A stretch of 64,000 bases of DNA from Desulfobacula sp. (lineage in GTDB: Bacteria > Desulfobacterota > Desulfobacteria > Desulfobacterales > Desulfobacteraceae). Where the stretch lies: the NCBI GenBank assembly GCA_018645325.1, contig JABGOU010000004.1, positions 96,200-160,199 on the forward strand, given 5' to 3'. Positions within the stretch are counted from its first letter, which is position 1. Every line of letters begins with the position of its first letter. A program made the translations under genes and the position numbers. A model generated the notes under the pieces. The model saw only the letters and a list, made by a program, of their open reading frames with translations, was not told the origin of the DNA and made no database searches. Below are positions 1 to 64,000 of this stretch, piece after piece.

Positions 1-1
1 T

Positions 2-2218
2 GAGGCTTCAAAAGAAGTGGGCCCGGCGCTTTTTTTCAGCCTCTTGATTATCACGGTTTCCTTTCTTCCCGTGTTCAGCCTTGGGGAACAATCCGGAAGG
101 CTTTTCAGACCCTTGGCTTACACAAAAACGACTGCCATGGCAGCATCTTCCATCCTGGCCATTACCATTATCCCAATTCTGATGACTTTTTTTGTAAGGG
201 AGGATTCTATTGACCCAGGCCTATCCAGGAGGAAAAAGGCAATCATCTGGATTGCCGCTCTTGCCGGACCTCCGTCAGCCGTTATCTGTGCCGGCCTGGC
301 CGGATTTGATCTCCCTGATTTAAGCCTTGTCGTGGCTTTTGGGATGTCATTATTTTTTTATGTTTGCTTGTGCTCCCAGAAAATACGACCGGAAAATAAA
401 AATCCCATCAGCCGGTTTTTAATCCGACTTTACAAACCAATCATACGAATCGCTTTAAAATGGCGTAAAACAACCATTGCCGTCGCCCTTATTGCCGTCG
501 CCGTCACATGGTACCCCATGACTCATGTGGGAAGCGAGTTCATGCCGCCTTTAAATGAAGGTGACCTGCTTTACATGCCCACCACACTCCCTGGAATTTC
601 AATTACCAAGGCAAAAGAACTTTTGCAGCAGACAGACAAAATCATCATGAAATTCCCAGAGGTGAAAAGCGCTATGGGGAAAATAGGGAGGGCTGAAACA
701 TCAACCGACCCAGCCCCTTTGTCCATGATAGAAACTATTATCAGGCTGAGGCCTGAGGTAGAATATCTCTTTATTCGAAAACACCGGTTTTTCTCTTCAT
801 GGCCCGAATGGCTGAAAAAACCACTTACATGGATATGGCCTGAAAAAATCAGGGGACAAATTGTCTATGAGTGGAGAAAGAAAAAAATCGACCGGTTTTT
901 CTCATCATGGCCTAAACTTTTAAAAAGGCCATTTACCTTCTTACTGCCCGAAGAAAGATATATTACCATTAAAGAACTTATAGAGGATCTTGATAAAGCA
1001 GTTAGATTCCCAGGACTGACCAATGCGTGGACAATGCCGATTAAAACACGCATCGATATGTTGTCCACGGGCATTAAAACCCCGGTTGGCATCAAAATAA
1101 TGGGCCCAGATCTTGATACCCTTGCTCATATCGGGGAGAATATCGAAGCCGTCCTGAGGAATGTGCCGGGAACCTTGTCGGTTTTTTCCGAACGTGTTAC
1201 GGGTGGGAACTATCTTGATTTTAAAATCAACCGCAAAAACATTGCAAGATACGGCCTTCTGGTACAGGATGTCCAGGAAACAATCAAAACTGCTATTGGC
1301 GGTATGAATGTGACCTATACAGTTGAAGGACTTGAAAGATATCCCGTAAACCTGAGATACCAAAGGGAGCTTCGGGATAATGTCGACATGATAAAAAGGG
1401 TCTTGATTCCCTCTCCCTCAGGGGCACAGGTTCCTTTGGCACAATTGGCTGATATCTCCATTCACAAGGGTCCGGCCGGGATAAAAAGCGAGAACTCCAA
1501 ACGAACGGCTTGGGTTTATGTTGATCTTAAAGACATTGATGTGGGAACTTATGTTAAAAATGCGATGAAAATAGTCGATAAAAAGATAAAGATCCCTTCC
1601 GGATACTCCATTGTCTGGTCAGGTCAGTATGAGTACATGGAAAAAGCAAAAAAAACCCTGAATATCATCATACCGGCAACCCTGCTGGTTATTTTTATTC
1701 TGCTGTATATCCATTTCGGAAATTTCATTGAAGTCATTATTGTCATGGCAAGCCTTCCTTTTGCTTTGCTGGGAGGTATATGGCTTATATACCTTCTTGA
1801 CTACAACCTTTCCGTGGCAGTAGGTGTGGGGTTTATAGCGCTTGCCGGACTTGCAACTGAAACGGGTATCGTAATGTTAGTGTACCTAAATGAAGTGTTT
1901 AATAGAAAAACAAAATTACAAGGGATGAATTCTTCAAAGGATCTTCATGAGTCAATTATTGAAGGTGCTGTAGAAAGGGTTCGCCCGCTGATAATGACCG
2001 TTGCCACAACTTTAATAGGTCTTTTACCCGTGATGTATGGTACGGGTTCCGGTTCCCAGATAATGAAACGCATTGCAGCCCCAATGGTTGGGGGTCTTAT
2101 TTCATCAACACTGATGACGCTTTTTATTATTCCTGTGATCTATAACCTATGGAAATTGTGGGAAATAAAACAAATACGCCAAATAAAACAAACAAACAAT
2201 GAAAGGACCAAACAATGA
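2..2218 (+). CDS. CusA/CzcA-family heavy-metal efflux RND transporter (5' end outside window)
   Basis: Inner-membrane proton-driven pump of a tripartite metal exporter, probably for Cu(I)/Ag(I) or Zn/Co/Cd. The frame is open to the left edge and begins inside the conserved family segment EASKEVGPALFFSLLIITVS, so about 300 N-terminal residues lie outside the window. Visible are the MPPLNEGDLLYMP periplasmic segment, the NAWTMPIKTRIDMLSTGI segment, and the last transmembrane block with ATETGIVMLVYLNEV. Between RLRPEVE and the ITIKELIEDLDKA segment there is an insertion with two copies of an RFFSSWPxxLKxPxTxxxPE unit (bases 785-844 and 893-952, 36 codons apart). The stop overlaps the start of the next gene by 4 bases (ATGA), so the two are translationally coupled. 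The metal cannot be told from sequence alone. Confidence 0.93.
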   Translation, partial: EASKEVGPALFFSLLIITVSFLPVFSLGEQSGRLFRPLAYTKTTAMAASSILAITIIPILMTFFVREDSIDPGLSRRKKAIIWIAALAGPPSAVICAGLAGFDLPDLSLVVAFGMSLFFYVCLCSQKIRPENKNPISRFLIRLYKPIIRIALKWRKTTIAVALIAVAVTWYPMTHVGSEFMPPLNEGDLLYMPTTLPGISITKAKELLQQTDKIIMKFPEVKSAMGKIGRAETSTDPAPLSMIETIIRLRPEVEYLFIRKHRFFSSWPEWLKKPLTWIWPEKIRGQIVYEWRKKKIDRFFSSWPKLLKRPFTFLLPEERYITIKELIEDLDKAVRFPGLTNAWTMPIKTRIDMLSTGIKTPVGIKIMGPDLDTLAHIGENIEAVLRNVPGTLSVFSERVTGGNYLDFKINRKNIARYGLLVQDVQETIKTAIGGMNVTYTVEGLERYPVNLRYQRELRDNVDMIKRVLIPSPSGAQVPLAQLADISIHKGPAGIKSENSKRTAWVYVDLKDIDVGTYVKNAMKIVDKKIKIPSGYSIVWSGQYEYMEKAKKTLNIIIPATLLVIFILLYIHFGNFIEVIIVMASLPFALLGGIWLIYLLDYNLSVAVGVGFIALAGLATETGIVMLVYLNEVFNRKTKLQGMNSSKDLHESIIEGAVERVRPLIMTVATTLIGLLPVMYGTGSGSQIMKRIAAPMVGGLISSTLMTLFIIPVIYNLWKLWEIKQIRQIKQTNNERTKQ

Positions 2219-2682
2219 AAATTATATTTAAACCGATTATCACGATTCTTCTCATATCCTTTTTCTTTATCGTAAATTCATTTGCCCAGGATACAACAAT
2301 GATATCCATGGAAAATCAACACGGTGCTGAATCAGACAAAATAGGAGACCTGATAAATGAATCTGTTGTTGATGGTTATTTTCTGTCCACCTATTTTCTG
2401 GATCTGAGAACCCAGGATACAGGCGGCAGTGCACAAAATGACAAACCCCATCATATAATGGTATACATAACCGATAAAAATCATACCCCTGTTATTAAGG
2501 GAAAAGTCGGTTTCCTCATTAAAGATTCACAGGGCAAAACACAAAAATCCATGGGAATGATTATGAACGATGGATTTGGTACCACTGCGGACATGAAGAA
2601 AAAAGGAATTTATAAGATTATGACAAAAACTGTCCTGGCTGATAAAAAATTCATGAACAGCTTTGATTATGAAATAAGATAA
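2215..2682 (+). CDS. Secreted protein, paralogue of the 5395-5859 product
   Basis: A protein of 155 residues with a cleavable signal peptide (KIIFKPIITILLISFFF core, cleavage probably after NSFAQ). The mature part has a KIGDLINESVVDGY segment, KPHHIMVYITDK, IKGKVGFLIKD, GFGTTADMKKKGIYKI and a final YEIR, alternating like a small all-beta domain. It shares this whole pattern with the protein at 5395-5859. It overlaps the efflux-pump gene by 4 bases, so a periplasmic role linked to metal stress is likely. The fold resembles YtkA/FixH-type periplasmic domains only loosely. I know no function for it. Confidence 0.85.
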   Translation: MKIIFKPIITILLISFFFIVNSFAQDTTMISMENQHGAESDKIGDLINESVVDGYFLSTYFLDLRTQDTGGSAQNDKPHHIMVYITDKNHTPVIKGKVGFLIKDSQGKTQKSMGMIMNDGFGTTADMKKKGIYKIMTKTVLADKKFMNSFDYEIR

Positions 2683-2724
2683 ATCCGGCCATCGACATCA
2701 TGTTTTCATGACAAATAAAAACGC

Positions 2725-2740
2725 AACAGGTCAACCTGTT
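2725..2740. promoter_or_regulatory. Perfect 16-bp palindrome between genes
   Basis: AACAGGT-CA-ACCTGTT is a perfect 7-2-7 inverted repeat in the gap before the peptide-binding lipoprotein gene. It could be an operator for that gene or the stem of a weak terminator for the pump operon. Only a short T/A-rich stretch follows, so I favour an operator. Confidence 0.35.
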
Positions 2741-2810
2741 TAATACTATTATACTGAAGATAAAGGGACTGAATTTTATAAAAAAAATCATGGCGCTTAA
2801 AGGGGGAAAG

Positions 2811-4544
2811 ATGAAAAATAAATTAAAAGAGCAGGCTGGAACCTGTTTGAAATTTTTCTTGCTGACAGGAATATTTATTGCAGCAGCTATCGTCTTTTTT
2901 TCCTGCCAGAAATCCCGGGAACAGGTATTTTTAAAAATCGGCCTTCCCGAAGAACCTCGGTCTATGAATATCTGGCTGGGAACGGATGCCAATTCTCGTA
3001 AAATTTTGTCCCTTATTTATCAGCCCCTTTTTCGCCGGGACCCTGAAACTCTACAAATGCTTCCCTGGCTGGCCAGGGAAAATCCTATATTTGATAAAAA
3101 AGCCCTTACCTATACTGTGAAACTGAGGCAAGCCAAATGGTCTGACGGCTCAGATTTTACCAGCCAGGATGTTTTGTTTACCCGCCGGCTTTTTTTGGAT
3201 TTTAAGATACCCAGATACTACAGCAGCTGGAAAATCATCAAAAAGATAGAGGCGCCCGATGCCCATACCATCGTCTTCCATTTGAACGGTCCGTCTGCCA
3301 TTTTCATGTCCAGGATCATGACAGCTCCCATAGTATCCAAAAAAGAATGGGGAAAAGTGGCCAAAGAAGCGTTGAGAAAGAAAGACTCTCTTCGGGCGCT
3401 CCAGGATCATTCAGTAAAAATGCCCATTGGCACTGGCCCTTTTGCAATGGTTGAATATAAAAAAGGGACTTATATCCACATGCAGAAGAATCCTTATTTT
3501 TTCGGCAAGGGAATGAAAATCGGAAATCATTTGCTCGGGCCCAATGTGGATGACCTATTGTTTAGCCTTTATAGCACTAGTGAAGTGGCCATCTCTGCTC
3601 TGAAAAATGGAAATATCGATTTTTACTGGTGGGATATTCAGCCGGACTATATCAAGATCCTTAAAGAGCAGGACAATATTGACCTGTATTTTAACAAAAA
3701 GAGTGCTCTGTATTACCTGGGATTTAATTTAAGAAAACCGCCCTTTAATGACAAGGTCCTTCGCCAGGTCGTTGCCACTGTGATCAATAAGGAGTTTATC
3801 CTGACCCGGATCCTGCAGAATTTCGGTACTTCCATGCATTCGATTGTTCCGTCGGGGAATAATCTCTGGTACAATCCAGATGTTAAAAAATACGGGTATG
3901 GGAAAGATCAAGACCAGCGGATAAAATTATCCCATGAAATGCTCAAAAAAGCTGGATACTCATGGGAAATTCCTCCGGTGACCGAGGAGGGTAAAATTGT
4001 TAAGCCTTCTGATATTCGATTGCCTTCAGGAAAAAAAATGGACAAATTTATCATCCTGACACCGCTTGCCGACTATGATCCCAAACGTGCTTTTACCGGT
4101 ATCATGATTCAGGAATGGCTCAGGGAACTGGGGCTGCCAGCCTTTGCAGAATCGATGGACTTTAATTCCCTGCTGGATACAGTCAAAGGGGAACGCGAGT
4201 TTGATGCCTTTGTAATGGGATATGGAAAGCTCGGCCTGGATACGGATTATTTGCGGTCTTTTTTTTATTCAAAAAATGATGTGCCCCAGGGGTTGAATAT
4301 GAGCGGATACAACAATCCTGAGTTTGACAGGCTCGCCGATATCCAGAGGACCCTTATTGACACAGAAAAAAGAAAAAAAATTATTTGGCAGATGCAAAAG
4401 ATCCTTTCCGAGGATATTCCATATTTGCCGTTATACAACCCCCATATCATTGAAGCCGTCTTTAATAAGCGATTTAAAGGATGGCTCTCTAAAGTGGATG
4501 GTATTGGAAATATGTGGTCTTTGTGTGTGGTAAAACCTAAGTAA
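2811..4544 (+). CDS. Family 5 extracellular solute-binding lipoprotein (DppA/OppA type)
   Basis: Periplasmic binding lipoprotein of the peptide/nickel ABC transporter class, 577 residues from this start. ATG 2811 is chosen over an in-frame ATG at 2790 because a purine-rich GGGGGAAAG sits directly before it. The N-terminus is a lipoprotein signal ending FFSC, with lipidation expected at Cys32. Family features are the LPEEPRSMNIW start, the SDGSDFTSQDVLFTRRL segment, and the PIGTGPFAM and YLGFNLRKPPF blocks. No permease or ATPase genes adjoin it, so it is an orphan that must use a transporter elsewhere. The ligand is not predictable, although the metal-efflux neighbours leave a metal-chelate substrate open. 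Confidence 0.9.
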   Translation: MKNKLKEQAGTCLKFFLLTGIFIAAAIVFFSCQKSREQVFLKIGLPEEPRSMNIWLGTDANSRKILSLIYQPLFRRDPETLQMLPWLARENPIFDKKALTYTVKLRQAKWSDGSDFTSQDVLFTRRLFLDFKIPRYYSSWKIIKKIEAPDAHTIVFHLNGPSAIFMSRIMTAPIVSKKEWGKVAKEALRKKDSLRALQDHSVKMPIGTGPFAMVEYKKGTYIHMQKNPYFFGKGMKIGNHLLGPNVDDLLFSLYSTSEVAISALKNGNIDFYWWDIQPDYIKILKEQDNIDLYFNKKSALYYLGFNLRKPPFNDKVLRQVVATVINKEFILTRILQNFGTSMHSIVPSGNNLWYNPDVKKYGYGKDQDQRIKLSHEMLKKAGYSWEIPPVTEEGKIVKPSDIRLPSGKKMDKFIILTPLADYDPKRAFTGIMIQEWLRELGLPAFAESMDFNSLLDTVKGEREFDAFVMGYGKLGLDTDYLRSFFYSKNDVPQGLNMSGYNNPEFDRLADIQRTLIDTEKRKKIIWQMQKILSEDIPYLPLYNPHIIEAVFNKRFKGWLSKVDGIGNMWSLCVVKPK

Positions 4545-4985
4545 TCAATATCTTTTTAAAACTCTATCCGGGGGAGGATCAAATACCTGGAATGTGGATA
4601 TGAGTAAATTTCAGATTGATTTTTATGTGTTAGAAATAATTTCAAGAAATTCGAATCTGCTTCATGTAACCTGTAGTGGATAAATTTTATCCATTTTCCA
4701 TAAGAGGTGACTAAAATTTAGCCAGGTTATCCTTTTGGATTTTATTGTCTATGACCCACAATTTCAACCATCCTGAAAAAAAATTCAATTGATATGTATT
4801 CTTCATCAATTTCAACATACTGTTTTAATACAGTATTTCATAACTTCCATCTAAATTCCAAAAACAAATCTTATTGAAATTAAAACATGGCATCATCATT
4901 GCAATATTTGATTTTAACGATGACCCGGTAATGGTCAAATAATTATGAATTTCAGTAAATCATACTGGAAAAAGGAGGAGTTTTC
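4545..4985. other. 441-bp regulatory gap
   Basis: No credible ORF. It holds a sigma-54-type promoter (4888-4903) and two short perfect palindromes, GGATAAA-T-TTTATCC at 4678-4692 and CTAAA-A-TTTAG at 4711-4721. These lie about 170-235 bp upstream of the -12 element, the usual distance for activator-binding sites. Activator binding is my inference. Confidence 0.5.
4888..4903 (+). promoter_or_regulatory. Sigma-54 (-24/-12) promoter
   Basis: TGGCAT-N5-TTGCA matches the RpoN consensus TGGCAC-N5-TTGCA with one substitution and exact spacing. The predicted start near 4913 leaves a leader of about 70 bases before the gene at 4986. Confidence 0.65.
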
Positions 4986-5336
4986 ATGGATAAGAAAAAA
5001 ATACTGATAATAGCAATAGGCCTGGCTGCAATTACTTTAACTATAAATGCATATGCAATGATGGGCAGCAATGGCGTAGGCAACAATCAAGGTTACCATA
5101 TGAACAACTATAATACAGGCCACAACGGCTATGGCCGGAATTATCATATGAACGACTACAATAACGTCTGCAATGGCAATAATTATGATGAGCATATGAA
5201 TAACTCGGGTATGGGTTATAACTTGGACGACCAAGGTGACCAATTAAATCAAAGTCAAAGATATAATAATAGACAAAACGACAATGGAGCAGGAGAATTT
5301 TATAATAGACAGGAGTATCAAAATAAAAACGAATAA
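4986..5336 (+). CDS. Small secreted Asn/Tyr/His/Met-rich protein
   Basis: 116 residues with a strong AAAGGAGG ribosome-binding site. A signal peptide (positive start KKK, hydrophobic core, cleavage likely after INAYA) precedes a low-complexity mature chain rich in Asn, Tyr, Gly, His, Met and Gln. YHMN recurs (NQGYHMNNYN, RNYHMNDYN) with a related EHMNN. His/Met clusters outside the cytoplasm suggest binding of soft metals such as copper or silver, which fits the efflux pump upstream, but this is inference. It has its own sigma-54 promoter and a paralogue of the pump-linked secreted protein directly downstream. I recognise no family. Confidence 0.75.
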   Translation: MDKKKILIIAIGLAAITLTINAYAMMGSNGVGNNQGYHMNNYNTGHNGYGRNYHMNDYNNVCNGNNYDEHMNNSGMGYNLDDQGDQLNQSQRYNNRQNDNGAGEFYNRQEYQNKNE

Positions 5337-5394
5337 TATTTTTGGGTTTATGAAAAATCACATAAAAACATTTAGTTAAGGAAAGGATTTTAAA

Positions 5395-5859
5395 ATGAAA
5401 AACCTGATAAAACTGATAATAAGCGTTCTTATTTTTTCTGTTTTCTGTACCGGTTTTGTCTTTGCTGCAAGCAGTGACATGAAAATGCACAGCATGATGG
5501 AATCAAACAAAATAGGTGAACTGATTCGCGAATCTGCGATGGGCGGGTATACTTTGTCTTACCACTTCATGGATCTCCGTGATGAAAAAACAAATATTCA
5601 AGAGAAAACCGCAATGGATAAACCACACCACCTCATGGTTTATATAACAGACAAAAATAATAAACCCGTCCTTAAGGGAAAGGTTGGATTTATGATCAAG
5701 AATGCCCAGGGGATTACTCAAAAAGCCATGGGAATGTTCATGAGCGAGGGATTCGGCACTACAGCCGACATGAAACAAAAAGGGGTTTACACCATTTCAT
5801 CTAAAGCAATTTTAGGTGATAAAAAACTCGTTGACAAATTTGAATATGAAATCAGGTAA
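5395..5859 (+). CDS. Secreted protein, paralogue of the 2215-2682 product
   Basis: 154 residues with a signal peptide ending near FVFAA. The mature chain repeats the paralogue's order: MMESNKIGELIRES, KPHHLMVYITDKN, LKGKVGFMIKNAQG, GFGTTADMKQKGVY and a terminal YEIR. The pre-ATG sequence AAGGA supports this start. It follows the Asn/His/Met-rich gene by about 60 bases and probably shares its sigma-54 transcript. Two copies bracketing a binding lipoprotein and a putative metal-binding protein suggest a local envelope metal-handling set. Function unknown. Confidence 0.85.
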   Translation: MKNLIKLIISVLIFSVFCTGFVFAASSDMKMHSMMESNKIGELIRESAMGGYTLSYHFMDLRDEKTNIQEKTAMDKPHHLMVYITDKNNKPVLKGKVGFMIKNAQGITQKAMGMFMSEGFGTTADMKQKGVYTISSKAILGDKKLVDKFEYEIR

Positions 5860-5883
5860 TTTTCATATGTATTTAAGAAAAAA

Positions 5884-5918
5884 AAGGGTGCCGGCTTAAC
5901 TAAACTGCTGGTGCCCTT
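5884..5918 (+). terminator. Probable terminator between convergent genes
   Basis: AAGGGTGCCGG and CTGGTGCCCTT form an 11-bp RNA stem on the plus strand with three G-U pairs. The 5' side is preceded by a run of A, so minus-strand transcripts from the next gene would end in a U run after a weaker stem. Confidence 0.5.
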
Positions 5919-5978
5919 GCTAAACATACAGTTTACCCTTTGGCAAACATGGGCAGACCATGATATTCTTTTAATTTT

Positions 5979-7109
5979 CTATGGCCCAACCGACCTGTTT
6001 CTTCCACTGTTTTTCGCCTCATAAAGACGCTCGTCCGCTATCTTTGTCAGGTCATGAAAAGAACCTCCATCATGGGAGACAGCCGCATAACCGATGCTGA
6101 CAGTAACCTGTTTTGGTTCTTTACCGTCCTTTAGATCGAACGCTGTCCCGGCCACAATATCACATATTTTCCGAGCCACCTGACGGGTTCCGGAAATATC
6201 CGTCCGGGAAAGTATAATCAGAATTTCCTCTCCACCGAATCGTATCACCCGGTCCTGGGCTCGTACAGCCTTCAAAAGAACATCTGCTAGACATACAAGT
6301 AATTGATCTCCGGCCGGATGCCCGTAATTGTCATTGAACCGCTTAAAATGGTCGATATCCAAAAGGGCTATACCGTAAGCCTTTCGATCACCGCTTCTTG
6401 GGTTTTCCAGTTCTGAAACAATGCGGCCAAGGCCATGGCGGTTATAAAGACCTGTAAGCTTGTCATGCAAAGCCAGCTTCTCTGTAAGATCAAATACCTT
6501 TAAAACCATTCGATCCAGATAGACAATCACCAAAAGCCCTACAATACATGCGATGGCGATCTGTATCAGCAATATGATACGAATTGATTTTCGAATCGAC
6601 TGAGTTTTGGTATCGAGATCGTTTCGCATCTGGTTATGGTGGTGGTGCAATTTTTTATACTCAATGAAGATATTATTGAACAAGTTTTGAGCCTGCTGCA
6701 CCTCCTTTATATCGGTGATACTATTCTCCCGCCGGATGATTTGTTCAGTATAGTCCTTGAAAACTATGTGCTCCTTCGCCATTCGGGCCGTGATTTCAGA
6801 CACCATTTTTTTCGCCACGCCGCCAGCCATATGATCCAGGTAAGTCTGGAGTTTAAGGATTGCCGCATCCGCCCTTTGGGAATCCTCTCCATACCTGATC
6901 TTGCTGGAATAATCCGCTATATCCATCAGCATGGAATGGACCGACGAATGGAATATCTCCCCGTTGGTCAGGTGATTGGAAACCTTTGCAAGAGATGTCA
7001 TGTGATCGGAAAGAGTTGAAATTGCTTTCCAATATACCGTATAAGATATCAAAATCAATCCCAAAAGGACCGCAACAGAAAGTTTTATACCCAAATGGGA
7101 TATCTTCAA
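5979..7109 (-). CDS. Membrane-anchored diguanylate cyclase (GGDEF)
   Basis: Makes the second messenger c-di-GMP from two GTP. The protein has 376 residues. A first membrane helix (about residues 8-28) is followed by a periplasmic helical sensor region of about 150 residues and a second helix (IILLIQIAIACIVGLLVIVY). The C-terminal GGDEF domain begins at LALHDKLTGLYNRHGL. The active-site loop reads FGGEEILIIL, so the signature is GGEEI, with both acidic residues kept. RSGD near SELENP is not a clean RxxD inhibitory site. No regulatory partner adjoins, but the next minus-strand upstream gene pair is a lipoprotein and a dual c-di-GMP enzyme. The sensed signal is unknown. Confidence 0.92.
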   Translation of the reverse strand: MKISHLGIKLSVAVLLGLILISYTVYWKAISTLSDHMTSLAKVSNHLTNGEIFHSSVHSMLMDIADYSSKIRYGEDSQRADAAILKLQTYLDHMAGGVAKKMVSEITARMAKEHIVFKDYTEQIIRRENSITDIKEVQQAQNLFNNIFIEYKKLHHHHNQMRNDLDTKTQSIRKSIRIILLIQIAIACIVGLLVIVYLDRMVLKVFDLTEKLALHDKLTGLYNRHGLGRIVSELENPRSGDRKAYGIALLDIDHFKRFNDNYGHPAGDQLLVCLADVLLKAVRAQDRVIRFGGEEILIILSRTDISGTRQVARKICDIVAGTAFDLKDGKEPKQVTVSIGYAAVSHDGGSFHDLTKIADERLYEAKNSGRNRSVGP

Positions 7110-7303
7110 TGTGTAATGCCACCTTAACTTCGTATTTTAATTAACCTGTTCGACAGAAAAAAGAATATATTCTCCCTAAATACCTGTCAAGGTTTAAATT
7201 CGGCCGCAATGCTGTTGGGATCATTAGCAGTGAAAGCCTTTTCATACGATTTTTTTTATGGCAAAAAAAATTATTGTATACATTTTATCTTTTTCTTAAT
7301 GCA

Positions 7304-7488
7304 TTAATATCCTGATCTATCATTCTCTTGCATGTAATAGTGATGCCCCCTGCCACAATATCCGGGCCTTTCACAGGAACTCACTATCAGGGCAAGGGCA
7401 GCGAGAACCATTAAAGTCATGATTACTGCGCCCCATTTTTTTTGCTGTTAAATTGAACGATCTTAATTTTTACAAATTTTTCATTCAT
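7304..7488 (-). pseudogene. Small lipoprotein gene split at an A8 run (frameshift or slippage)
   Basis: On the minus strand CAGGAGA precedes ATG 7488, which starts MNEKFVKIKIVQFNSKKN and stops at TAA 7423-7425. One frame over, reading continues through a hydrophobic stretch LMVLAALALIV into a clean lipobox SSC, then a short Cys/His/Tyr-rich tail (GYCGRGHHYYM), ending at 7304. The two frames meet at eight consecutive A residues (7434-7441 on the plus strand as T). One extra A would join them into a 61-residue lipoprotein with a positively charged start and a membrane signal. Either a one-base deletion or transcriptional slippage could explain this. It is too short for standard gene calling. 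Confidence 0.6.
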
Positions 7489-7611
7489 TTCGATATCTCC
7501 TGTTTGGTTTTTTCTTTGGTTATATCCATATCCCTTTTCAGGCATAATACCCTACGAACTCGCAAAGAGGGTGCCAAGATATAGAATGGGGAAAAATATT
7601 TATGATTTTCT

Positions 7612-9804
7612 TTAATTACTATTGTTTCCCCGGGTCAATAAATCAAAGAATTCTTCTGCCGGTACGGGAGGACTGAATAAATAACCCTGTATGGCATCAC
7701 ACTTATGTTTCCTTAAAAATTCAAATTGATATTCATCCTCTACTCCTTCTGCTATGACCCTTAAATTTAGATTCTGAGCCATGGTTATGATTGTCTTTAC
7801 AATCGCTGCATCATTAGGATCATTTGCCACATTTCGAATAAAGGAAATATCGATTTTTAAAGAATCAATCGGCAGCCTCTGCAGGTAACTAAGTGATGAA
7901 TACCCTGTACCAAAGTCATCCAATGAAATCTTTATACCCACATCTTTAAGCTCGTTAAGATTTTGAACTGCTCTCTTAGGATTTGTCATTATTGTTGTTT
8001 CTGTAATTTCCAGTTCAAGATATTGTGGATCAAGATCGGTATTTTTTAAAATAGTTAAGACTTCTTTAACAAAATTTTCCTGCCCGAACTGGGCCCCGGA
8101 AACATTTATCGCCACACCAATCTTTTCCTTGCAAGCCCTCTGCCAGATTTTGTTCTGGAGGCATCCGGTTTGCATTACAAACTTATCAATGGGTACGATA
8201 AGGCCATTTTCTTCAGCCAGGGGAATAAAATTAGCTGGAGAAATTAATTCTCCCTTTTTTGTTTTCCAACGTACCAGGGCTTCCATTCCGATAATTTTTC
8301 TTGTCGTTAAATCAATCTTGGGTTGATAATAGAGCAAAAATTCCTTATTTTTGATAGCTTGACGAAGACTGGTTTCCATGGCCAAAAGTTCAAGAGAAGC
8401 GTCATTCATTGGTTTCGAATAGAATTGAAAATTGTTTTTACCACTTTTCTTTGCATAATTGAGTGCTGTATCTGCGTTCTTTATGAGGTCGTCAGCATTT
8501 TTGCCATCATCTGGAAAAGAAGCAATACCTATGCTCGCAGTTATAAATAGTTCATGACCACCCATTTCATAAACCCGTGATAACCCATTGAGTATTCGGT
8601 GAGCAACACGACTGGCATCCAGAAAGCTATCAAGCCCTTGTAATAAAACAATAAATTCATCGCCCCCCATCCGGGCAATGCGGCCCTCGAACATGCGTGC
8701 AACATTATCGCTGCTTCGCAAGGTGTTTAACAATCTTGAACAGACGGTTTTAAGAAATTCGTCTCCAATACTATGTCCAAAGGTATCATTAATTCTGCTA
8801 AAATCATTTAAATCAATAATGACGATAGAGCATGTCTGTCTATAACGCTCTGCATCTTCAATCTTTCTTTCCAAAAGCTTTTTAAAGAAACTTCGATTCG
8901 GCAAACCTGTCAGATCATCATAATATGCCAGAAAATGAATCTTATCTTCCGCCTTTTTTCGCTCAATGCCCAGTGCGATTTCATCTGAGATTGATGCCAG
9001 AGCTTTCAGATCAGCTTCACGCAACGCCTTTTTGGAGAACATCGCCAGCACACCTACCAACCTGTCAGATACAACAAGAGGATGCCCGGCAAAGGCTATC
9101 ATCTCTTCCCGTTTGGCCCATTCCTGGTCACTTATTTGAGAATCACCGATGACCTTATTGGTCAAATGCGGTTTTTTCTCCAGAGCAATTCTACCAATCT
9201 TAAATTTTCCGACGGGTATAGAACAATGATTCCCATTTTTATGTGTATACATTCCAGCACTTGCCATTAATTCCAATTGATTTTCTTTTTCGTTCAGAGT
9301 CCAAATTCGAGCAAAAGCTGCATCAAGGTTTTTGACAATAGATTCTGTGCAAAGCTGTAATAAGCTTTCCAGACCTTCTCTCTGGACAAGCGCACTTCCA
9401 ATTTCAGCACCCAGTGTTGATAAACGTGCCTTATTTATCAGCCCGGCCTCTGCTTTCTTGCGTTGAAAAATTTCTCTTGTAAGCTCTTGGTTGGCTTTGG
9501 ATAATTTTGTTGTTCTTATCTCAACTTTCCTTTCCAGGTCCATCTTGGCATTTTGAAGCAGATCCTCATTTAACCGGAGGTTTTGGTAGAGGTAACCAAT
9601 AATTCCACAGGCAAGGGCTATAATAATACCCCATGGCATCATTTTAAAAGAAAACGAGTTCAATACAAAATCATATAATGAATGAAGGGTATATAAATTT
9701 CCTTGATGCATAAAATGACCAATACCCATAAATACAGGGTGAATGATAAAATACCCAATTAAAGTATATATTAAAAACCATTTAAAAAGAAATTTTGATT
9801 TCAC
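7612..9804 (-). CDS. Dual GGDEF-EAL c-di-GMP enzyme with membrane and GAF domains
   Basis: 730 residues. Two N-terminal membrane helices (about 9-30 and 55-75) lead into a coiled coil (about 80-120), a GAF sensor domain (about 125-275, with AFAGHPLVVSDRLVGVLAMFS), a GGDEF domain (about 285-455) and an EAL domain (about 470-725). Catalytic signatures are complete: RMGGDEFIVLL for the cyclase and GMEALVRW, EITETTIM and DDFGTGYSSLSYL for the phosphodiesterase. It may therefore both make and degrade c-di-GMP, or use one domain as a GTP sensor. It is encoded alone on the minus strand. The same-strand lipoprotein remnant downstream could have been a partner. Confidence 0.93.
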   Translation of the reverse strand: MKSKFLFKWFLIYTLIGYFIIHPVFMGIGHFMHQGNLYTLHSLYDFVLNSFSFKMMPWGIIIALACGIIGYLYQNLRLNEDLLQNAKMDLERKVEIRTTKLSKANQELTREIFQRKKAEAGLINKARLSTLGAEIGSALVQREGLESLLQLCTESIVKNLDAAFARIWTLNEKENQLELMASAGMYTHKNGNHCSIPVGKFKIGRIALEKKPHLTNKVIGDSQISDQEWAKREEMIAFAGHPLVVSDRLVGVLAMFSKKALREADLKALASISDEIALGIERKKAEDKIHFLAYYDDLTGLPNRSFFKKLLERKIEDAERYRQTCSIVIIDLNDFSRINDTFGHSIGDEFLKTVCSRLLNTLRSSDNVARMFEGRIARMGGDEFIVLLQGLDSFLDASRVAHRILNGLSRVYEMGGHELFITASIGIASFPDDGKNADDLIKNADTALNYAKKSGKNNFQFYSKPMNDASLELLAMETSLRQAIKNKEFLLYYQPKIDLTTRKIIGMEALVRWKTKKGELISPANFIPLAEENGLIVPIDKFVMQTGCLQNKIWQRACKEKIGVAINVSGAQFGQENFVKEVLTILKNTDLDPQYLELEITETTIMTNPKRAVQNLNELKDVGIKISLDDFGTGYSSLSYLQRLPIDSLKIDISFIRNVANDPNDAAIVKTIITMAQNLNLRVIAEGVEDEYQFEFLRKHKCDAIQGYLFSPPVPAEEFFDLLTRGNNSN

Positions 9805-10097
9805 AAGTCCCCTCTTTAAAAATTTGCAGAACTAAACATGGTAAAAGGAATATTCAAAATCACTTTACATCAAAAAAAAATCCAATGCAAAAAAAATCTC
9901 ATTCACATTGAAGTACTTTTGATAAACCTGTGGGTCTATCATTTGCAACAAAACAGATGGAAAAATTTGTTGAAAATTTTATACAAAACTTAAATTATAT
10001 ATTATTTGCACAATACATGGCTCAGATGCTATGAAGGCTTCTGTTTTAAAGACAAAAAAAAATATAAAAGACATCATGATCCAGGTCAAGAAAAATT

Positions 10098-11489
10098 GTG
10101 AATAATATGGCTTTTTTTACTTTCGGTAAATACAAAGAGGTTCTCAGAATAAGTCTGCCCCTGGTACTGAGCATGGGCGCAACTACCGTGATGGAGTTTA
10201 CAGATCGGATTTTTCTTGGCAGGTATTCAATGGATGCATTGGCTGCTTCAATGCCTGCGGGAATAACTTCTTTTTTATTCACATCTTTTTTCCTAGGCAC
10301 TGCAGGATATGTAAATGTGTTCATTGCCCAGTATATTGGTGCCAATGATAATAAAGGCGTTGGTGCATCCCTGTGGCAGGGGATCTATTTCTCAATTTTC
10401 GGTGCTGTTCTTATGGCACTTATAGCGCTTCCAGCTGTCAAATTATTTGCTTTTATCGGTCATGATCCTGAGATACAACAGCTTGAAGTCATTTATTTTC
10501 GTATACTGTGCTATGGTACGGGTGCCAGTATCCTGGGAACCACACTTTCCTGTTTTTATTCAGGAAGAGGATTGACCAGAAACGTTATGCTGGTCCATAT
10601 CATAGGAACTGTTTTTAACATCCCTTTAGATTATGCAATTATAAACGGGGTTTGGGGATTTCCTGAACTTGGCATTCAGGGGGCGGCCCTTGCAACCGTT
10701 ATGTCATGGATACTTATTGCATTTATTTTTATCGTTTTAATTTTTAAAAAAAAATATAATGAACGCTTCGGAGTATGGACGGTCAGACGATTCAATCCAG
10801 AGCTTTTCATGAGGTTGATGAAATTCGGGATACCAGGAGGGGTTCAATTTTTTCTTGATATTCTTGCTTTTACTTTTTTTATCCTCCTTGTAGGGAGACT
10901 TGGAAAACAAGAACTGGCAGTCACCAATCTGGTCATGTCCATCAATTCCCTTTCCTACATGCCAATGTTTGGTTTTTCCATGGGAGTTTCCACCTTGGTC
11001 GGCCAGGCTATGGGAGGCGGGAAACCTTATTCAGCAGTTATTGCCGCCAACGCTACCGCCCATATTGCTCTTTCTTATGTATTTGGGCTGGTCCTGCTTT
11101 TTATATTTTTCCCCACCCCGTTGATAAAGATATTTTTACCAGCTGATCTTGCACCGGCGGATCTGAAAAACATCATAGACATGGGAATCATTCTTTTAAG
11201 ATTTGTAGCGGCTTATCTTTTCTTTGATTCCATTAATATTATTTATATGGGAGTTCTAAAAGGCGCAGGCGATTCCAGATTTATAATGTGGAGCATGGGC
11301 CTTGCTGCTGTCTTTTTTTTATTTATACCCGTATGGGTGGGAGTAACACAATTTGGGATGGGGCTTTATTTTTCATGGACCTGCATCACCATTTACCTGT
11401 TTTTGCTTTGCATTATGATTTTTACAAGGTTTTATAAAGGCAAATGGAAAACTATCCGGATTATTGAAAATCAGGAACGTGCTGAATGA
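10098..11489 (+). CDS. MATE-family multidrug/cation antiporter
   Basis: Twelve-helix inner-membrane exporter of the NorM/DinF type, which ejects organic cations or drugs against Na+ or H+. The protein has 463 residues from GTG 10098. ATG 10107 is an equally possible start, as neither has a strong ribosome-binding site. Family hallmarks are LPLVLSMGATTVMEFTDRIFLG in the first helix, the mirrored second half beginning MKFGIPGGVQFFLDILAF, and GFSMGVSTLVGQAMGGG. It is followed about 100 bases on by an acyltransferase gene. A role in exporting a lipid-like product is possible but nothing in the sequence shows it. Confidence 0.9.
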   Translation: MNNMAFFTFGKYKEVLRISLPLVLSMGATTVMEFTDRIFLGRYSMDALAASMPAGITSFLFTSFFLGTAGYVNVFIAQYIGANDNKGVGASLWQGIYFSIFGAVLMALIALPAVKLFAFIGHDPEIQQLEVIYFRILCYGTGASILGTTLSCFYSGRGLTRNVMLVHIIGTVFNIPLDYAIINGVWGFPELGIQGAALATVMSWILIAFIFIVLIFKKKYNERFGVWTVRRFNPELFMRLMKFGIPGGVQFFLDILAFTFFILLVGRLGKQELAVTNLVMSINSLSYMPMFGFSMGVSTLVGQAMGGGKPYSAVIAANATAHIALSYVFGLVLLFIFFPTPLIKIFLPADLAPADLKNIIDMGIILLRFVAAYLFFDSINIIYMGVLKGAGDSRFIMWSMGLAAVFFLFIPVWVGVTQFGMGLYFSWTCITIYLFLLCIMIFTRFYKGKWKTIRIIENQERAE

Positions 11490-11596
11490 AAATTATGATT
11501 CAAACTGAAGAATAATGAGGAAACCCTGAATTTTATTGCCTTATCCAGTAAAACTGTTAAAGTTCTTAGAATTTAATTAATTTTAAGAGAGCCTAA

Positions 11597-12256
11597 ATGT
11601 TTAAAAAATTGAAATTCATCATATATACCCGACCCTTTATTATTTTTGTCTATTACTTTATCCAGATTTACAGCATGACTTTTCGGCTGCGCATCGCAAA
11701 CGAGCAAAAATGGCAGGATCTATTGAAACAAGGCCGGCCCATCCTTCTTTGCGCCTGGCACCAGCAATTTTTCTCTGCCATTCGACACTTTAAAACCTAT
11801 TCAAAGTTCAATCCAGGTATCATGATAAGCCAAAGCCGGGATGGCGAACTGATTTCAGGTGTAGCCAATCGATGCGGATGGCATACCCTGAGGGGTTCAT
11901 CCTCAAGGGGAGGAAAAAAAGCCATGAATGCCATGATTGAGCATCTGAAAAAACACAGGTTTGGTGCCCATATCCTTGACGGCCCTACAGGACCCATAGG
12001 GAAAGTTAAGGCCGGGGTCATTAAAATGGCCAGGGAGACAGATGCTCTTGTCGTACCTTTTTATATCCGGGCAGAACAAGCCTGGTTTTTCAATTCATGG
12101 GACCGATTCATGCTTCCAAAACCTTTTTCAAAGGTAATCTTAACCTTTGGAGATGAAATACACCTTGAACCAGATGACACTCCAGATAATTTTAAAAAAC
12201 AACAGCAGTTTATTGAAACCACCATGCTTCCAGGGCTTTTCCTTAAATCTTCCTGA
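11597..12256 (+). CDS. DUF374 lysophospholipid acyltransferase-like protein
   Basis: 219 residues, the normal length for this family. An N-terminal membrane-associated helix (about 8-28) is followed by the motifs CAWHQQFFSAI (variant HxxxxD/E block), MISQSRDGELISG, GSSSRGGKKAM and DGPTGPIGKVKAGVI, which together define the DUF374 branch of the LPLAT superfamily. These enzymes move acyl groups to lipid acceptors. The best-known relatives act on lipid A or glycerolipid precursors. The neighbouring fatty-acid/polyketide megasynthase makes a role in handling its product worth considering, but the gene is on the opposite strand and separated by a repeat element. Confidence 0.85.
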   Translation: MFKKLKFIIYTRPFIIFVYYFIQIYSMTFRLRIANEQKWQDLLKQGRPILLCAWHQQFFSAIRHFKTYSKFNPGIMISQSRDGELISGVANRCGWHTLRGSSSRGGKKAMNAMIEHLKKHRFGAHILDGPTGPIGKVKAGVIKMARETDALVVPFYIRAEQAWFFNSWDRFMLPKPFSKVILTFGDEIHLEPDDTPDNFKKQQQFIETTMLPGLFLKSS

Positions 12257-12316
12257 TTTTATAATATTAAAACAGGATTCAACACTTATAAACAGTCTAT
12301 CTTTTTTTTATTGTTT

Positions 12317-12646
12317 CTACGGGTTCTCTTTTTTTGAATGGTTCACAATATATGTGATTTTCTCTGTGACATAATTATTGATTGAAATGAAATCAAACTT
12401 TTCCCAGAACTTTTTGGGGCCGTACTTCCTTGCTATTACACCAAATGCTTCATCAAGGAAATCCCAGGGATATCCAAGGGTGCCGTCCAGCTCGATATGA
12501 ATCCTGTCATATTTTTCAAAATTTTCTTCCAGGAAACGTTCCCTGAAATCTTCCCCGGAAAATTCGGCAATCCTTTTTTCCCTGGGGCCGATATATTTAC
12601 TGAAATCCTTGCTGATATTTATGGTCAGTTCTTTCATTGCATTCAT
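12317..12646 (-). CDS. STAS-like DUF4325 protein
   Basis: About 109 residues from the ATG at 12646; a further in-frame ATG at 12637 and a TTG at 12667 are also possible, and none has a convincing ribosome-binding site. The pattern FSKYIGPREKRIAEFSGEDFRE, then IHIELDGTLGYPWDFLDEAFG and FISINNYVTEKITYIV, matches DUF4325, a small STAS-like fold usually fused to or placed beside an ATP-binding protein in regulatory pairs. Here no such partner is adjacent. It is probably a stand-alone signalling module, or the remnant of a pair broken when the repeat element to its right inserted. Confidence 0.7.
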   Translation of the reverse strand: MNAMKELTINISKDFSKYIGPREKRIAEFSGEDFRERFLEENFEKYDRIHIELDGTLGYPWDFLDEAFGVIARKYGPKKFWEKFDFISINNYVTEKITYIVNHSKKENP

Positions 12647-12905
12647 TTCCAAAAATGTTTCTGCCAAGTAAAACCAAACTTATTCATTGATCCTGACAAC
12701 CAAATTGGTTTTAGATGATAAAAAGAATCAAAGCAAGCAGGTATTTTTTATATAGAGTTTTTATTTTATTCAGCTAACCTTTGATTCTGTTTTCTTCAAT
12801 CATGGGAAATTCAATCCAATATACCGGAAATACCCTGGCAGTTAATGACTTGAACATTGTTCCGGAGATAGGTTTTATACCCGCCATAGATCAAATATGA
12901 TTCCC

Positions 12906-13373
12906 GAGAAAGGGGTCACATCTTGAATTGTGAATTAAGTATTTCGTAATCCTTTTTTAAAACCTTGTCCCTTTCAAATGCAGCTTTAATTGATGCAACA
13001 CTTTTACTTACGGCTGAATAGCTTATCCCCAGGGCATTTCTGATCTCTTCAAGGGAATATTGCTGAACCATTGCATACTTCGGGATAAGTTGCTCTCATT
13101 TGTTTTTAACAGGATATGGTAATGATTTGTCATGAGAACATATGCATAAATCTCAATGTTAAACCGTTCCGCAGTTTCACCCATCAAATCCAGGAATAGT
13201 ATTCTGTCGTCATTATCCGGGGAATATAGGATTTCGTTCATTGCCCCGTGACATCACATGGTAAAGCGCACCGGGATATTCGATTCTCCATGGTCTACTC
13301 ATAGGGAAAATACTAGATTAAAGCAATCAATTTGTAAATCCTTATTCACTATTCAAGATGTGACCCCTTTCTC
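12906..13373. mobile_element. RAYT-type element bounded by 30-bp inverted repeats
   Basis: The left end, starting GAGAAAGGGGTCACATCTTG (12906-12935), and the right end (13344-13373) are inverted copies that differ at one position over about 30 bases. They enclose a decayed REP-associated tyrosine transposase. At about 468 bp it is likely an inactive, mobilisable relic. Confidence 0.75.
12916..13302 (-). pseudogene. REP-associated tyrosine transposase (RAYT, IS200-like), broken
   Basis: A single-strand DNA transposase of the Y1 HUH class. Frame one, from ATG 13302, reads MSRPWRIEYPGALYHVMSRG up to an early stop. An extra C in a CCCC run shifts the rest into a second frame with LDLMGETAERFNIEIYAY and the catalytic region VLMTNHYHILLKTNESNLS. 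The last part, in a third frame, reads SLEEIRNALGISYSAVSK and is the C-terminal helix-turn-helix. The segment between NLSRSM and SLEEI, roughly 130 residues in intact relatives, is missing, probably including the catalytic Tyr. The stop codon lies inside the left inverted repeat. It cannot be active. Confidence 0.85.
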
Positions 13374-13462
13374 TTAAATACCATTTAGGGAAAATGGCGG
13401 TATTGCCAAATTCCCTAAATGATAGGTTTTCCATTGGATTCATTTGAGCCTTGTTTTTCTTC

Positions 13463-16400
13463 TTAAAAACTAAATTCAACCCGGTCAATTATCCTGTCTT
13501 CAGGATCAAGCTGGTTGAGTTTTACCATTTCAAAACTATCCACCTCAACAAAGACATTCCCTTTTTTGTCAATTAGCTTTAAATCATAGGTATTGGTCTC
13601 TTCACCCGAAGCTTTCTTTTGAGTGATACAAAAATATTTTTTATTTTTCTCAAGGTTGGCATAAAATTTCAAGGACTTGATTTTATATGGCAGAACTGTT
13701 CTTGAGGTGGTAAAAAACTCTAAAAGGCCACCCGTCTGGAACATGGCATCAACCAGGATGGGAGCTGCCACAAACTTAGGATCTTTGATTCCCTTGAAAA
13801 ACTCTTTTTCGCTTTTGTCTTCCATGGTTGTGATCAAAGTTTTTCCGTCAAAGGAATTAATATCTGTTATGGTGCTAAAAAGGCCGAACATGAACAGGCG
13901 CTTGGGATTATACACAAGGGGTTCAAGATCGCCTTCCCAGGATACAGGGGTAAATGTCGGCAATTTGATCTTTTTTGCCTTTAATGGCTTTTGGGCAAAC
14001 CTGTATTTCCCTTCATAGTGAAGCTTTGGGTCACCCATGGCAATGCCTTTTGGATTTTTAAACTGGGAGGTTATCCGGCAGTCAAAGCTGTTTTCTCCAT
14101 CAACACTTCCTGAAACCAGAAGCTCTTTGGAACGTCCTTTTAAAAGTTTGATACCATAAGGAATCTGAAAATCGGTTAATTCAACAAAATTTGCCTTTTC
14201 TTCTGAAAGGGATTTTGCGACTTCAGCCATGGTTTCAATCCCTGTTGAACCAAGGAACAAAGGTACATCTTCCATGGTATGGTCATGCAGAAAGACATCC
14301 CTTTTAATATCCAATACCCTTGAATACGTCACCCCTGAGTTTGTCTTCGCAACGGGGGTATCTAAAAAAGGAAACTCAACTTTGCCTGGGTCCCCTAAAA
14401 GACCATCCTTGTCAAAGGAATAATCAAGGCCGGAAAATACCATTTCAGATTCAGTCTTATCTAAAAGGTCTGCCATAAAGAACTTGACTCCCTGTTCCAT
14501 TGGTAGAAACTGGATGCCTCTTTGTTCTAAAACTGCCTTAACTGTTGGGTTGGTTGCCATGCCGACTCCTCCCCATGCAGTCCATGCATAAACCTTATAG
14601 GTTCTTTCAGGATAAAGCTGTTTTTGTCTGAAAAGCATTTTCCCTAAGAAATCATTGGCTGCTGTATAATCCACCTGACCTTCATTCCCAAAACGGGCTG
14701 TGACGGATGAAAAAGTAAAAAAGTATTTATAATCCCTGTCTTTAAAGGCCTCTATTAAATTTTGCAACCCTTTGACCTTAACATCCACAACCAGTTCAAA
14801 AGACCAGAGTTCCTTTTTAGCTATAAACTGGCTCATTTCCATGCCGGCAGCATGAAAAATTCCATCGATCCTGTCATATTTATCGCAAGCTTTTTTTACG
14901 GCTTTTGCATTAGTTACATCCACACAATTATATTCAACACTGACACCCATTGACTTCAGGGTTTCAATATTTTCAACGGATTGTCTCACCCTTAGCAGAC
15001 GATCAAGAGCACGTTTGATTTCAATGGGTTTTTCCCCGGGCATATCATCCCTGAGCTTTGCCATGAGTTCCGGATCACTGGATGCTTTATCCAGATATTT
15101 TGGATCCGTACTGTAAATATCATTAATGTCTAAAATAATCAGGTTGGTCTTATACTTTTCAACCACTTTTTTAATGATTTCATAGGTAATACCGCCTGCT
15201 CCCCCTGTCACAAGCAAGGTATCATTGCCCGATATAACTTTTTGTGTTTTATCGGCAATGGATGGTTTCATGGAAATGCCATATCGCTTTTTATCCTTAT
15301 ATCCAACTTCGCAACGGGCATCATCACAGAGAAGCTCAAAAAGAAAAGCATCCACAATCTTGGGCCTGTTTTTTATGGGATGTTTGTATGAAAAGTCAAC
15401 CACCTTCACCCGGGTATCGGCCAATTCTTTGTTTGCAGTTTTCATGAGTCCGGAAAGCCCCGCAAACATGGGATGTATATCACCGCAGTTTTCCATATAA
15501 GGAAATACAACGGAATCAAATGTGATGGTTCCAATAACATTTTCTTTATGATCAAGGGATTCAAACAAAGCTTTGATCATGACAAAAAAAGATTTGATTG
15601 TCGTATTAAGGGTATCGTCTGAATCGTCTTTTTGATCAAAATAATAATCAAGGGGCAAAAGATGGATAAATCCGTTTACTTCAGGATATTTTTCTTTAAA
15701 TTTTGCCACCCTTTTTTCTGTGGCTTTGATATCGGTCAGGTCAAATTTGAAATCAGCGCCTTTGCTGCCAATGGTAATGACCTCACCTTTTTTTTGTTTT
15801 ATTTTCTTTATAATTTCTTTGGCAAACCCATGACTGTCAAGGGAAACAATTATTTTTTTACCTTTAAAATCCTTTTTTGAAATCCCGGGGATATCTAATT
15901 CCTCAGCCCTGACAATCAAGCGTTTGATAGGGGATAAAGGATCAGGAAATTCATCATCTTCATTTAAAGGTGTAACAGGGGAGGCATCCTTATTTGCTCC
16001 TTCACTTTCAAAAGGTGCTGCCTGTTTAGCCTGCTGTGTCTGCAAAACTTTTGCCTGGCTTTTAATATAGTCGGATAATTTGGTAATGGTGTTAAGGTCT
16101 CTCAGTTTTAGATCGTCAGGTACTGAAAAACCGAATTTAGAGGCTAATTTAGCAAAAATCTCTACCTGTTTAACTGTATCCACACCTAGATCCGCCTCTA
16201 GATCCAGATCGCCTTCCAGCATGTCAGCCGTGTATCCTGTCTGGACTGCAATCACCTCTTTTACCATGGCTGATACATCATCGCCCTGCCCCGGACCAAC
16301 CTCAATCGTGCCGGCTTGTTCGGGTGCATCTACAGAGTCTTTAGACTCAACTAATCCGACTGCCCTGGACTGGATATATTCTCCAAGCTTGGCAATGGTG

Positions 16401-19400
16401 TTAAGGTCTCTCAGTTTTAGATCGTCAGGTACTGAAAAACCAAAATTAGAGGCTAATTTAGCAAAAATCTCTACCTGTTTAACTGTATCCACACCCAGAT
16501 CTGCTTCTAAATCCAGGTCGTCTTCCAGCATGTCAGCCGTGTACCCTGTCTGGACTGCAATCACCTCTTTTACCATGGCTGTTACATCATCGCCCTGCCC
16601 CGGTCCGGCAGCAATTGAATCGGCAGTTTGTGGTGCATCTGCAGAGTCTTTAGACTCAACTATCTTGCCTGTCTTGGATTGGATATATTCTCCAAGCTTG
16701 GCAATGGTGTTAAGATCTCTCAGTTTCAGATCGTCGGGTACTGAAAAACCAAAACTAGAGGCTAATTTGGCAAAAATCTCTACCTGTTTAACTGTATCCA
16801 CACCTAGATCCGCTTCTAAATCCAGGTCGTCTTCCAGCATGTCGGCCGTGTATCCGGTCTGGACTGCAATCACCTCTTTTACCATGGCTGTTATATCATC
16901 GGCTTTAGCTTCTGCAACGGCCACGACGGGAGCTTCTGCAGATTCTCCTTTAATTGTCTCTTTAACGGTTTTGGGTTCAACTTCTTTTTCTATTTCTTTT
17001 ATGGCTGCAACGGGTACGGGTGCTGCCGGCATGGAAGGCACAGCTGTTTTGTCCGGTGTTACAACTTTCCTTATTTCTTTTGCAGCCTTGGGCAGGGCTT
17101 CCCCGCCGGAAACAGCGCAAAGGGTATTATCAATTATCTTGAGTTCAGGATTCTGGGACCCCGTAATCTGTTTTATCCAGTTCTCGTATTTTACATTTCC
17201 TTCAACCGGGTTTTCCTCCACTCGTTTAACAAATAAAAATGCCAGATGAGAACCAAACCCCGCAGCCAGGTGGAGACCATACTCTGAATTAATTTTCTCC
17301 TGACCGGAAAAATTGAGATTCTTAAAATGCTCGGGTATTTTTTTGAGATTTGCAATGGGAGGTGCTTTTCTTTTCTGGAGCGCTTTAACCATAACAACAT
17401 CTTCTATGGCAGCACCCAGTGTATGGCCGGTAAATCCCTTTGTATTTGAAATACATATGGAGTCCAGGTGGTCGGCAAATGCTGTTTGAAGTGCTGTAAC
17501 TTCTGCATCAGCACTTCCTCCCCTTGCAGGGGTATAGGTCTCGTGGGACATGAACAAAAGTTTATTTGCATAATCTTCTTTCTTAAGACCGTTTCGTTTT
17601 TCAACTTTATTGACAAATTTATTCATCTCTGATGCCAGATGTTTCACATCAATGCTGAATGTATGAAAAGCTGAATTGGCCATGTGGGTTCCAAGGATTT
17701 CACATTGTCCTTCCATTCCCCTTTCCCTGACACAGGATTCAGCCTCAACAACAAGCCCCACTGCACCGGCTCCCAGTATGGTGCCGTTCCGGTCTTCATC
17801 AAAGGGTTTAGCACCTTGTGAAACCCTTTTTTTAATACTGGCCGCACCCAGGGAAAGAAAACCTGACCCGATCCACTGGTTCTGCCTTTGTGATGTGGCA
17901 TTTTCACCACCGATAACAATGACTCTTTTGCATCTTCCCACCCTGATCCAGTCTTCGGCAATACCTATGGCAAGGGCTGTTGATGCACAGGCTGCACTGA
18001 CTAAGGTGTTGGGCCCCTTGGCTTTAATAATCTGGGCAAAATAGGCAGATCCTAAAGGGGTAATCTTCCCTGCAAAATACCGGTCAAATTTATACTCTTT
18101 AAAATCTTTTTTCTTTCCTGACTTGGCCTTGAAAAACCATTCCGTAATCTGTTCTTTTATCCCGGTGTCAGTGACTTTTTCCATGAGATAGTAGTAAATA
18201 TTTTCAAACTCTTCATAGGGTTTGAGAAAGAATTTTTGATAATAATATTTTTCAAGCTCCTCAATCAGGGTCTCCTGGCTGGGCCATAAGCATGAAATAA
18301 TCACACCCGTATCTTCCTGCATCTCTTCGGGAAGAGCAAACCCGTCAGGTATCATGACCTTGCCGCCCTTCATTTTTTTATACTGCATTACAAGGGGGAT
18401 ATTCGCATCTTTTAAGGCTTCAATACCGGCTGCAATACCTATGGCCATGGTGATATCGTATTGTTCTTTAATCCCGTACTCATCCATAAGATCAAAATAA
18501 CCCAGCTGCCCTGCCAGATGGATAACATCTTCTGCTTTGGTGATCTGCACAAACCTGGCATTTCCGTCAGGTTGTTTGAACAACTTGGTAATATTTTTGT
18601 CTATTATTTTATCCTGGTCTTCAGGCGTAAGGGATTCGATAAAGTTTTCACCATTTAAAATAGCATCAAAATTATCTGCTGCAAAAACACGTCGATCTTT
18701 GCCCGGAAGCCCCACTGAAACGCCTGAAATCAATATTTTCTGGGTATTAAAATCATATCTTTCAATGGCATCAATGGCAGTTTGGCGTTTCTGGTGCTGA
18801 TACTCCTTGTAAAGGATCTGATCAACCAGTTTCTGGTTATTTAGCTTAAAAGACTCAAAATTTTCTGACATTTTAATTTTTGGTAACTCCTCAAAAGGTT
18901 TCGGGGTAAATTTTGTTTCAAATGCTTCTGCAGGTTTTGTCTCAAAAATGCTGTTGCAATCCTTAAGATATTTTCTACAGGCTTCAAAGGATTTAATTTC
19001 ACCCAATTTTGCATCAACGGATACAGATGTGCCATATTCCCCGATATTGATGTTTTTCAAAAGGTTCACAAGCAACCTTGACGGCCCTATTTCAATAAAA
19101 TGGGTCCGGCCGGATTCATATACATTTTCAATGGATTTTATAAATTCAACGGGTGAAATAATCTGTCTTGCCAGAAGGTCTTTGACATCTGCCCGTCCTT
19201 CCGGATAGGGTTTTCCAATGGTATTGGAAATAATTCTTCCAAACCGGGTATCATTAAAGGTAAGGGTGTCCAGATATTGTCTTAACTTGTCTGAAGCTTC
19301 TTTCAGAAGCGGTGTATGAAAAGCCCCTGTAAGATTCAGTCGCTTGTAAAAAATATCCTGCTGGGTCAGAAAAGTGCAAAATTTTTCAATATCTTCAGCC

Positions 19401-22400
19401 TTTCCTGAAACAGCAGTCTGTTTTTCACTGTTCTTGTTTGTAATATAAATGTTAGAAATATTTGATTTTCTGATCAAATGCTCTGTCTCTTTTTCATTCT
19501 TAAATACCACCATTATTTTACCCGGAACCTTTAAGGTAGCTTCATGCATAAGGTCTGAGCGCTTAATGATTAAGCGCATTGCATCGGCAAAAGAAAGCAT
19601 TCCACTGCAGAACAGAGCCGTGTATTCACCCACACTGTGGCCGATGAAATAATCCGGAGAAAATCCTTCTCTGGACAATCTGCTGTAAACAGCTGCAGAA
19701 GAAAGGAAAACGGCAGGCTGGGTATTTTGTGTTGAGTTAATGGCATCATCCGTGCCAAACATCATGTCTAAAAGAGAATACCCTCTTTGTTCAACAAAAA
19801 TCTCTTCGCCTTTTTCCATTACTTTTTTTATGTGGGCATCTTTTTCAAAAAGCTCCTTCATCATACGACTTCTCTGGGCGCCCTGGCCTGAAAGAAGCGC
19901 AACCATTCTCAGTTTTTTACCTCTGTCATCGGCAGAATAAGCATGATCTTTTATTACGATATCATCCTCTACAGCCGCCTTTACTGCTGAAATTTCTTTT
20001 CTGGGTTCGAGAAGAGCAGGTAATGTACTCATAATCATATGGCAATGATTCCCGCCAATGCCGTTGACATTGGCTGCAAATCTAAAAGGCTGGCCTTTGG
20101 GTTTTACCACGATCTGTTGAGAAGGTTTTAAGATTTTACCATCATTTAAAATGGAATGTTCAGGATTATAATTAAAATCCGGCAGAATTTTTCCCTTGCA
20201 GCTCATGAGCATCATTTTTGCCATGGCAACGGCAGGATTGGCAGCTTTAAAATATCCGAACTGGGATTTTATGTTTCCGCAGTGCATTTCATGGTCAAAA
20301 CAATTTTCAATTACCTGTTTTTCTACTATATCACCAAAAATATTGGAAAATGCAAAAATATCCAGATGATTGATATCCTGTTTTCTGATCCCGGAATTAT
20401 AATATGTTTCATTTATAGTTGATACAAAGGTGTGTTCCGAAGGTGCAAGGAGGTGATCCGGCACACTTGAGCGCACAGCACTTTCGTTGATCTCTCCTAA
20501 AATTTCCATATTATACTCACGGGCTTTTTTATAGGTTGTCATCATGTGGATGGCTGCTCCTTCTCCCATGACATACCCGTCTGCCCTAGAATCGTAAAAA
20601 TTACAGTCCCCTTCCGACAAAAGTCCCAGGCGTTTAAAAGCCATGAGAACTGCAGGATAAAGGTTGCAGTCAACTCCGCCTGCCAGAACAAAATCAAGAT
20701 CTTTGTGTTTTAAGTTTCTGGCAGCATTTCGCATGGCAACAAAAGCTGATGCACAGGATGCGTCAATCACGTAATTGGCACCATTCAATCCAAAATAATT
20801 TGCTATCCTGCCGGAGATAATATTGGACAAAAGCCCGGGTGTGGTATCTTCATTATTCTCGGGAATCGTATTGCGGATGGATGCCACAAGTGCATCTGAT
20901 ACCTTATTAAGTTTTTTGCCATCAATACCCTGACAATTTTTAATTATATTACCGATAAATTGTTTTCTAACCCTTACAATATTTTTACTCTGCCGCTCTC
21001 CTGCAATGGTGCCTAAAATGACCCCAACTTTGTTGGACGCGCTTATGCAATCCAGCAAGCCTGAACTTTCAAGTGCCTCGTTTGCGGCTTCAAGTCCAAA
21101 GATCTGACCTCTTTCAATGGATTTAACCATCATTGGGGGCATTCTGTATTTCAAATTATTAAACTTTACTTCCCTGACAACCCCTGCATTGACTTTGGGA
21201 AGCCTGTAATGAGAGGTTTTATCAAGATTTGCATAAGCATCATTATCAAAGTGTTTGGCAGGGATATGGGACAATTGTTTTTCCCCTGATTCAAGTTTTT
21301 CCCAGAACTCCTCTGTATTTTTTGCCCCGGGAAGAAACACACCAAGACCGGCAACCACTATTCGGTCATCATTAAAGTCATAGGTTGGATCAACAAAAAT
21401 ATCCCGTGGAATAGTTTGATAGTTATCAGTCATCTGCTCAACAACCATGTGATAGTTAATACCGCCAAACCCATAAGATGAAACTGCGGCTTTCCTTGAT
21501 TTGTTTTTTTCAAATTTGAATTCCTGGGTGTCTTTTACAATAAACAAGGAGGATTCTTTTAAATCATGATTTTTTGAAAGAGTTTCAAATTGCCCATTGG
21601 GTGGCAGTTTCCCTTTATTAACAGTCAATAAGGCCTTTAAAAGCCCTGCTGATCCTGCACAGCCTAAAAGATGGCCGATCTGTGATTTTATGGAAGAGAC
21701 ACCGGCACCCGAATTTTTGTAAATGGAATTCAATGTCTCAAGCTCTGCCTGATCACCAACTGTTGTGGATGTACCATGGGCTTCTATAAATCCGATATCT
21801 TCAGGTTTAATGTCGGGTCTGATATTTTCAAAACACCGCTGGACACTTAGCACCTGCCCTGTGGGGTTTGGTGCCGCAATGGCTTTGCCCCTGCCATCAG
21901 AGCTTGAACCAATGGAATTGATGATACCCAGAATATTATTTTTATCTCTGATGGCATCTTTCATCCTTTTTAACACAAAAACAACCGAACCCTCACCCAG
22001 GATAAACCCGTCAGCCCGCTCATCAAATGGATATGATCCATTTTTAGACAGGGCTCCCATTTTTGCAAACCCGATAAATGATTCCGGTGCCAGATGGGTA
22101 TTGACCCCACCCACAATCACCTGGTCATGGTCACCGGATAAAAGCTCTCCCATTGCAGCATCAAGGGCGGTCACTGAAGATGCACAGGCTGCATCAACAA
22201 CATAATTTGTACCCCTGACCCCCAGGTGGCGGGCAATTCTTGAGGCTTCTATATTTAAAAGGATACCGTGGACGGGATCATATCCCGGGCTGTTGGCCTC
22301 CATGCCTTCCATTAAACCCTGTTTAACGATTTGCTTTTCATCATCATTTAACGTTTGATATTCATCCGTTTTTTCCATCATGGAAACCAATTCCGGATAC

Positions 22401-24892
22401 CAGTATTTAAGCTGAATATCATTACTCAGCTCATTGGAAAGACAGGTTGCAATAATAACTGCAGTTTTTGCAGGATCCTCACAGACAAAACGATCGTCAT
22501 CTCCCAGAAGCCCGGCATTTTCAACTGCCTTATATGCCGTCTGCAAAACCATTTTCTGGCTGCGGGACAGTCTTTTTTCTTTGCCTTCGGCATATCCGAA
22601 CCGTACCTTGTCAAATTCAAAATGTTCGACATGGCCGGCAAGGATGGTATAGGTCTTATCTTCCGCACTTTTGTCAGGATCATAATAAAGGTCGCGATCA
22701 AATCTTGATTCCGGCATCTCACTTATGGAATATTTCTTGTTTAAAATATTGTCCCACAAGCTATCTGGATCATCAGCATCCGGCAGGGTACAACCTATAC
22801 CCACAACGGCAATCTCATCATTGATTTTATTTTTCACACTTGAAAAGATTTCAAGAAAATTAATATTTTTGCAGAGTTCTGATTTGGCTTTAAAGTAATT
22901 GTTGTGAATCTGCTCGATGGTTACAGCTCGATCAAAAAAGGCCAGGCTGTCCCCCACAAGAAAATTGCCCTTTTCCTTATGCTCGTCATCTTCAAACCAG
23001 GTATAGTTGTCAGGCCCGGGATTTTTAAAATCCGGCAGAAAACCTTTTGCGCCTATGAGCAAAGAACCAATGTTTTTCTTTTCAAAGGCTCGTTTTCTTT
23101 TCTCAAGGCTTTCCTTGTTTTTAATCATCCGGGCTTCTGCTTCAAGCATCGACCATGCAAAACTTGTGGGTGCGGTCCTGGATGCCAAACCTAAGCTTTT
23201 ACCGATTACCATGGTTTGGTTTTCATGGATAATGATGTCACGATATTGAGACTTAATACTTTTTGTTTCCACGATTTCATCGGCAAAAAGATAGGCTGTT
23301 CCCACCTGTATACCAATTTTTGCGCCTTTGGAGGCAAGAAAAGAGGTCAGTCCTGAAATAAAAAATGATGCAAAACGGGTGGAGATTCCACCTGCAAATA
23401 CCAGGTATACATCGGATAGATCATAATTTTTATTCATTAAACTGGTGATGGCCACTTCCCATAATACCATGGAAGAAAGAGAACCAACGTGACCGCCGGC
23501 TTCCCCGCCTTCAAAGATAAAGCGTTTACATCCGCTCTTTAAAGCATTTTCCATCATGGATACAGAGGGTGTATGAAGATAGGTTTTTGTCCCTGCCTTT
23601 TCAAGCTCTGCTACCTGGGAAGGGTTCCCTCCTGCAAAAAGCGCATAGGGAACCTTATATTTTTTAACCATGTCCAGATGTTTTTTTACCATGGGATTAA
23701 AGGCTTCAATGCCCACAAGCCCTGCACCAAAATTATCCACTTTTCTGGTGCCATCCTTCAGCATATTGTCTGCCAGCTGTTCTGGAAGACTTCCCACTGC
23801 AAAAAAAGGCAGCGCTCCCTGCTCAAGAACCTTATTGGCAAATTGGGCATTGTCCGATATATTGGCCATGGGTCCCTGGATCAATGGAAATTTTGTTCCC
23901 TGGTCTTTGGCAAAAGGGGAACCCGGCTTTACTGGATCAAATGCATCTATAAAATTTAAATTCTCACCAATGGTTTTAAAAAAGTTAGAAATAACTTGTG
24001 TAAGGCCTGTTGCATCTTTTACAAAATCCTTTGCAAACACACCATCCTGGCCCAGGTAAAAAAGAGACTGGATAAACTGAACATCTTGTTTGTCAAAAGA
24101 TGTGTAATGGGTTTTGATGGATTCATAAACTTTGTATTTTCCCTGTGGATCAACACCCACTTCAACTGCGGCAATTTTCAGTTCTTTGACTATTTTAGTC
24201 CCAAGTTTTGCAAACACCCGATAAATATCGCTGCCGTCATAGGTGATTTCAGTGGAATCACTTTCATCCACCATGGCCAAAAGCTTTTTAAAATTCTCCG
24301 ATACGGGAGCCTCGTCAGTCATGAGCAGCTGGCTGTCCATGACAAGCCCTGAAACGCCTGCTGCAAACATACCGGCAGCAGTATACTTTCCTACACCGCC
24401 ATGGATAAATATCGGCAATTCACTATTTTTCAAATACCATTGCATCAAAATAAAAGATGAATATCTTGAAACCTTGCCCCCGGCTTCATTGCCCTTTAAA
24501 ATTAAGGCATGGGGACAAATTTCTTTTATCTTGTCGTTTATATTAATATCTTTGATTTCTATGGCTATTTTCGTCTCTGCAAAATTTGTGAAGTCAGAAG
24601 GTGTATCATCTTTGGTAAGAGGAGTTATTAAAAGATCAAGGTTGATCATCTGTTGATTTCTGATTTTATTGATCAGTTCATGATCATGGGTTGAAAGCCT
24701 GATACCAAAGCTGAATTTTTCTCTTGAAAGCAACGCGGCGTTTTGAAGTATGTCGTCATGGGTTAAAAATTCCGTATCAAATACGGGAAGAGCGCCGGCG
24801 TTGGAAATCTCTTTAAAATACTTTACATCAAAAACCTTTACCGGGTTATAAACCATTAAAGGCAGTCTTGAATTGAGTATTCTTCTAATCAT
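13463..24892 (-). CDS. 3809-residue PUFA-synthase-like fatty-acid/polyketide megasynthase
   Basis: Iterative type I synthase that combines in one chain the activities normally split among PfaA-PfaD. Domains: NMO/FabK-like enoyl reductase 1 (1-240, NEAGG near 135) and 2 (320-640, GGEAGGHVG near 466); KS1 (690-1150; Cys903, His1039, His1074); KS2 (1175-1590; Cys1380, but Phe1515 and Tyr1547 replace both His); AT (1660-1965; GHSVGE, Ser1753, AFHTPLL); KS3 (2050-2555; Cys2302, His2450, His2490); three ACPs, 103 residues apart, with LGVDTVKQ at 2700, 2803 and 2906; KR (3225-3480; TGGAGGIT, Tyr3409); product-template-like DH (3505-3800; HDH at 3536-3538, Asp3715). ATG 24892 has GGAG upstream. No thioesterase domain is seen and no phosphopantetheinyl transferase is in the window. 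The product, probably a long reduced or unsaturated acyl chain, is inferred. Confidence 0.93.
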   Translation of the reverse strand: MIRRILNSRLPLMVYNPVKVFDVKYFKEISNAGALPVFDTEFLTHDDILQNAALLSREKFSFGIRLSTHDHELINKIRNQQMINLDLLITPLTKDDTPSDFTNFAETKIAIEIKDININDKIKEICPHALILKGNEAGGKVSRYSSFILMQWYLKNSELPIFIHGGVGKYTAAGMFAAGVSGLVMDSQLLMTDEAPVSENFKKLLAMVDESDSTEITYDGSDIYRVFAKLGTKIVKELKIAAVEVGVDPQGKYKVYESIKTHYTSFDKQDVQFIQSLFYLGQDGVFAKDFVKDATGLTQVISNFFKTIGENLNFIDAFDPVKPGSPFAKDQGTKFPLIQGPMANISDNAQFANKVLEQGALPFFAVGSLPEQLADNMLKDGTRKVDNFGAGLVGIEAFNPMVKKHLDMVKKYKVPYALFAGGNPSQVAELEKAGTKTYLHTPSVSMMENALKSGCKRFIFEGGEAGGHVGSLSSMVLWEVAITSLMNKNYDLSDVYLVFAGGISTRFASFFISGLTSFLASKGAKIGIQVGTAYLFADEIVETKSIKSQYRDIIIHENQTMVIGKSLGLASRTAPTSFAWSMLEAEARMIKNKESLEKRKRAFEKKNIGSLLIGAKGFLPDFKNPGPDNYTWFEDDEHKEKGNFLVGDSLAFFDRAVTIEQIHNNYFKAKSELCKNINFLEIFSSVKNKINDEIAVVGIGCTLPDADDPDSLWDNILNKKYSISEMPESRFDRDLYYDPDKSAEDKTYTILAGHVEHFEFDKVRFGYAEGKEKRLSRSQKMVLQTAYKAVENAGLLGDDDRFVCEDPAKTAVIIATCLSNELSNDIQLKYWYPELVSMMEKTDEYQTLNDDEKQIVKQGLMEGMEANSPGYDPVHGILLNIEASRIARHLGVRGTNYVVDAACASSVTALDAAMGELLSGDHDQVIVGGVNTHLAPESFIGFAKMGALSKNGSYPFDERADGFILGEGSVVFVLKRMKDAIRDKNNILGIINSIGSSSDGRGKAIAAPNPTGQVLSVQRCFENIRPDIKPEDIGFIEAHGTSTTVGDQAELETLNSIYKNSGAGVSSIKSQIGHLLGCAGSAGLLKALLTVNKGKLPPNGQFETLSKNHDLKESSLFIVKDTQEFKFEKNKSRKAAVSSYGFGGINYHMVVEQMTDNYQTIPRDIFVDPTYDFNDDRIVVAGLGVFLPGAKNTEEFWEKLESGEKQLSHIPAKHFDNDAYANLDKTSHYRLPKVNAGVVREVKFNNLKYRMPPMMVKSIERGQIFGLEAANEALESSGLLDCISASNKVGVILGTIAGERQSKNIVRVRKQFIGNIIKNCQGIDGKKLNKVSDALVASIRNTIPENNEDTTPGLLSNIISGRIANYFGLNGANYVIDASCASAFVAMRNAARNLKHKDLDFVLAGGVDCNLYPAVLMAFKRLGLLSEGDCNFYDSRADGYVMGEGAAIHMMTTYKKAREYNMEILGEINESAVRSSVPDHLLAPSEHTFVSTINETYYNSGIRKQDINHLDIFAFSNIFGDIVEKQVIENCFDHEMHCGNIKSQFGYFKAANPAVAMAKMMLMSCKGKILPDFNYNPEHSILNDGKILKPSQQIVVKPKGQPFRFAANVNGIGGNHCHMIMSTLPALLEPRKEISAVKAAVEDDIVIKDHAYSADDRGKKLRMVALLSGQGAQRSRMMKELFEKDAHIKKVMEKGEEIFVEQRGYSLLDMMFGTDDAINSTQNTQPAVFLSSAAVYSRLSREGFSPDYFIGHSVGEYTALFCSGMLSFADAMRLIIKRSDLMHEATLKVPGKIMVVFKNEKETEHLIRKSNISNIYITNKNSEKQTAVSGKAEDIEKFCTFLTQQDIFYKRLNLTGAFHTPLLKEASDKLRQYLDTLTFNDTRFGRIISNTIGKPYPEGRADVKDLLARQIISPVEFIKSIENVYESGRTHFIEIGPSRLLVNLLKNINIGEYGTSVSVDAKLGEIKSFEACRKYLKDCNSIFETKPAEAFETKFTPKPFEELPKIKMSENFESFKLNNQKLVDQILYKEYQHQKRQTAIDAIERYDFNTQKILISGVSVGLPGKDRRVFAADNFDAILNGENFIESLTPEDQDKIIDKNITKLFKQPDGNARFVQITKAEDVIHLAGQLGYFDLMDEYGIKEQYDITMAIGIAAGIEALKDANIPLVMQYKKMKGGKVMIPDGFALPEEMQEDTGVIISCLWPSQETLIEELEKYYYQKFFLKPYEEFENIYYYLMEKVTDTGIKEQITEWFFKAKSGKKKDFKEYKFDRYFAGKITPLGSAYFAQIIKAKGPNTLVSAACASTALAIGIAEDWIRVGRCKRVIVIGGENATSQRQNQWIGSGFLSLGAASIKKRVSQGAKPFDEDRNGTILGAGAVGLVVEAESCVRERGMEGQCEILGTHMANSAFHTFSIDVKHLASEMNKFVNKVEKRNGLKKEDYANKLLFMSHETYTPARGGSADAEVTALQTAFADHLDSICISNTKGFTGHTLGAAIEDVVMVKALQKRKAPPIANLKKIPEHFKNLNFSGQEKINSEYGLHLAAGFGSHLAFLFVKRVEENPVEGNVKYENWIKQITGSQNPELKIIDNTLCAVSGGEALPKAAKEIRKVVTPDKTAVPSMPAAPVPVAAIKEIEKEVEPKTVKETIKGESAEAPVVAVAEAKADDITAMVKEVIAVQTGYTADMLEDDLDLEADLGVDTVKQVEIFAKLASSFGFSVPDDLKLRDLNTIAKLGEYIQSKTGKIVESKDSADAPQTADSIAAGPGQGDDVTAMVKEVIAVQTGYTADMLEDDLDLEADLGVDTVKQVEIFAKLASNFGFSVPDDLKLRDLNTIAKLGEYIQSRAVGLVESKDSVDAPEQAGTIEVGPGQGDDVSAMVKEVIAVQTGYTADMLEGDLDLEADLGVDTVKQVEIFAKLASKFGFSVPDDLKLRDLNTITKLSDYIKSQAKVLQTQQAKQAAPFESEGANKDASPVTPLNEDDEFPDPLSPIKRLIVRAEELDIPGISKKDFKGKKIIVSLDSHGFAKEIIKKIKQKKGEVITIGSKGADFKFDLTDIKATEKRVAKFKEKYPEVNGFIHLLPLDYYFDQKDDSDDTLNTTIKSFFVMIKALFESLDHKENVIGTITFDSVVFPYMENCGDIHPMFAGLSGLMKTANKELADTRVKVVDFSYKHPIKNRPKIVDAFLFELLCDDARCEVGYKDKKRYGISMKPSIADKTQKVISGNDTLLVTGGAGGITYEIIKKVVEKYKTNLIILDINDIYSTDPKYLDKASSDPELMAKLRDDMPGEKPIEIKRALDRLLRVRQSVENIETLKSMGVSVEYNCVDVTNAKAVKKACDKYDRIDGIFHAAGMEMSQFIAKKELWSFELVVDVKVKGLQNLIEAFKDRDYKYFFTFSSVTARFGNEGQVDYTAANDFLGKMLFRQKQLYPERTYKVYAWTAWGGVGMATNPTVKAVLEQRGIQFLPMEQGVKFFMADLLDKTESEMVFSGLDYSFDKDGLLGDPGKVEFPFLDTPVAKTNSGVTYSRVLDIKRDVFLHDHTMEDVPLFLGSTGIETMAEVAKSLSEEKANFVELTDFQIPYGIKLLKGRSKELLVSGSVDGENSFDCRITSQFKNPKGIAMGDPKLHYEGKYRFAQKPLKAKKIKLPTFTPVSWEGDLEPLVYNPKRLFMFGLFSTITDINSFDGKTLITTMEDKSEKEFFKGIKDPKFVAAPILVDAMFQTGGLLEFFTTSRTVLPYKIKSLKFYANLEKNKKYFCITQKKASGEETNTYDLKLIDKKGNVFVEVDSFEMVKLNQLDPEDRIIDRVEFSF
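16080..16910 (-). repeat. Three tandem near-identical ACP-coding repeats
   Basis: Three 309-bp units encode the ACPs. They are very similar at DNA level, down to shared synonymous codons in the segment encoding MVKEVIAVQTGYTADMLE, which suggests recent amplification or gene conversion. Spacing is exactly 103 codons between the equivalent Thr codons (16793, 16484, 16175). Confidence 0.9.
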
Positions 24893-24925
24893 AAGTGTTT
24901 CTCCATAAATGTTATAATAATTGGG

Positions 24926-24985
24926 GTCAGGCTTGCGTTGTTGCTTTTAATTAAAAATAAACGCAACTACGCAAGCCTGACCCCG
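24926..24985. repeat. REP/MITE-like hairpin in the synthase promoter region
   Basis: GGGGTCAGGCTTGCG and its inverted copy CGCAAGCCTGACCCC form a 15-16 bp perfect outer stem, with partial pairing continuing inward (TTGTTGC against GCAACTA). The head GGGGTCA is shared with the ends of the RAYT element at 12906-13373. It lies between the synthase start codon and the presumed promoter, so it would be transcribed as a leader hairpin. Confidence 0.75.
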
Positions 24986-25022
24986 CCTGGTAACTTTATA
25001 CCTTTCATATACCCTTCACCTT

Positions 25023-25037
25023 TCAAGTATTATGCCA
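25023..25037 (-). promoter_or_regulatory. Possible sigma-54-like promoter for the megasynthase
   Basis: Minus strand TGGCAT-N5-TTGA has an intact -24 element and correct spacing but A instead of C in the -12 GC. The divergent gene encodes a sigma-54 activator, which is why I report it. The start would lie near 25012, leaving a leader of about 120 bases that includes the hairpin. Confidence 0.35.
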
Positions 25038-25146
25038 AGCCCCATGGATATCATAAGCATTTAGAATATAAGAATTTTTCATTTTAATTGTCTTGTTCAA
25101 AATTATAAATTATAAATTTGAACTTGCATTTTATGCATACTAAGTA

Positions 25147-25177
25147 TACAAAATTGCACATTATTAATAATTTTGTA
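25147..25177. promoter_or_regulatory. Inverted repeat upstream of the activator gene
   Basis: TACAAAATT (25147-25155) and AATTTTGTA (25169-25177) are perfect inverted copies separated by 13 bp, and the second runs into the activator's ribosome-binding region. The position suits autoregulation or an activator site for the divergent synthase promoter. Confidence 0.45.
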
Positions 25178-25193
25178 CAATGGAGACTCTAAA

Positions 25194-26678
25194 TTGAAAA
25201 ATCCGGGCCTGAGTTCCAAAGAACGCGATTTTTTCAAAACGGTTCATAATGCAGCTTTTGCAAACCCGTTCAGTGATTTAAGAGAAAGACTTGATATTAA
25301 AATTGCAGGACTTTTTCCTTCGGCTTCCCGGAGGGAAAGCAAAGACCTGTGCATCAAAGAAGTGGATCGCAGGATAAAAAAGCTTGAAGAAAAAGGCCGT
25401 GCAGACATTAATGCCTTTCATGGACAGGATAAAGAAATCATTACCATTGTATTCCTGTTTGATATTTTTCACAAATTCAGGGATAATTTTGATCAGCTGA
25501 TAAAAGATCAAATTCTGGCCCGGGATATGCCGGTAAAGGTTCCCTTTGCTGAAAAAGCGATGCACATGCTCCATACAAAAGGATTTGATGACAAAAGCAT
25601 CCCCCACTATTTTTCGCTTTCCTATCAACTCAGAAGAGCCTTTTATTTTATTTCCAAATCCCTTGTGGGAACCAGCCCCTGCATGCAGAAACTGAAAAAA
25701 CATTTATGGTATAATGTTTTCACTTATAATATTGAGCTATACAATAAATTTTTATGGAATAAAATGGAAGATTTTTCCACCTTGCTTTTAGGTGAAACAG
25801 GCACGGGAAAAGGTACTGCAGCCAAGGCCATCGGTAGAAGCGGATATATCCCCTTTGATGAGAACAAACTTTGTTTTACCCAGAGTTTTATAAGAGCCTT
25901 TTCTTCTTTAAACCTTTCCCAATACCCTGAAACCCTTCTTGAATCAGAACTATTCGGTCACGCAAAAGGGGCTTTTACGGGAGCTGTGGATGATTACCAG
26001 GGCGTGTTTGACCGGTGCAGCCCCCATGGTTCAATTCTTCTGGATGAAATCGGTGAAATTCCAAACCATGTTCAGATAAAATTATTAAGGGTTCTCCAGG
26101 AAAGAAGCTTTTCTCCTGTCGGCACCCATGAGATATCAAGATTCAATGGAAGGGTAATTGCCGCAACTAACCGTCCTAAAAAAGAGATCCTGCATGGTAC
26201 GGTATTCAGGGACGATTTTTATTACAGGCTTTGTTCAGATATCATTGAAGTTCCGCCCCTTAGCAAAAGAATCATGGAAAAACCATCAGAACTGGATGAC
26301 CTACTTGACTTCACCATCCAGAGAATGACAGGCACCCGTTCTGAAAAATTAATCATGAAAGTCAAAAGAATTATTGACCGGCAGCTTGGAAAGAATTATC
26401 AATGGCCAGGCAATGTTCGAGAACTTGAACAATGCGTCAGAAGTGTATTGTTAAGACGTGACTATAAAGGAAAGCAGATAAATGAAAAACAGACACTGTC
26501 GCTGAAGCAGGAACTCTTACAAGGGATTATAGATCAAGACATTGCTGTGCCTTCGCTGGTATCGGGATACTGCAAACTTCTTTATGACCAGTTAGGCACC
26601 TATGAAAAGGTTGCAAAACAGACAGGACTTGATAGAAGAACCATAAAAAAATATATTATAAACTTTAAAAAAGACTGA
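25194..26678 (+). CDS. Orphan sigma-54-dependent transcriptional activator
   Basis: About 494 residues. I choose TTG 25194 because GGAG (25182-25185) lies 8 bases before it; an in-frame TTG at 25173 lacks such a site. The first ~170 residues match no sensor domain I recognise: there is no response-regulator receiver, PAS or GAF pattern. The AAA+ core has Walker A GETGTGKGT, the sigma-54 contact loop KGAFTGAVDDYQG, Walker B ILLDEIGEI and an R-finger region in ATNRPKK. The C-terminus carries a helix-turn-helix (GTYEKVAKQTGLDRRTIKKYI) unlike the standard Fis type. It is divergent to the megasynthase and followed 8 bases on by a PlsC-like gene, so it most likely controls synthesis of that lipid. 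Confidence 0.88.
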   Translation: MKNPGLSSKERDFFKTVHNAAFANPFSDLRERLDIKIAGLFPSASRRESKDLCIKEVDRRIKKLEEKGRADINAFHGQDKEIITIVFLFDIFHKFRDNFDQLIKDQILARDMPVKVPFAEKAMHMLHTKGFDDKSIPHYFSLSYQLRRAFYFISKSLVGTSPCMQKLKKHLWYNVFTYNIELYNKFLWNKMEDFSTLLLGETGTGKGTAAKAIGRSGYIPFDENKLCFTQSFIRAFSSLNLSQYPETLLESELFGHAKGAFTGAVDDYQGVFDRCSPHGSILLDEIGEIPNHVQIKLLRVLQERSFSPVGTHEISRFNGRVIAATNRPKKEILHGTVFRDDFYYRLCSDIIEVPPLSKRIMEKPSELDDLLDFTIQRMTGTRSEKLIMKVKRIIDRQLGKNYQWPGNVRELEQCVRSVLLRRDYKGKQINEKQTLSLKQELLQGIIDQDIAVPSLVSGYCKLLYDQLGTYEKVAKQTGLDRRTIKKYIINFKKD

Positions 26679-26685
26679 ATATCCA

Positions 26686-27573
26686 ATGCTATATTTTCTA
26701 CCTCCATCCCTCAAAGGTATTTTATCAATTTTATTATATACATTAAACACCATCTCTTTGACCATTCCATTGATACTGATTTCCTTTTTCAAGTTTATTA
26801 TCCCGGTTCGTGAGTTTGTCGTTATTCTTGACAGGATTCTGATATCCATTGCAACCCTGTGGATAGGTATTAATTCATTCAATTCAAGACTGTTCTGCAA
26901 TATAGAATGGGATATCAGGGGGCTTGAAAAATTAGAAAAAAAAGAATGGTATCTGATTATTTCCAACCATCAATCCTGGGTTGATATCCTGGCATTGCAG
27001 ACAATTTTAAACAAAAAAATTCCCATGTTGAAATTTTTCTTAAAAAAAGAACTGATATGGGTTCCATTCCTCGGACTTGCCTGGTGGGCACTGGATTTTC
27101 CCTATATGAAACGGTATTCAAAAAAACTATTAAAACAAAAGCCCCACCTAAGGGGAAAAGATCTTGAAAGCACAAAAAAGGCATGTAAAAAATTTAAACA
27201 TACGCCCGTTTCCATTATGAATTTTGTTGAGGGCACAAGATTTACCCCGTATAAAAAAGAATCTCAAAATAATCATTTAACACATCTTCTGAATCCAAAG
27301 GCCGGTGGCATTGCCTTTGTCTTAGGTTCAATGGGAGAATATCTTCATAAAATCATTGATGTCACAATTGTATATCCGGATAAAACTCCCACGTTCTGGG
27401 AATATATTTCAGGCAGAACCCATAAAATCATAATTGATTTTCAAGTCATACCTGTAACAGATTCTCTGACGGGAGATTATTTTAACGACCTTGAATATAA
27501 AAACCGTTTTTTCATCTGGTTAAAAGAACTATGGCGAAAAAAAGACGAAAAAATAAAAATCCTGAAATCTTAG
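26686..27573 (+). CDS. PlsC-like membrane acyltransferase (YihG/LCLAT type)
   Basis: Transfers acyl groups to a lysophospholipid or similar acceptor at the inner membrane. The 295-residue chain has hydrophobic segments at about 10-45 and 48-68, the catalytic block SNHQSWVDI (HxxxxD), an FPYMKRYSK segment and FVEGTRFTPYKK, which correspond to PlsC motifs I-III. Spacing of motif III and the longer N-terminus resemble the YihG/acyl-CoA lysocardiolipin branch more than housekeeping PlsC. It starts 8 bases after the sigma-54 activator gene and is probably co-transcribed. I infer that it esterifies the chain made by the neighbouring synthase, which lacks a thioesterase. Confidence 0.85.
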   Translation: MLYFLPPSLKGILSILLYTLNTISLTIPLILISFFKFIIPVREFVVILDRILISIATLWIGINSFNSRLFCNIEWDIRGLEKLEKKEWYLIISNHQSWVDILALQTILNKKIPMLKFFLKKELIWVPFLGLAWWALDFPYMKRYSKKLLKQKPHLRGKDLESTKKACKKFKHTPVSIMNFVEGTRFTPYKKESQNNHLTHLLNPKAGGIAFVLGSMGEYLHKIIDVTIVYPDKTPTFWEYISGRTHKIIIDFQVIPVTDSLTGDYFNDLEYKNRFFIWLKELWRKKDEKIKILKS

Positions 27574-27630
27574 GACCGCAATGGGCCAAAAGACAAGCAA
27601 TTTCGTTCAAGTTATAAACTTTGTGGTCCT
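27572..27630. terminator. Candidate bidirectional terminator between convergent genes
   Basis: AGGACCGCA and TGTGGTCCT pair over 9 bp with one G-U and a long loop, overlapping the stop codons of both convergent genes. There is no strong U run, so the call is weak. Confidence 0.3.
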
Positions 27631-29342
27631 TAAATAACCGCTGCCATTACTCCAGTGGCAAGAAATAAACATTCAATAACAAATTCCCTGTGCACACCGG
27701 ATATAAGACTGTTGTTTTTAAAAAAAAGTATCAATAAAAGCAAAATCAAGGGTATGGAAACAAAAAACAGAGCTTTTTGTACAAATATTCCTGTAAAAGA
27801 ACTTAAAATAATTATACCCATGGCAGACAGCAGTACATATTGAATGATTGTAAAACTTCGCTTTTCTCCTAAAAGAATTGGAAGAGTTTCTTTACCAGTG
27901 ATTCTGTCTCCCTGAATGGCCAGTATATCAAAAAAGGCTGTTCTCGCAAAAACCAGGGCCATTACAAAAAGACATGCCATTGTGACAGACATAAAGCCAC
28001 TTTGATGTTTCATTGCCGGTAAAAGGCATGTCACGATTCCCCATGCAATGGTAATCAGAATAGTTTTAGAGCCTGGAATATCTTTTATCCTTGAAATCTG
28101 TCCCTTTTCTGACTGCAGAGACATGATTTTTAAATTATAGGACAATCCTAAAAGTGACATGATCAGCAGCACAAAAAAAGACAAGGCTCCAGCTGTAAAA
28201 CTTAAATAAAGACCTGCCGCACCAGAGAAAATGGCAAGGGCCCTTAGATAGAATCGATTTTTTTGGTAAAAATGTGCTCTTTGGGGATGATTATATTTAT
28301 CAGATTTAATGCTAAACAGATTGTTTATTATCTGCATTGAAAGAACATAGAGAGCAGCAATCAAAGAATAGTGATAATCCTGGGCAACCCCTTGAAGCAT
28401 TGAACAAGCATAAGTCAGAGATCCTGCCCCCATTGCAACCATTATATTGGTTTTCAAAAAGAAATCACGAATAAAAAGCAAAAAGGTGCTAGCCCTGTGT
28501 TGATGTTGAAGATTGGTTTCTATTTTACTGTATGCATCATTAATGATCCAGTTTGGTGTGGAAGCTCCGGCTGTAATTGCCACTGATCCGGCTGATGACA
28601 GTTTTCCATAATCAATCTGGGAAACATCTTCAATATGAGTCACTGGTTTTCCTGTCTGTGATGCGATCTGTGCCAGCCGTTTTGTGTTTCCACTCTGTTT
28701 TCCGCCCACAACAATCACAGCATCATTAGCTTTGGCAAGCCTACGAATTTCAGCCTGACGTTTTTCAGTGGACCCGCAAATCGTATCAAATATTTTATAA
28801 TGGGGCGCATTGGCTTTACACCACAATTTTATTTTATTGTAAAAAGCTGTATCCTGGGTTGTTTGGGCAACCACGACAACCTTTTCAAACTTTGGCAATG
28901 TACAAAACATTTCCATGGATGTGATGGCATGTCCTTTCCCCTTTGCATACCCTAAAAGGCCTACTACTTCCGGGTGCTTCTCATCCCCTATAATAATCGT
29001 TGAATAGCCTTTTTGTGCATATCTATCAATAATCACCTGGACCCTGACAACCCGGGGGCATGTGGCATTTATCACTGTAAAACCTGCAGTTTTCAGAGCC
29101 TTTTCATCTTCCGGTGGCACCCCATGGGCCCGGACCAGAACAATCCCTGTCCCCTTTTCAGGGATTTTATCAATCTTGAAAATCTTTTTTTCTTCAAGCA
29201 TCAAAAGGACCTGGGGATTATGGATCAAAGGACCATAGGTATAGATAGGCCCCTTGGACAGGTTGGATGCATCCAGAACCAAGTCCACAGCCCGTCTGAC
29301 GCCCATACAGAACCCGGCCGTTTTCGCAACAACTATTTTCAT
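27630..29342 (-). CDS. ispH: IspH fused to a UbiA-like membrane prenyltransferase domain
   Basis: 570 residues; IspH alone is about 280-310. Residues 1-280 are HMBPP reductase, the last step of the MEP isoprenoid pathway: the 4Fe-4S ligands sit in GFCMGV, NATCPRV and DTICGSTEKRQ, with the active-site segments HPEV and QTTQ and the GASTP substrate site. Residues about 285-570 form seven to nine membrane helices with UbiA-type acidic motifs: a first motif in NNLFSIKSDKYNHP, which keeps only part of the NDxxDxxxD pattern, and a clear second motif FFDILAIQGDRITGKETLP. This suggests a link between isoprenoid supply and prenylation of a quinone-like or lipid acceptor. Its ATG overlaps the parB stop. 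Confidence 0.88.
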   Translation of the reverse strand: MKIVVAKTAGFCMGVRRAVDLVLDASNLSKGPIYTYGPLIHNPQVLLMLEEKKIFKIDKIPEKGTGIVLVRAHGVPPEDEKALKTAGFTVINATCPRVVRVQVIIDRYAQKGYSTIIIGDEKHPEVVGLLGYAKGKGHAITSMEMFCTLPKFEKVVVVAQTTQDTAFYNKIKLWCKANAPHYKIFDTICGSTEKRQAEIRRLAKANDAVIVVGGKQSGNTKRLAQIASQTGKPVTHIEDVSQIDYGKLSSAGSVAITAGASTPNWIINDAYSKIETNLQHQHRASTFLLFIRDFFLKTNIMVAMGAGSLTYACSMLQGVAQDYHYSLIAALYVLSMQIINNLFSIKSDKYNHPQRAHFYQKNRFYLRALAIFSGAAGLYLSFTAGALSFFVLLIMSLLGLSYNLKIMSLQSEKGQISRIKDIPGSKTILITIAWGIVTCLLPAMKHQSGFMSVTMACLFVMALVFARTAFFDILAIQGDRITGKETLPILLGEKRSFTIIQYVLLSAMGIIILSSFTGIFVQKALFFVSIPLILLLLILFFKNNSLISGVHREFVIECLFLATGVMAAVI

Positions 29343-30208
29343 GAAATATTTGTAAGAAGATCGACCAGGCGTTGGAATTCTGTTTTAGATTTAAATTTGA
29401 TTTCAATCTTGCCTTTATCTCCATTCTTTTGAATTTTGACTTTGGATTGAATATGATTGGAAATCATGGAGCAGGTTTCTTCAAGAAATTGTTTTTCAGT
29501 TGCCGATATTTTTTTCTGAAATTTTTGGGGCTCGTTTTTAGCTTTTTTAACCAGTTGCTCCGTCTGCCTCACTGACAACTCTTTTTTAAGAACAATATGG
29601 AGAAGATATATCTGGCTTTCTTCTGAACCGGCACCTAAAAGTGCTCTTGCATGACCCATGGATATTTTTTCTGCAATCAGACTGTCTTTGATTTCCTGTG
29701 GAAGACTTCTGAGCCGCAAAAGGTTGGCAATTGTAGATCTGTTCTTACCAATTTTTTTTGCAACTTTTTCCTGGGTATAATTAAACTCCTTGATCAGCCT
29801 GTAATATGCTTCTCCTTCTTCAAGAACGTTTAAATCTTCCCTTTGAATATTCTCAATAATGGAAACTTCCAGAACCTGTTCATCCGTCAGGTCTTTAACA
29901 AATACAGGCACGTGGGTCAATTGGGCTTCCCTGGCCGCACGAAGCCTTCTCTCCCCTGCTATCAACTCATAGGAATCATCAAGACGTCTTACCAGCAAAG
30001 GCTGCAAAATACCCTTCTGTGCAATGGATTCCTTAAGGCGATCCAGTTCTTCCTGGTTGAATATAGTTCTAGGCTGATACCGGTTGGGCTTTATTTCACC
30101 AATGGCGCACATAAAAAAATCAGGACTGCTCTCAGGCATGTCATAATCCGGGATCAATGCTGAAAGACCCCTTCCCAGGCCGGTGTTTTTCTTTTTCTTT
30201 TTCATCAT
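29339..30208 (-). CDS. parB: Chromosome partitioning protein ParB
   Basis: CTP-dependent DNA clamp that loads at parS and works with ParA in origin segregation. The 289-residue protein has the N-terminal ParA-contact segment GLGRGLSALIP, the nuclease-like ParB/Srx domain with ELIAGERRLRAA (CTP-binding GERR) and IIENIQREDLNVLEEG, then the parS-reading helix-turn-helix (YTQEKVAKKIGKNRSTIANLLRL) and a basic C-terminal dimer domain. It overlaps parA upstream and ispH downstream by ATGA junctions. No parS-like 16-mer palindrome was found nearby. Confidence 0.95.
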   Translation of the reverse strand: MMKKKKKNTGLGRGLSALIPDYDMPESSPDFFMCAIGEIKPNRYQPRTIFNQEELDRLKESIAQKGILQPLLVRRLDDSYELIAGERRLRAAREAQLTHVPVFVKDLTDEQVLEVSIIENIQREDLNVLEEGEAYYRLIKEFNYTQEKVAKKIGKNRSTIANLLRLRSLPQEIKDSLIAEKISMGHARALLGAGSEESQIYLLHIVLKKELSVRQTEQLVKKAKNEPQKFQKKISATEKQFLEETCSMISNHIQSKVKIQKNGDKGKIEIKFKSKTEFQRLVDLLTNIS

Positions 30209-30981
30209 TTTTTAATGTGTGACCTCCGGGTTAGAAATTCCTTTGCAAAAGTAATATAACTTTTTGACCCCATTGACATTTTATCATATAGAACAATCGG
30301 CAACCCATAGCTTGGTGCCTCACCAAGCTTTACATTACGCGGTATTTTTGTATTAAAAACCATCCCTTTAAAATATTTTTTTGCATCTTCAACAACATTT
30401 TGGGCAAGATTTGTTCTTTTGTCATACATGGTCAAAAGGATCCCGTTTATCTTTAATCCGGGATTAAAAGATGATTTGACGCGTTTTATGGTATCTAAGA
30501 GTTGACCCAGGCCTTCCAGGGCATAGAATTCACTCTGAAGCGGTATCAAAACAGAGTCTGAAGCTGTAAAAGCATTTAATGTCAACAAGCCTAAAGCCGG
30601 TGGGCAATCAATGATAATATATTCAAATCTTCCTTTTAGCGGTTCCAGAAGTGTTTTTAGCTTTTTCTCCCTGTCTTTTGACGACACCATCTCAATTTCA
30701 AAGCCGATGAGATCCATATTGGCGGGGATCATCATTAATTTTGGCAATGCCGTGGGGAGAATAATATCCTCAACCTCTGCCTCACCAATAAGACCCTGAT
30801 ACAGAGAATAGTCCAGGGAGGGTTTATCGATTCCCATACCCGTTGTTGCATTTGCCTGGGAATCACAATCAACTAGTAAAACTGTTTTTCCAATTTTAGC
30901 AAGAGCGGCTGAAAGATTAATAGAGGTTGTTGTTTTGCCAACTCCCCCTTTCTGGTTCGCTATACTGATAATTTGAGTCAT
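30205..30981 (-). CDS. parA: Chromosome partitioning ATPase ParA (Soj)
   Basis: Nucleoid-binding Walker-type ATPase partner of ParB. The 258-residue, short chromosomal type lacks the N-terminal regulatory domain of plasmid ParA. It has the deviant Walker A KGGVGKTTTSINL with signature Lys, the switch I region LLVDCDSQANATTGMG and Walker B YIIIDCPPALGLLTLNA. It is the first gene of a parA-parB-ispH operon with 4-base overlaps. Confidence 0.96.
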   Translation of the reverse strand: MTQIISIANQKGGVGKTTTSINLSAALAKIGKTVLLVDCDSQANATTGMGIDKPSLDYSLYQGLIGEAEVEDIILPTALPKLMMIPANMDLIGFEIEMVSSKDREKKLKTLLEPLKGRFEYIIIDCPPALGLLTLNAFTASDSVLIPLQSEFYALEGLGQLLDTIKRVKSSFNPGLKINGILLTMYDKRTNLAQNVVEDAKKYFKGMVFNTKIPRNVKLGEAPSYGLPIVLYDKMSMGSKSYITFAKEFLTRRSHIKK

Positions 30982-31069
30982 AATCAGATTTCATTATCAC
31001 AAATAACTTTCATAGGCAATCAGTTAAAATTTTCAAATCTTATTTTTTATATTTAAATATTAAAACCAT

Positions 31070-31110
31070 AAAAAAAGCCTTACACAGCAAATTAATAGCA
31101 GTGTAAGGCT
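31070..31110 (-). terminator. Rho-independent terminator of the selenoprotein gene
   Basis: AGCCTTACAC and GTGTAAGGCT form a perfect 10-bp stem with a loop of about 15 bases. On the minus strand a run of seven T follows directly, so it ends transcripts coming from the right. Confidence 0.8.
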
Positions 31111-31156
31111 TTATGGTCTTTAATATCTAAAGCATGCAAATCAGTGCCTGACCGAA

Positions 31157-31286
31157 AACCCGTGTTTGGGCGAAAAATTGCCCATATACAAGGCGCAAGA
31201 AAGTTTGAAACCGGAGTGTACTCCTGTACATAAGGATTTCAAACTTTTGCAGCAACGCAGTAGATGGGTGAGTTTTCGTTCAAACA
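31157..31286. repeat. About 130-bp nested palindromic repeat element
   Basis: Outer arms CGTGTTTGGGCGAAAA and TTTTCGTTCAAACAC pair imperfectly at the two ends, and an inner pair GTTTGAAA / TTTCAAAC brackets a further small palindrome (GGAGTGTACTCC). The element sits just after the stop codon of the selenoprotein gene and before its terminator. Its architecture suggests a MITE or REP-like unit that should recur elsewhere in the genome. Confidence 0.6.
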
Positions 31287-31291
31287 CAAAA

Positions 31292-32611
31292 TTACATGGC
31301 TGATTCCGGGTGAAACACATCCACTTCCTTTAAATCTTCACCAAGATATTCTCTTTCATTGGGACCAAGTATACCAAGAGAAAGGTTTAAAAGCGTCCAA
31401 AGATGAACTGTTTCCCATGCATGGTCATTGACATCTGACAGATCATGCACCTGGGCATGGCAGTTATGGCATGGTGTGATGCAGTAAGCTGCTTTGGTTG
31501 TAAGGATCTGGTTAGCCTTGGTCTGCCCATATGCCCGTCTTTGCTCCTGGAAACCGGACTGGAGAAAACCACCACCGCCGCCACAGCAGAAATTGTTGGA
31601 TTTGTTTGGCGTCATTTCAATAAAATTTTCTTCACCTACAACTTTTTTTACAACATATCTCATTTCTTCGGCAACTGGGTCACCCAGTGTTTTTCTGACC
31701 AGCTGACAGGGATCCTGAAGTGTAAACTTTATTTTTAAATCCTTGTTCCAGTCTGAAGAGGGTGTAAGTTTGCCTTCCCTGATCCATTGAGCATAGAGTT
31801 GAATAATACTTTTGATTTCAAAATTGTAAGGGATGTTGAATTTTTTCAGTCCTGCCAGGACTGCAAAGAGTTCGTGCCCTCACTCCGTGTTGAGCCAGAC
31901 TTTACAGCCCAGGTCCTCCACGGCTTTCACCTTTGTCCGGATAATTTTTTCCCAGGATTCATTATCTGCCATGAACATGCAATAATTTTCAGCGGCCCAG
32001 CCTTTTGTTCCATATGTCCAGTCAGCGCCTGCAAGGTGCATGATCTTCCACAAAGGGACCATTTCATCGGGCTCTGTCACAGGTTCTCTGGAATTCTGAT
32101 TCAAAAAATATTGAGCCCCCTCCCGGTTTACATCTGCTTTCATTTGTGCAAACTCAGGCTGTGATTCCTGGTATTCTTCAAGAACATCTTCAACAACAAA
32201 TTGAAAATCCTCTTCATTAGCGCCCATGGCAGAACAGGTATCATGTTTTAACGCCATGTCACAGGAAGCTCTTATCCCTTTTGGTCTTTCTTCTCTCGGC
32301 ACTTGTGCCCTTGCATTGAAAACAAGCTGAGGAATGTTAATTTCCATGGGACAAACATAAATACACCGCATACACATGGTACACATCCACACCCAGTTTG
32401 AACCCAGTATCTCTTCATCCATTCCAAGTGCAGCCATTCTCAGGAACTTTCTTGGATCCATTCCTTCAAGACCTGTTGCAGGACAACCTGATGCACATGC
32501 ACCGCATGTCAGACATGCATTAAGATTCCCGCCATCAGGCAGAAGTTTCATTACCTTATCTTTAAAGACACTTTTTCTTGTGCCGCCAATTTTAATAGCT
32601 GTATCTCCCAT
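31292..32611 (-). CDS. HdrD-like Fe-S oxidoreductase with selenocysteine (TGA readthrough)
   Basis: 439 residues if TGA 31880-31882 is read as Sec (residue 244). Upstream of it lie two 4Fe-4S motifs, CLTCGACASGCP and CTMCMRCIYVCP; downstream, in the same frame, come DPCQLVRKT, NFCCGGGGGF and ITPCHNCH, a CCG cluster domain. The TGA replaces Cys of the ECGH-type motif (NTE-Sec-GHE) conserved in HdrD/GlpC/DsrK-like proteins. The start at 32611 is set by AAGGAG nine bases upstream. It resembles HmcF/TmcB-type cytoplasmic electron-transfer subunits of sulfate reducers, probably thiol/disulfide or quinone linked. No cytochrome partner adjoins it. Conventional callers would split it into two ORFs (31880-32644 and 31292-31663). 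Confidence 0.85.
31847..31863 (-). promoter_or_regulatory. Bacterial SECIS hairpin
   Basis: In the mRNA, CAGUCC-UGGCA-GGACUG forms a perfect 6-bp stem with a 5-base loop containing GG. The stem starts 16 bases after the UGA, the spacing expected for SelB-dependent Sec insertion. Confidence 0.75.
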
Positions 32612-33308
32612 GCTATTGTTCTCCTTAATCCATATAAAATTCAAAATATTTTTATTTCGCTATTTAGCCAATCTTTTTTTGAGCAATGTCCTTTTTCTCT
32701 TATTCTGTCATTTATGTCAACCTTATTTTCAGATTCAGCCCATTTGAAATAAAAAATTATTGCTGAATAATGACCTTAAAAATTAAATAGCAAAGAAATT
32801 GTTGCTTATAACCTGGCAGCAAAAAAAATAAAGGAAACAAATCCTTTCCTTATCTTATCCATTTAAAGATTTTTTTGGGATAGTAAAAAAGTTAGCCCTT
32901 TGTCTATTCATCAAATTCTAAATAAATTGAATCAAATCTCAATTTTTTTGCATTGTATTTTTTTTTGATGTAACTTGATTTTGAATAACTATTCATAAAA
33001 AATATAAGAGGCCTCTGGTATCACTTACCGTTCAGATATCGGTCCCTGCATATTTCTTTTGGAAGTTGTTGTTCTATTAGAAATTTTGCTCGTGACTGTA
33101 TATACCATTTTGATCTCCTACAATTGTTATTAAAATATAAACTTTATTCCCTTTAAAAGAAAAATAAGTATTTATAAATCCCTTGACAAAAAGCCCCAAA
33201 ACGTATCTACTTATCCCAATCTGAGGAATCGATAGTTTAAGAAATTCAATAGTCAAAGGCCTGTAAGAACCAACGGGGATAGGGGGACGTTCGAAAGACA
33301 ACGCGACA
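32612..33308. other. AT-rich gap with no gene; junction to GC-rich DNA
   Basis: No ORF with recognisable content on either strand. The left part is the AT-rich upstream region of the selenoprotein gene. Base composition changes to GC-rich from about 33,240-33,290, which I take as the left edge of the acquired ABC-transporter segment. No flanking repeats or integrase could be matched to this edge. Confidence 0.5.
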
Positions 33309-34469
33309 TTGCAAACCCACCGCACCGAAGCCGTACCGAACGGAGTAGCCTCGGCCACCACAGCCTGCACTGAACCAAACGATGCGTTAGTACAGTTCAT
33401 CGAGGTTCAGAAGAGCTATGACGGCAAAATCCTCGTTGTCAAAGACCTGAATCTCGATGTGGCTCGCGGAGAATTTCTGACCATGCTTGGCCCGTCTGGG
33501 TCCGGTAAGACCACCTGCCTAATGATACTGGCAGGCTTCGAGCCGACAACAAACGGCAAAATTCTCCTCAATGGACGTTCTATCAATGACGTGCCTCCCC
33601 ATAAGCGAGACATCGGCATGGTGTTCCAGAACTATGCGTTGTTTCCCCATATGACGGTGGCCGAAAATCTCGCCTTCCCCCTAAAAGTCCGCAAAGTACC
33701 TGCAGGGGAGGTCGTCGACAAAGTGAACCGCGCACTCGAGATGGTCAAATTGCAGGGATTCGACAACCGCCGCCCTGCACAATTGTCTGGTGGTCAGCAG
33801 CAGCGCGTTGCCGTGGCGCGGGCGTTGGTTTTCGAACCCCAGCTGGTGCTGATGGACGAGCCGCTGGGCGCGCTCGACAAGCAATTACGCGAGCAAATGC
33901 AATATGAAATCAAGCACATCCACGAAAATCTTGGCATCACAACTGTCTATGTCACCCATGACCAGGCAGAGGCGCTCACCATGTCGGACCGCATAGCGGT
34001 TTTTAACGATGGCGTCGTTCAACAGTTAGCGACCCCCGCCGACCTTTACGAAAAACCCGAAAATGATTTTGTAGCGGGCTTCATTGGTGAGAACAATCGG
34101 TTTTATGGAACTGTTAGCGAAGTCAATGGCAGCACCTGTACGGTGAAGCTTGACGAGAATAGCACGGTCACCGCGGAAAAGGTCGATGTCGGAGGTGTCG
34201 GTGCTCGGGCAACCTTATCAATTCGGCCCGAACGGGTAGAGCTTTTGGGTCAAGAAGGGTCCATGGCCAACCGACTGTCGGGTCGAATCGAAGAGTTGAT
34301 TTATCTCGGCGACCATATTCGTGTTCGTATGACGGTGGCGGGAAACGATGAATTCATCGTCAAGGTCCGCAACTCTGCTAACATGCAATACGACCTGAAA
34401 GAAGGTGATGAAATTAATGTCGGTTGGAATACGAAAGATTGTCGGGCACTCAAACCCATCGATGACTGA
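33309..34469 (+). CDS. Polyamine-type ABC transporter ATPase (PotA-like)
   Basis: ATP-binding subunit driving uptake through the two permeases downstream. The 386-residue chain has Walker A GPSGSGKTTC, the Q-loop MVFQNYALFPHMTV, the ABC signature LSGGQQQRVAVARAL, Walker B LVLMDEPLGALD and the switch His in VTHDQAEAL, followed by a TOBE-type regulatory domain (about 290-380). The only start in frame is TTG 33309, and the first ~25 residues look unlike the family, so the true start may be later or the 5' end was altered at the transfer junction. Codon use is GC-rich, unlike the genes on both sides. Confidence 0.88.
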   Translation: MQTHRTEAVPNGVASATTACTEPNDALVQFIEVQKSYDGKILVVKDLNLDVARGEFLTMLGPSGSGKTTCLMILAGFEPTTNGKILLNGRSINDVPPHKRDIGMVFQNYALFPHMTVAENLAFPLKVRKVPAGEVVDKVNRALEMVKLQGFDNRRPAQLSGGQQQRVAVARALVFEPQLVLMDEPLGALDKQLREQMQYEIKHIHENLGITTVYVTHDQAEALTMSDRIAVFNDGVVQQLATPADLYEKPENDFVAGFIGENNRFYGTVSEVNGSTCTVKLDENSTVTAEKVDVGGVGARATLSIRPERVELLGQEGSMANRLSGRIEELIYLGDHIRVRMTVAGNDEFIVKVRNSANMQYDLKEGDEINVGWNTKDCRALKPIDD

Positions 34470-34550
34470 ATAAGGAAAATCGTTTATTAGCGGATGATAA
34501 ACAAAAAACCGCCCGACAAAATCCGGGCAACACTAAAAGAGGAGGACAAT

Positions 34551-35645
34551 ATGATGAAGATGTTAAGGATACTCGCTTCAACCGCCTTGGCGGTCTGCAT
34601 TTCACTATCGGCGGCCAACGCGGGTGCAGGGGAAATCACCGTTGTTTCTTGGGGTGGTGCTTACGGTAATAGCCAGGTCGAGGCTTATTACAAACCATGG
34701 ATGGCAAAGACCGGTCACAAGATCAAATCGGTTGATGCGCCCAACCCGGCCGACCCCATAAAGGCCCAGGTGACTGCGGGCAATGTTTCGATGGATGTCG
34801 CGGACGTCGAATATTCTGATGCAGTGCGTTACTGCGACGAAGGCTTGTTGGAAACCATCGATGTCACGCAACTTCCCCCCGCACCGGACGGCACCCCGGC
34901 CGTGGAAGATTTCATTGAAGGGGCCTTGACTGATTGCGCAGTGGCCAGCATCGTGTGGTCGACCGTTTTCGCCTATGACTCGACTAAAATATCCGGCGCC
35001 AAACCGACGACCATAGCCGATTTATTCGACACCAAGAAGTTCCCCGGTAAACGCGGCCTGCGCAAGGGCGCCAAGCCTAACCTGGAAATGGCCCTGATGG
35101 CAGACGGAGTGCCAGCTGGTGACGTCTACAAGCTTCTGGGCACCAAGGCCGGTGTCAAACGAGCGTTTGCGAAATTGGACACTATCAAAAAAGACATTGT
35201 CTGGTGGGAAGCCGGCGCTCAAGCGCCGCAACTTTTGGCCGACGGAGAAGTGACCATGACGACCGCATATAACGGCCGCATTTTCAACGCTGCGGCAAAG
35301 GAAAACAAACCGTTTGTCGTGGTATGGGACGGCCAGATTCTCGATTTTGACCTGTACGTAATTCCGAAAGGCGCACCCAACAAGGCGCTGGCGCTTGAAT
35401 TCATCAAGTTCGCGACTGACACCCAGCGGCTTGCCGATCAGTCGAAATACATTGCCTATGGCCCGGCCCGGAAGTCTTCGGCGCCGTTCGTTGGTATGTA
35501 TCAAGACGGCAAGACCAAAATGGCTCCACACATGCCAACGGCGCCAGAAAACATGAAAAACGCACTTGTAAACAATTTCGAATTCTGGGCCGACCATGAT
35601 TCCGAATTGAACGAGCGGTTCAACGCCTGGATTGCTGGCAAGTAA
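34551..35645 (+). CDS. Polyamine-type ABC substrate-binding protein (PotD-like)
   Basis: Periplasmic binding protein of 364 residues. ATG 34551 is preceded by GAGGAGG and opens a good signal peptide (KMLRILASTALAVCISLS, cleavage after NAGA), whereas an in-frame upstream ATG at 34494 does not. The mature chain starts EITVVSWGGAYGNSQVEAYY and carries the DVADVEYSDAVRYCDEGLLE and KKFPGKRGLRKG segments of the spermidine/putrescine and related organic-cation class. The ligand could be a polyamine or another small cation. It is part of a complete four-gene operon; a terminator-like hairpin directly after it should make it more abundant than the permeases. Confidence 0.9.
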   Translation: MMKMLRILASTALAVCISLSAANAGAGEITVVSWGGAYGNSQVEAYYKPWMAKTGHKIKSVDAPNPADPIKAQVTAGNVSMDVADVEYSDAVRYCDEGLLETIDVTQLPPAPDGTPAVEDFIEGALTDCAVASIVWSTVFAYDSTKISGAKPTTIADLFDTKKFPGKRGLRKGAKPNLEMALMADGVPAGDVYKLLGTKAGVKRAFAKLDTIKKDIVWWEAGAQAPQLLADGEVTMTTAYNGRIFNAAAKENKPFVVVWDGQILDFDLYVIPKGAPNKALALEFIKFATDTQRLADQSKYIAYGPARKSSAPFVGMYQDGKTKMAPHMPTAPENMKNALVNNFEFWADHDSELNERFNAWIAGK

Positions 35646-35657
35646 GACCAAAACAAT

Positions 35658-35693
35658 GACCGAGGTGCGAACATTCGCACTCCGGTCTTTTTT
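35658..35693 (+). terminator. Intra-operon terminator/attenuator
   Basis: A 12-bp stem (GACCGAGGTGCG / CGCACTCCGGTC, one mismatch and one G-U) with a 6-base loop is followed by TTTTTT, three bases before the permease ATG. Such hairpins after binding-protein genes commonly set subunit ratios. Confidence 0.8.
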
Positions 35694-35695
35694 GG

Positions 35696-36982
35696 ATGGA
35701 TTTGATAGTGACGAACTTAGACAAACCTAATAAGGGTGAGAGCGCTTTGTTAACAACTGCCGATGGCACACCGCTGAGAAAAGCCTTAGCCCGGGCCATG
35801 CGCCGGGCGAGGATCAACGCTTTTTTGCTGGTTGCACCGCTGCTTTTATTTGTAGTTGTGACCTTTGCTGTGCCCATCGGGCAAATGCTTTATCTAAGTA
35901 TCAACAACAGGGTTTTTTCAGACTACATGCCGCGCGTTACAGCCTATCTGAAGGTGCATCCGGAAATTGGCGTGCCCTGCGAAGACGGATTCGAGGCATT
36001 GGCACTCGATTTGGCTGCTGCCAAAAAAAACAGGACGATTGGGCGCATTGGCACCCGTATCAATTACGACCGCTCCGGTTCCACCAGCCTGTTCAAATCC
36101 GGCGCCCGCAAGGCGGTGAAATTCAAAGGTCCGCCTTACAAGGAAAAGTTCCTCAACCATAGCGAAGACTGGGGAGAACCTTACTTGTGGAACGTGATGC
36201 GGCGCGCTTCTCAAGCACACACGCTGGATTTCTACGCGGCTGCCCTTGATTTCAAATACGATGCAAACGGCGAGTTGGTGCGGGTCGAACCGGAACGCCG
36301 GATTTACGTGATGCTGTACCAGCGTACGTTTTTTCTGTCGGCGTTGATTGCCGGTCTCTGCCTGTTGTTGGGTTTTCCAATCGCCCATTTGTTGGCGACC
36401 CTGCCGCTGCGCTATTCGAATTTGCTGATGATCTTCGTTCTGTTGCCTTTCTGGACGTCGCTGTTGGTGCGAACGACGTCTTGGATATCATTGCTGCAAA
36501 GCCAAGGTGTGCTCAATGACCTTCTGGTCGCTATCGGCATCATCAACAACGATGGCCGCATTCAGATGATGTATAACCAGTACGGCACCATTATCGCCAT
36601 GACGCATATTCTACTGCCGTTCATGATTTTGCCGCTCTATTCCGTAATGAAAACCATTTCCCCCAGTTACATGCGCGCCGCGCGCTCGTTAGGTGCTGCG
36701 CCAATCACGGCGTTTATAAAGGTCTACTTTCCGCAAACAGTACCGGGTATTGGCGCCGGCACCTTGCTGGTATTCATTTTGGCTATCGGCTATTACATCA
36801 CGCCGGCCCTGGTCGGTGGTTCGTCAGGCGAACTAATCTCCAATCAAATCGCTTTCCATATGCAGAAATCTCTAAACTGGAGTCTTGCAGCTGCTCTTGG
36901 AGCCCTATTGCTGTTTGGGGTGCTGGGACTTTTTTGGCTCTATGACCGCCTGATCGGAATCGACAACATGAGGTTTGGTTAG
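35696..36982 (+). CDS. ABC transporter permease 1 (PotB-like) with large periplasmic insertion
   Basis: 428 residues, about 130 more than typical PotB. A first helix (NAFLLVAPLLLFVVVTFAVP) is followed by an unusually long hydrophilic segment (about residues 70-205) before the remaining five helices. The EAA loop with the conserved Gly reads MRAARSLGAAPITAFIKVYFPQ. The insertion is soluble in character, without cysteines apart from one, and may dock the binding protein. The start at ATG 35696 lies at the end of the attenuator U run; GTG 35708 is an alternative. The following permease starts 4 bases after its stop. Confidence 0.88.
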   Translation: MDLIVTNLDKPNKGESALLTTADGTPLRKALARAMRRARINAFLLVAPLLLFVVVTFAVPIGQMLYLSINNRVFSDYMPRVTAYLKVHPEIGVPCEDGFEALALDLAAAKKNRTIGRIGTRINYDRSGSTSLFKSGARKAVKFKGPPYKEKFLNHSEDWGEPYLWNVMRRASQAHTLDFYAAALDFKYDANGELVRVEPERRIYVMLYQRTFFLSALIAGLCLLLGFPIAHLLATLPLRYSNLLMIFVLLPFWTSLLVRTTSWISLLQSQGVLNDLLVAIGIINNDGRIQMMYNQYGTIIAMTHILLPFMILPLYSVMKTISPSYMRAARSLGAAPITAFIKVYFPQTVPGIGAGTLLVFILAIGYYITPALVGGSSGELISNQIAFHMQKSLNWSLAAALGALLLFGVLGLFWLYDRLIGIDNMRFG

Positions 36983-36985
36983 GTT

Positions 36986-37897
36986 ATGGCACTACCGGTC
37001 CATGCATCGATAGGCGAAAGAGTCTGGCATTATTGCTACCTTGGGATCTGCTGTCTGATTTTCTTGTTTCTGATCGCGCCGATCCTGATCATCATCCCGT
37101 TGTCGTTCAATGCCGAACCCTATTTCACCTTCACACACAAGATGATGAGCCTTGATCCTGAAGGCTATTCGCTGCGCTGGTACGACCAAATTCTGACCTT
37201 TGGAATGTCGAACCCGGACACTGCCCGCGAGGCTGCATGGTGGAATGATGCCTGGAACAACGCGACATGGCTGCACGCAATGAAGAACTCCGCGCTTATC
37301 AGCATTTTTGCGACTGTTTTCGCGACCACACTTGGAACTCTGGCGGCACTTGGGTTGTCGCGACCGGAAATGCCGTTCCGTCGGGCCATCATGGCATTGC
37401 TTATTTCACCGATGATAGTGCCTTTAATCATAACAGCGACCGGCCTGTTTTTCTTTTATTCTGCGACCGGGCTTGCCCATACTTTCATCGGTATTGTCAT
37501 GGCCCACGCCATGCTCGGTATTCCGTTTGTAATAATTACTGTGACGGCGACCCTGGTCGGTTTCGACCATTCGATGACCCGCGCTGCGGCCAGCCTTGGC
37601 GCCTCGCCGATAACGACGTTTCGCAAAATCAGCCTGCCGTTGATTCTGCCGGGTGTCATTTCCGGAGCCCTGTTTGCTTTTGCTACGTCATTTGACGAAG
37701 TGGTGGTGGTGCTGTTTGTTGCGTCTTACGACCAACGCACCATCCCGCTTCAAATGTGGAACGGCATCCGTGAACAGATTTCACCGACCATTCTGTCTGT
37801 GGCGACCATTCTTGTTGTATTTTCTATCAGTCTCCTTACTGTCATAGAACTCTTAAGGCGCCGAAGCGAGCGGCTGCGGGGGATCACGCCAGGTTAG
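36986..37897 (+). CDS. ABC transporter permease 2 (PotC-like)
   Basis: 303 residues, six predicted helices, beginning CLIFLFLIAPILIIIPLSFN. The cytoplasmic EAA loop reads MTRAAASLGASPITTFRKISLPLILPG and docks the ATPase. It completes an ATPase, binding protein, permease and permease operon transcribed rightwards. Like the others, it is GC-rich with many GCG, GCC, GGC and CTG codons. The operon appears functional: all four frames are intact. Confidence 0.9.
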   Translation: MALPVHASIGERVWHYCYLGICCLIFLFLIAPILIIIPLSFNAEPYFTFTHKMMSLDPEGYSLRWYDQILTFGMSNPDTAREAAWWNDAWNNATWLHAMKNSALISIFATVFATTLGTLAALGLSRPEMPFRRAIMALLISPMIVPLIITATGLFFFYSATGLAHTFIGIVMAHAMLGIPFVIITVTATLVGFDHSMTRAAASLGASPITTFRKISLPLILPGVISGALFAFATSFDEVVVVLFVASYDQRTIPLQMWNGIREQISPTILSVATILVVFSISLLTVIELLRRRSERLRGITPG

Positions 37898-37923
37898 ACA
37901 AAAAATCAATCAAGCGGAAACTG

Positions 37924-38345
37924 GTGTATAATTCGCCCATAAAACTTATTTTGATTGTTTCATTATCCATATTTTTTTGTGAAATACTGGTCATGTTTAT
38001 TCTTCTATTTTTCCCGTTCATTGATCGCCATCACGCCTGGACCGAGTCTATTATTGATGCGATTTTACTTGTAATATTCCTTTTACCGGTTATTTATATC
38101 TTTTTCTTAAATCCGCTGGTACTTAATATATTAAATCGTCGAGCCGCTAAAAAGCTTGTTTAATAATTCAAATGACGGGATTGTCTCCTTTAATGATAAA
38201 AGCGAGATCGTTCTGTAGAATAAAGCGGCCGCTAAAATCTTTGGATATAGTGAAGATGAGATTGTGGGCAAGCTTATTACCCTAATTAATCCCTGAAAAA
38301 TATGTACAAAAAAGGATTCGCTTCCGGATCTGAACAAAATTTTTT
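37924..38345 (+). pseudogene. Broken PAS sensor gene, N-terminal fragment
   Basis: The intact first part (37924-38163) encodes a two-helix membrane sensor start (KLILIVSLSIFFCEILVMF, then SIIDAILLVIFLLPVIYIF). A shift near 38,150 moves the continuation into another frame, where LFNNSNDGIVSFNDKSEIV, an in-frame TAG at the position of a Trp, and AAAKIFGYSEDEIVGKLITL form a PAS domain that is then cut off by further stops. Nothing of a kinase or GGDEF output remains. It abuts the 3' end of the GC-rich ABC operon, so that insertion may have destroyed it. Confidence 0.75.
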
Positions 38346-38463
38346 GAAATATAAAAATATAGCTATGGCAATAGATTAAAATTGAAAAGGCTTTTAAGTC
38401 TCCCAGACTTATTTTAAATTCAAAATTTGACTTTTTATAACTTTAAGTTAGTATTCAAAGGTT

Positions 38464-41400
38464 ATGAATAAATCAAAAAGAAAAGATTCAAAAATAAATC
38501 CCAGAAAAAAGGGATTGATAAAAAAGAAAAAAGATCGCAAATTCACCAGACCTTCCAATATAACATTTAACCCTGATCTGCCCATCACTTCCAAAAAACA
38601 AGATATTATTAATGCAATAAAAAAAAACAAAGTTGTGATTATTTCAGGGGAAACGGGATCCGGGAAAACCACCCAGATTCCAAAATTCTGTATTGAAGCA
38701 GGGCAGGGAATTAAAGGAGCGATCGGGTGTACACAGCCCAGGCGTATTGCCGCCATAAATGTTGCAAAAAGGATTGCTGAAGAACTCAATGAAAGCCTTG
38801 GCCGGTCTGTTGGATATAAGATCAGATTTGATGATAAAACAAAGGCACACACATGTATAAAAATAATGACCGATGGAATCCTGCTTGCGGAAACTCAAAC
38901 GGACAGGTTCTTAAATGCATATGATACCATTATTGTGGATGAAGCCCACGAAAGAAGTCTCAATATTGACTTCACCCTGGGGATTTTAAGAAATCTGGTT
39001 AAAAAAAGGAATGATCTCAAACTGATCATCACATCTGCCACCATTGATACGCAAAAATTTTCCAAAGCTTTTGACAATGCTCCCATTATTGAAGTCACGG
39101 GAAGGATGTACCCTGTTGAAACCGTCTATATGCCCTTTTTAAACAAGGAAGATGAAGACAGAACCATTGAAGACCAGGGATATGTGGAAGCTGCTGCCAA
39201 TGCAGCCAATCTTCTTATTTCTCAATCCAGGTCCGGTGATATCCTGGTATTTATGCCCACAGAGCAGGATATTGGAGAAACCCTGGAACTGATCCGGGGG
39301 AAAAACCATCCAGGCGTAATAGTTCTGCCGCTTTTTGCAAGACTTTCAGCAAATGAGCAGGCCAAAATTTTTTCCCGGCAGCCCGGCCGAAAAATTATTG
39401 TCTCAACCAATGTTGCAGAAACCTCTTTGACCATACCCGGGATCAAATATGTGGTTGACACAGGGCTTGCAAGGATACCTGAGTATTCGCCCCGGACAAG
39501 AACAACCTCACTTCCCGTCACCCCTATTTCCCAGTCTTCCGCCAACCAGAGGCTAGGGCGGTGCGGCAGAGTTGAAAATGGAATCTGCATACGGCTGTTT
39601 GATGAAAATGATTTTGGGGCAAGGCCTTTTTTCACCTCCCCTGAAATCTTAAGAAGCAATCTTGCCGAAGTCATCCTGCGAATGATTTCCTTAAATCTCG
39701 GGGATGTCTCAACCTTTCCATTCATTGATGCACCGGCACCCAAAAGTATTAAGGACGGATTCGATACCTTGATTGAACTTTCCGCCATTAAAGAAAAAAA
39801 AGACTTTAACAGACAAAAAAAGAAAAAAATATTCAACCTTACAAAAACAGGGCGGATCATGGCCAAATTGCCCATTGATCCCAAACTGTCCAGAATCCTG
39901 ATACAAGCTGACAGGAACGGATGTTTAAAAGAGGCTGCCATTATTACAACGGTCCTTGCCATTTCAGATCCACGTCAACGACCTTCGGACAAGACCCAGG
40001 CAGCAGATCAAAAGCATGCCCTGTACAAAGACCCTGGTTCTGATTTTGTTACACTTCTAAATATATGGAATGCAGTTAAAACTGCTGAAAAAAAATTAAA
40101 AACCCGTTCAAAACTAAAAAAATACTGCCAGGATCATTTTCTGTCCTTTAAACGCATGAGAGAATGGAATGAAATTCATGGCCAGATTCTAAGGGTACTA
40201 AAAGACCATAATTTAAAAGGCGAAAAGAATATCATTCTGCCAAAAGGAACAAAAGGGCTGAAAGCCAAAGCATTTGAATTTGGCGGTCCTTTGTATATTG
40301 CCCTGCACAAAGCCATTTTATCAGGATATCTTGCCAATATAGCCCATAAAAAGGAAAAGAACATCTTCAACGCTGCTAAAGGGCAGCAGGCAATGATATT
40401 TCCCGGGTCCGGACTTTTTAAAACAGCGGGCGACTGGATTGTTGCAGCGGAATTTGTTAAAACCAGCCAGCTTTTTGCACGATCAGTTGCAACAATTGAT
40501 CCCCAATGGCTTGAACAAATAGGAAAAGACCTTAGTACAAAGATTTATTCTGATCCGCACTGGGAAAAAAAACGCGGAGAGGTTATTGCTAAAGAACAGG
40601 TGTCTCTTTTCGGGTTGATAATTATCAACGACCGAAGTGTTGCCTATGGCCCGATAAACCCTGAAGAATCAGGCGAAATATTTATCCGCCATGCCCTGGT
40701 CCAGGGGGAAATCCATCAGAAATTTGAATTTATGACCCATAATCTGAATCTCATTGACAAGCTTGAAACCCTTGAACATAAAAGGCGTAAAAAAGATATC
40801 CTGGCATCAGAAGATGATATCTATCTTTTTTACCAGTCAAGACTGCCTGAACCATTTTATAATATCAGAACCTTTGCCAAATTTATTAAAGATCAGAAAA
40901 ATCAGGATTTTTTAAAAATGACAATGGAAGATCTGCAACAATCCGCGATTGATGAACATGAGCTTGCAATGTTCCCTGATACCCTGAAAATGAGCCAGGC
41001 TAAATTCAGGCTGGAATATGAATTCAATCCAGGATCTAAAAAAGATGGAATCACTATGAAAGTTCCTGCTGCCTCTGCATTGCTTGTCTCAAATAACTAT
41101 GTTGACAGACTGGTTCCAGGTTTGTTTGAAGAAAAAATCGCAGCTCTTATAAAGGCACTCCCTAAAAAATACCGGGTAAAACTTGTCCCTGTATCTGAAA
41201 AAGCAGCCATTATTGCAAAAGAACTGCCTCAAAAAGATGCTCCCTTATTTTCAATGCTTTCATCCTTTATTCAAACCCGGTTTAATTTTGTCATCCCGGC
41301 AACCCTCTGGTCTGATAAAGAGCTGCCTGACCACTTAAAAATGAGATTCTCCATCAGAGATGAAAAAGGCCGTGAGATAAAAGTTTTAAGGGACAAAGCC

Positions 41401-42378
41401 GTTTTAAATCAATTTTCAACAACAGCTTCCTTAAAAAAAGATAATGCCTTTGAAAAAGCTAAAAACGAACATGAGATAAGGGATATAAGAGAATGGAATT
41501 TTAAAGACCTTGAAGACTTTATTGTCATAAAAAAGGATAAGGATTTTGTTCAGAAAGGCTACCCCGGCCTGACAATTGAAACCCGGCCTGATTTAAAAAC
41601 CAAAATAATTTCCCTGAGACTTTTCAAATCAGAGGAGGCAGCTCAAGATTCCCATTGCCTGGGGATAAAAAAATTATTTCAACTTTATTATCCTGATGAT
41701 TTCAAAGCCTTGAGAAAAGACATCAATGCCTCTTCCGGGATAAGAAAGATGGCTCCTTATTTTAATGGCCAGACAAAATTTCAGCAATCTTTATTTAATC
41801 TGGCCACACATACCCTGTTTGAAAAAAATCTTCGAACTAAAAAAGAGTTTGAGCTTCATGGTCAAACCCAATTAAAGAATCTTTACAATACAGGACAAGA
41901 CTTTATTAAAGCCTTTATTATTTTAGGCAAAGAATATCAATCATGTTTTGAACTCATACAGAAACTATCCTTTCAACACCAGAAAAAAGAAAAACTCTTT
42001 CAGATATTAACACGTCTTTTCAAAGACCTTAAACTTCTTGTGCCTCAAAATTTTGTTGACCTGTATGAATACGAAAGGATCAAACATCTTCACCGCTATA
42101 TCGCCTGTATCAGAATAAGAGCCCAAAGAGCCATTGACAATCCTTTAAAGGAAGAAAAAAAAGCCTGTCGCTTATCCATTTACAACAACCACCTTAACAG
42201 TCTTTTAGCCTCACTTTCCCAAACATCAACACTGGAAAAGTCCCAAAAGGTTGAAGAGTTTTTCTGGCTTGTGGAAGAATATAAAATCTCCCTATTTGCC
42301 CCTGAGCTGAAAACAGCCATAAAAATTTCTACAAAAAAGCTGGACCGGTTTTTAATCAAACTGTCCACAATGATATAA
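38464..42378 (+). CDS. hrpA: ATP-dependent RNA helicase HrpA
   Basis: 1304 residues, the usual length for bacterial HrpA (about 1300). A Lys-rich start is followed by the DEAH helicase core: Walker A GETGSGKTTQIP, CTQPRRIAA, VDEAHERSLN, SATIDTQKF and the motif VI region QRLGRCGR. The winged-helix, ratchet and OB-fold regions follow, then the long C-terminal DUF3418 region ending near 1290. HrpA rescues stalled or collided ribosomes. No functional link to its neighbours is apparent. Confidence 0.95.
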   Translation: MNKSKRKDSKINPRKKGLIKKKKDRKFTRPSNITFNPDLPITSKKQDIINAIKKNKVVIISGETGSGKTTQIPKFCIEAGQGIKGAIGCTQPRRIAAINVAKRIAEELNESLGRSVGYKIRFDDKTKAHTCIKIMTDGILLAETQTDRFLNAYDTIIVDEAHERSLNIDFTLGILRNLVKKRNDLKLIITSATIDTQKFSKAFDNAPIIEVTGRMYPVETVYMPFLNKEDEDRTIEDQGYVEAAANAANLLISQSRSGDILVFMPTEQDIGETLELIRGKNHPGVIVLPLFARLSANEQAKIFSRQPGRKIIVSTNVAETSLTIPGIKYVVDTGLARIPEYSPRTRTTSLPVTPISQSSANQRLGRCGRVENGICIRLFDENDFGARPFFTSPEILRSNLAEVILRMISLNLGDVSTFPFIDAPAPKSIKDGFDTLIELSAIKEKKDFNRQKKKKIFNLTKTGRIMAKLPIDPKLSRILIQADRNGCLKEAAIITTVLAISDPRQRPSDKTQAADQKHALYKDPGSDFVTLLNIWNAVKTAEKKLKTRSKLKKYCQDHFLSFKRMREWNEIHGQILRVLKDHNLKGEKNIILPKGTKGLKAKAFEFGGPLYIALHKAILSGYLANIAHKKEKNIFNAAKGQQAMIFPGSGLFKTAGDWIVAAEFVKTSQLFARSVATIDPQWLEQIGKDLSTKIYSDPHWEKKRGEVIAKEQVSLFGLIIINDRSVAYGPINPEESGEIFIRHALVQGEIHQKFEFMTHNLNLIDKLETLEHKRRKKDILASEDDIYLFYQSRLPEPFYNIRTFAKFIKDQKNQDFLKMTMEDLQQSAIDEHELAMFPDTLKMSQAKFRLEYEFNPGSKKDGITMKVPAASALLVSNNYVDRLVPGLFEEKIAALIKALPKKYRVKLVPVSEKAAIIAKELPQKDAPLFSMLSSFIQTRFNFVIPATLWSDKELPDHLKMRFSIRDEKGREIKVLRDKAVLNQFSTTASLKKDNAFEKAKNEHEIRDIREWNFKDLEDFIVIKKDKDFVQKGYPGLTIETRPDLKTKIISLRLFKSEEAAQDSHCLGIKKLFQLYYPDDFKALRKDINASSGIRKMAPYFNGQTKFQQSLFNLATHTLFEKNLRTKKEFELHGQTQLKNLYNTGQDFIKAFIILGKEYQSCFELIQKLSFQHQKKEKLFQILTRLFKDLKLLVPQNFVDLYEYERIKHLHRYIACIRIRAQRAIDNPLKEEKKACRLSIYNNHLNSLLASLSQTSTLEKSQKVEEFFWLVEEYKISLFAPELKTAIKISTKKLDRFLIKLSTMI

Positions 42379-42472
42379 TAAACCATAGGACCAAAATTCA
42401 TTATTTAAAAAAACGAAGGAGAATTATATGATAGAATATTAACCGGGAATCCTTTTGATCTGAAAGCACTAT

Positions 42473-44017
42473 TTATTTTAAATCAGTTATCGGAAGGTAC
42501 ACTGTGATTGTTGTGCCCTGTCCCAGCTTAGAATTGATCCGAACATATCCTCCGTGCTTTCTCACGATTGATTGTGAAACAGCAAGTCCTAAGCCGGCCC
42601 CCTTTTGAATGCTTAACTCCTTTGTTGTAAAGTATGGATCAAATACAGAGTCTATATCATGTATGGATATCCCATTACCTGAATCCTTAAAAGATATTTT
42701 GATCAGGTTTTCATCTTTTTCATCTTTATGGCCTGTGATGTTTTCTGTTTTTACCAGGATTTCCAATCTCCCGCCGTCCAGCATGGCCTCAACTGCATTG
42801 CAGATAATATTCTCAAAAGCATGGCTTAAACCATCGAAATCAATTTCTATTGCCGGAATTTTGTCTTTAATATCCATTGAAATTTCAATATCTTTTACTT
42901 CGCCTGCTTTTTTTATGGCAGAACTTAAAATGCCCTCGATATTATATAAAGTCTTTTTATGCAGGGACGTATGGGATAAGGTGATAAATTGATGGGTCAA
43001 ATCTCTTGCCTGCCTGCATGCGTTGTCAACCTCATTCAATAATTCCTGCTGCTGTGGTCGGGTTATTTCCTCTTTTAAGAGCGAAATATTTCCCCAGATG
43101 GTTGTTAAAAGATTATTGTAATCATGGGCAATTCCACCGGAAAGGATGCCGAACGCTTTTTCCTTTTGAAGCAGAGCAATTTCATTTTCCCTTTCTTTGC
43201 CCTCCGTAATATCCCTTACAATATGGACAAACCGATCATTATTGGCACGGGTTTCAATTGGGTCAACAGTAATCTGCAGCCACCTATTGTCTCCTGTTTT
43301 AAATTCCATGGATTCCATTCGGTTGCTTTTGATCGCTTTTTCCAATGGGCAGCCCAGGATGGGAATGTCCATGCCGTGTACAATTTCGCAGCAGAGCCTG
43401 CCCACAACCTGGTCATGGGATAAGTTGATTATAGATTCACAGGCTTTGTTCGACTGGATGATCTTGTGATCCTTACCAAGTATGCAGACCCAGTCTGACA
43501 TGGCATTAAAGGTGGCTTCCCATTGTTTTCTGGCAATTACCAAAGCCTTCTCTGCATTCTTAAGATCAGTAATATTCCTTGAAACTTGAATGAAATTTTC
43601 GATCTTACCAGATTCATTTTTTATTGGAACTGTGTAATCAGACCAGTATGTCTTACCCTTGATTCCTTTGACATTTTCCTCACAGATAATGGAAAATTCT
43701 ATATTACCACTTTTGCGTGACTTTTCAGTTGGACAATTCGGGCAGGGTTCATTTCTTCCAGTATAAGCCCTGTAACAATAATTGCCGATTATCTTTTTCC
43801 GATCTTTTCCAAGCTGTTGTTCTATGATTTTATTTGCCCAAATTATTCTCATCTCATTATCAACCAGCCTTATAGAATCAATGGATGCATCCAGAATAGC
43901 TCTTTTTTGTGCCTCACTGTCCAAAAGAGCCTTCTCCACCTGCATACTATGAACAGCATCATGCTCTAATTTTTGAATTCGCTGCTCTAATTTTTCGTAG
44001 GTCGGTTTTTCAGACAT
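42473..44017 (-). CDS. Cytoplasmic PAS-PAS sensor histidine kinase
   Basis: 514 residues without membrane helices. An N-terminal coiled coil (about 5-40) leads to PAS 1 (about 35-150), which contains CYRAYTGRNEPCPNCPTEK, a four-Cys pattern suited to a metal or Fe-S cofactor, and PAS 2 (about 165-280). The HisKA box reads GGIAHDYNNLLTTIWGNI with the phosphorylated His, followed by a HATPase domain with NAVEAM, DSGNGI and GAGLGLAVS. There is no receiver domain and no response regulator nearby, so it is an orphan kinase. The cysteines suggest redox or gas sensing, which is inference. Confidence 0.92.
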   Translation of the reverse strand: MSEKPTYEKLEQRIQKLEHDAVHSMQVEKALLDSEAQKRAILDASIDSIRLVDNEMRIIWANKIIEQQLGKDRKKIIGNYCYRAYTGRNEPCPNCPTEKSRKSGNIEFSIICEENVKGIKGKTYWSDYTVPIKNESGKIENFIQVSRNITDLKNAEKALVIARKQWEATFNAMSDWVCILGKDHKIIQSNKACESIINLSHDQVVGRLCCEIVHGMDIPILGCPLEKAIKSNRMESMEFKTGDNRWLQITVDPIETRANNDRFVHIVRDITEGKERENEIALLQKEKAFGILSGGIAHDYNNLLTTIWGNISLLKEEITRPQQQELLNEVDNACRQARDLTHQFITLSHTSLHKKTLYNIEGILSSAIKKAGEVKDIEISMDIKDKIPAIEIDFDGLSHAFENIICNAVEAMLDGGRLEILVKTENITGHKDEKDENLIKISFKDSGNGISIHDIDSVFDPYFTTKELSIQKGAGLGLAVSQSIVRKHGGYVRINSKLGQGTTITVYLPITDLK

Positions 44018-44166
44018 GTTTTTTACAAGTCGCCATAATATTTATTACAAAATCAAATTGGGGAAAATGAATTTTTAGTTGTTTTGAATCAGGATGTCAA
44101 TAGGTATAATTACCTATATTCATACAAAAAATTGAACATCCATGGTTGGATAATTATACTTGCGTT

Positions 44167-44718
44167 CTAATGGACCATCAGAAACGCAAAGCGGTCCATT
44201 TTCTGGTCATAGTCTGTGAGCACGTTAATTGTGAATCCAGCCTGACGTACAGTTGTGTATACATCAACAGCCATGGCCTCAGGTGCTGGGCGAGCCATGC
44301 GGGGTTTCTCGCAGGTCTCTCGGCTGCCAGTACAATCTTTGCAAAATGAACACGAGTCCATAAACAATTGAAAAGCACGCTCGAAACCAGCTGTAAAAAC
44401 CGCACGTTCCAGTTGAACCAGCTTGTTATTGATTCTGGCAGACCAAGTGTGGCGGTCTTCTGGTTTATCCATCAAGCCTTCAAAATGCAGGATTACAGCA
44501 TCTTCATATTCATTAAAAAATTCCTTACACTCTGCCACTGCTGGTGTTTCAGGCGGGCAAGCACCGCCTCTGCCATATTCACCGCAACCGAATTTGCACT
44601 TCATGCGCACCCATTGGGACACGATGATCTTTTTTGGGTCAGTCCACTTGTAGTCCGTATAATTGTTCAACTTTAAAATATCTTCAACCTTTTTGCGCTG
44701 TTTTATGTTCAGTCCCAT
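44167..44718 (-). CDS. DUF2284 Cys-rich, predicted metal-binding protein
   Basis: 183 residues, typical for DUF2284. Conserved cysteines lie in KCKFGCGEYGRGGACPPETP and in SCSFCKDCTGSRETCEKP, a ligand set expected to bind an iron-sulfur cluster or zinc. The final half holds the usual RPAPEAMAVDVYTTV segment. The family occurs mostly in anaerobes and often near corrinoid or redox enzymes. The exact function is unknown. It is transcribed alone. Confidence 0.85.
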   Translation of the reverse strand: MGLNIKQRKKVEDILKLNNYTDYKWTDPKKIIVSQWVRMKCKFGCGEYGRGGACPPETPAVAECKEFFNEYEDAVILHFEGLMDKPEDRHTWSARINNKLVQLERAVFTAGFERAFQLFMDSCSFCKDCTGSRETCEKPRMARPAPEAMAVDVYTTVRQAGFTINVLTDYDQKMDRFAFLMVH

Positions 44719-44904
44719 TGGGTTTCTCCTCTGTTTTTAAGATTTCATTACTATTGCATTTTTTAAACCATTCAACCATTAAAATTTTATTTATTTATAT
44801 TTTTGGAATACATGAGATTTGTGTCTTATGAATGATCCATACACGGATAATTAATTTTAAGCGGGACTCCGCCACTTTAAGGTTGGCAATCCTCGAATAC
44901 TTTG

Positions 44905-45402
44905 TTATACGTTTTCTCTTTTGTATATTTTGATATTAAAGCCTTCACTTTCTGCCGGAGCTTGAAAGTAACTATTTACGGTATGGAACTCTTCTTTGCT
45001 TGTGAAAACTTCTCCTTTTCTTCCTTCGCTTCTCTTAGCTAACTGCTTTAGACAAATTTCATCACTGACTTCCAAGTAATGCAATTGATGGGAAATCTTG
45101 TTATTACCGATTAGTTCTTTGAACCATAACCTTTGCCGAATAGTATTTGCTGGAAAATCCATGACAACGGACACTCCAGATCCAATAATATTTTTAATAT
45201 GATCCAACAATAGAGGCTTTAGGCGTTTTGAATATTTTATGTAGTCATCGAATACTTTTATTTCATCTTTGAACAGATGACCCAACCAATCGTCTTCCGA
45301 TATCAAAATAGCATTTTCACTATTCATTACCTCTAAAGATTTAGTGGTTTTCCCTGCGGCCATTTTACCGCAAAAAAAATGCAACCTTCCTTTTTCGATC
45401 AT
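44905..45402 (-). CDS. P-loop kinase-like protein (zeta-toxin/AAA_33 type)
   Basis: 165 residues from ATG 45402, chosen because GAGG lies six bases upstream; an upstream in-frame start gives a 181-residue form. The Walker A motif CGKMAAGKTTKS sits at the N-terminus, followed by ISEDDWLGHLF and VVMDFPANTIRQRLWF, with an Arg-containing lid (QLAKRSEGRKGEVF). The layout matches small nucleoside/antibiotic phosphotransferase-like P-loop proteins. The substrate is not predictable. It lies at the edge of a zone full of gene fragments, which suggests acquisition. Confidence 0.75.
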   Translation of the reverse strand: MIEKGRLHFFCGKMAAGKTTKSLEVMNSENAILISEDDWLGHLFKDEIKVFDDYIKYSKRLKPLLLDHIKNIIGSGVSVVMDFPANTIRQRLWFKELIGNNKISHQLHYLEVSDEICLKQLAKRSEGRKGEVFTSKEEFHTVNSYFQAPAESEGFNIKIYKRENV

Positions 45403-45496
45403 GTACAGCCTCGATTTGCATAAGAAATTAAACAATTGTCCCCATATCACTCTAAGGATCCGCTCAAAAATTAATTACCAATTTTTTCAAGTTGAG

Positions 45497-45673
45497 TCAC
45501 CTGTCCGGCAAGGCAAGATCAATATCCTCGCCCATGAGGAGCCGGAGCATTTTAAGCGTACTTTCCACATTTGCGTTCAGGTTAAGCGCTATAGGAGTGA
45601 TGGTCTGCTTGCAATGGTTGTAAAAAGTGTATTTGTTAAAATCAAAGTTGCTGATAGAACAAAAGAGCGCCAT
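45497..45673 (-). pseudogene. Histidine kinase remnant
   Basis: A 58-residue frame ends ITPIALNLNANVESTLKML followed by RLLMGEDIDLALPDR and stop. This is the linker after the HisKA domain of PAS-type hybrid kinases (typical pattern LNxxVExTLKMLRRLIGEDI). The phosphorylated His and ATP-binding domain are missing, so it is a leftover fragment. Confidence 0.6.
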
Positions 45674-45882
45674 GAGTTGTGAATTTGTTTTCTCCCTGGT
45701 TTGAATAATTTTATTAATTGCAAATTATCCTTATTAAAAATTTTTTAAACTGCGATTCGATAGATTCTACCATGATGTCTTAAATTCACATATATTCAAA
45801 TGCTTACAATTAAGCAAGTTAAAATTCCATTACTGCATATTGAAGTAACCGAATTTTGTTCAGATCACCAGGGACTTTTGCA

Positions 45883-46489
45883 TTACCCAAGGTAAAGTTT
45901 TAAAAAAATATTCACCACGGCCAGGGCAAAAAGAGATGGAAGGAAAATGATTTTCTTTCTTTTTAAAGGATCAAAAATCAGTCCGGTTAAGGACATATTA
46001 ACCCTGTTGATTCCAAAATAAAGCCCTGTGAACAGCAAAAGCCCCTGGATCAATGGAATGATCTCCGTGTAAAAGGGGTTAAAGCTGACATGGGCGGTTC
46101 CGAATATATTCCATCCATATCCCATGGGATCTGATAAAACATTTAGAACTTAGGAATAATTAACCATGATGGAAGGCAGGCTGAAGGCGATCCAGGCAAA
46201 GATAGAGGCAAAAAACCCGGTTCCTGAAAATAAAGGCCATGACAAGAGTCGCCGCAAGAATAAGCAGAAACATGGTGGCCGTTGCAACAGGCCTTGTGAT
46301 CAGGATAATTCCAAAGGAAATCATTAAAAGAAAGATGATATTCTGGAGCCACATACTCCTTAATTTTTTGGGCCAGTCAAGACCAAGACCCGTATATTTG
46401 TGGTATTTGCCTTTGATGGGCTTTTTAATGAATCCCACAGCAGTAAAGGCTTTTCTGCTGATCCACTCGGCAGGTGCCGGAAAAAACAA
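45883..46489 (-). pseudogene. 4Fe-4S-binding membrane protein, deleted and frameshifted
   Basis: The 5' part (to 46160) reads PAPAEWISRKAF, KYHKYTGLGLDWPKKLR and two membrane helices, then FRNRVFCLYLC, the first cluster motif of NapH/CcoG-like membrane ferredoxins. The chain then shifts frame and the remaining cluster motif is absent. The 3' part (from 46125) carries two more helices, including IIPLIQGLLLFTGLYFGI and FLPSLFALAVVNIFL. The N-terminus is also missing, as a stop precedes the first recognisable residues. It was an electron-transfer membrane protein and is no longer functional. Confidence 0.6.
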
Positions 46490-46537
46490 GCGGTCCTAAG
46501 TCGAATTAATACGAGGGACAGGTCTATTTGGATTGAT

Positions 46538-46861
46538 CTATGCGTGAGCCACTGTGGTATTTTGTATAATCGGTTTAATCGTTTTTAAATCATCTGCCTC
46601 TGCTTGTTTTACCTTATACAAATCCCATCGAAGTTGTAAATTGACCCAAAAATCTTCTGACATTTCAAAAAGCTTTGCTAACCGCAATGCAGTGCTTGGC
46701 GTTACGCCACGTCTTTTATTTACAATTTCGTTAACACGTTGATAGGGGACATGTATGGCTTTTGCCAATTCTCTTTGAGTCATACCCATTGGAATTAGAA
46801 ATTCTTCAAGAAGCATCTCCCCAGGATGGGTCGGTTCTCTGTTAGTTGGTATTCGTATCAT
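46538..46861 (-). CDS. higA: HigA-family antitoxin
   Basis: 107 residues. Starts with the family signature REPTHPGEMLLEEFLIPMG followed by an XRE-type helix-turn-helix (TQRELAKAIHVPYQRVNEIVNKRRG) and TPSTALRLAKLFEMSEDFWVNLQ. It neutralises the HigB nuclease encoded 16 bases upstream on the same strand and represses the shared promoter. Toxin-first order is typical for higBA. Confidence 0.93.
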   Translation of the reverse strand: MIRIPTNREPTHPGEMLLEEFLIPMGMTQRELAKAIHVPYQRVNEIVNKRRGVTPSTALRLAKLFEMSEDFWVNLQLRWDLYKVKQAEADDLKTIKPIIQNTTVAHA

Positions 46862-46877
46862 ATTTACCTCTTATATT

Positions 46878-47171
46878 TTAGTGGTAGTCAGTTATTTCTA
46901 CCTGATTTGCACATCCGTCTTTCCAAATAAAACAAATCCTATATTTGTTGTTTATTCGGATACTGTGTTCCATTTTTCTATCTCCGGATAATGATTCAAA
47001 TTGATTGCCTGGTGGAATCCGTAATTCTTCTAATTTAATTATAGAGTCAATTTGATCTAATTTTCTGGCAGCAATTCTCCAAAGATTTTTAGGACAAGTT
47101 TTTCTGACATCTTTTGTATTTTTACCATTGAAGATATCCTCTGCCCCCTTATTCAAAAATGAATTTATCAT
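46878..47171 (-). CDS. higB: HigB-family toxin (RelE-type mRNA interferase)
   Basis: 97 residues from ATG 47171, which gives the standard start MINSFLNKGAEDIFNG; a longer in-frame start at 47258 adds residues foreign to the family. The core has KLDQIDSIIKLEELRIPPGN, FESLSGDRKMEHSIRINNKYRICFIW and the terminal VEITDYH, whose final His belongs to the RelE-like active site. It cleaves ribosome-bound mRNA. All key segments are intact, so the module is probably active. Confidence 0.92.
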   Translation of the reverse strand: MINSFLNKGAEDIFNGKNTKDVRKTCPKNLWRIAARKLDQIDSIIKLEELRIPPGNQFESLSGDRKMEHSIRINNKYRICFIWKDGCANQVEITDYH

Positions 47172-47539
47172 AGAATCATGATAGCACGGAACCCATGCTA
47201 TTTCAATAATGTTGTTAATAGTTGTTAAATATGGCAAAGGTGGTTTCATTATCTTCACAAAAAACTTGAATGATTTATAATTATTCAGCTCTTTCGCTTG
47301 AACCCGCCCTGTCTGATGAATATTTGTTTCGAGGCTATTCGCTTAACCTCCTGCAAATATCCATCAGACAGGGCTTTGGGGATATTTTTTTTTAACGGGT
47401 CCAACAAGTACAATTATTTTTCCTTTTTAAAATAAAAGCTGAATTTACATAACAAATAAAGACGGGGTCTCTTGCAAGACACAAGAGAATGAATTAGATT
47501 AAGGCATTATTGATTGATATTAAAGATAAGGATTATATC
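47172..47539. other. Gap with a long imperfect hairpin
   Basis: No gene seen. CCCTGTCTGATGAATATTTG (47308-47327) and its inverted copy (47355-47374) match at 19 of 20 positions, separated by 27 bp, and are followed by nine T on the plus side. No plus-strand gene lies directly to the left, so a mobile REP/MITE-like hairpin is as likely as a terminator. The higBA promoter should lie at the left edge. Confidence 0.55.
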
Positions 47540-48238
47540 GTGTTTGCTGAAACCATAACTTACCCGGCAGCTTTTATTGCAGGACTGCTGTCTTTTCTTT
47601 CTCCATGTATCCTCCCATTGATACCGGCATATTTCTCTTTTATTACGGGATTATCCCTTGATGAACTGACCCAAAGCAAAAAACAAACCCGAAAAAAGGT
47701 GATCTTGTCCACCCTTTCTTATGTGGCGGGTTTTTCCTTTATCTTTATTCTTCTCGGAGCTTCTGCATCTTTTTTGGGTGGGTTTGCCTCCCAATACTCC
47801 TGGATTGTCCGATATCTGGGTGGCGGTATTATTCTCATTTTCGGACTTCACCTTTTAGGGATTATCAACATAAAGGGATTTAACTTTGAAAAAAAAATTC
47901 ATATCAAGGAAAAACCTCTGCATCTGATGGGCACCTTTGTAATTGGTATGGCATTTGGAGCAGGGTGGAGCCCCTGCATCGGTCCTTTGCTGGGGTCAAT
48001 TTTAATTGTTGCCGGAAACCAGGACACTGTCCTTGAAGGAGTTATACTCTTAGCTGTTTACTCAGCAGGTCTCGCCATTCCATTTATTGCAATCTCTATT
48101 TTCATCAACTCCATTCTGGAATTCATGAAACGGGCCACAAGATTTATTGGTGTACTCAACAAGATTTCCGGTATCCTTTTAATTTTGATCGGACTCCTTT
48201 TGATCTTTGACAAATTAACCTTTCTTGCAATCTTATAA
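47540..48238 (+). CDS. ccdA: Thiol:disulfide transmembrane reductase CcdA
   Basis: Carries electrons from cytoplasmic thioredoxin across the inner membrane, for cytochrome c maturation or other periplasmic thiol reduction. I take GTG 47540 (AAGGA seven bases upstream), giving 232 residues that begin just before helix 1, as usual; TTG 47510 is an alternative. Six helices with the two redox cysteines in LSFLSPCILPLIPAY and GAGWSPCIGPLLGS. The PC motifs are intact. It overlaps or abuts the MFS gene, suggesting co-transcription. No cytochrome c biogenesis genes are nearby. Confidence 0.92.
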   Translation: MFAETITYPAAFIAGLLSFLSPCILPLIPAYFSFITGLSLDELTQSKKQTRKKVILSTLSYVAGFSFIFILLGASASFLGGFASQYSWIVRYLGGGIILIFGLHLLGIINIKGFNFEKKIHIKEKPLHLMGTFVIGMAFGAGWSPCIGPLLGSILIVAGNQDTVLEGVILLAVYSAGLAIPFIAISIFINSILEFMKRATRFIGVLNKISGILLILIGLLLIFDKLTFLAIL

Positions 48239-48257
48239 CCTGATTAAAAATAATTCC

Positions 48258-49463
48258 ATGACAAAGCACCCGAAACAATTTGCCGGTTTCATCACCATAA
48301 CGACTTTGACCAAACTCTTGTTTAATATTACCAGAAGACTGATTTATCCTTTTGCACCTGAATTTGCACGGGGTCTGAATGTAGAGCTTTCCGCCATTAC
48401 ATCCGTTATTGCCATTAATCAGGGCACATCCTTATTAGGGGCTGTAGGAGCCAGTTTTGCCGATAAATACGGATATAGAATCTTAATGCTGTTTTCAGTA
48501 GGAATACTTACCATTGGCACCTTTGCTGTGGGATTAATACCAATTTATTCTGTATTGGTTATCTGTCTTTTCATGGCAGGGCTCGCCAAAAGCATATTTG
48601 ATCCCAGTCTTCAGGCCTTTATTGCCAATTTTGTTCCTTTTGAAAAACGGGGTCAGATCATTGGGATTACAGAGCTTGCCTGGGCAGGTTCGACCTTGGT
48701 GGGCATCCCTTTAGCCGGAATCATTATTGAACGATTTTCCTGGCAAACACCTTTTATAATCATCGGCGGCCTTTCTCTTATTTGCTTTTTCATCATATTG
48801 AAAATCATGCCAAAGGATAAAAGAAAAAACAAAGCAGATGCAACCAGAACACGGATGATTACCAATTGGAAAACCATTATAAAGGACAGAAAGGTTTTAG
48901 GGATTTTATCATTTGTTTTTTTCATGTCCCTTGCCAATGACAATCTTTTTGTAATTTATGGGGCATGGCTGGAACAATCCTATAATCTATCTCTGGCTGC
49001 CATTGGATTCGGAACTATTCTTATAGGGATTTCCGAAGTTCTAGGAGAAGGGTTCACAGTTTTTTTCTCGGACAGAATCGGATTGAAAAAAACCATCATA
49101 ATCGGCGTATCCTTGTGTGCCTGCTCCTATTTTCTTTTGCCGGCTCTCAATATCGGCCTGGCTTATGTTCTGGCAGGACTTTTTTTGGTATTTTTCACTT
49201 TTGAGTTTACCATTGTCACTTGCATGAGTTTATCAACGGAACTGGTACCGGAATTAAGGGCATCAACCATGTCTGCATTTTTTGCCATTGGCGGAATCGG
49301 CCGTGTTGCAGGGGCTTTTTCAGGGGGTTTTATCTGGTCTAATTACGGCCTTTTACCCATCTGCCTGGTATCTGGATTCTGCACTTGTGCTGCCCTTATC
49401 TCAATACTGGCCGGTTTTTATCAAAAGAAATCCAGGGTGATAACAAAAAACTCTAAAAATTAA
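48258..49463 (+). CDS. MFS transporter
   Basis: 401 residues from ATG 48258; an in-frame TTG at 48225 would overlap ccdA by 14 bases. Twelve predicted helices. The loop-2 signature reads ASFADKYGYRILM (MFS motif A variant DxxGxR), and the second half repeats it as FFSDRIGLKKTIII. The central cytoplasmic loop is Lys/Arg rich (MPKDKRKNKADATRTR). A drug- or metabolite-efflux function is likely, but the substrate is unknown. It is probably transcribed with ccdA. Confidence 0.88.
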   Translation: MTKHPKQFAGFITITTLTKLLFNITRRLIYPFAPEFARGLNVELSAITSVIAINQGTSLLGAVGASFADKYGYRILMLFSVGILTIGTFAVGLIPIYSVLVICLFMAGLAKSIFDPSLQAFIANFVPFEKRGQIIGITELAWAGSTLVGIPLAGIIIERFSWQTPFIIIGGLSLICFFIILKIMPKDKRKNKADATRTRMITNWKTIIKDRKVLGILSFVFFMSLANDNLFVIYGAWLEQSYNLSLAAIGFGTILIGISEVLGEGFTVFFSDRIGLKKTIIIGVSLCACSYFLLPALNIGLAYVLAGLFLVFFTFEFTIVTCMSLSTELVPELRASTMSAFFAIGGIGRVAGAFSGGFIWSNYGLLPICLVSGFCTCAALISILAGFYQKKSRVITKNSKN

Positions 49464-49487
49464 TGTTGTGTCTTGAACCGCCATGGA

Positions 49488-49512
49488 TTGAGGTCACAGA
49501 TTGTGACCTCAA
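49488..49512. terminator. Perfect hairpin after the MFS gene
   Basis: TTGAGGTCACA-GAT-TGTGACCTCAA is a perfect 11-bp stem with a 3-base loop, 22 bases after the MFS stop. There is no U run after it, so it may be a Rho-assisted terminator or mRNA-stabilising hairpin. Confidence 0.55.
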
Positions 49513-49674
49513 GTTATCAAACTCTGAAAATTTTTCCCATCAAAATCAGTATAATATAATACTTTATTTTTTTTGTATAATTTTATAAAAAATCATGCAA
49601 GTTGTCATAATTTTTCCGTTTAACAGAAAATGGATGTTTTTCGCTAAATGCTCTAAAAAAAAGAATTATCGAAC

Positions 49675-50013
49675 TTACCATTTGTTCATGAGAATACTAA
49701 TTTTTTCATCAGCATCCAATACATTTGAGCAGGATTCCCAGTCTATCTCACTTATTTGATTATATCTTAGTTCGGTGTGAAAGCCGTTTAATATCTTTGA
49801 TAACAAAGTCACTTAAAGGTATTGCCATATGATGAAACCATAAGGAATCAAATTCATCCTGCACCCATTTTACCGCCTCTATTGAATCGTCTTCCCAAAC
49901 CAGTTCATAATTTAACTTCCTTGCCCAAAGGCTTTCATTGGCACTTCCCATAATAGTCCGGGCCTTTAAAATAAGCGCTGGGGGAGAAAAATCATAGACA
50001 TAGTCAACGCCAT
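49675..50013 (-). pseudogene. C-terminal remnant of a phospholipase-D-type nuclease
   Basis: Reading from an in-frame TGA, the frame has ALILKARTIMGSANES and WARKLNYELVWEDD, which resemble the second HKD-like motif region of PLD enzymes (IxGSANxSxxxxxxNxE), then WVQDEFDSLWFHHM. A frameshift near 49,790 moves the end into GFHTELRYNQISEIDW and LDADEKISILMNKW before a stop. The N-terminal half is absent. Confidence 0.5.
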
Positions 50014-50280
50014 TTCAGAATTGGTCTCCCCCTAATTTTTTTCTCCAATTATGTAGCGAGTTTTTTTTGTAGCGTGATTTTCTTCTAAGGATTTTTTAAA
50101 GGATGTATTTTCTTTGGATTTAATTCTTTTACTTATTTTCTTCTCTCATTTCTCTTGCTTTTCAGGATCGCAGTGATTATCTTCAATGAAGATTATCGAA
50201 CTGAACAGATGATCTGATTGTAATGGTATCACTCAAATTTACATGATGACTTATAACAATTTAAACTGCGAGAAAAACCC

Positions 50281-50700
50281 ATGAAAAAAATCGACCTTTC
50301 AGGATTGAAAATTGGAATGGAAAATACACTACGCATAATTGTCTCAAAAGAAAACAGTGCAGAAGCTGTCGGCTACATAGGGATGCCAGTCTTAGGCACA
50401 CCTCACCTTGTTGGAGTTATGGAAACCACTTGTATATTCGTACATGAATTCCTGCCTGAAAACTACCTGACTGTAGGTGTAGCCAATAGCATGAAACACC
50501 TGTCTGCATCACCTATCGGCGCAACGATTGTATCAAAGTCACGATTAACTGCCATAGAAGGGAGGAAGTTGACTTATCACATAGAAGTCCACGACTCCGT
50601 TGAAAAGGTAGCCGAGGGCACTCACACACGTTTTATAGTTGATTCCAGGGATTTTTTTGAAAACCTCGAAAGAAAGAAACACAAGCTTGGCCTAACTTAA
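50281..50700 (+). CDS. FlK-like hotdog thioesterase
   Basis: 139 residues, single hotdog domain. The N-terminal LKIGMENTLRIIVSKEN, active-site region VLGTPHLVGVMETTC and final EGTHTRFIVD segment match the fluoroacetyl-CoA thioesterase-like family, which hydrolyses small acyl-CoA esters. Thr and Glu of the LGTPHLVGVME block correspond to family catalytic positions. Whether fluoroacetyl-CoA or another short acyl-CoA is the substrate cannot be told. It stands alone between fragments, about 6 kb from the CoA-transferase locus. Confidence 0.85.
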   Translation: MKKIDLSGLKIGMENTLRIIVSKENSAEAVGYIGMPVLGTPHLVGVMETTCIFVHEFLPENYLTVGVANSMKHLSASPIGATIVSKSRLTAIEGRKLTYHIEVHDSVEKVAEGTHTRFIVDSRDFFENLERKKHKLGLT

Positions 50701-50796
50701 CAGATTGTTCAAAACCAATATGGCCTTTTAACCAAACATTCCAACCAGGCCTTTCATCCAATAAGCAAGTGAAAGAGATGCGAATGTTTTAGGTTC

Positions 50797-50919
50797 ATGG
50801 AGCAGAATGAGAAGATCAAATATAGATCAATTCAATTAGGCCATTCAACGCCAATGGTTACATTAAATGTCTATGCTCACCTTATGGGAAAAATAAACCC
50901 TTCTTTTAAAAGAATATAA
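50797..50919 (+). pseudogene. Tyrosine recombinase C-terminal remnant
   Basis: A 40-residue frame reads IQLGHSTPMVTLNVYAHLMG, the last catalytic block of phage-type integrases with LGH (second catalytic His) and the nucleophile Tyr in VYAHL. No catalytic Arg region precedes it in any frame. It marks an old integration event next to the methyltransferase operon. Confidence 0.75.
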
Positions 50920-50924
50920 ATGTA

Positions 50925-52817
50925 CTAATCCTGATCGTTAAATGCCATGCAATCGACAAATAGCTCCTGGAAATCCGGGTGAGTTGTTAACTCAAGATAT
51001 TGCATATTAAGAGATAGGACATCAGCATGATTCCGATCTTTACTGCTGATCAAAGCCATAATAGCTCCGGTTCCGGCAGCATTGCCGACACCAAGAACAC
51101 GATTTTGATCCGGCAAGGGGAATAGTCCAAGTTGCTGGGCGCTTTGGGGATCCAGGTAGTTACCAAAGGCACCGGCAAGAAGCACTTCACCCAATTTTGT
51201 AACCCCAAGTTCCTGCATCATGATTTCAACACCTGCCCTTATGGCTCCTTTTGCCAGTTGTATTTCAGACACATCCTGACTTGTCAGTACCAGATCATAA
51301 TCAAAATCACACTGATCAGCAAATACCACAACATATTCCAGGCCATCTGAACTGGCCCGAAGATGAGACCCCATCATCTGGGTATTAAAAGATCCGCCGG
51401 GTGTTATAAAACCGGCAACTGCAAGCTGACTGATAAGGGACACCAGACCTGACCCACAGAGTCCTATAGGCTTAACATTTCCAATAACAGTGAGTTTGCA
51501 TGCATGGGATATTGGATCCAAAACGACCTGTTCGACAGCCCCCGGTCCAGCCCGCATCCCATAGGTGATATGACCCCCTTCAAAAGCCGGACCTGCTGCA
51601 GTTGAACAGCACACCATGCGACCGGGCACGGCCAGTATCATCTCACCATTGGTACCGAGATCAAGAATAAGGGTCGGCCGGGTCACTTTATCAGCGCGGA
51701 CGGCCAAAGCGACCGATATGGTATCCGCCCCTACAAAACCGGCTTTGACCGGCAACCAATGAATCCAGGCTTCTGGTGCAAAAGAAAGTCCTACGTCCCT
51801 TGCTTTTAGATCGATCGCCTTTTTTGTGACCGGCATATATGGTGCCTGTGACAGAAAAACCGGATCAAGCTCCAGGAAGAGATGGTGCATTGCCGTATTG
51901 CCGACCATGACACAATCCATGATGCGTCGAGAGGATACATTAGCGGTTTTACAGGCTTTGGCAGCAAGTTTGTCGATACAGTCCCGGATTTGAGCGCTTA
52001 ATGCTGACTTTCCCTGGGGGGTTTTCAGGCAAAAACCAATACGGCTGATCACATCATCACCGTATTTAACCTGGGGATTCATTTCTGCTTCAACCGCCAG
52101 TGGCCGGCCATTTTTTAGATCAAACAGGTATGCCACGACTGTAGTGGTACCCAGATCCACTGCCAGCCCGATACAGTGCCTCCCATGGCCCGGAGCAATA
52201 TCAAGAATCTCATTTTCATACCGTGTAACAGCGGTCAAACATCCTTTTTTATCCATAAAAATTGGGGGAAGGTTCTGAAAAACAGAAAGAGGCAAATGAT
52301 ATGGGTTTGCTTCTTGTCCAAATTTTTCCAGCAAAAGGTCTTCCAGTGCTTTGGGGTCTTCCGGCGAGGGCGGTGTGATCTTGAACTCATGGGTTCTGAG
52401 CATGGGGTCCATTTGTAATTCTGTAGACAGACCCCTGGTGAGAATGACAGGTTTCAGGGTGCGACTCTGTTCTGGAACCCAGACCGTGCCGCCCTGGAGA
52501 AGTTGTGTCTGGCAAGCCAGACGGTCTCCATCATTCCCATGTTTTAAAAGATCTGTTTCATGAACAGACGGCTCACTGACCCGTCCTCCCGGTCTGACGC
52601 GGCATTTGCCGCAAAGCCCTTTCCCCCCGCAGGCCGATTGAATGTCTACACCACACGCCATGGCCAGATCCAGAATGGTCTTTTCAGGATCTGCAACAAC
52701 TCTGCGCCCAATGGGCTGGAAAACAACTTCTTTTCCCATGTCCATGGCTTCTGGGCGGGATTTGGAGCTGCCCGGCAAACAAGATATATCTTTCATGTTA
52801 TTTCCAATATCTTTCAT
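50925..52817 (-). CDS. Reductive activator of corrinoid protein (RACo/RamA-like, 2Fe-2S + ASKHA)
   Basis: 630 residues. ATP-dependent reactivase that restores inactive Co(II) corrinoid to Co(I). The N-terminus (about 30-115) is a plant-type 2Fe-2S ferredoxin with cysteines in SACGGKGLCGKC and ACQT. A linker (about 115-220) precedes the DUF4445 ASKHA-type ATPase domain, with GLAVDLGTTTVVAYL, MVGNTAMHHL, ILDLGTNGEM and GLCGSGLVSLI phosphate and adenosine motifs. It is the last gene of the minus-strand methyltransferase operon, 40 bases after the corrinoid-protein gene, which fits its partner perfectly. Confidence 0.93.
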   Translation of the reverse strand: MKDIGNNMKDISCLPGSSKSRPEAMDMGKEVVFQPIGRRVVADPEKTILDLAMACGVDIQSACGGKGLCGKCRVRPGGRVSEPSVHETDLLKHGNDGDRLACQTQLLQGGTVWVPEQSRTLKPVILTRGLSTELQMDPMLRTHEFKITPPSPEDPKALEDLLLEKFGQEANPYHLPLSVFQNLPPIFMDKKGCLTAVTRYENEILDIAPGHGRHCIGLAVDLGTTTVVAYLFDLKNGRPLAVEAEMNPQVKYGDDVISRIGFCLKTPQGKSALSAQIRDCIDKLAAKACKTANVSSRRIMDCVMVGNTAMHHLFLELDPVFLSQAPYMPVTKKAIDLKARDVGLSFAPEAWIHWLPVKAGFVGADTISVALAVRADKVTRPTLILDLGTNGEMILAVPGRMVCCSTAAGPAFEGGHITYGMRAGPGAVEQVVLDPISHACKLTVIGNVKPIGLCGSGLVSLISQLAVAGFITPGGSFNTQMMGSHLRASSDGLEYVVVFADQCDFDYDLVLTSQDVSEIQLAKGAIRAGVEIMMQELGVTKLGEVLLAGAFGNYLDPQSAQQLGLFPLPDQNRVLGVGNAAGTGAIMALISSKDRNHADVLSLNMQYLELTTHPDFQELFVDCMAFNDQD

Positions 52818-52856
52818 GACTTCAATTCAAAAAAACATTGCCGGGCAAGCAAATTA

Positions 52857-53504
52857 TCAAGCAGCAATTTCCAAAAGCTGTTTCATGACCCTTACGGCAT
52901 CAACGGCATCAGTGGCATAGCCATCAGCTCCGCACTCATCGACTGCGAATTTTTTGGTAACGGCCGCTCCACCGCATACCAGCTTTACCTTGCCGTTCAG
53001 GTCGCTTTTCTTGAACGCTTCTATGGTGCTCTTGAGATGGGGGTCACCCGTGGTGAGCAGGCTGGACATGCCTACAACGTCTGCTTTTAGCTCACGGGCT
53101 TTTTCAACGAAATCCTCAGACGTCACGTTCTCACCAATGTTTATGACCTCAAAGCCTGAGCTCTCAAGGAGGAGAACCACCAGGTTTTTACCGATATCAT
53201 GCAGATCACCAAATACAGTACCCATGACGACGGTACCAATTTTCTTTATCTCGTCTCCTGCAGCGATCAACGGTTTTATGACATCAACACCGGATTGCAT
53301 GGTACGGGCCGCTATCATCATTTCCGGAACAAAGATTTTTTTGGCCTCAAACCGTGCCCCCACCTCTTTCATGGCTTCGATCATATAGCCATTGATGATT
53401 TCCTGTGGATCGGCCCCAGCGTCAATAGCCACCTGGACAAGACCTGCAATATCTTTACGTTTGCCCTTTATTACTGCTTGTTTGATTGCTTCCAAATCTG
53501 ACAT
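52857..53504 (-). CDS. Corrinoid (B12-binding) methyl-carrier protein
   Basis: 215 residues, the size of MtaC/MtbC/MttC-type carriers. The N-terminal helical cap domain (1-90) has EVGARFEAKKIFVPEMMIAA; the Rossmann-like B12 domain contains the base-off ligand motif GDLHDIGKN with the lower-axial His, then SSGFEVINIG and CGGAAVTKKFAVDECGADGYA. It shuttles the methyl group between the substrate-specific methyltransferase (54425-55483) and the methyl-THF enzyme (53539-54396). All conserved residues are present. Confidence 0.95.
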   Translation of the reverse strand: MSDLEAIKQAVIKGKRKDIAGLVQVAIDAGADPQEIINGYMIEAMKEVGARFEAKKIFVPEMMIAARTMQSGVDVIKPLIAAGDEIKKIGTVVMGTVFGDLHDIGKNLVVLLLESSGFEVINIGENVTSEDFVEKARELKADVVGMSSLLTTGDPHLKSTIEAFKKSDLNGKVKLVCGGAAVTKKFAVDECGADGYATDAVDAVRVMKQLLEIAA

Positions 53505-53538
53505 TTTTTATCTCCTCAATATACTTACGAATTAGTGT

Positions 53539-54396
53539 TTAGTCTTCTTCTGGATGCTGGTCACGGTATCCGCTTATAAAATTCATTGAAAATTCATCTT
53601 TTCCGAGCATCAGATCGGTGAGAAGCAGCGTTTCCCTGATCGTCCAATTGGTTGGGTCGGTAATGGGACAGGTGAGCCCTTTCATTATGGCCATGGCAAG
53701 AAACACACCGTTCACAAAAGCTCTGTCCGGAAGGCCAAATGAAACATTACTGGCACCAATGGTCTGGTTAACCCCCAGATTTTTTTTGATCTCCGCCAGT
53801 GCTTTAAGTGCGCTGAGACCGGCACGATCATCAGCTGAAACACTCATTGCCAGGGGATCGATAATGATATCTTCAAGGGGAATGCCAAGTTTGGTTGCCT
53901 CATTAACAATTGTGTCACCAATCTTCATCCGGGTGGGTACATCCGAGGGAATGCCTTTGTCATCCATGGTCAGGCAAACCACAGCGGCTTTATACCGGGC
54001 CACAATGGGGAGAACTTCCTTGATCTTGGATTCCTCACCATTTGCCGAGTTAACAAGGGCTTTACCCTTGTATACGGAGAGGCCTGCGGCCAGAACTTCA
54101 GGCTTGGCTGAGTCAATACACAACGGTACATCTGTTACGTCACTGATTGCCTTTATGGCCTGGATCATAAGGGCGGATTCATCACCACCGGAAATGCCGA
54201 CGTTTACATCCAGAACCTGGGCACCGGCGGCCACCTGTCGAAGGGCTTCTTGCTGTAATAAACTCAAATCTCCCTGCTCCAGCGACCGGGCCAATTTTTT
54301 TCGTCCCGTAGGATTGATCCGTTCACCGATTATGACAACCGGATGATCGGGTCCGATTATGACCTCTTTGGTCAGAGAACTTATTTTTGTTTCCAT
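53539..54396 (-). CDS. Methyl-tetrahydrofolate:corrinoid methyltransferase (MeTr/DHPS family)
   Basis: 285 residues from ATG 54396, which is preceded by AAGGA and gives the family start followed by PVVIIGERINPTGRKKL; upstream in-frame residues overlap the previous gene and look spurious. Pterin-binding TIM barrel with LDVNVGISGGDE, CIDSAKPEVL, LVNSANGEE, IDPLAMSVS and NVSFGLPDR. It moves the methyl group from the corrinoid protein to tetrahydrofolate, so that methyl carbon can enter the Wood-Ljungdahl pathway, or the reverse. The use of THF is the family assignment and is not proven by sequence. Confidence 0.92.
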   Translation of the reverse strand: METKISSLTKEVIIGPDHPVVIIGERINPTGRKKLARSLEQGDLSLLQQEALRQVAAGAQVLDVNVGISGGDESALMIQAIKAISDVTDVPLCIDSAKPEVLAAGLSVYKGKALVNSANGEESKIKEVLPIVARYKAAVVCLTMDDKGIPSDVPTRMKIGDTIVNEATKLGIPLEDIIIDPLAMSVSADDRAGLSALKALAEIKKNLGVNQTIGASNVSFGLPDRAFVNGVFLAMAIMKGLTCPITDPTNWTIRETLLLTDLMLGKDEFSMNFISGYRDQHPEED

Positions 54397-54424
54397 GACA
54401 ATTGTTTTCCTTATTATATTCAGT

Positions 54425-55483
54425 TTAGCTGATGATGCCGTATTCTTCCACCGTACGACGGGCGATACGCACATTTTCATCTGGAACACCATGGGTGAGG
54501 CCCACGGTGTCAATGGAATAATTTTCCCGGGGAGCTCCCTGGTCAATTGCGTCTTTTACTGCGGCAGCAATATCTTCCGTGCTGCCATTTTTCATCAGAA
54601 CCGGACTGATACGTGCATTGAAAGCAATATGGGGACCCAGCAATCTGCGGGCCCTGGCAAAGTCCGTACCAAACCCTGCTTCCATGAACACAAGGTTTTT
54701 GACCTTGGCATAATGCTCTGCAACCGCATCCAGGCTGCCGCAATGGTGAATACCGAAGGGTTGTAAGGTTTCGCCGAGAATATTGTCATAGGGCAGACCA
54801 AATTCAAGATAGGTATCTCCTGAAATTTGCTCCACCGTACAGTTGGCAACGCAGTAAATGCTCGGATCGCACATCGGTGTGACATCGGCAGCTCCTGAAC
54901 CGGTCAGGGGATAAACCAGCTGCCACAAAGCAATCATACTCTGGGTGCATAAATTGAGCAGCCGATGACAAAACTCCGGATCCTCATACATATCGATATA
55001 GAACTCATCACCCCGCAGCTTCAGGGCCAGGTTTTGAACGCCGGTGGTATTGATATCACCAACGACCTTTCCATATTTGGACTTGAGATGGGTGATCTGT
55101 TCCAGCATCTCTTTCATGGGAGATGCTGTGATCAGATCAGGAAGGGTAAGCTTGTCACACGCTTCTTTGGATAGGTTAAGCGGCATGGCCCAGGGCAGGG
55201 CATCATCCTTAAAAATAATTTCACATCCACAGATGGCAGGCAGCATCGCCATTCCGAACGTAATCAATGGTTTGGGTTCCGGATCTTTATTTCCAAGACC
55301 GACATCCCCGAAACGGTCATAAAGTATTTTTTGCATTTTGGCCTGACTGTCTACTCTGTAATCTGCGTCATAATAATATTCCCGACCAAAACTTATGCCA
55401 TAATTTTTGTACCACCAGTCAGGGTAAAATCCCACACCCAATGGTATATGCTTGGTATTGCCCACAATTGAACTCCTTATCAT
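54425..55483 (-). CDS. UroD-family (MtaA/CmuA-like) substrate methyltransferase
   Basis: 352 residues. Belongs to the uroporphyrinogen-decarboxylase-like zinc methyltransferases that demethylate a donor or transfer its methyl to corrinoid. Features are the PLGVGFYPDWWY start, GDINTTGVQNLALKLRG, MCDPSIYCVANCTVEQISG and FGIHHCGSLDA, where His and Cys (HHCG) are expected zinc ligands, then FARARRLLGPHIAFNARISP. First gene of the four-gene operon behind a sigma-54 promoter at 55551-55565, it is the part that decides the substrate. Candidates include methoxylated, methylthio or quaternary-amine compounds; the sequence does not decide. Confidence 0.88.
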   Translation of the reverse strand: MIRSSIVGNTKHIPLGVGFYPDWWYKNYGISFGREYYYDADYRVDSQAKMQKILYDRFGDVGLGNKDPEPKPLITFGMAMLPAICGCEIIFKDDALPWAMPLNLSKEACDKLTLPDLITASPMKEMLEQITHLKSKYGKVVGDINTTGVQNLALKLRGDEFYIDMYEDPEFCHRLLNLCTQSMIALWQLVYPLTGSGAADVTPMCDPSIYCVANCTVEQISGDTYLEFGLPYDNILGETLQPFGIHHCGSLDAVAEHYAKVKNLVFMEAGFGTDFARARRLLGPHIAFNARISPVLMKNGSTEDIAAAVKDAIDQGAPRENYSIDTVGLTHGVPDENVRIARRTVEEYGIIS

Positions 55484-55550
55484 TCTGGTTTTTAATTAAA
55501 CGACCCCAAACACTCCAACCTCTTTTTTAAATTTTATACAAGGTGAATTT

Positions 55551-55565
55551 GCAATTTTGATGCCA
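55551..55565 (-). promoter_or_regulatory. Sigma-54 promoter of the methyltransferase operon
   Basis: Minus strand TGGCAT-N5-TTGC followed by A: exact -24/-12 spacing with one consensus deviation. The predicted start near 55,540 lies about 57 bases before the first gene. Confidence 0.72.
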
Positions 55566-55897
55566 TGCATATTAATTCTTTTTTTTCGCCGGAAGAAATT
55601 TTTTTTATGTAAATAATTATAATAACATGTAAAAATATCTAACACATTTCATTTTTTTTAAAAAAAATATCGACCGGATAACCTGTTGAATCTTAAGGCC
55701 GTTCCCTGAATTTATCGATTATGCATTGGGTTTGGTGTGTTTTTACAGCAAACGACAACAGGGTTTTAACAGTTGGCACGGGATCATAATCGAAAATCTT
55801 GTAAAATGGATGCTTTTGGTTCGTTAAAAATCGCCGGTGTAAAGGATCTCAATTAAAAATGTGCCACCAAACTGCAAAAAAAATCCATTGTCATCCC

Positions 55898-55913
55898 TGG
55901 CATGCCAAATGCA
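55898..55913 (+). promoter_or_regulatory. Weak sigma-54 promoter candidate before the DUF1638 gene
   Basis: TGGCAT-N5-ATGCA keeps the GG and GC cores at correct spacing but has ATGC in place of TTGC. TGGCATGCCA is itself a palindrome, so an operator is an alternative. Confidence 0.4.
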
Positions 55914-55931
55914 TTAGCATCTGTTCACTAT

Positions 55932-55973
55932 CCCTTAAATTGAGGGGGTTCGTGTGTACCCTAATATTAGGGT
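55932..55973. promoter_or_regulatory. Pair of CCCT...AGGG palindromes
   Basis: CCCTTAAATTGAGGG (55932-55946, near-perfect) and the perfect 16-mer ACCCTAATATTAGGGT (55958-55973) share the same arms, with centres about 26 bp apart. They are probable paired binding sites for a dimeric regulator. Confidence 0.5.
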
Positions 55974-56039
55974 GTACCTTGTAATTGATAACGATGAAGG
56001 AGTACCAAAACCTATGGTATCGGTCTATTTTTTTCTGAA

Positions 56040-56813
56040 GTGTTTTCCGGCATGACACTGCATTTGATGCCCGATACGGGTATTATTTCATGCAAGGTAT
56101 TTAAGCCGGAGTTGACGGCTCTTGGGATAGCAGAATCCAGGATTATTTACCTTGAACAAGACTTGCATCAGGACCCCGGAAAACTGCATGAAAACGTGTC
56201 AGCAGCGGTAGCCTGTCTGGAGCAAAATAGCAGTATCCATTCGGTTATCCTTTTGTATGGCTATTGTGGCGGCGGTCTTGCAGATTTGATCTCCAGCCGT
56301 CTCAGGCTTATCATACCGCTGGCCCATGACTGTATTCCGCTTATTCTTGGTGGCTGTCCAGATGAGGGGTGTGACCCTGCTTTTTTTCTCAGCCCGGGTT
56401 GGATTGATCATGGGCTGACCCCCCTGACAGAGTATTTTGAAGCACTTGAAAAATATGGACAAAAGGATGCGCTCTGGTTGGGTATGGAAATACTCAAGAA
56501 TTATAAGGAAGTGGTCCTGGTTGAGACTCTGGCAGGGATTCAGCCCCGCCACCTTGAATATACTCAACAGATGGCAGCACTTTTTCAACTGTCAGTCAGA
56601 CAAGTCACGGCAGATAAAACATGGCTGGTTAATCTTCTCTCAGAAAATTTCTGCGAACAGGTACTCACCGTATATCCGGGGGATGCTATTTGTTTGGGCA
56701 TGTACCCGTCAACAAAGCAATCGGGTATTGTTACTCAACCCACAGGCCAAGGCAGCAGGGATGGGGTCTCGTCTGAAATCAATGGGCGTAAAAATAAAAA
56801 TACCTGGAAATGA
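56040..56813 (+). CDS. DUF1638 protein
   Basis: 257 residues from GTG 56040; ATG 56052 or 56067 are possible and no start has a clear ribosome-binding site. Family features: DTGIISCKVFKPELTALG, IILLYGYCGGGLADL, PLAHDCIPLILGG and the acidic SPGWIDHG. DUF1638 proteins recur beside corrinoid methyltransferase genes in anaerobes, but no activity is known to me. Conserved Cys and His residues suggest metal or corrinoid binding. It is divergent to the methyltransferase operon and followed by a broken CobW gene, which strengthens the link to metallo-cofactor handling. Confidence 0.8.
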   Translation: MFSGMTLHLMPDTGIISCKVFKPELTALGIAESRIIYLEQDLHQDPGKLHENVSAAVACLEQNSSIHSVILLYGYCGGGLADLISSRLRLIIPLAHDCIPLILGGCPDEGCDPAFFLSPGWIDHGLTPLTEYFEALEKYGQKDALWLGMEILKNYKEVVLVETLAGIQPRHLEYTQQMAALFQLSVRQVTADKTWLVNLLSENFCEQVLTVYPGDAICLGMYPSTKQSGIVTQPTGQGSRDGVSSEINGRKNKNTWK

Positions 56814-56819
56814 AAAAAT

Positions 56820-57678
56820 GACTGTTAAAATAATATAAAAACAGATGTCTTGATTATAACAGGCTTTCTCGGGTCTGGTAAAACAACCCTGTTAAAGCGG
56901 ATTATGGAATCGGCTGAAGATTTGTCCAGAACCGTTGTTGTGGTCAATGAATTCGGAAAAGTCGGCGTTGATGCATCCCTGATAAAAGAGACAGCCACAG
57001 CGAATATTGTGGAATTGACCAGTGGCTATATCTGCTGCTCATTGAAGCTGGACATGATTCAAACACTGGTATCTCTTAAAGATGAATACTCGCCTGAACG
57101 CGTTATTATTTAAGCCTCTGGAGTGGCAGACCCCCTTTCGATTATTGAAACCTTGAATGACAGGACTCTGGCACCCTATTTTTTATATGAGAAAACCATC
57201 ATGGTCGTGGCTGATGAATAAAATAGATACCATCGAAAAATCAATTGTCCCTATCATTGTAAAGGAGATCCAAAAGGAATCTGCAAAAGGTCAAATTATT
57301 CCGACTTTATATGGGAATGTTGATCCTGATATCTTCTGGGCGTGCCAGGAGAAATCAAACGCTGATTCAGCCGGCAATTTGACGTTTAAGACATATGACC
57401 CTGAAAAGGATTCGTCTGCGTCTGTCAATAATGAAAGGCGTACGAGTGCAAAAGCGGCTGGATTTATAATCTTTGCATATGAGACGCCCTTATCCTTTGA
57501 TGAGAAAAAATTCATGGCGTTCATCCGCATGGTTCCATTAAATCTATTCAGAATAAAGGGGCGCGTTAAATTTGTTGATCGAACGGATATGCTCAATTTT
57601 GTTGGTGGAAAGTACGAACTGATAGAATGGTCTGATCACCCCGTGACCTGCTTAACATTTATAGGCTGGAATATATAG
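56820..57678 (+). pseudogene. CobW/P47K-family GTPase, multiply broken
   Basis: Metallochaperone-type GTPase. The first coding stretch has LIITGFLGSGKTTLLKR (Walker A), VVVVNEFGKVGVDASL and TSGYICCSLKLD (the CxCC-type metal site). The codon before ASGVADPLS is TAA where GAA is expected (VII-E-ASG). Beyond it, a frame change at about 57,220 separates MVVADE from NKIDTIEKSIV. The 3' part holds the CobW C-terminal domain to GWNI. The probable original start MTVKII is also out of frame by two bases. With at least three lesions it is inactive; the stop is TAA, so selenocysteine is excluded. Confidence 0.85.
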
Positions 57679-57908
57679 TAGAGGACAATTTCATCGCAAG
57701 ATTAGACAATTGTATTGCCCGGCCATGAAGCGGTCAAGGGGTTGAATTTGATGCTCGGGTGCATGTCTGCTGTTTTGGTGTTTTATTACACCTGTTGGTG
57801 TGTTTCTGCCAACCCGGATATTTCATGACTTTTTAGCAATATGTTTACAATCAATGATGATTACGGATCATTCGTTGGAATCGGTTGTGTTCGTTGGAAA
57901 AGCAATTG

Positions 57909-59750
57909 TTAAAATGTACTATTTTGTAATCGTCCTCTGGAAGGGTTGCTGTTTTCTTTTTCACGGGCTTGTGCGGTCACCGTCCGTGTATCGATTCCAT
58001 AGCGTTGTGCTTTGCGAATCACATTACTGTGGTCGATACCGAGTAATTTGCCGGCTTTGCGCGTATTGCCTGTTTTTGAGAGAGCACTGATGATCAGCTT
58101 GCGTTCCAGTGCCTCCCGGGCCCTCTTTAAATTCATTGTTCTTGATACATCGCTGCAATCCCGATCCTTGATTGATTGCGGCAAATGCCGGGGCATTAGG
58201 ACATTCGTATCTGCAGTGACAACCATACGTTCTATAACGTTTGCCAATTCGCGGACATTGCCGGGCCATTCATAGGTTTCCAAGACTGACATCAGTTCAT
58301 GACCCAGGGTCTGGCTGACTTTATATTTTGTGTTGAACCGATTCAAAAACATCAGGGACAAGGGCAAAATATCTTCATGCCGATCTCTCAAGGCCGGTAT
58401 GGCGATTGGTACAACATACAGGCGGTAGAAAAGATCTGCACGAAAAAGTCCGTCTGAAACCATCTGATGAAGATCACGGTTGGTCGCTGCGAGGATACGC
58501 ACATTCAGGTGGATATCCTTAGAGTCACCCAACCGACGGCAGCACCGATCTTGTATAACCTTTAAGAGTTTTACCTGGAGTTGTAAAGGCAATTCCCCCA
58601 CTTCGTCCAGAAACAGGATGCCCTGGTTGGCTTGCTCGAACAACCCGGCCCTGCCTTTGACGTCTGCGCCTGTAAACGCACCTTTCAGGTAACCGAAAAA
58701 TTCGCTTTCTAGCAGGTTGTCAGGAATGGCGCCGCAGTTTACGGAAACAAACGGTTTTTGGTTGCGATCACTCAAACGGTAGAGAAGTCTTGCAAAAACG
58801 TCTTTTCCCACTCCGCTTTCTCCGACCAGCAGCACGGTTGAGTCGACCCTGGAAACGCGTAAAACAAGATCGATCAGGCGCCTCATAGAAGGGCTTTCAG
58901 CCACAATACCCTGAAAAAGCTTGCGCTTATCATCACTCAGATGATTGGAATCCTCACAAACGGTGGCAATTTTTTTAATCTGATCTTCCAGGCTTTTGAG
59001 TTCGGTCACGTCACGCACATTCAGCAAAACCCGGATGACCTGGCCGTGCCGGTCAAATATCGGATTGCCGGTAACGAAAATTTCGCTTCCGCTATTGAGG
59101 CAACGCTGCAGCGTCAGGGTTTTTTTGTGATAAGTGGTCAGCCGGGTTACTTCTTGTACCGCTGCCAGACAGATATGGTCTTCAGTATTCAGATCATTGA
59201 TATTTTTACCGATTAGCAGTCCGGGTGAAACGCCTGTAATGCGGCCAAAACTGGCGTTGACTTGCAGAATCGATTTCCCGTCAGCGATAATGATGCCGTC
59301 GTAGGAGCTTTCCAGTAATGAGGCAAATTCTTCTCGGATTTGATCGATTTCATCTTCATTGTTTTTAATGAGAGTTGTCTTCTGCAGCAATAACATGCAC
59401 CCCTTGTGGTTGTTTTTATGCGTTAACCGGCTTGCGGTGACCACAAGCGAGCGCTCTCGCCATATATAAGATTGTACAGGGTCAAGGAAACTTTTGGATA
59501 TTAAATTTAGAAGGCCATCCTTTTCAATAATGGAGACTGCGGGTTTGCCCAGGGCATCATCCGCCCTGATATCGAATATCTGCTGTGCACATTGGTTGAT
59601 GTAAATCATATGACCGGTCTCATCAAACGCGATAATGCCGTCATTGGCAACATCCAGCAATTCAAAAACCAGCGGAGGGGCATCAATCAAGCCATTGTTT
59701 TTTGCTGGCTTAGCCATTCCGTGTTGGGATGCTGATTTTTTCTTCTGCAT
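57909..59750 (-). CDS. PAS-PAS-AAA-Fis sigma-54 activator
   Basis: 613 residues, cytoplasmic. Two to three PAS domains (about 25-130 and 140-255; AFDETGHMIYINQCAQQIF and GIIIADGKSILQVNASFGRI) precede a sigma-54 AAA+ core with Walker A GESGVGKDVFARLL, the contact loop KGAFTGADVKGRAG, Walker B ILFLDEVGELP and an R-finger region FRADLFYRL. The C-terminal Fis-type helix-turn-helix reads SKTGNTRKAGKLLGIDHSNVIRKAQRYG. A ligand or redox signal probably acts through PAS. It lies in the middle of four sigma-54 promoters (55.5, 55.9, 60.9 and 61.1 kb), so it is the natural candidate to control the methyltransferase, hydratase and CoA-transferase genes. Confidence 0.93.
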   Translation of the reverse strand: MQKKKSASQHGMAKPAKNNGLIDAPPLVFELLDVANDGIIAFDETGHMIYINQCAQQIFDIRADDALGKPAVSIIEKDGLLNLISKSFLDPVQSYIWRERSLVVTASRLTHKNNHKGCMLLLQKTTLIKNNEDEIDQIREEFASLLESSYDGIIIADGKSILQVNASFGRITGVSPGLLIGKNINDLNTEDHICLAAVQEVTRLTTYHKKTLTLQRCLNSGSEIFVTGNPIFDRHGQVIRVLLNVRDVTELKSLEDQIKKIATVCEDSNHLSDDKRKLFQGIVAESPSMRRLIDLVLRVSRVDSTVLLVGESGVGKDVFARLLYRLSDRNQKPFVSVNCGAIPDNLLESEFFGYLKGAFTGADVKGRAGLFEQANQGILFLDEVGELPLQLQVKLLKVIQDRCCRRLGDSKDIHLNVRILAATNRDLHQMVSDGLFRADLFYRLYVVPIAIPALRDRHEDILPLSLMFLNRFNTKYKVSQTLGHELMSVLETYEWPGNVRELANVIERMVVTADTNVLMPRHLPQSIKDRDCSDVSRTMNLKRAREALERKLIISALSKTGNTRKAGKLLGIDHSNVIRKAQRYGIDTRTVTAQAREKENSNPSRGRLQNSTF

Positions 59751-59954
59751 TGTTGAATTTAGTCCTCTATTTGTTTAACATAACCCCGGGCTGATTCGTG
59801 TTCACCCACGAGCCGCTTTTTTGCAGATGAACACTGAATCAGTTTATTAGAACCAAGAGGCTTGTCTTGTCAATGATAATCCCAAATGAATATCAAAGTT
59901 CAAACGGTCTTGAAAGGAAAGGCATGAAGATTTCAAGCCGATCTTCCTTCAGTC

Positions 59955-59979
59955 TGACACTTTCAATTAGAAAGTGTCA
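59955..59979 (-). terminator. Perfect hairpin spanning the hydratase stop codon
   Basis: TGACACTTTC-AATTA-GAAAGTGTCA is a perfect 10-bp stem. It includes the last codons and TAA of the enoyl-CoA hydratase gene. No U run follows, so it may stabilise the 3' end or slow termination rather than act as a classical terminator. Confidence 0.5.
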
Positions 59980-60752
59980 TCATTCCAGACTGGATCGCGT
60001 TTTTCGATAAAAGCAGAAAATCCTTCTATGGCATTGACACTTACACCCTGCTGGGCCATCATTTCCTTGGCAAACATGTACGCCTGTTGTTCGGTCATCT
60101 CCACCTGAGCATAAAAATTTTGTTTTGACATATAGATGGCATATTTGCTGGATTTACAGATATCTTTGGCCAATTCCATGGTTTTTTCCTGAAGTTGATC
60201 ATCCGCAAAGACTTTATTAATCAGGCCCATTTCCCGACTTTCTTCGGCGCTGTATAGTCCGGCCGTCATGAGCATCTCCATACATTTTTTTTGTCCCACC
60301 GCCCGACTGACGGCAACCGTCGGCGTCGTGCAATTGTAAGAATAGATCAGGCCCGTCATCCCAAACTGGGCATTATCTCGAGCCGCGGTTATGAGATCGC
60401 AGCCGGCCACCAGATGACAACCACCGGCCATGGCAATGGCATGAACTTCTGCAATAACGCACTGCGGTGCATTTCGGATGGTATTCATAAGATTGAAAGA
60501 GGTCTGGAAAAGTTTTCGGATATTCGAAACCGGTTGGTTTAAAATCTCTGGCCGATCATGCCCAGCGCAGAACACAGGGCCGTTGGCCCTCAGAATGATG
60601 ACTTTTGTGTCATGGCATTTGGCTGCATCCTGAAGGCATTCTGTTATCTCTGTTTCTGCATGGATGCCTAGGGCATTGCGTTTCTCAGGCATATTCAGGG
60701 TTAATATACCAATTTCATCCTGTTCTTCATAAAGAATTGAATCGTAACTCAT
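59967..60752 (-). CDS. Enoyl-CoA hydratase/isomerase family protein
   Basis: 261 residues from ATG 60752, selected by AGGAG seven bases upstream over an ORF start at 60809. Crotonase fold: the oxyanion-hole segments are VFCAGHDRPE and IAMAGGCHLVAGCDLI. At the usual catalytic Glu positions the sequence reads FGMTGLIYSYNCTTP, so the two hydratase glutamates are not evident; the chain resembles ECHDC3-like crotonases and may catalyse isomerisation, decarboxylation or another reaction. It has a sigma-54 promoter (60861-60876) and diverges from the CoA-transferase pair, which would supply its CoA ester. Confidence 0.85.
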   Translation of the reverse strand: MSYDSILYEEQDEIGILTLNMPEKRNALGIHAETEITECLQDAAKCHDTKVIILRANGPVFCAGHDRPEILNQPVSNIRKLFQTSFNLMNTIRNAPQCVIAEVHAIAMAGGCHLVAGCDLITAARDNAQFGMTGLIYSYNCTTPTVAVSRAVGQKKCMEMLMTAGLYSAEESREMGLINKVFADDQLQEKTMELAKDICKSSKYAIYMSKQNFYAQVEMTEQQAYMFAKEMMAQQGVSVNAIEGFSAFIEKRDPVWNDDTF

Positions 60753-60860
60753 TACATTTCTCCTTTTGTTGCAATTTAACGTACCATTAAGAAATCGTTT
60801 TTTTGGCAATTGGAAACTTAAAAAAAGAATTCACGCCCCAACTTCCATCAAACATAAACG

Positions 60861-60876
60861 TGCAAGTCCCATGCCT
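60861..60876 (-). promoter_or_regulatory. Sigma-54 promoter of the enoyl-CoA hydratase-like gene
   Basis: Minus strand AGGCAT-N5-TTGCA: the GG and TTGCA cores are exact, with the first base of the -24 box changed. The predicted start near 60,850 gives a leader of about 100 bases. Confidence 0.62.
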
Positions 60877-61062
60877 GGAATTAAAATACCCTGATACCAT
60901 AAAATTTATAATTTTCCTTGTCAACGACCACCGAGTATATGGGATAGCCGCCTTTACCAAAAATTTGTTTTTGAGCGAGTTCAAAGCACAAATATTTAGA
61001 TCTGTTCATTCTTTACGATTGTATTTCGGAAAACTGCTATGGCCATAAAGTTGATGTAAAAT

Positions 61063-61078
61063 TGGCACACTATTTGCT
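61063..61078 (+). promoter_or_regulatory. Sigma-54 promoter of the CoA-transferase operon
   Basis: TGGCAC-N5-TTGCT is a full match to the RpoN core consensus. The predicted start near 61,089 gives a leader of about 100 bases before GTG 61189. Confidence 0.8.
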
Positions 61079-61188
61079 GTTATAAAAATGCTGAGTTCCA
61101 CGCATCTGTTTAATTTAATCCAAGACACGAGGGGATGCAGAAAACGATTCTATCAAATAGCATCGATCATACGGAAAGGAGATTAAGT

Positions 61189-62178
61189 GTGCAGAATAAA
61201 TTATTGTCAATTGAGGAGGCTGTAGCAGATTATACATGGGACGGGATGACCTATTGCAATGGTGCGGCCCTGCCCGTGGGGTCATGTTCGATCGCCTTTG
61301 GAAAGGAAATGGTAAAACAAGGTCGTAAAAACCTGAATGTCATCTGTCATTGCGGTTCTCAACAGATAAACCTTCTTGCAGCCGTGGGTGCGGTGGATCG
61401 AGTTGAGGTGGGATTTTCCGGGCTGGAAGTATACGGATTTGCAGCCGGACTCAATCGTGCCGTAACCAGTGGTAAAACCCGGATGGAAGATTACTCCAAC
61501 GGCGCCATGGCCCTGCGGTTTTTCGGCGGTGCAATGAACTGGCCGTTCGTACCTGCCACGGTCAGTATCCATAATGATCAGCAGTGGTGTTCAGCTGATT
61601 ATCCTGATGAGTATCCCTGCAATCGGAAAATTCCTGAAATTACGGACCCTTTCACCGGAAAAAAATACGGGGCCTTTCGAACGATCAGGCCGGATGTGGC
61701 GGCGATTCATGTGACCATGGCCGACATTTATGGAAATGCAATCATGCTGGGCACGGAATGGAATCGTTTTGAGATGTCCCGAGCTTCTAAAAAGGTGGTA
61801 CTGGTGGCCGACCAGATTGTTCATACCGACTGTATGCGCCAATATCCTAACCTGGTCAGGATTATCTCCGAGGTGGTCGATGCTGTGGTTTACTGGCCCT
61901 ATGCGGCCTGGCCCCAGGCATCCCCCGGCCTCTATGACAGTGATGAGGAGCATATGTTTTACATGAACAAGATGATGAAAACTGAAGCCGATACGGAAGC
62001 CTATTGCGATCAATGGGTCAAGAACTGGAATAGTCACGAGGAATACATGGCACTCATTGGCGATGAAAAAATAGAAAAAATTTCCAAAACAGCGACTGCT
62101 TTCTTGATGGATCCCTACAGGAAATGGATCAGGAGCGATGATGAAATCCGTGAACTGCAGAATATGACAAAAGGGTAG
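61189..62178 (+). CDS. CoA-transferase family I, alpha subunit (GctA-like)
   Basis: 329 residues from GTG 61189, which has AAGGAG seven bases upstream; an ATG at 61135 in the same frame has none and lies inside the leader. Features of the glutaconate/3-oxoacid CoA-transferase A subunit: DGMTYCNGAALPVGSCSIAFG (GxG CoA-binding region), VGAVDRVEVGFSGLEVYG and the IRPDVAAIHVTMADIYGNA block. It moves CoA from acetyl-CoA or succinyl-CoA to an organic acid. Six bases separate it from the beta gene. The acid substrate is unknown; its regulation with demethylation genes suggests an acid released by, or containing, a methyl group. Confidence 0.9.
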   Translation: MQNKLLSIEEAVADYTWDGMTYCNGAALPVGSCSIAFGKEMVKQGRKNLNVICHCGSQQINLLAAVGAVDRVEVGFSGLEVYGFAAGLNRAVTSGKTRMEDYSNGAMALRFFGGAMNWPFVPATVSIHNDQQWCSADYPDEYPCNRKIPEITDPFTGKKYGAFRTIRPDVAAIHVTMADIYGNAIMLGTEWNRFEMSRASKKVVLVADQIVHTDCMRQYPNLVRIISEVVDAVVYWPYAAWPQASPGLYDSDEEHMFYMNKMMKTEADTEAYCDQWVKNWNSHEEYMALIGDEKIEKISKTATAFLMDPYRKWIRSDDEIRELQNMTKG

Positions 62179-62183
62179 AGACG

Positions 62184-62975
62184 ATGGATTATACCAAGCA
62201 AGAATTCATGGCCATTATCACGGGCCGGGAAATCAAAGACGGTGAACTTATTATACTGGGTGTGGGTCTGCCCATGCTGGCAGGTTACTTTGCCCGGTCC
62301 AACCATGCCCCCAACCTCAGGCCTTTTACCGAAGGTGGCGTTTATGGGTCCAGCCCCGTGGGCGGACTGCCCTGGGGCATTGAATGCAATCGAATATCAG
62401 CAAATGCCACCAGTTTTACAAACGCCATTGATGCTTTGGGGTTTCTGGTTTTATCGGGGCGGGCCGATAATGCAGTGATCGGGGCGGCCCAGGTCGATAA
62501 ATATGGAAACATCAACACCACTGGTATCTGGGATGAACCGCCCTGGAAGGTGGGCAAATACCTGCCTCCCCGGGTTCGCCTCAACGGCAGCGGTGGGGCA
62601 AGTGATATTTCCGTGGGCTGCAAGAGCTACCTGATCATGGCTTCCCATGAAAAGCGCCGGTTTATGGAGAAAGTTGATTATATTTCCAGTGTGGGGTTTT
62701 TGACCGGCGGTGACAGCCGTGAAAAGTGCGGATTTGTTGGCGGTGGTCCGGCAGCAATTATTTCAACTCTTGGCATTTTACGTCCTGATCCGCAAACCAA
62801 GGAATTTTATCTGGAAGCCTACTTTCCGTTCACCACCATAGAAGAGGTAAAAGCATGCACGGACTGGGATCTGAAGATTTCCCAGGATGTGAAGGCCGTG
62901 CATGAGCCCACTATCGAAGAATTGAAAAAACTCAGGGCAGTTGATGTGACAGGATCCCTGCGGAAAGAGGATTGA
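62184..62975 (+). CDS. CoA-transferase family I, beta subunit (GctB-like)
   Basis: 263 residues. It has the beta-subunit layout with IILGVGLPMLAGYFA, LRPFTEGGVYGSSPVGG (carrying the Glu expected to form the CoA thioester), GRADNAVIGAAQVDKYGN, LNGSGGASDISVGCKSYLI and SSVGFLTGGDSREKCGF. Directly after the alpha gene, in one transcript from the sigma-54 promoter at 61063. Together they form an alpha/beta CoA-transferase; the best match by layout is the glutaconate branch, but substrate range is broad in this family. Confidence 0.9.
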   Translation: MDYTKQEFMAIITGREIKDGELIILGVGLPMLAGYFARSNHAPNLRPFTEGGVYGSSPVGGLPWGIECNRISANATSFTNAIDALGFLVLSGRADNAVIGAAQVDKYGNINTTGIWDEPPWKVGKYLPPRVRLNGSGGASDISVGCKSYLIMASHEKRRFMEKVDYISSVGFLTGGDSREKCGFVGGGPAAIISTLGILRPDPQTKEFYLEAYFPFTTIEEVKACTDWDLKISQDVKAVHEPTIEELKKLRAVDVTGSLRKED

Positions 62976-63199
62976 TAAGCTATCAAAGGGATGCCGACTG
63001 AAACTTGAGATTCCATTGTGATACAGAAGCATGTTTGTCTGGTGCGATAACGCAACATTCATTTGCAAATAGGTGCGGATATGCACCAAATATGGAACAG
63101 GGCCAAAGCTTGAAACTACCACCTCACGTATCAACGACAAGAATCACATGTTTGTCAAGCCCTAAGGCCACAAAAATCAGGGCAATCGCATGTAACTTT
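62976..63199. other. Short gap with small hairpins
   Basis: No gene seen. ATTTGCAAAT (63061-63070) is a palindrome and GGTGC-N6-GCACC (63072-63087) a small hairpin; neither has a U run. They may form part of the end of the CoA-transferase transcript or belong to the remnant to the right. Confidence 0.35.
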
Positions 63200-63372
63200 T
63201 TTATAAACACACCATACCCGGAACTAGTTACCGTACAGGAGACTACCATCATAAACTGATAGATATCATCATTATAGCAATTTGTGGTGTGGTTGCCGGA
63301 GCAGACACTTATGAACAGATCGAAAACTTCGGTAAAAAGCGCAAAAGATGGCTTTTAAAAATTGTAGAATAG
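63200..63372 (+). pseudogene. ISAs1-family transposase N-terminal remnant
   Basis: A frame beginning near 63,200 reads DYHHKLIDIIIIAICGVVAG then ADTYEQIENFGKKRKRWLLK and ends in a stop. This is the N-terminal helper region of ISAs1 transposases (HxLxDIxxIAIxAVxAGAD, then WxxIexFGkxKxxWL). None of the DDE catalytic domain is present. Confidence 0.75.
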
Positions 63373-63725
63373 CAGGGCATTCTTCTCATTTTTCAATCAA
63401 AATCTAAATCCATATCTTGTGGTAGGATAGAATTATAATCTGAATCCCCAGATTATACTATATGAGCCAGAACCTTTGTTATAAGGCATTTTCCCACAAT
63501 GTTCTTTATAATATAAAAAGTTGAAGCGAGCACTTCTGGCTTTATGTTGCGAGTTACCATAACCTGTTAAAATCAATACAAATTTCAATTTTCTTCTGGT
63601 AAATTCATATTATTAATAAATTCAGTTGGTTAGAAGATAATTTAAAAATTAACAAAAAAACTGGCAACATAATATTTTACCCTTTTACGGAACTCACCGT
63701 GTCTGGCACAGGCAGTTCCAATCGT
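63373..63725. other. AT-rich gap with one hairpin
   Basis: No gene seen on either strand. ATAATCTG and CAGATTAT (63435-63456) form a perfect 8-bp stem with a 6-base loop. The gap lies between the ISAs1 remnant and the 3' end of the recombinase, so it probably belongs to a mobile region. Confidence 0.35.
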
Positions 63726-64000
63726 TTAAAGACTATCAAGCCAAGCCAGAGTCTCCTCATTGTTTTCCCAATCGATTAACTCCTCAATCTTCTTATCATT
63801 TTTTATTTTAGACTGTGTATATTCAATGAATTTCTTTTGGATATCTCGTTTTCTGGACAGATCAATTTGAAGGTAGTCCATGGTGGACTCTATACTTCGA
63901 TGCCCAAGACGGTTTTTAATATCAGACACTGGATAACCTGATGCCAGCATGTTCACAGCACATGAATGCCTAAAACTATGGACCGGACTCAGGCCTTGGA
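63726..64000 (-). CDS. Tyrosine recombinase (integrase), 3' part only
   Basis: The frame runs open past the right edge, so the 5' part lies outside the window. Visible are the catalytic HSFRHSCAVNML block (HxxR) and SDIKNRLGHRSIESTMDYLQ, where H is the second catalytic His and the Tyr in DYLQ the nucleophile. About 50 charged residues with an acidic, Trp-containing end (WENNEETLAWLDSL) follow the Tyr. It is probably a phage- or integron-like integrase at the border of a mobile segment. Confidence 0.85.
   Translation of the reverse strand, partial: QGLSPVHSFRHSCAVNMLASGYPVSDIKNRLGHRSIESTMDYLQIDLSRKRDIQKKFIEYTQSKIKNDKKIEELIDWENNEETLAWLDSL

Follow-up and report, generated by a model that had tools for sequence, protein, structure and literature searches.

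An HdrD-like iron-sulfur protein gene of Desulfobacula with an in-frame TGA probably read as selenocysteine

Iron-sulfur selenoproteins of the kind considered here have been catalogued before. In the available part of Zhang 2006 (PMC1794560), GlpC, an 'Fe-S oxidoreductase', is listed as a deltaproteobacterial selenoprotein family, and in the available part of a 2026 review (PMC13188914) an 'Fe-S oxidoreductase-like protein' with the motif UGH stands under 'Predicted with high confidence'. For HRM2, hdrD4 is listed as selenocysteine-containing in the 2009 paper on the genome (PMC2702500), in the portion available. Since such selenoproteins are listed in these portions of all three sources, the class of the gene described below is already known; the gene adds a member to a catalogued selenoprotein family and is not of a new kind. 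Among search listings and abstract openings, in which few subscription journals are covered, no experimental proof of selenocysteine (Sec) in the UGH family was found.

The gene lies in a 64,000-nucleotide stretch of a Desulfobacula sp. genome (the window). It resembles the GlpC/UGH family, as far as the available text of PMC13188914 describes it, in having Sec at the same U-G-H motif and in belonging to the Deltaproteobacteria, and some related genes are located beside hdrA-like genes; the likeness is one of published motif. Unlike the family as described there, the window copy adjoins parA-parB and is not part of a glpC-hdrA-frhD-frhG-frhA operon. HdrD4 of Desulfobacterium autotrophicum HRM2 is similar by its description in the available part of PMC2702500, as a Sec-containing soluble HdrD (HdrCB-like) of a sulfate reducer from the same broad group. 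An initial annotation, made from the letters of the window alone, had already named GlpC-type Fe-S oxidoreductases as a deltaproteobacterial selenoprotein family, in agreement with the list in PMC1794560. It had also called a Sec position beside a cluster ligand unusual, which does not hold, UGH being the published motif of the family in the part of PMC13188914 available.

As listed in Table 1, one 439-residue frame is obtained on the minus strand when TGA is translated as an open codon, and a single TGA is its sole interruption. A mechanical gene call splits it into the minus-strand ORFs 31880-32644 and 31292-31663, which are in the same frame, just as had been noticed at first. The TGA is codon 244, in the sequence context NTE-U-GHELF. 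Sixteen TGAs of the window are flanked on either side by 60 or more open codons; of these, this TGA has the longest shorter side, with 259 open codons before it and 195 after it; the runner-up at 54344 has 267 and 139. From the comparisons that follow, I estimate a probability of about 95% that codon 244 specifies Sec and that the gene is a single intact selenoprotein gene. A standard gene call thus splits a widespread protein of marine sulfate reducers, which probably belongs to energy metabolism.

Table 1. Positions of the gene, its elements and its downstream neighbours in the window
Feature	Position	Strand	Basis or remark
hdrD-like predicted selenoprotein gene	31292..32611	-	ATG 32611-32609, TAA 31294-31292, 439 residues; close relatives align over residues 1-439
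In-frame TGA, predicted to be read as Sec, residue 244 (ECGH/EUGH motif)	31880..31882	-	codon comparison, 139 distinct relatives
Predicted SECIS hairpin	31847..31863	-	7-bp stem, GGC apical loop, 16 nt after TGA
Ribosome-binding site AAGGAG	32621..32626	-	9 nt upstream of ATG; read from sequence
Two [4Fe-4S] ferredoxin motifs, HdrC-like: C33, 36, 39, 43 and C77, 80, 83, 87	32351..32515	-	Pfam Fer4_8 and others
CCG domain, C-terminal, HdrB-like: C302, C342-C343, C381-x-x-C384; predicted noncubane [4Fe-4S] site	31460..31708	-	Pfam CCG
parA-parB, downstream	29339..30981	-	conserved neighbours in closest relatives; not part of function

Is the TGA shared by related genes? From 185 loci, some of which are sel genes or are without a place, 168 places passed the tblastn filter (E <= 1e-20, over 200 residues of the query), which keeps the own-genome relatives L007 and L008 outside the codon counts. 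After 29 of these were dropped as identical copies, 139 distinct relatives were left. The sample leans to close relatives, since the loci are best matches only plus 20 hand-chosen stretches. The codon aligned with codon 244 is TGA in 119 of the distinct relatives, TGC in 17, TGT in two and TTT (Phe) in one; before the removal of identical copies, the counts were 148, 17, two and one. Four of the 19 Cys relatives are distant, with 27-31% identity. In a family-level sample, a match at E <= 1e-120 was obtained in 84 of the 86 genomes, paralogues and Cys forms counted in. In a phylum sample of 395 genomes, in which at most four candidates were scored per genome, 98 reach E <= 1e-70, and there is one TGA in most of the rows listed.

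An in-frame TGA is therefore aligned with Cys in relatives, and the expectation that it would fall where an ECGH Cys belongs was borne out, the residue being Cys or encoded by TGA in 138 of the 139. A residue other than Cys had been named beforehand as an argument against Sec; it occurs once, as the Phe of a paralogue in another genome of the family (L155 6040-7275), where a remnant of the SECIS sequence can be seen by eye. I take this Phe as an isolated loss. Since the paralogue carries Phe there, residue 244 is not strictly essential. Other in-frame stops are few. L108, L137, L156, L170 and L179 each have one close to the C-terminus, at position 433. One relative (L135 6001-7299) has an in-frame TAG at position 229 besides the Sec TGA, which is a mutation or possibly a pyrrolysine codon.

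If the locus were a pseudogene or contained a sequencing error, the TGA would be a nonsense mutation cutting the gene in two. The frame is indeed interrupted, and a decayed C-terminal copy of the gene with several stops is present elsewhere in the same genome (L188 5476-5676). However, the same TGA is found in the 119 relatives across genera, including the named isolates Desulfospira joergensenii and Desulfocicer vacuolatum, both flanks of the TGA are conserved, and the hairpin after it covaries. A broken gene is thus improbable in the extreme.

The hairpin had first been described as 6 bp with a GG loop, starting 16 bases after the TGA. The spacing is correct, while the stem is slightly longer (7 bp) and the loop is GGC; an alternative pairing has 6 bp closing a 5-nt loop. 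Rfam gave no match in the window at the gathering threshold, and the element was therefore assessed by comparison instead of against a library model. Of the 742 stem cells in 106 distinct Sec sequences, 732 are paired, with compensatory changes, versus 56 of 105 cells in 15 distinct close Cys or Phe sequences. When partners were shuffled 1000 times in the Sec set, the mean was 671.7 paired cells (sd 5.1, maximum 689), and a slid-stem control gave at most 53% pairing. The relatives are kin with many near-copies, so that the cell counts overstate independent events; the slid-stem control corrects for this, but the partner shuffles do not. Among the Sec sequences, pair 22/26 is GC in 56, TA in 38, GT in five, AT in four and unpaired in three, and pair 18/30 is GC in 93, AT in seven, GT in two and unpaired in four. 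The G of the apical loop is invariant (106/106). Since the hairpin is kept with compensatory changes in the Sec relatives and is not kept in the Cys relatives, it is more than a chance structure.

Because the hairpin sits within a conserved coding sequence, folding was also compared with synonymous-codon shuffles. For the Sec genes, 40 were taken out of 119 (alternate members of the 79 closest); their mean z was -2.54, with 39 of the 40 below -1.5; for all 16 close non-Sec genes, the mean was 0.04, with one below -1.5. The window gene itself has a z of -2.56, and the hairpin is covered by the two lowest of its 374 30-nt folding windows. In 111 Sec genes, codon entropy relative to usage is 0.41 in the 10 columns after the TGA versus 0.88 in 123 others. 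Thus, by comparison rather than by a dedicated SECIS predictor, a hairpin with a G opening its apical loop follows the TGA directly and behaves in pairing and in synonymous shuffles as a bacterial SECIS element, the likeness suggested at the outset. The family offers a comparative case with Sec, Cys and Phe versions, in which the SECIS element is kept where Sec is used and not elsewhere.

The downstream ORF has an ATG of its own (31663), and two-gene Hdr arrangements are known (PMC2702500, in the part available), so that the locus might encode two separate proteins, the second one translated from this internal start. In that case, the stretch between the TGA and the ATG (residues 245-316) would not be translated, but it is conserved: G245-H246 and D300-P301-C302 are invariant over 33 aligned Sec relatives, and D300, C302 and H246 are found in 139 of 139 relatives. 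In addition, each of the Cys relatives examined has a single frame that runs without a stop as far as residue 433. Two proteins are therefore highly improbable, and a single chain containing Sec244 is preferred.

The host genome (G000; 4.39 Mb in 157 contigs, 90% complete) has the machinery that this reading needs. The tRNA-Sec (selC) scored 75.5 bits (cut-off 47), SelB 337.8 bits (cut-off 242.25), SelA 582.9 bits (cut-off 267.9) and SelD 342.4 bits (cut-off 125). All four genes, which the initial annotation had proposed to look for, are thus present above curated cut-offs, and the lack of selA, selB or selC that would have told against Sec did not occur. In 14 control genomes, the same models were above cut-off in five (tRNA-Sec), two (SelB), one (SelA) and two (SelD); being over cut-off in 5/14, the tRNA-Sec model alone is moderately specific, the least so of the four. 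The selD frame holds its own single in-frame TGA, and the host SelD is likely a second selenoprotein. A genome-wide reassignment of TGA, or its general suppression by another tRNA, would account for the open frame and nothing more. Against it, among the 29 other large ORFs of the window, taken from a mechanical call of non-overlapping frames of 200 codons or more, 11 end in TGA, which indicates that the codon is not generally reassigned; moreover, the conserved hairpin and the alternation with Cys are specific to Sec, and the Sec machinery is present. Such a change of the code deserves hardly any credence.

The protein is an HdrC-HdrB (HdrD-like) fusion. All eight Cys residues of the ferredoxin motifs and the five of the CCG domain are found in 139 of 139 relatives; the Pfam CCG match has 46.6 bits (E 3.8e-12). 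The closest solved fold is that of EtfD, and the fold of the CCG part matches EtfD and HdrB. An HdrC-like dicluster part and an HdrB-like fold are combined in one chain as in HdrD, but only the C-terminal CCG motif is complete. Two complete CCG motifs are a feature of HdrB. Since the N-terminal motif is incomplete, the protein is called HdrD-like and not HdrD. The U-G-H motif is present as U244-G245-H246, and Pfam detects both Fer4 and CCG domains, presumably the defining domains of the Fe-S oxidoreductase-like (GlpC, UGH) selenoproteins. As family names, GlpC (TIGR03379; 32.1 versus a cut-off of 279.9 bits), HmcF (159.4 versus 750), TmcB (150.7 versus 735) and DsrK (105.2 versus 400) were rejected; the latter three models outscore the GlpC model, and all are far below their own cut-offs. 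Of the initial 'HdrD/GlpC-type' protein across the TGA, the single HdrD-like protein stands, while 'GlpC-type' survives as a historical label only.

EtfD of Mycobacterium smegmatis (9ojn), as described in the accessible text, differs by its membrane domain and by a linear second cluster in the CCG region; the N-terminal half of the HdrB-like part of the window protein (residues 160-290) keeps C211, C236 and U244 only. Of these, C211 and U244 are invariant over the 33 aligned Sec relatives. Unlike HdrB and HdrC of the methanogen heterodisulfide reductase (5odc), the window protein is one fused chain, and in comparison with HdrB it has one full CCG motif and not two, with one Cys replaced by Sec.

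In the mechanism established for bacteria, SelB carrying Sec-tRNA(Sec) would bind the hairpin just 3′ of the UGA, and the ribosome would insert Sec at residue 244 and read on. The product would be a soluble HdrC-HdrB fusion of the HdrD/EtfD/HmcF type. In this fusion, two ferredoxin cubanes would feed the CCG cluster at the C-terminal end, and the EUGH selenocysteine would sit in the HdrB-like part, within its degenerate N-terminal half. Sec244 and His246 may be positioned at the CCG cluster or close to it, with a part in electron or thiol/disulfide chemistry. It is a tentative suggestion that the noncubane [4Fe-4S] cluster is ligated or directly gated by Sec244 together with His246, as a selenolate-tuned site for disulfide or electron-bifurcation chemistry in sulfate reducers. 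When the profiles of both halves of the HdrB-like part were compared, in an attempt to match Sec244 with the CxxC of the opposite half, no significant match was obtained, and the sequence alignments to EtfD do not cover residue 244. From the motif spacing and a helix starting next to the motif, U244-G-H246 may correspond to C581-x-H583 of EtfD.

It is also conceivable, though doubtful, that Sec/Cys244 forms a redox pair (a selenylsulfide) with Cys211 instead of ligating a cluster, a chemistry compatible with Sec insertion. C211 is present in 119 of 119 Sec relatives, in 14 of 15 close Cys relatives and in the single Phe relative, and is absent in all four distant relatives with 27-31% identity. 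However, its retention in the Phe variant and its loss from one of the Cys forms mean that it does not track Sec closely. As a Sec-specific partner, C211 was rejected, being family-wide. If ligation or direct gating of the cluster by Sec244 were true, the UGH family, in which Sec and Cys have been swapped several times, would be a natural Se/S series for such clusters.

These swaps were counted on a quickly built tree with 72 of the 139 relatives (52 of the 119 Sec, 19 Cys and one Phe). Seven Sec/non-Sec changes are needed, four of which are forced by the starred branches alone; for this count, three outgroup rows were left out and one distant Cys row was kept, and the tree, which carries a long-branch warning, does not distinguish gain from loss. 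Two full-length paralogues with 57% identity occur in the host genome; a TGA is present in one (L003) and absent from the other (L002).

The names of the neighbouring genes (parA, parB, ispH, hrpA, hdrA, metV, metF and the ABC operon) are provisional and were assigned from the sequences. In the closest relatives, a divergent hrpA-like helicase gene flanks the gene on one side and parA-parB-ispH-like genes on the other; an hrpA-like gene is found in 32 of the 75 loci examined. In the window, a polyamine-type ABC transporter operon (33309-37897) is located divergently upstream in place of the hrpA-like gene, while the downstream genes are kept; this is a local rearrangement. No hdrA-like gene occurs within 6.5 kb of the window copy. 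In other lineages, there are hdrA - hdrD(Sec) - metV - metF-like clusters, or the gene lies downstream of metV - metF - hdrA-like genes; in some loci of these lineages, neither arrangement was seen. The own-genome Cys paralogue adjoins an HdrA-type gene. On the same contig, about 79 kb from the window, a Sec paralogue lies beside a gene for a 1477-aa HdrA-type protein and metV- and metF-like genes (L186 1696-9667). Because paralogues and relatives in other lineages adjoin hdrA-like genes, often with metV- and metF-like ones, there is about an even chance that the electron partner of the window protein is an HdrA-type flavoprotein.

Two further features of the window were noted. Just after the stop codon of the gene lies an interspersed repeat with a palindrome (31185-31290), which looks REP- or MITE-like. 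A DNA search of the own genome with this 106-bp query, whose ends are approximate, gave 25 matches including itself, 19 of which span at least 103 bases with 80-100% identity. On the minus strand, 13463-24892 is a single ORF of 3809 codons, which is very large for a bacterial gene.
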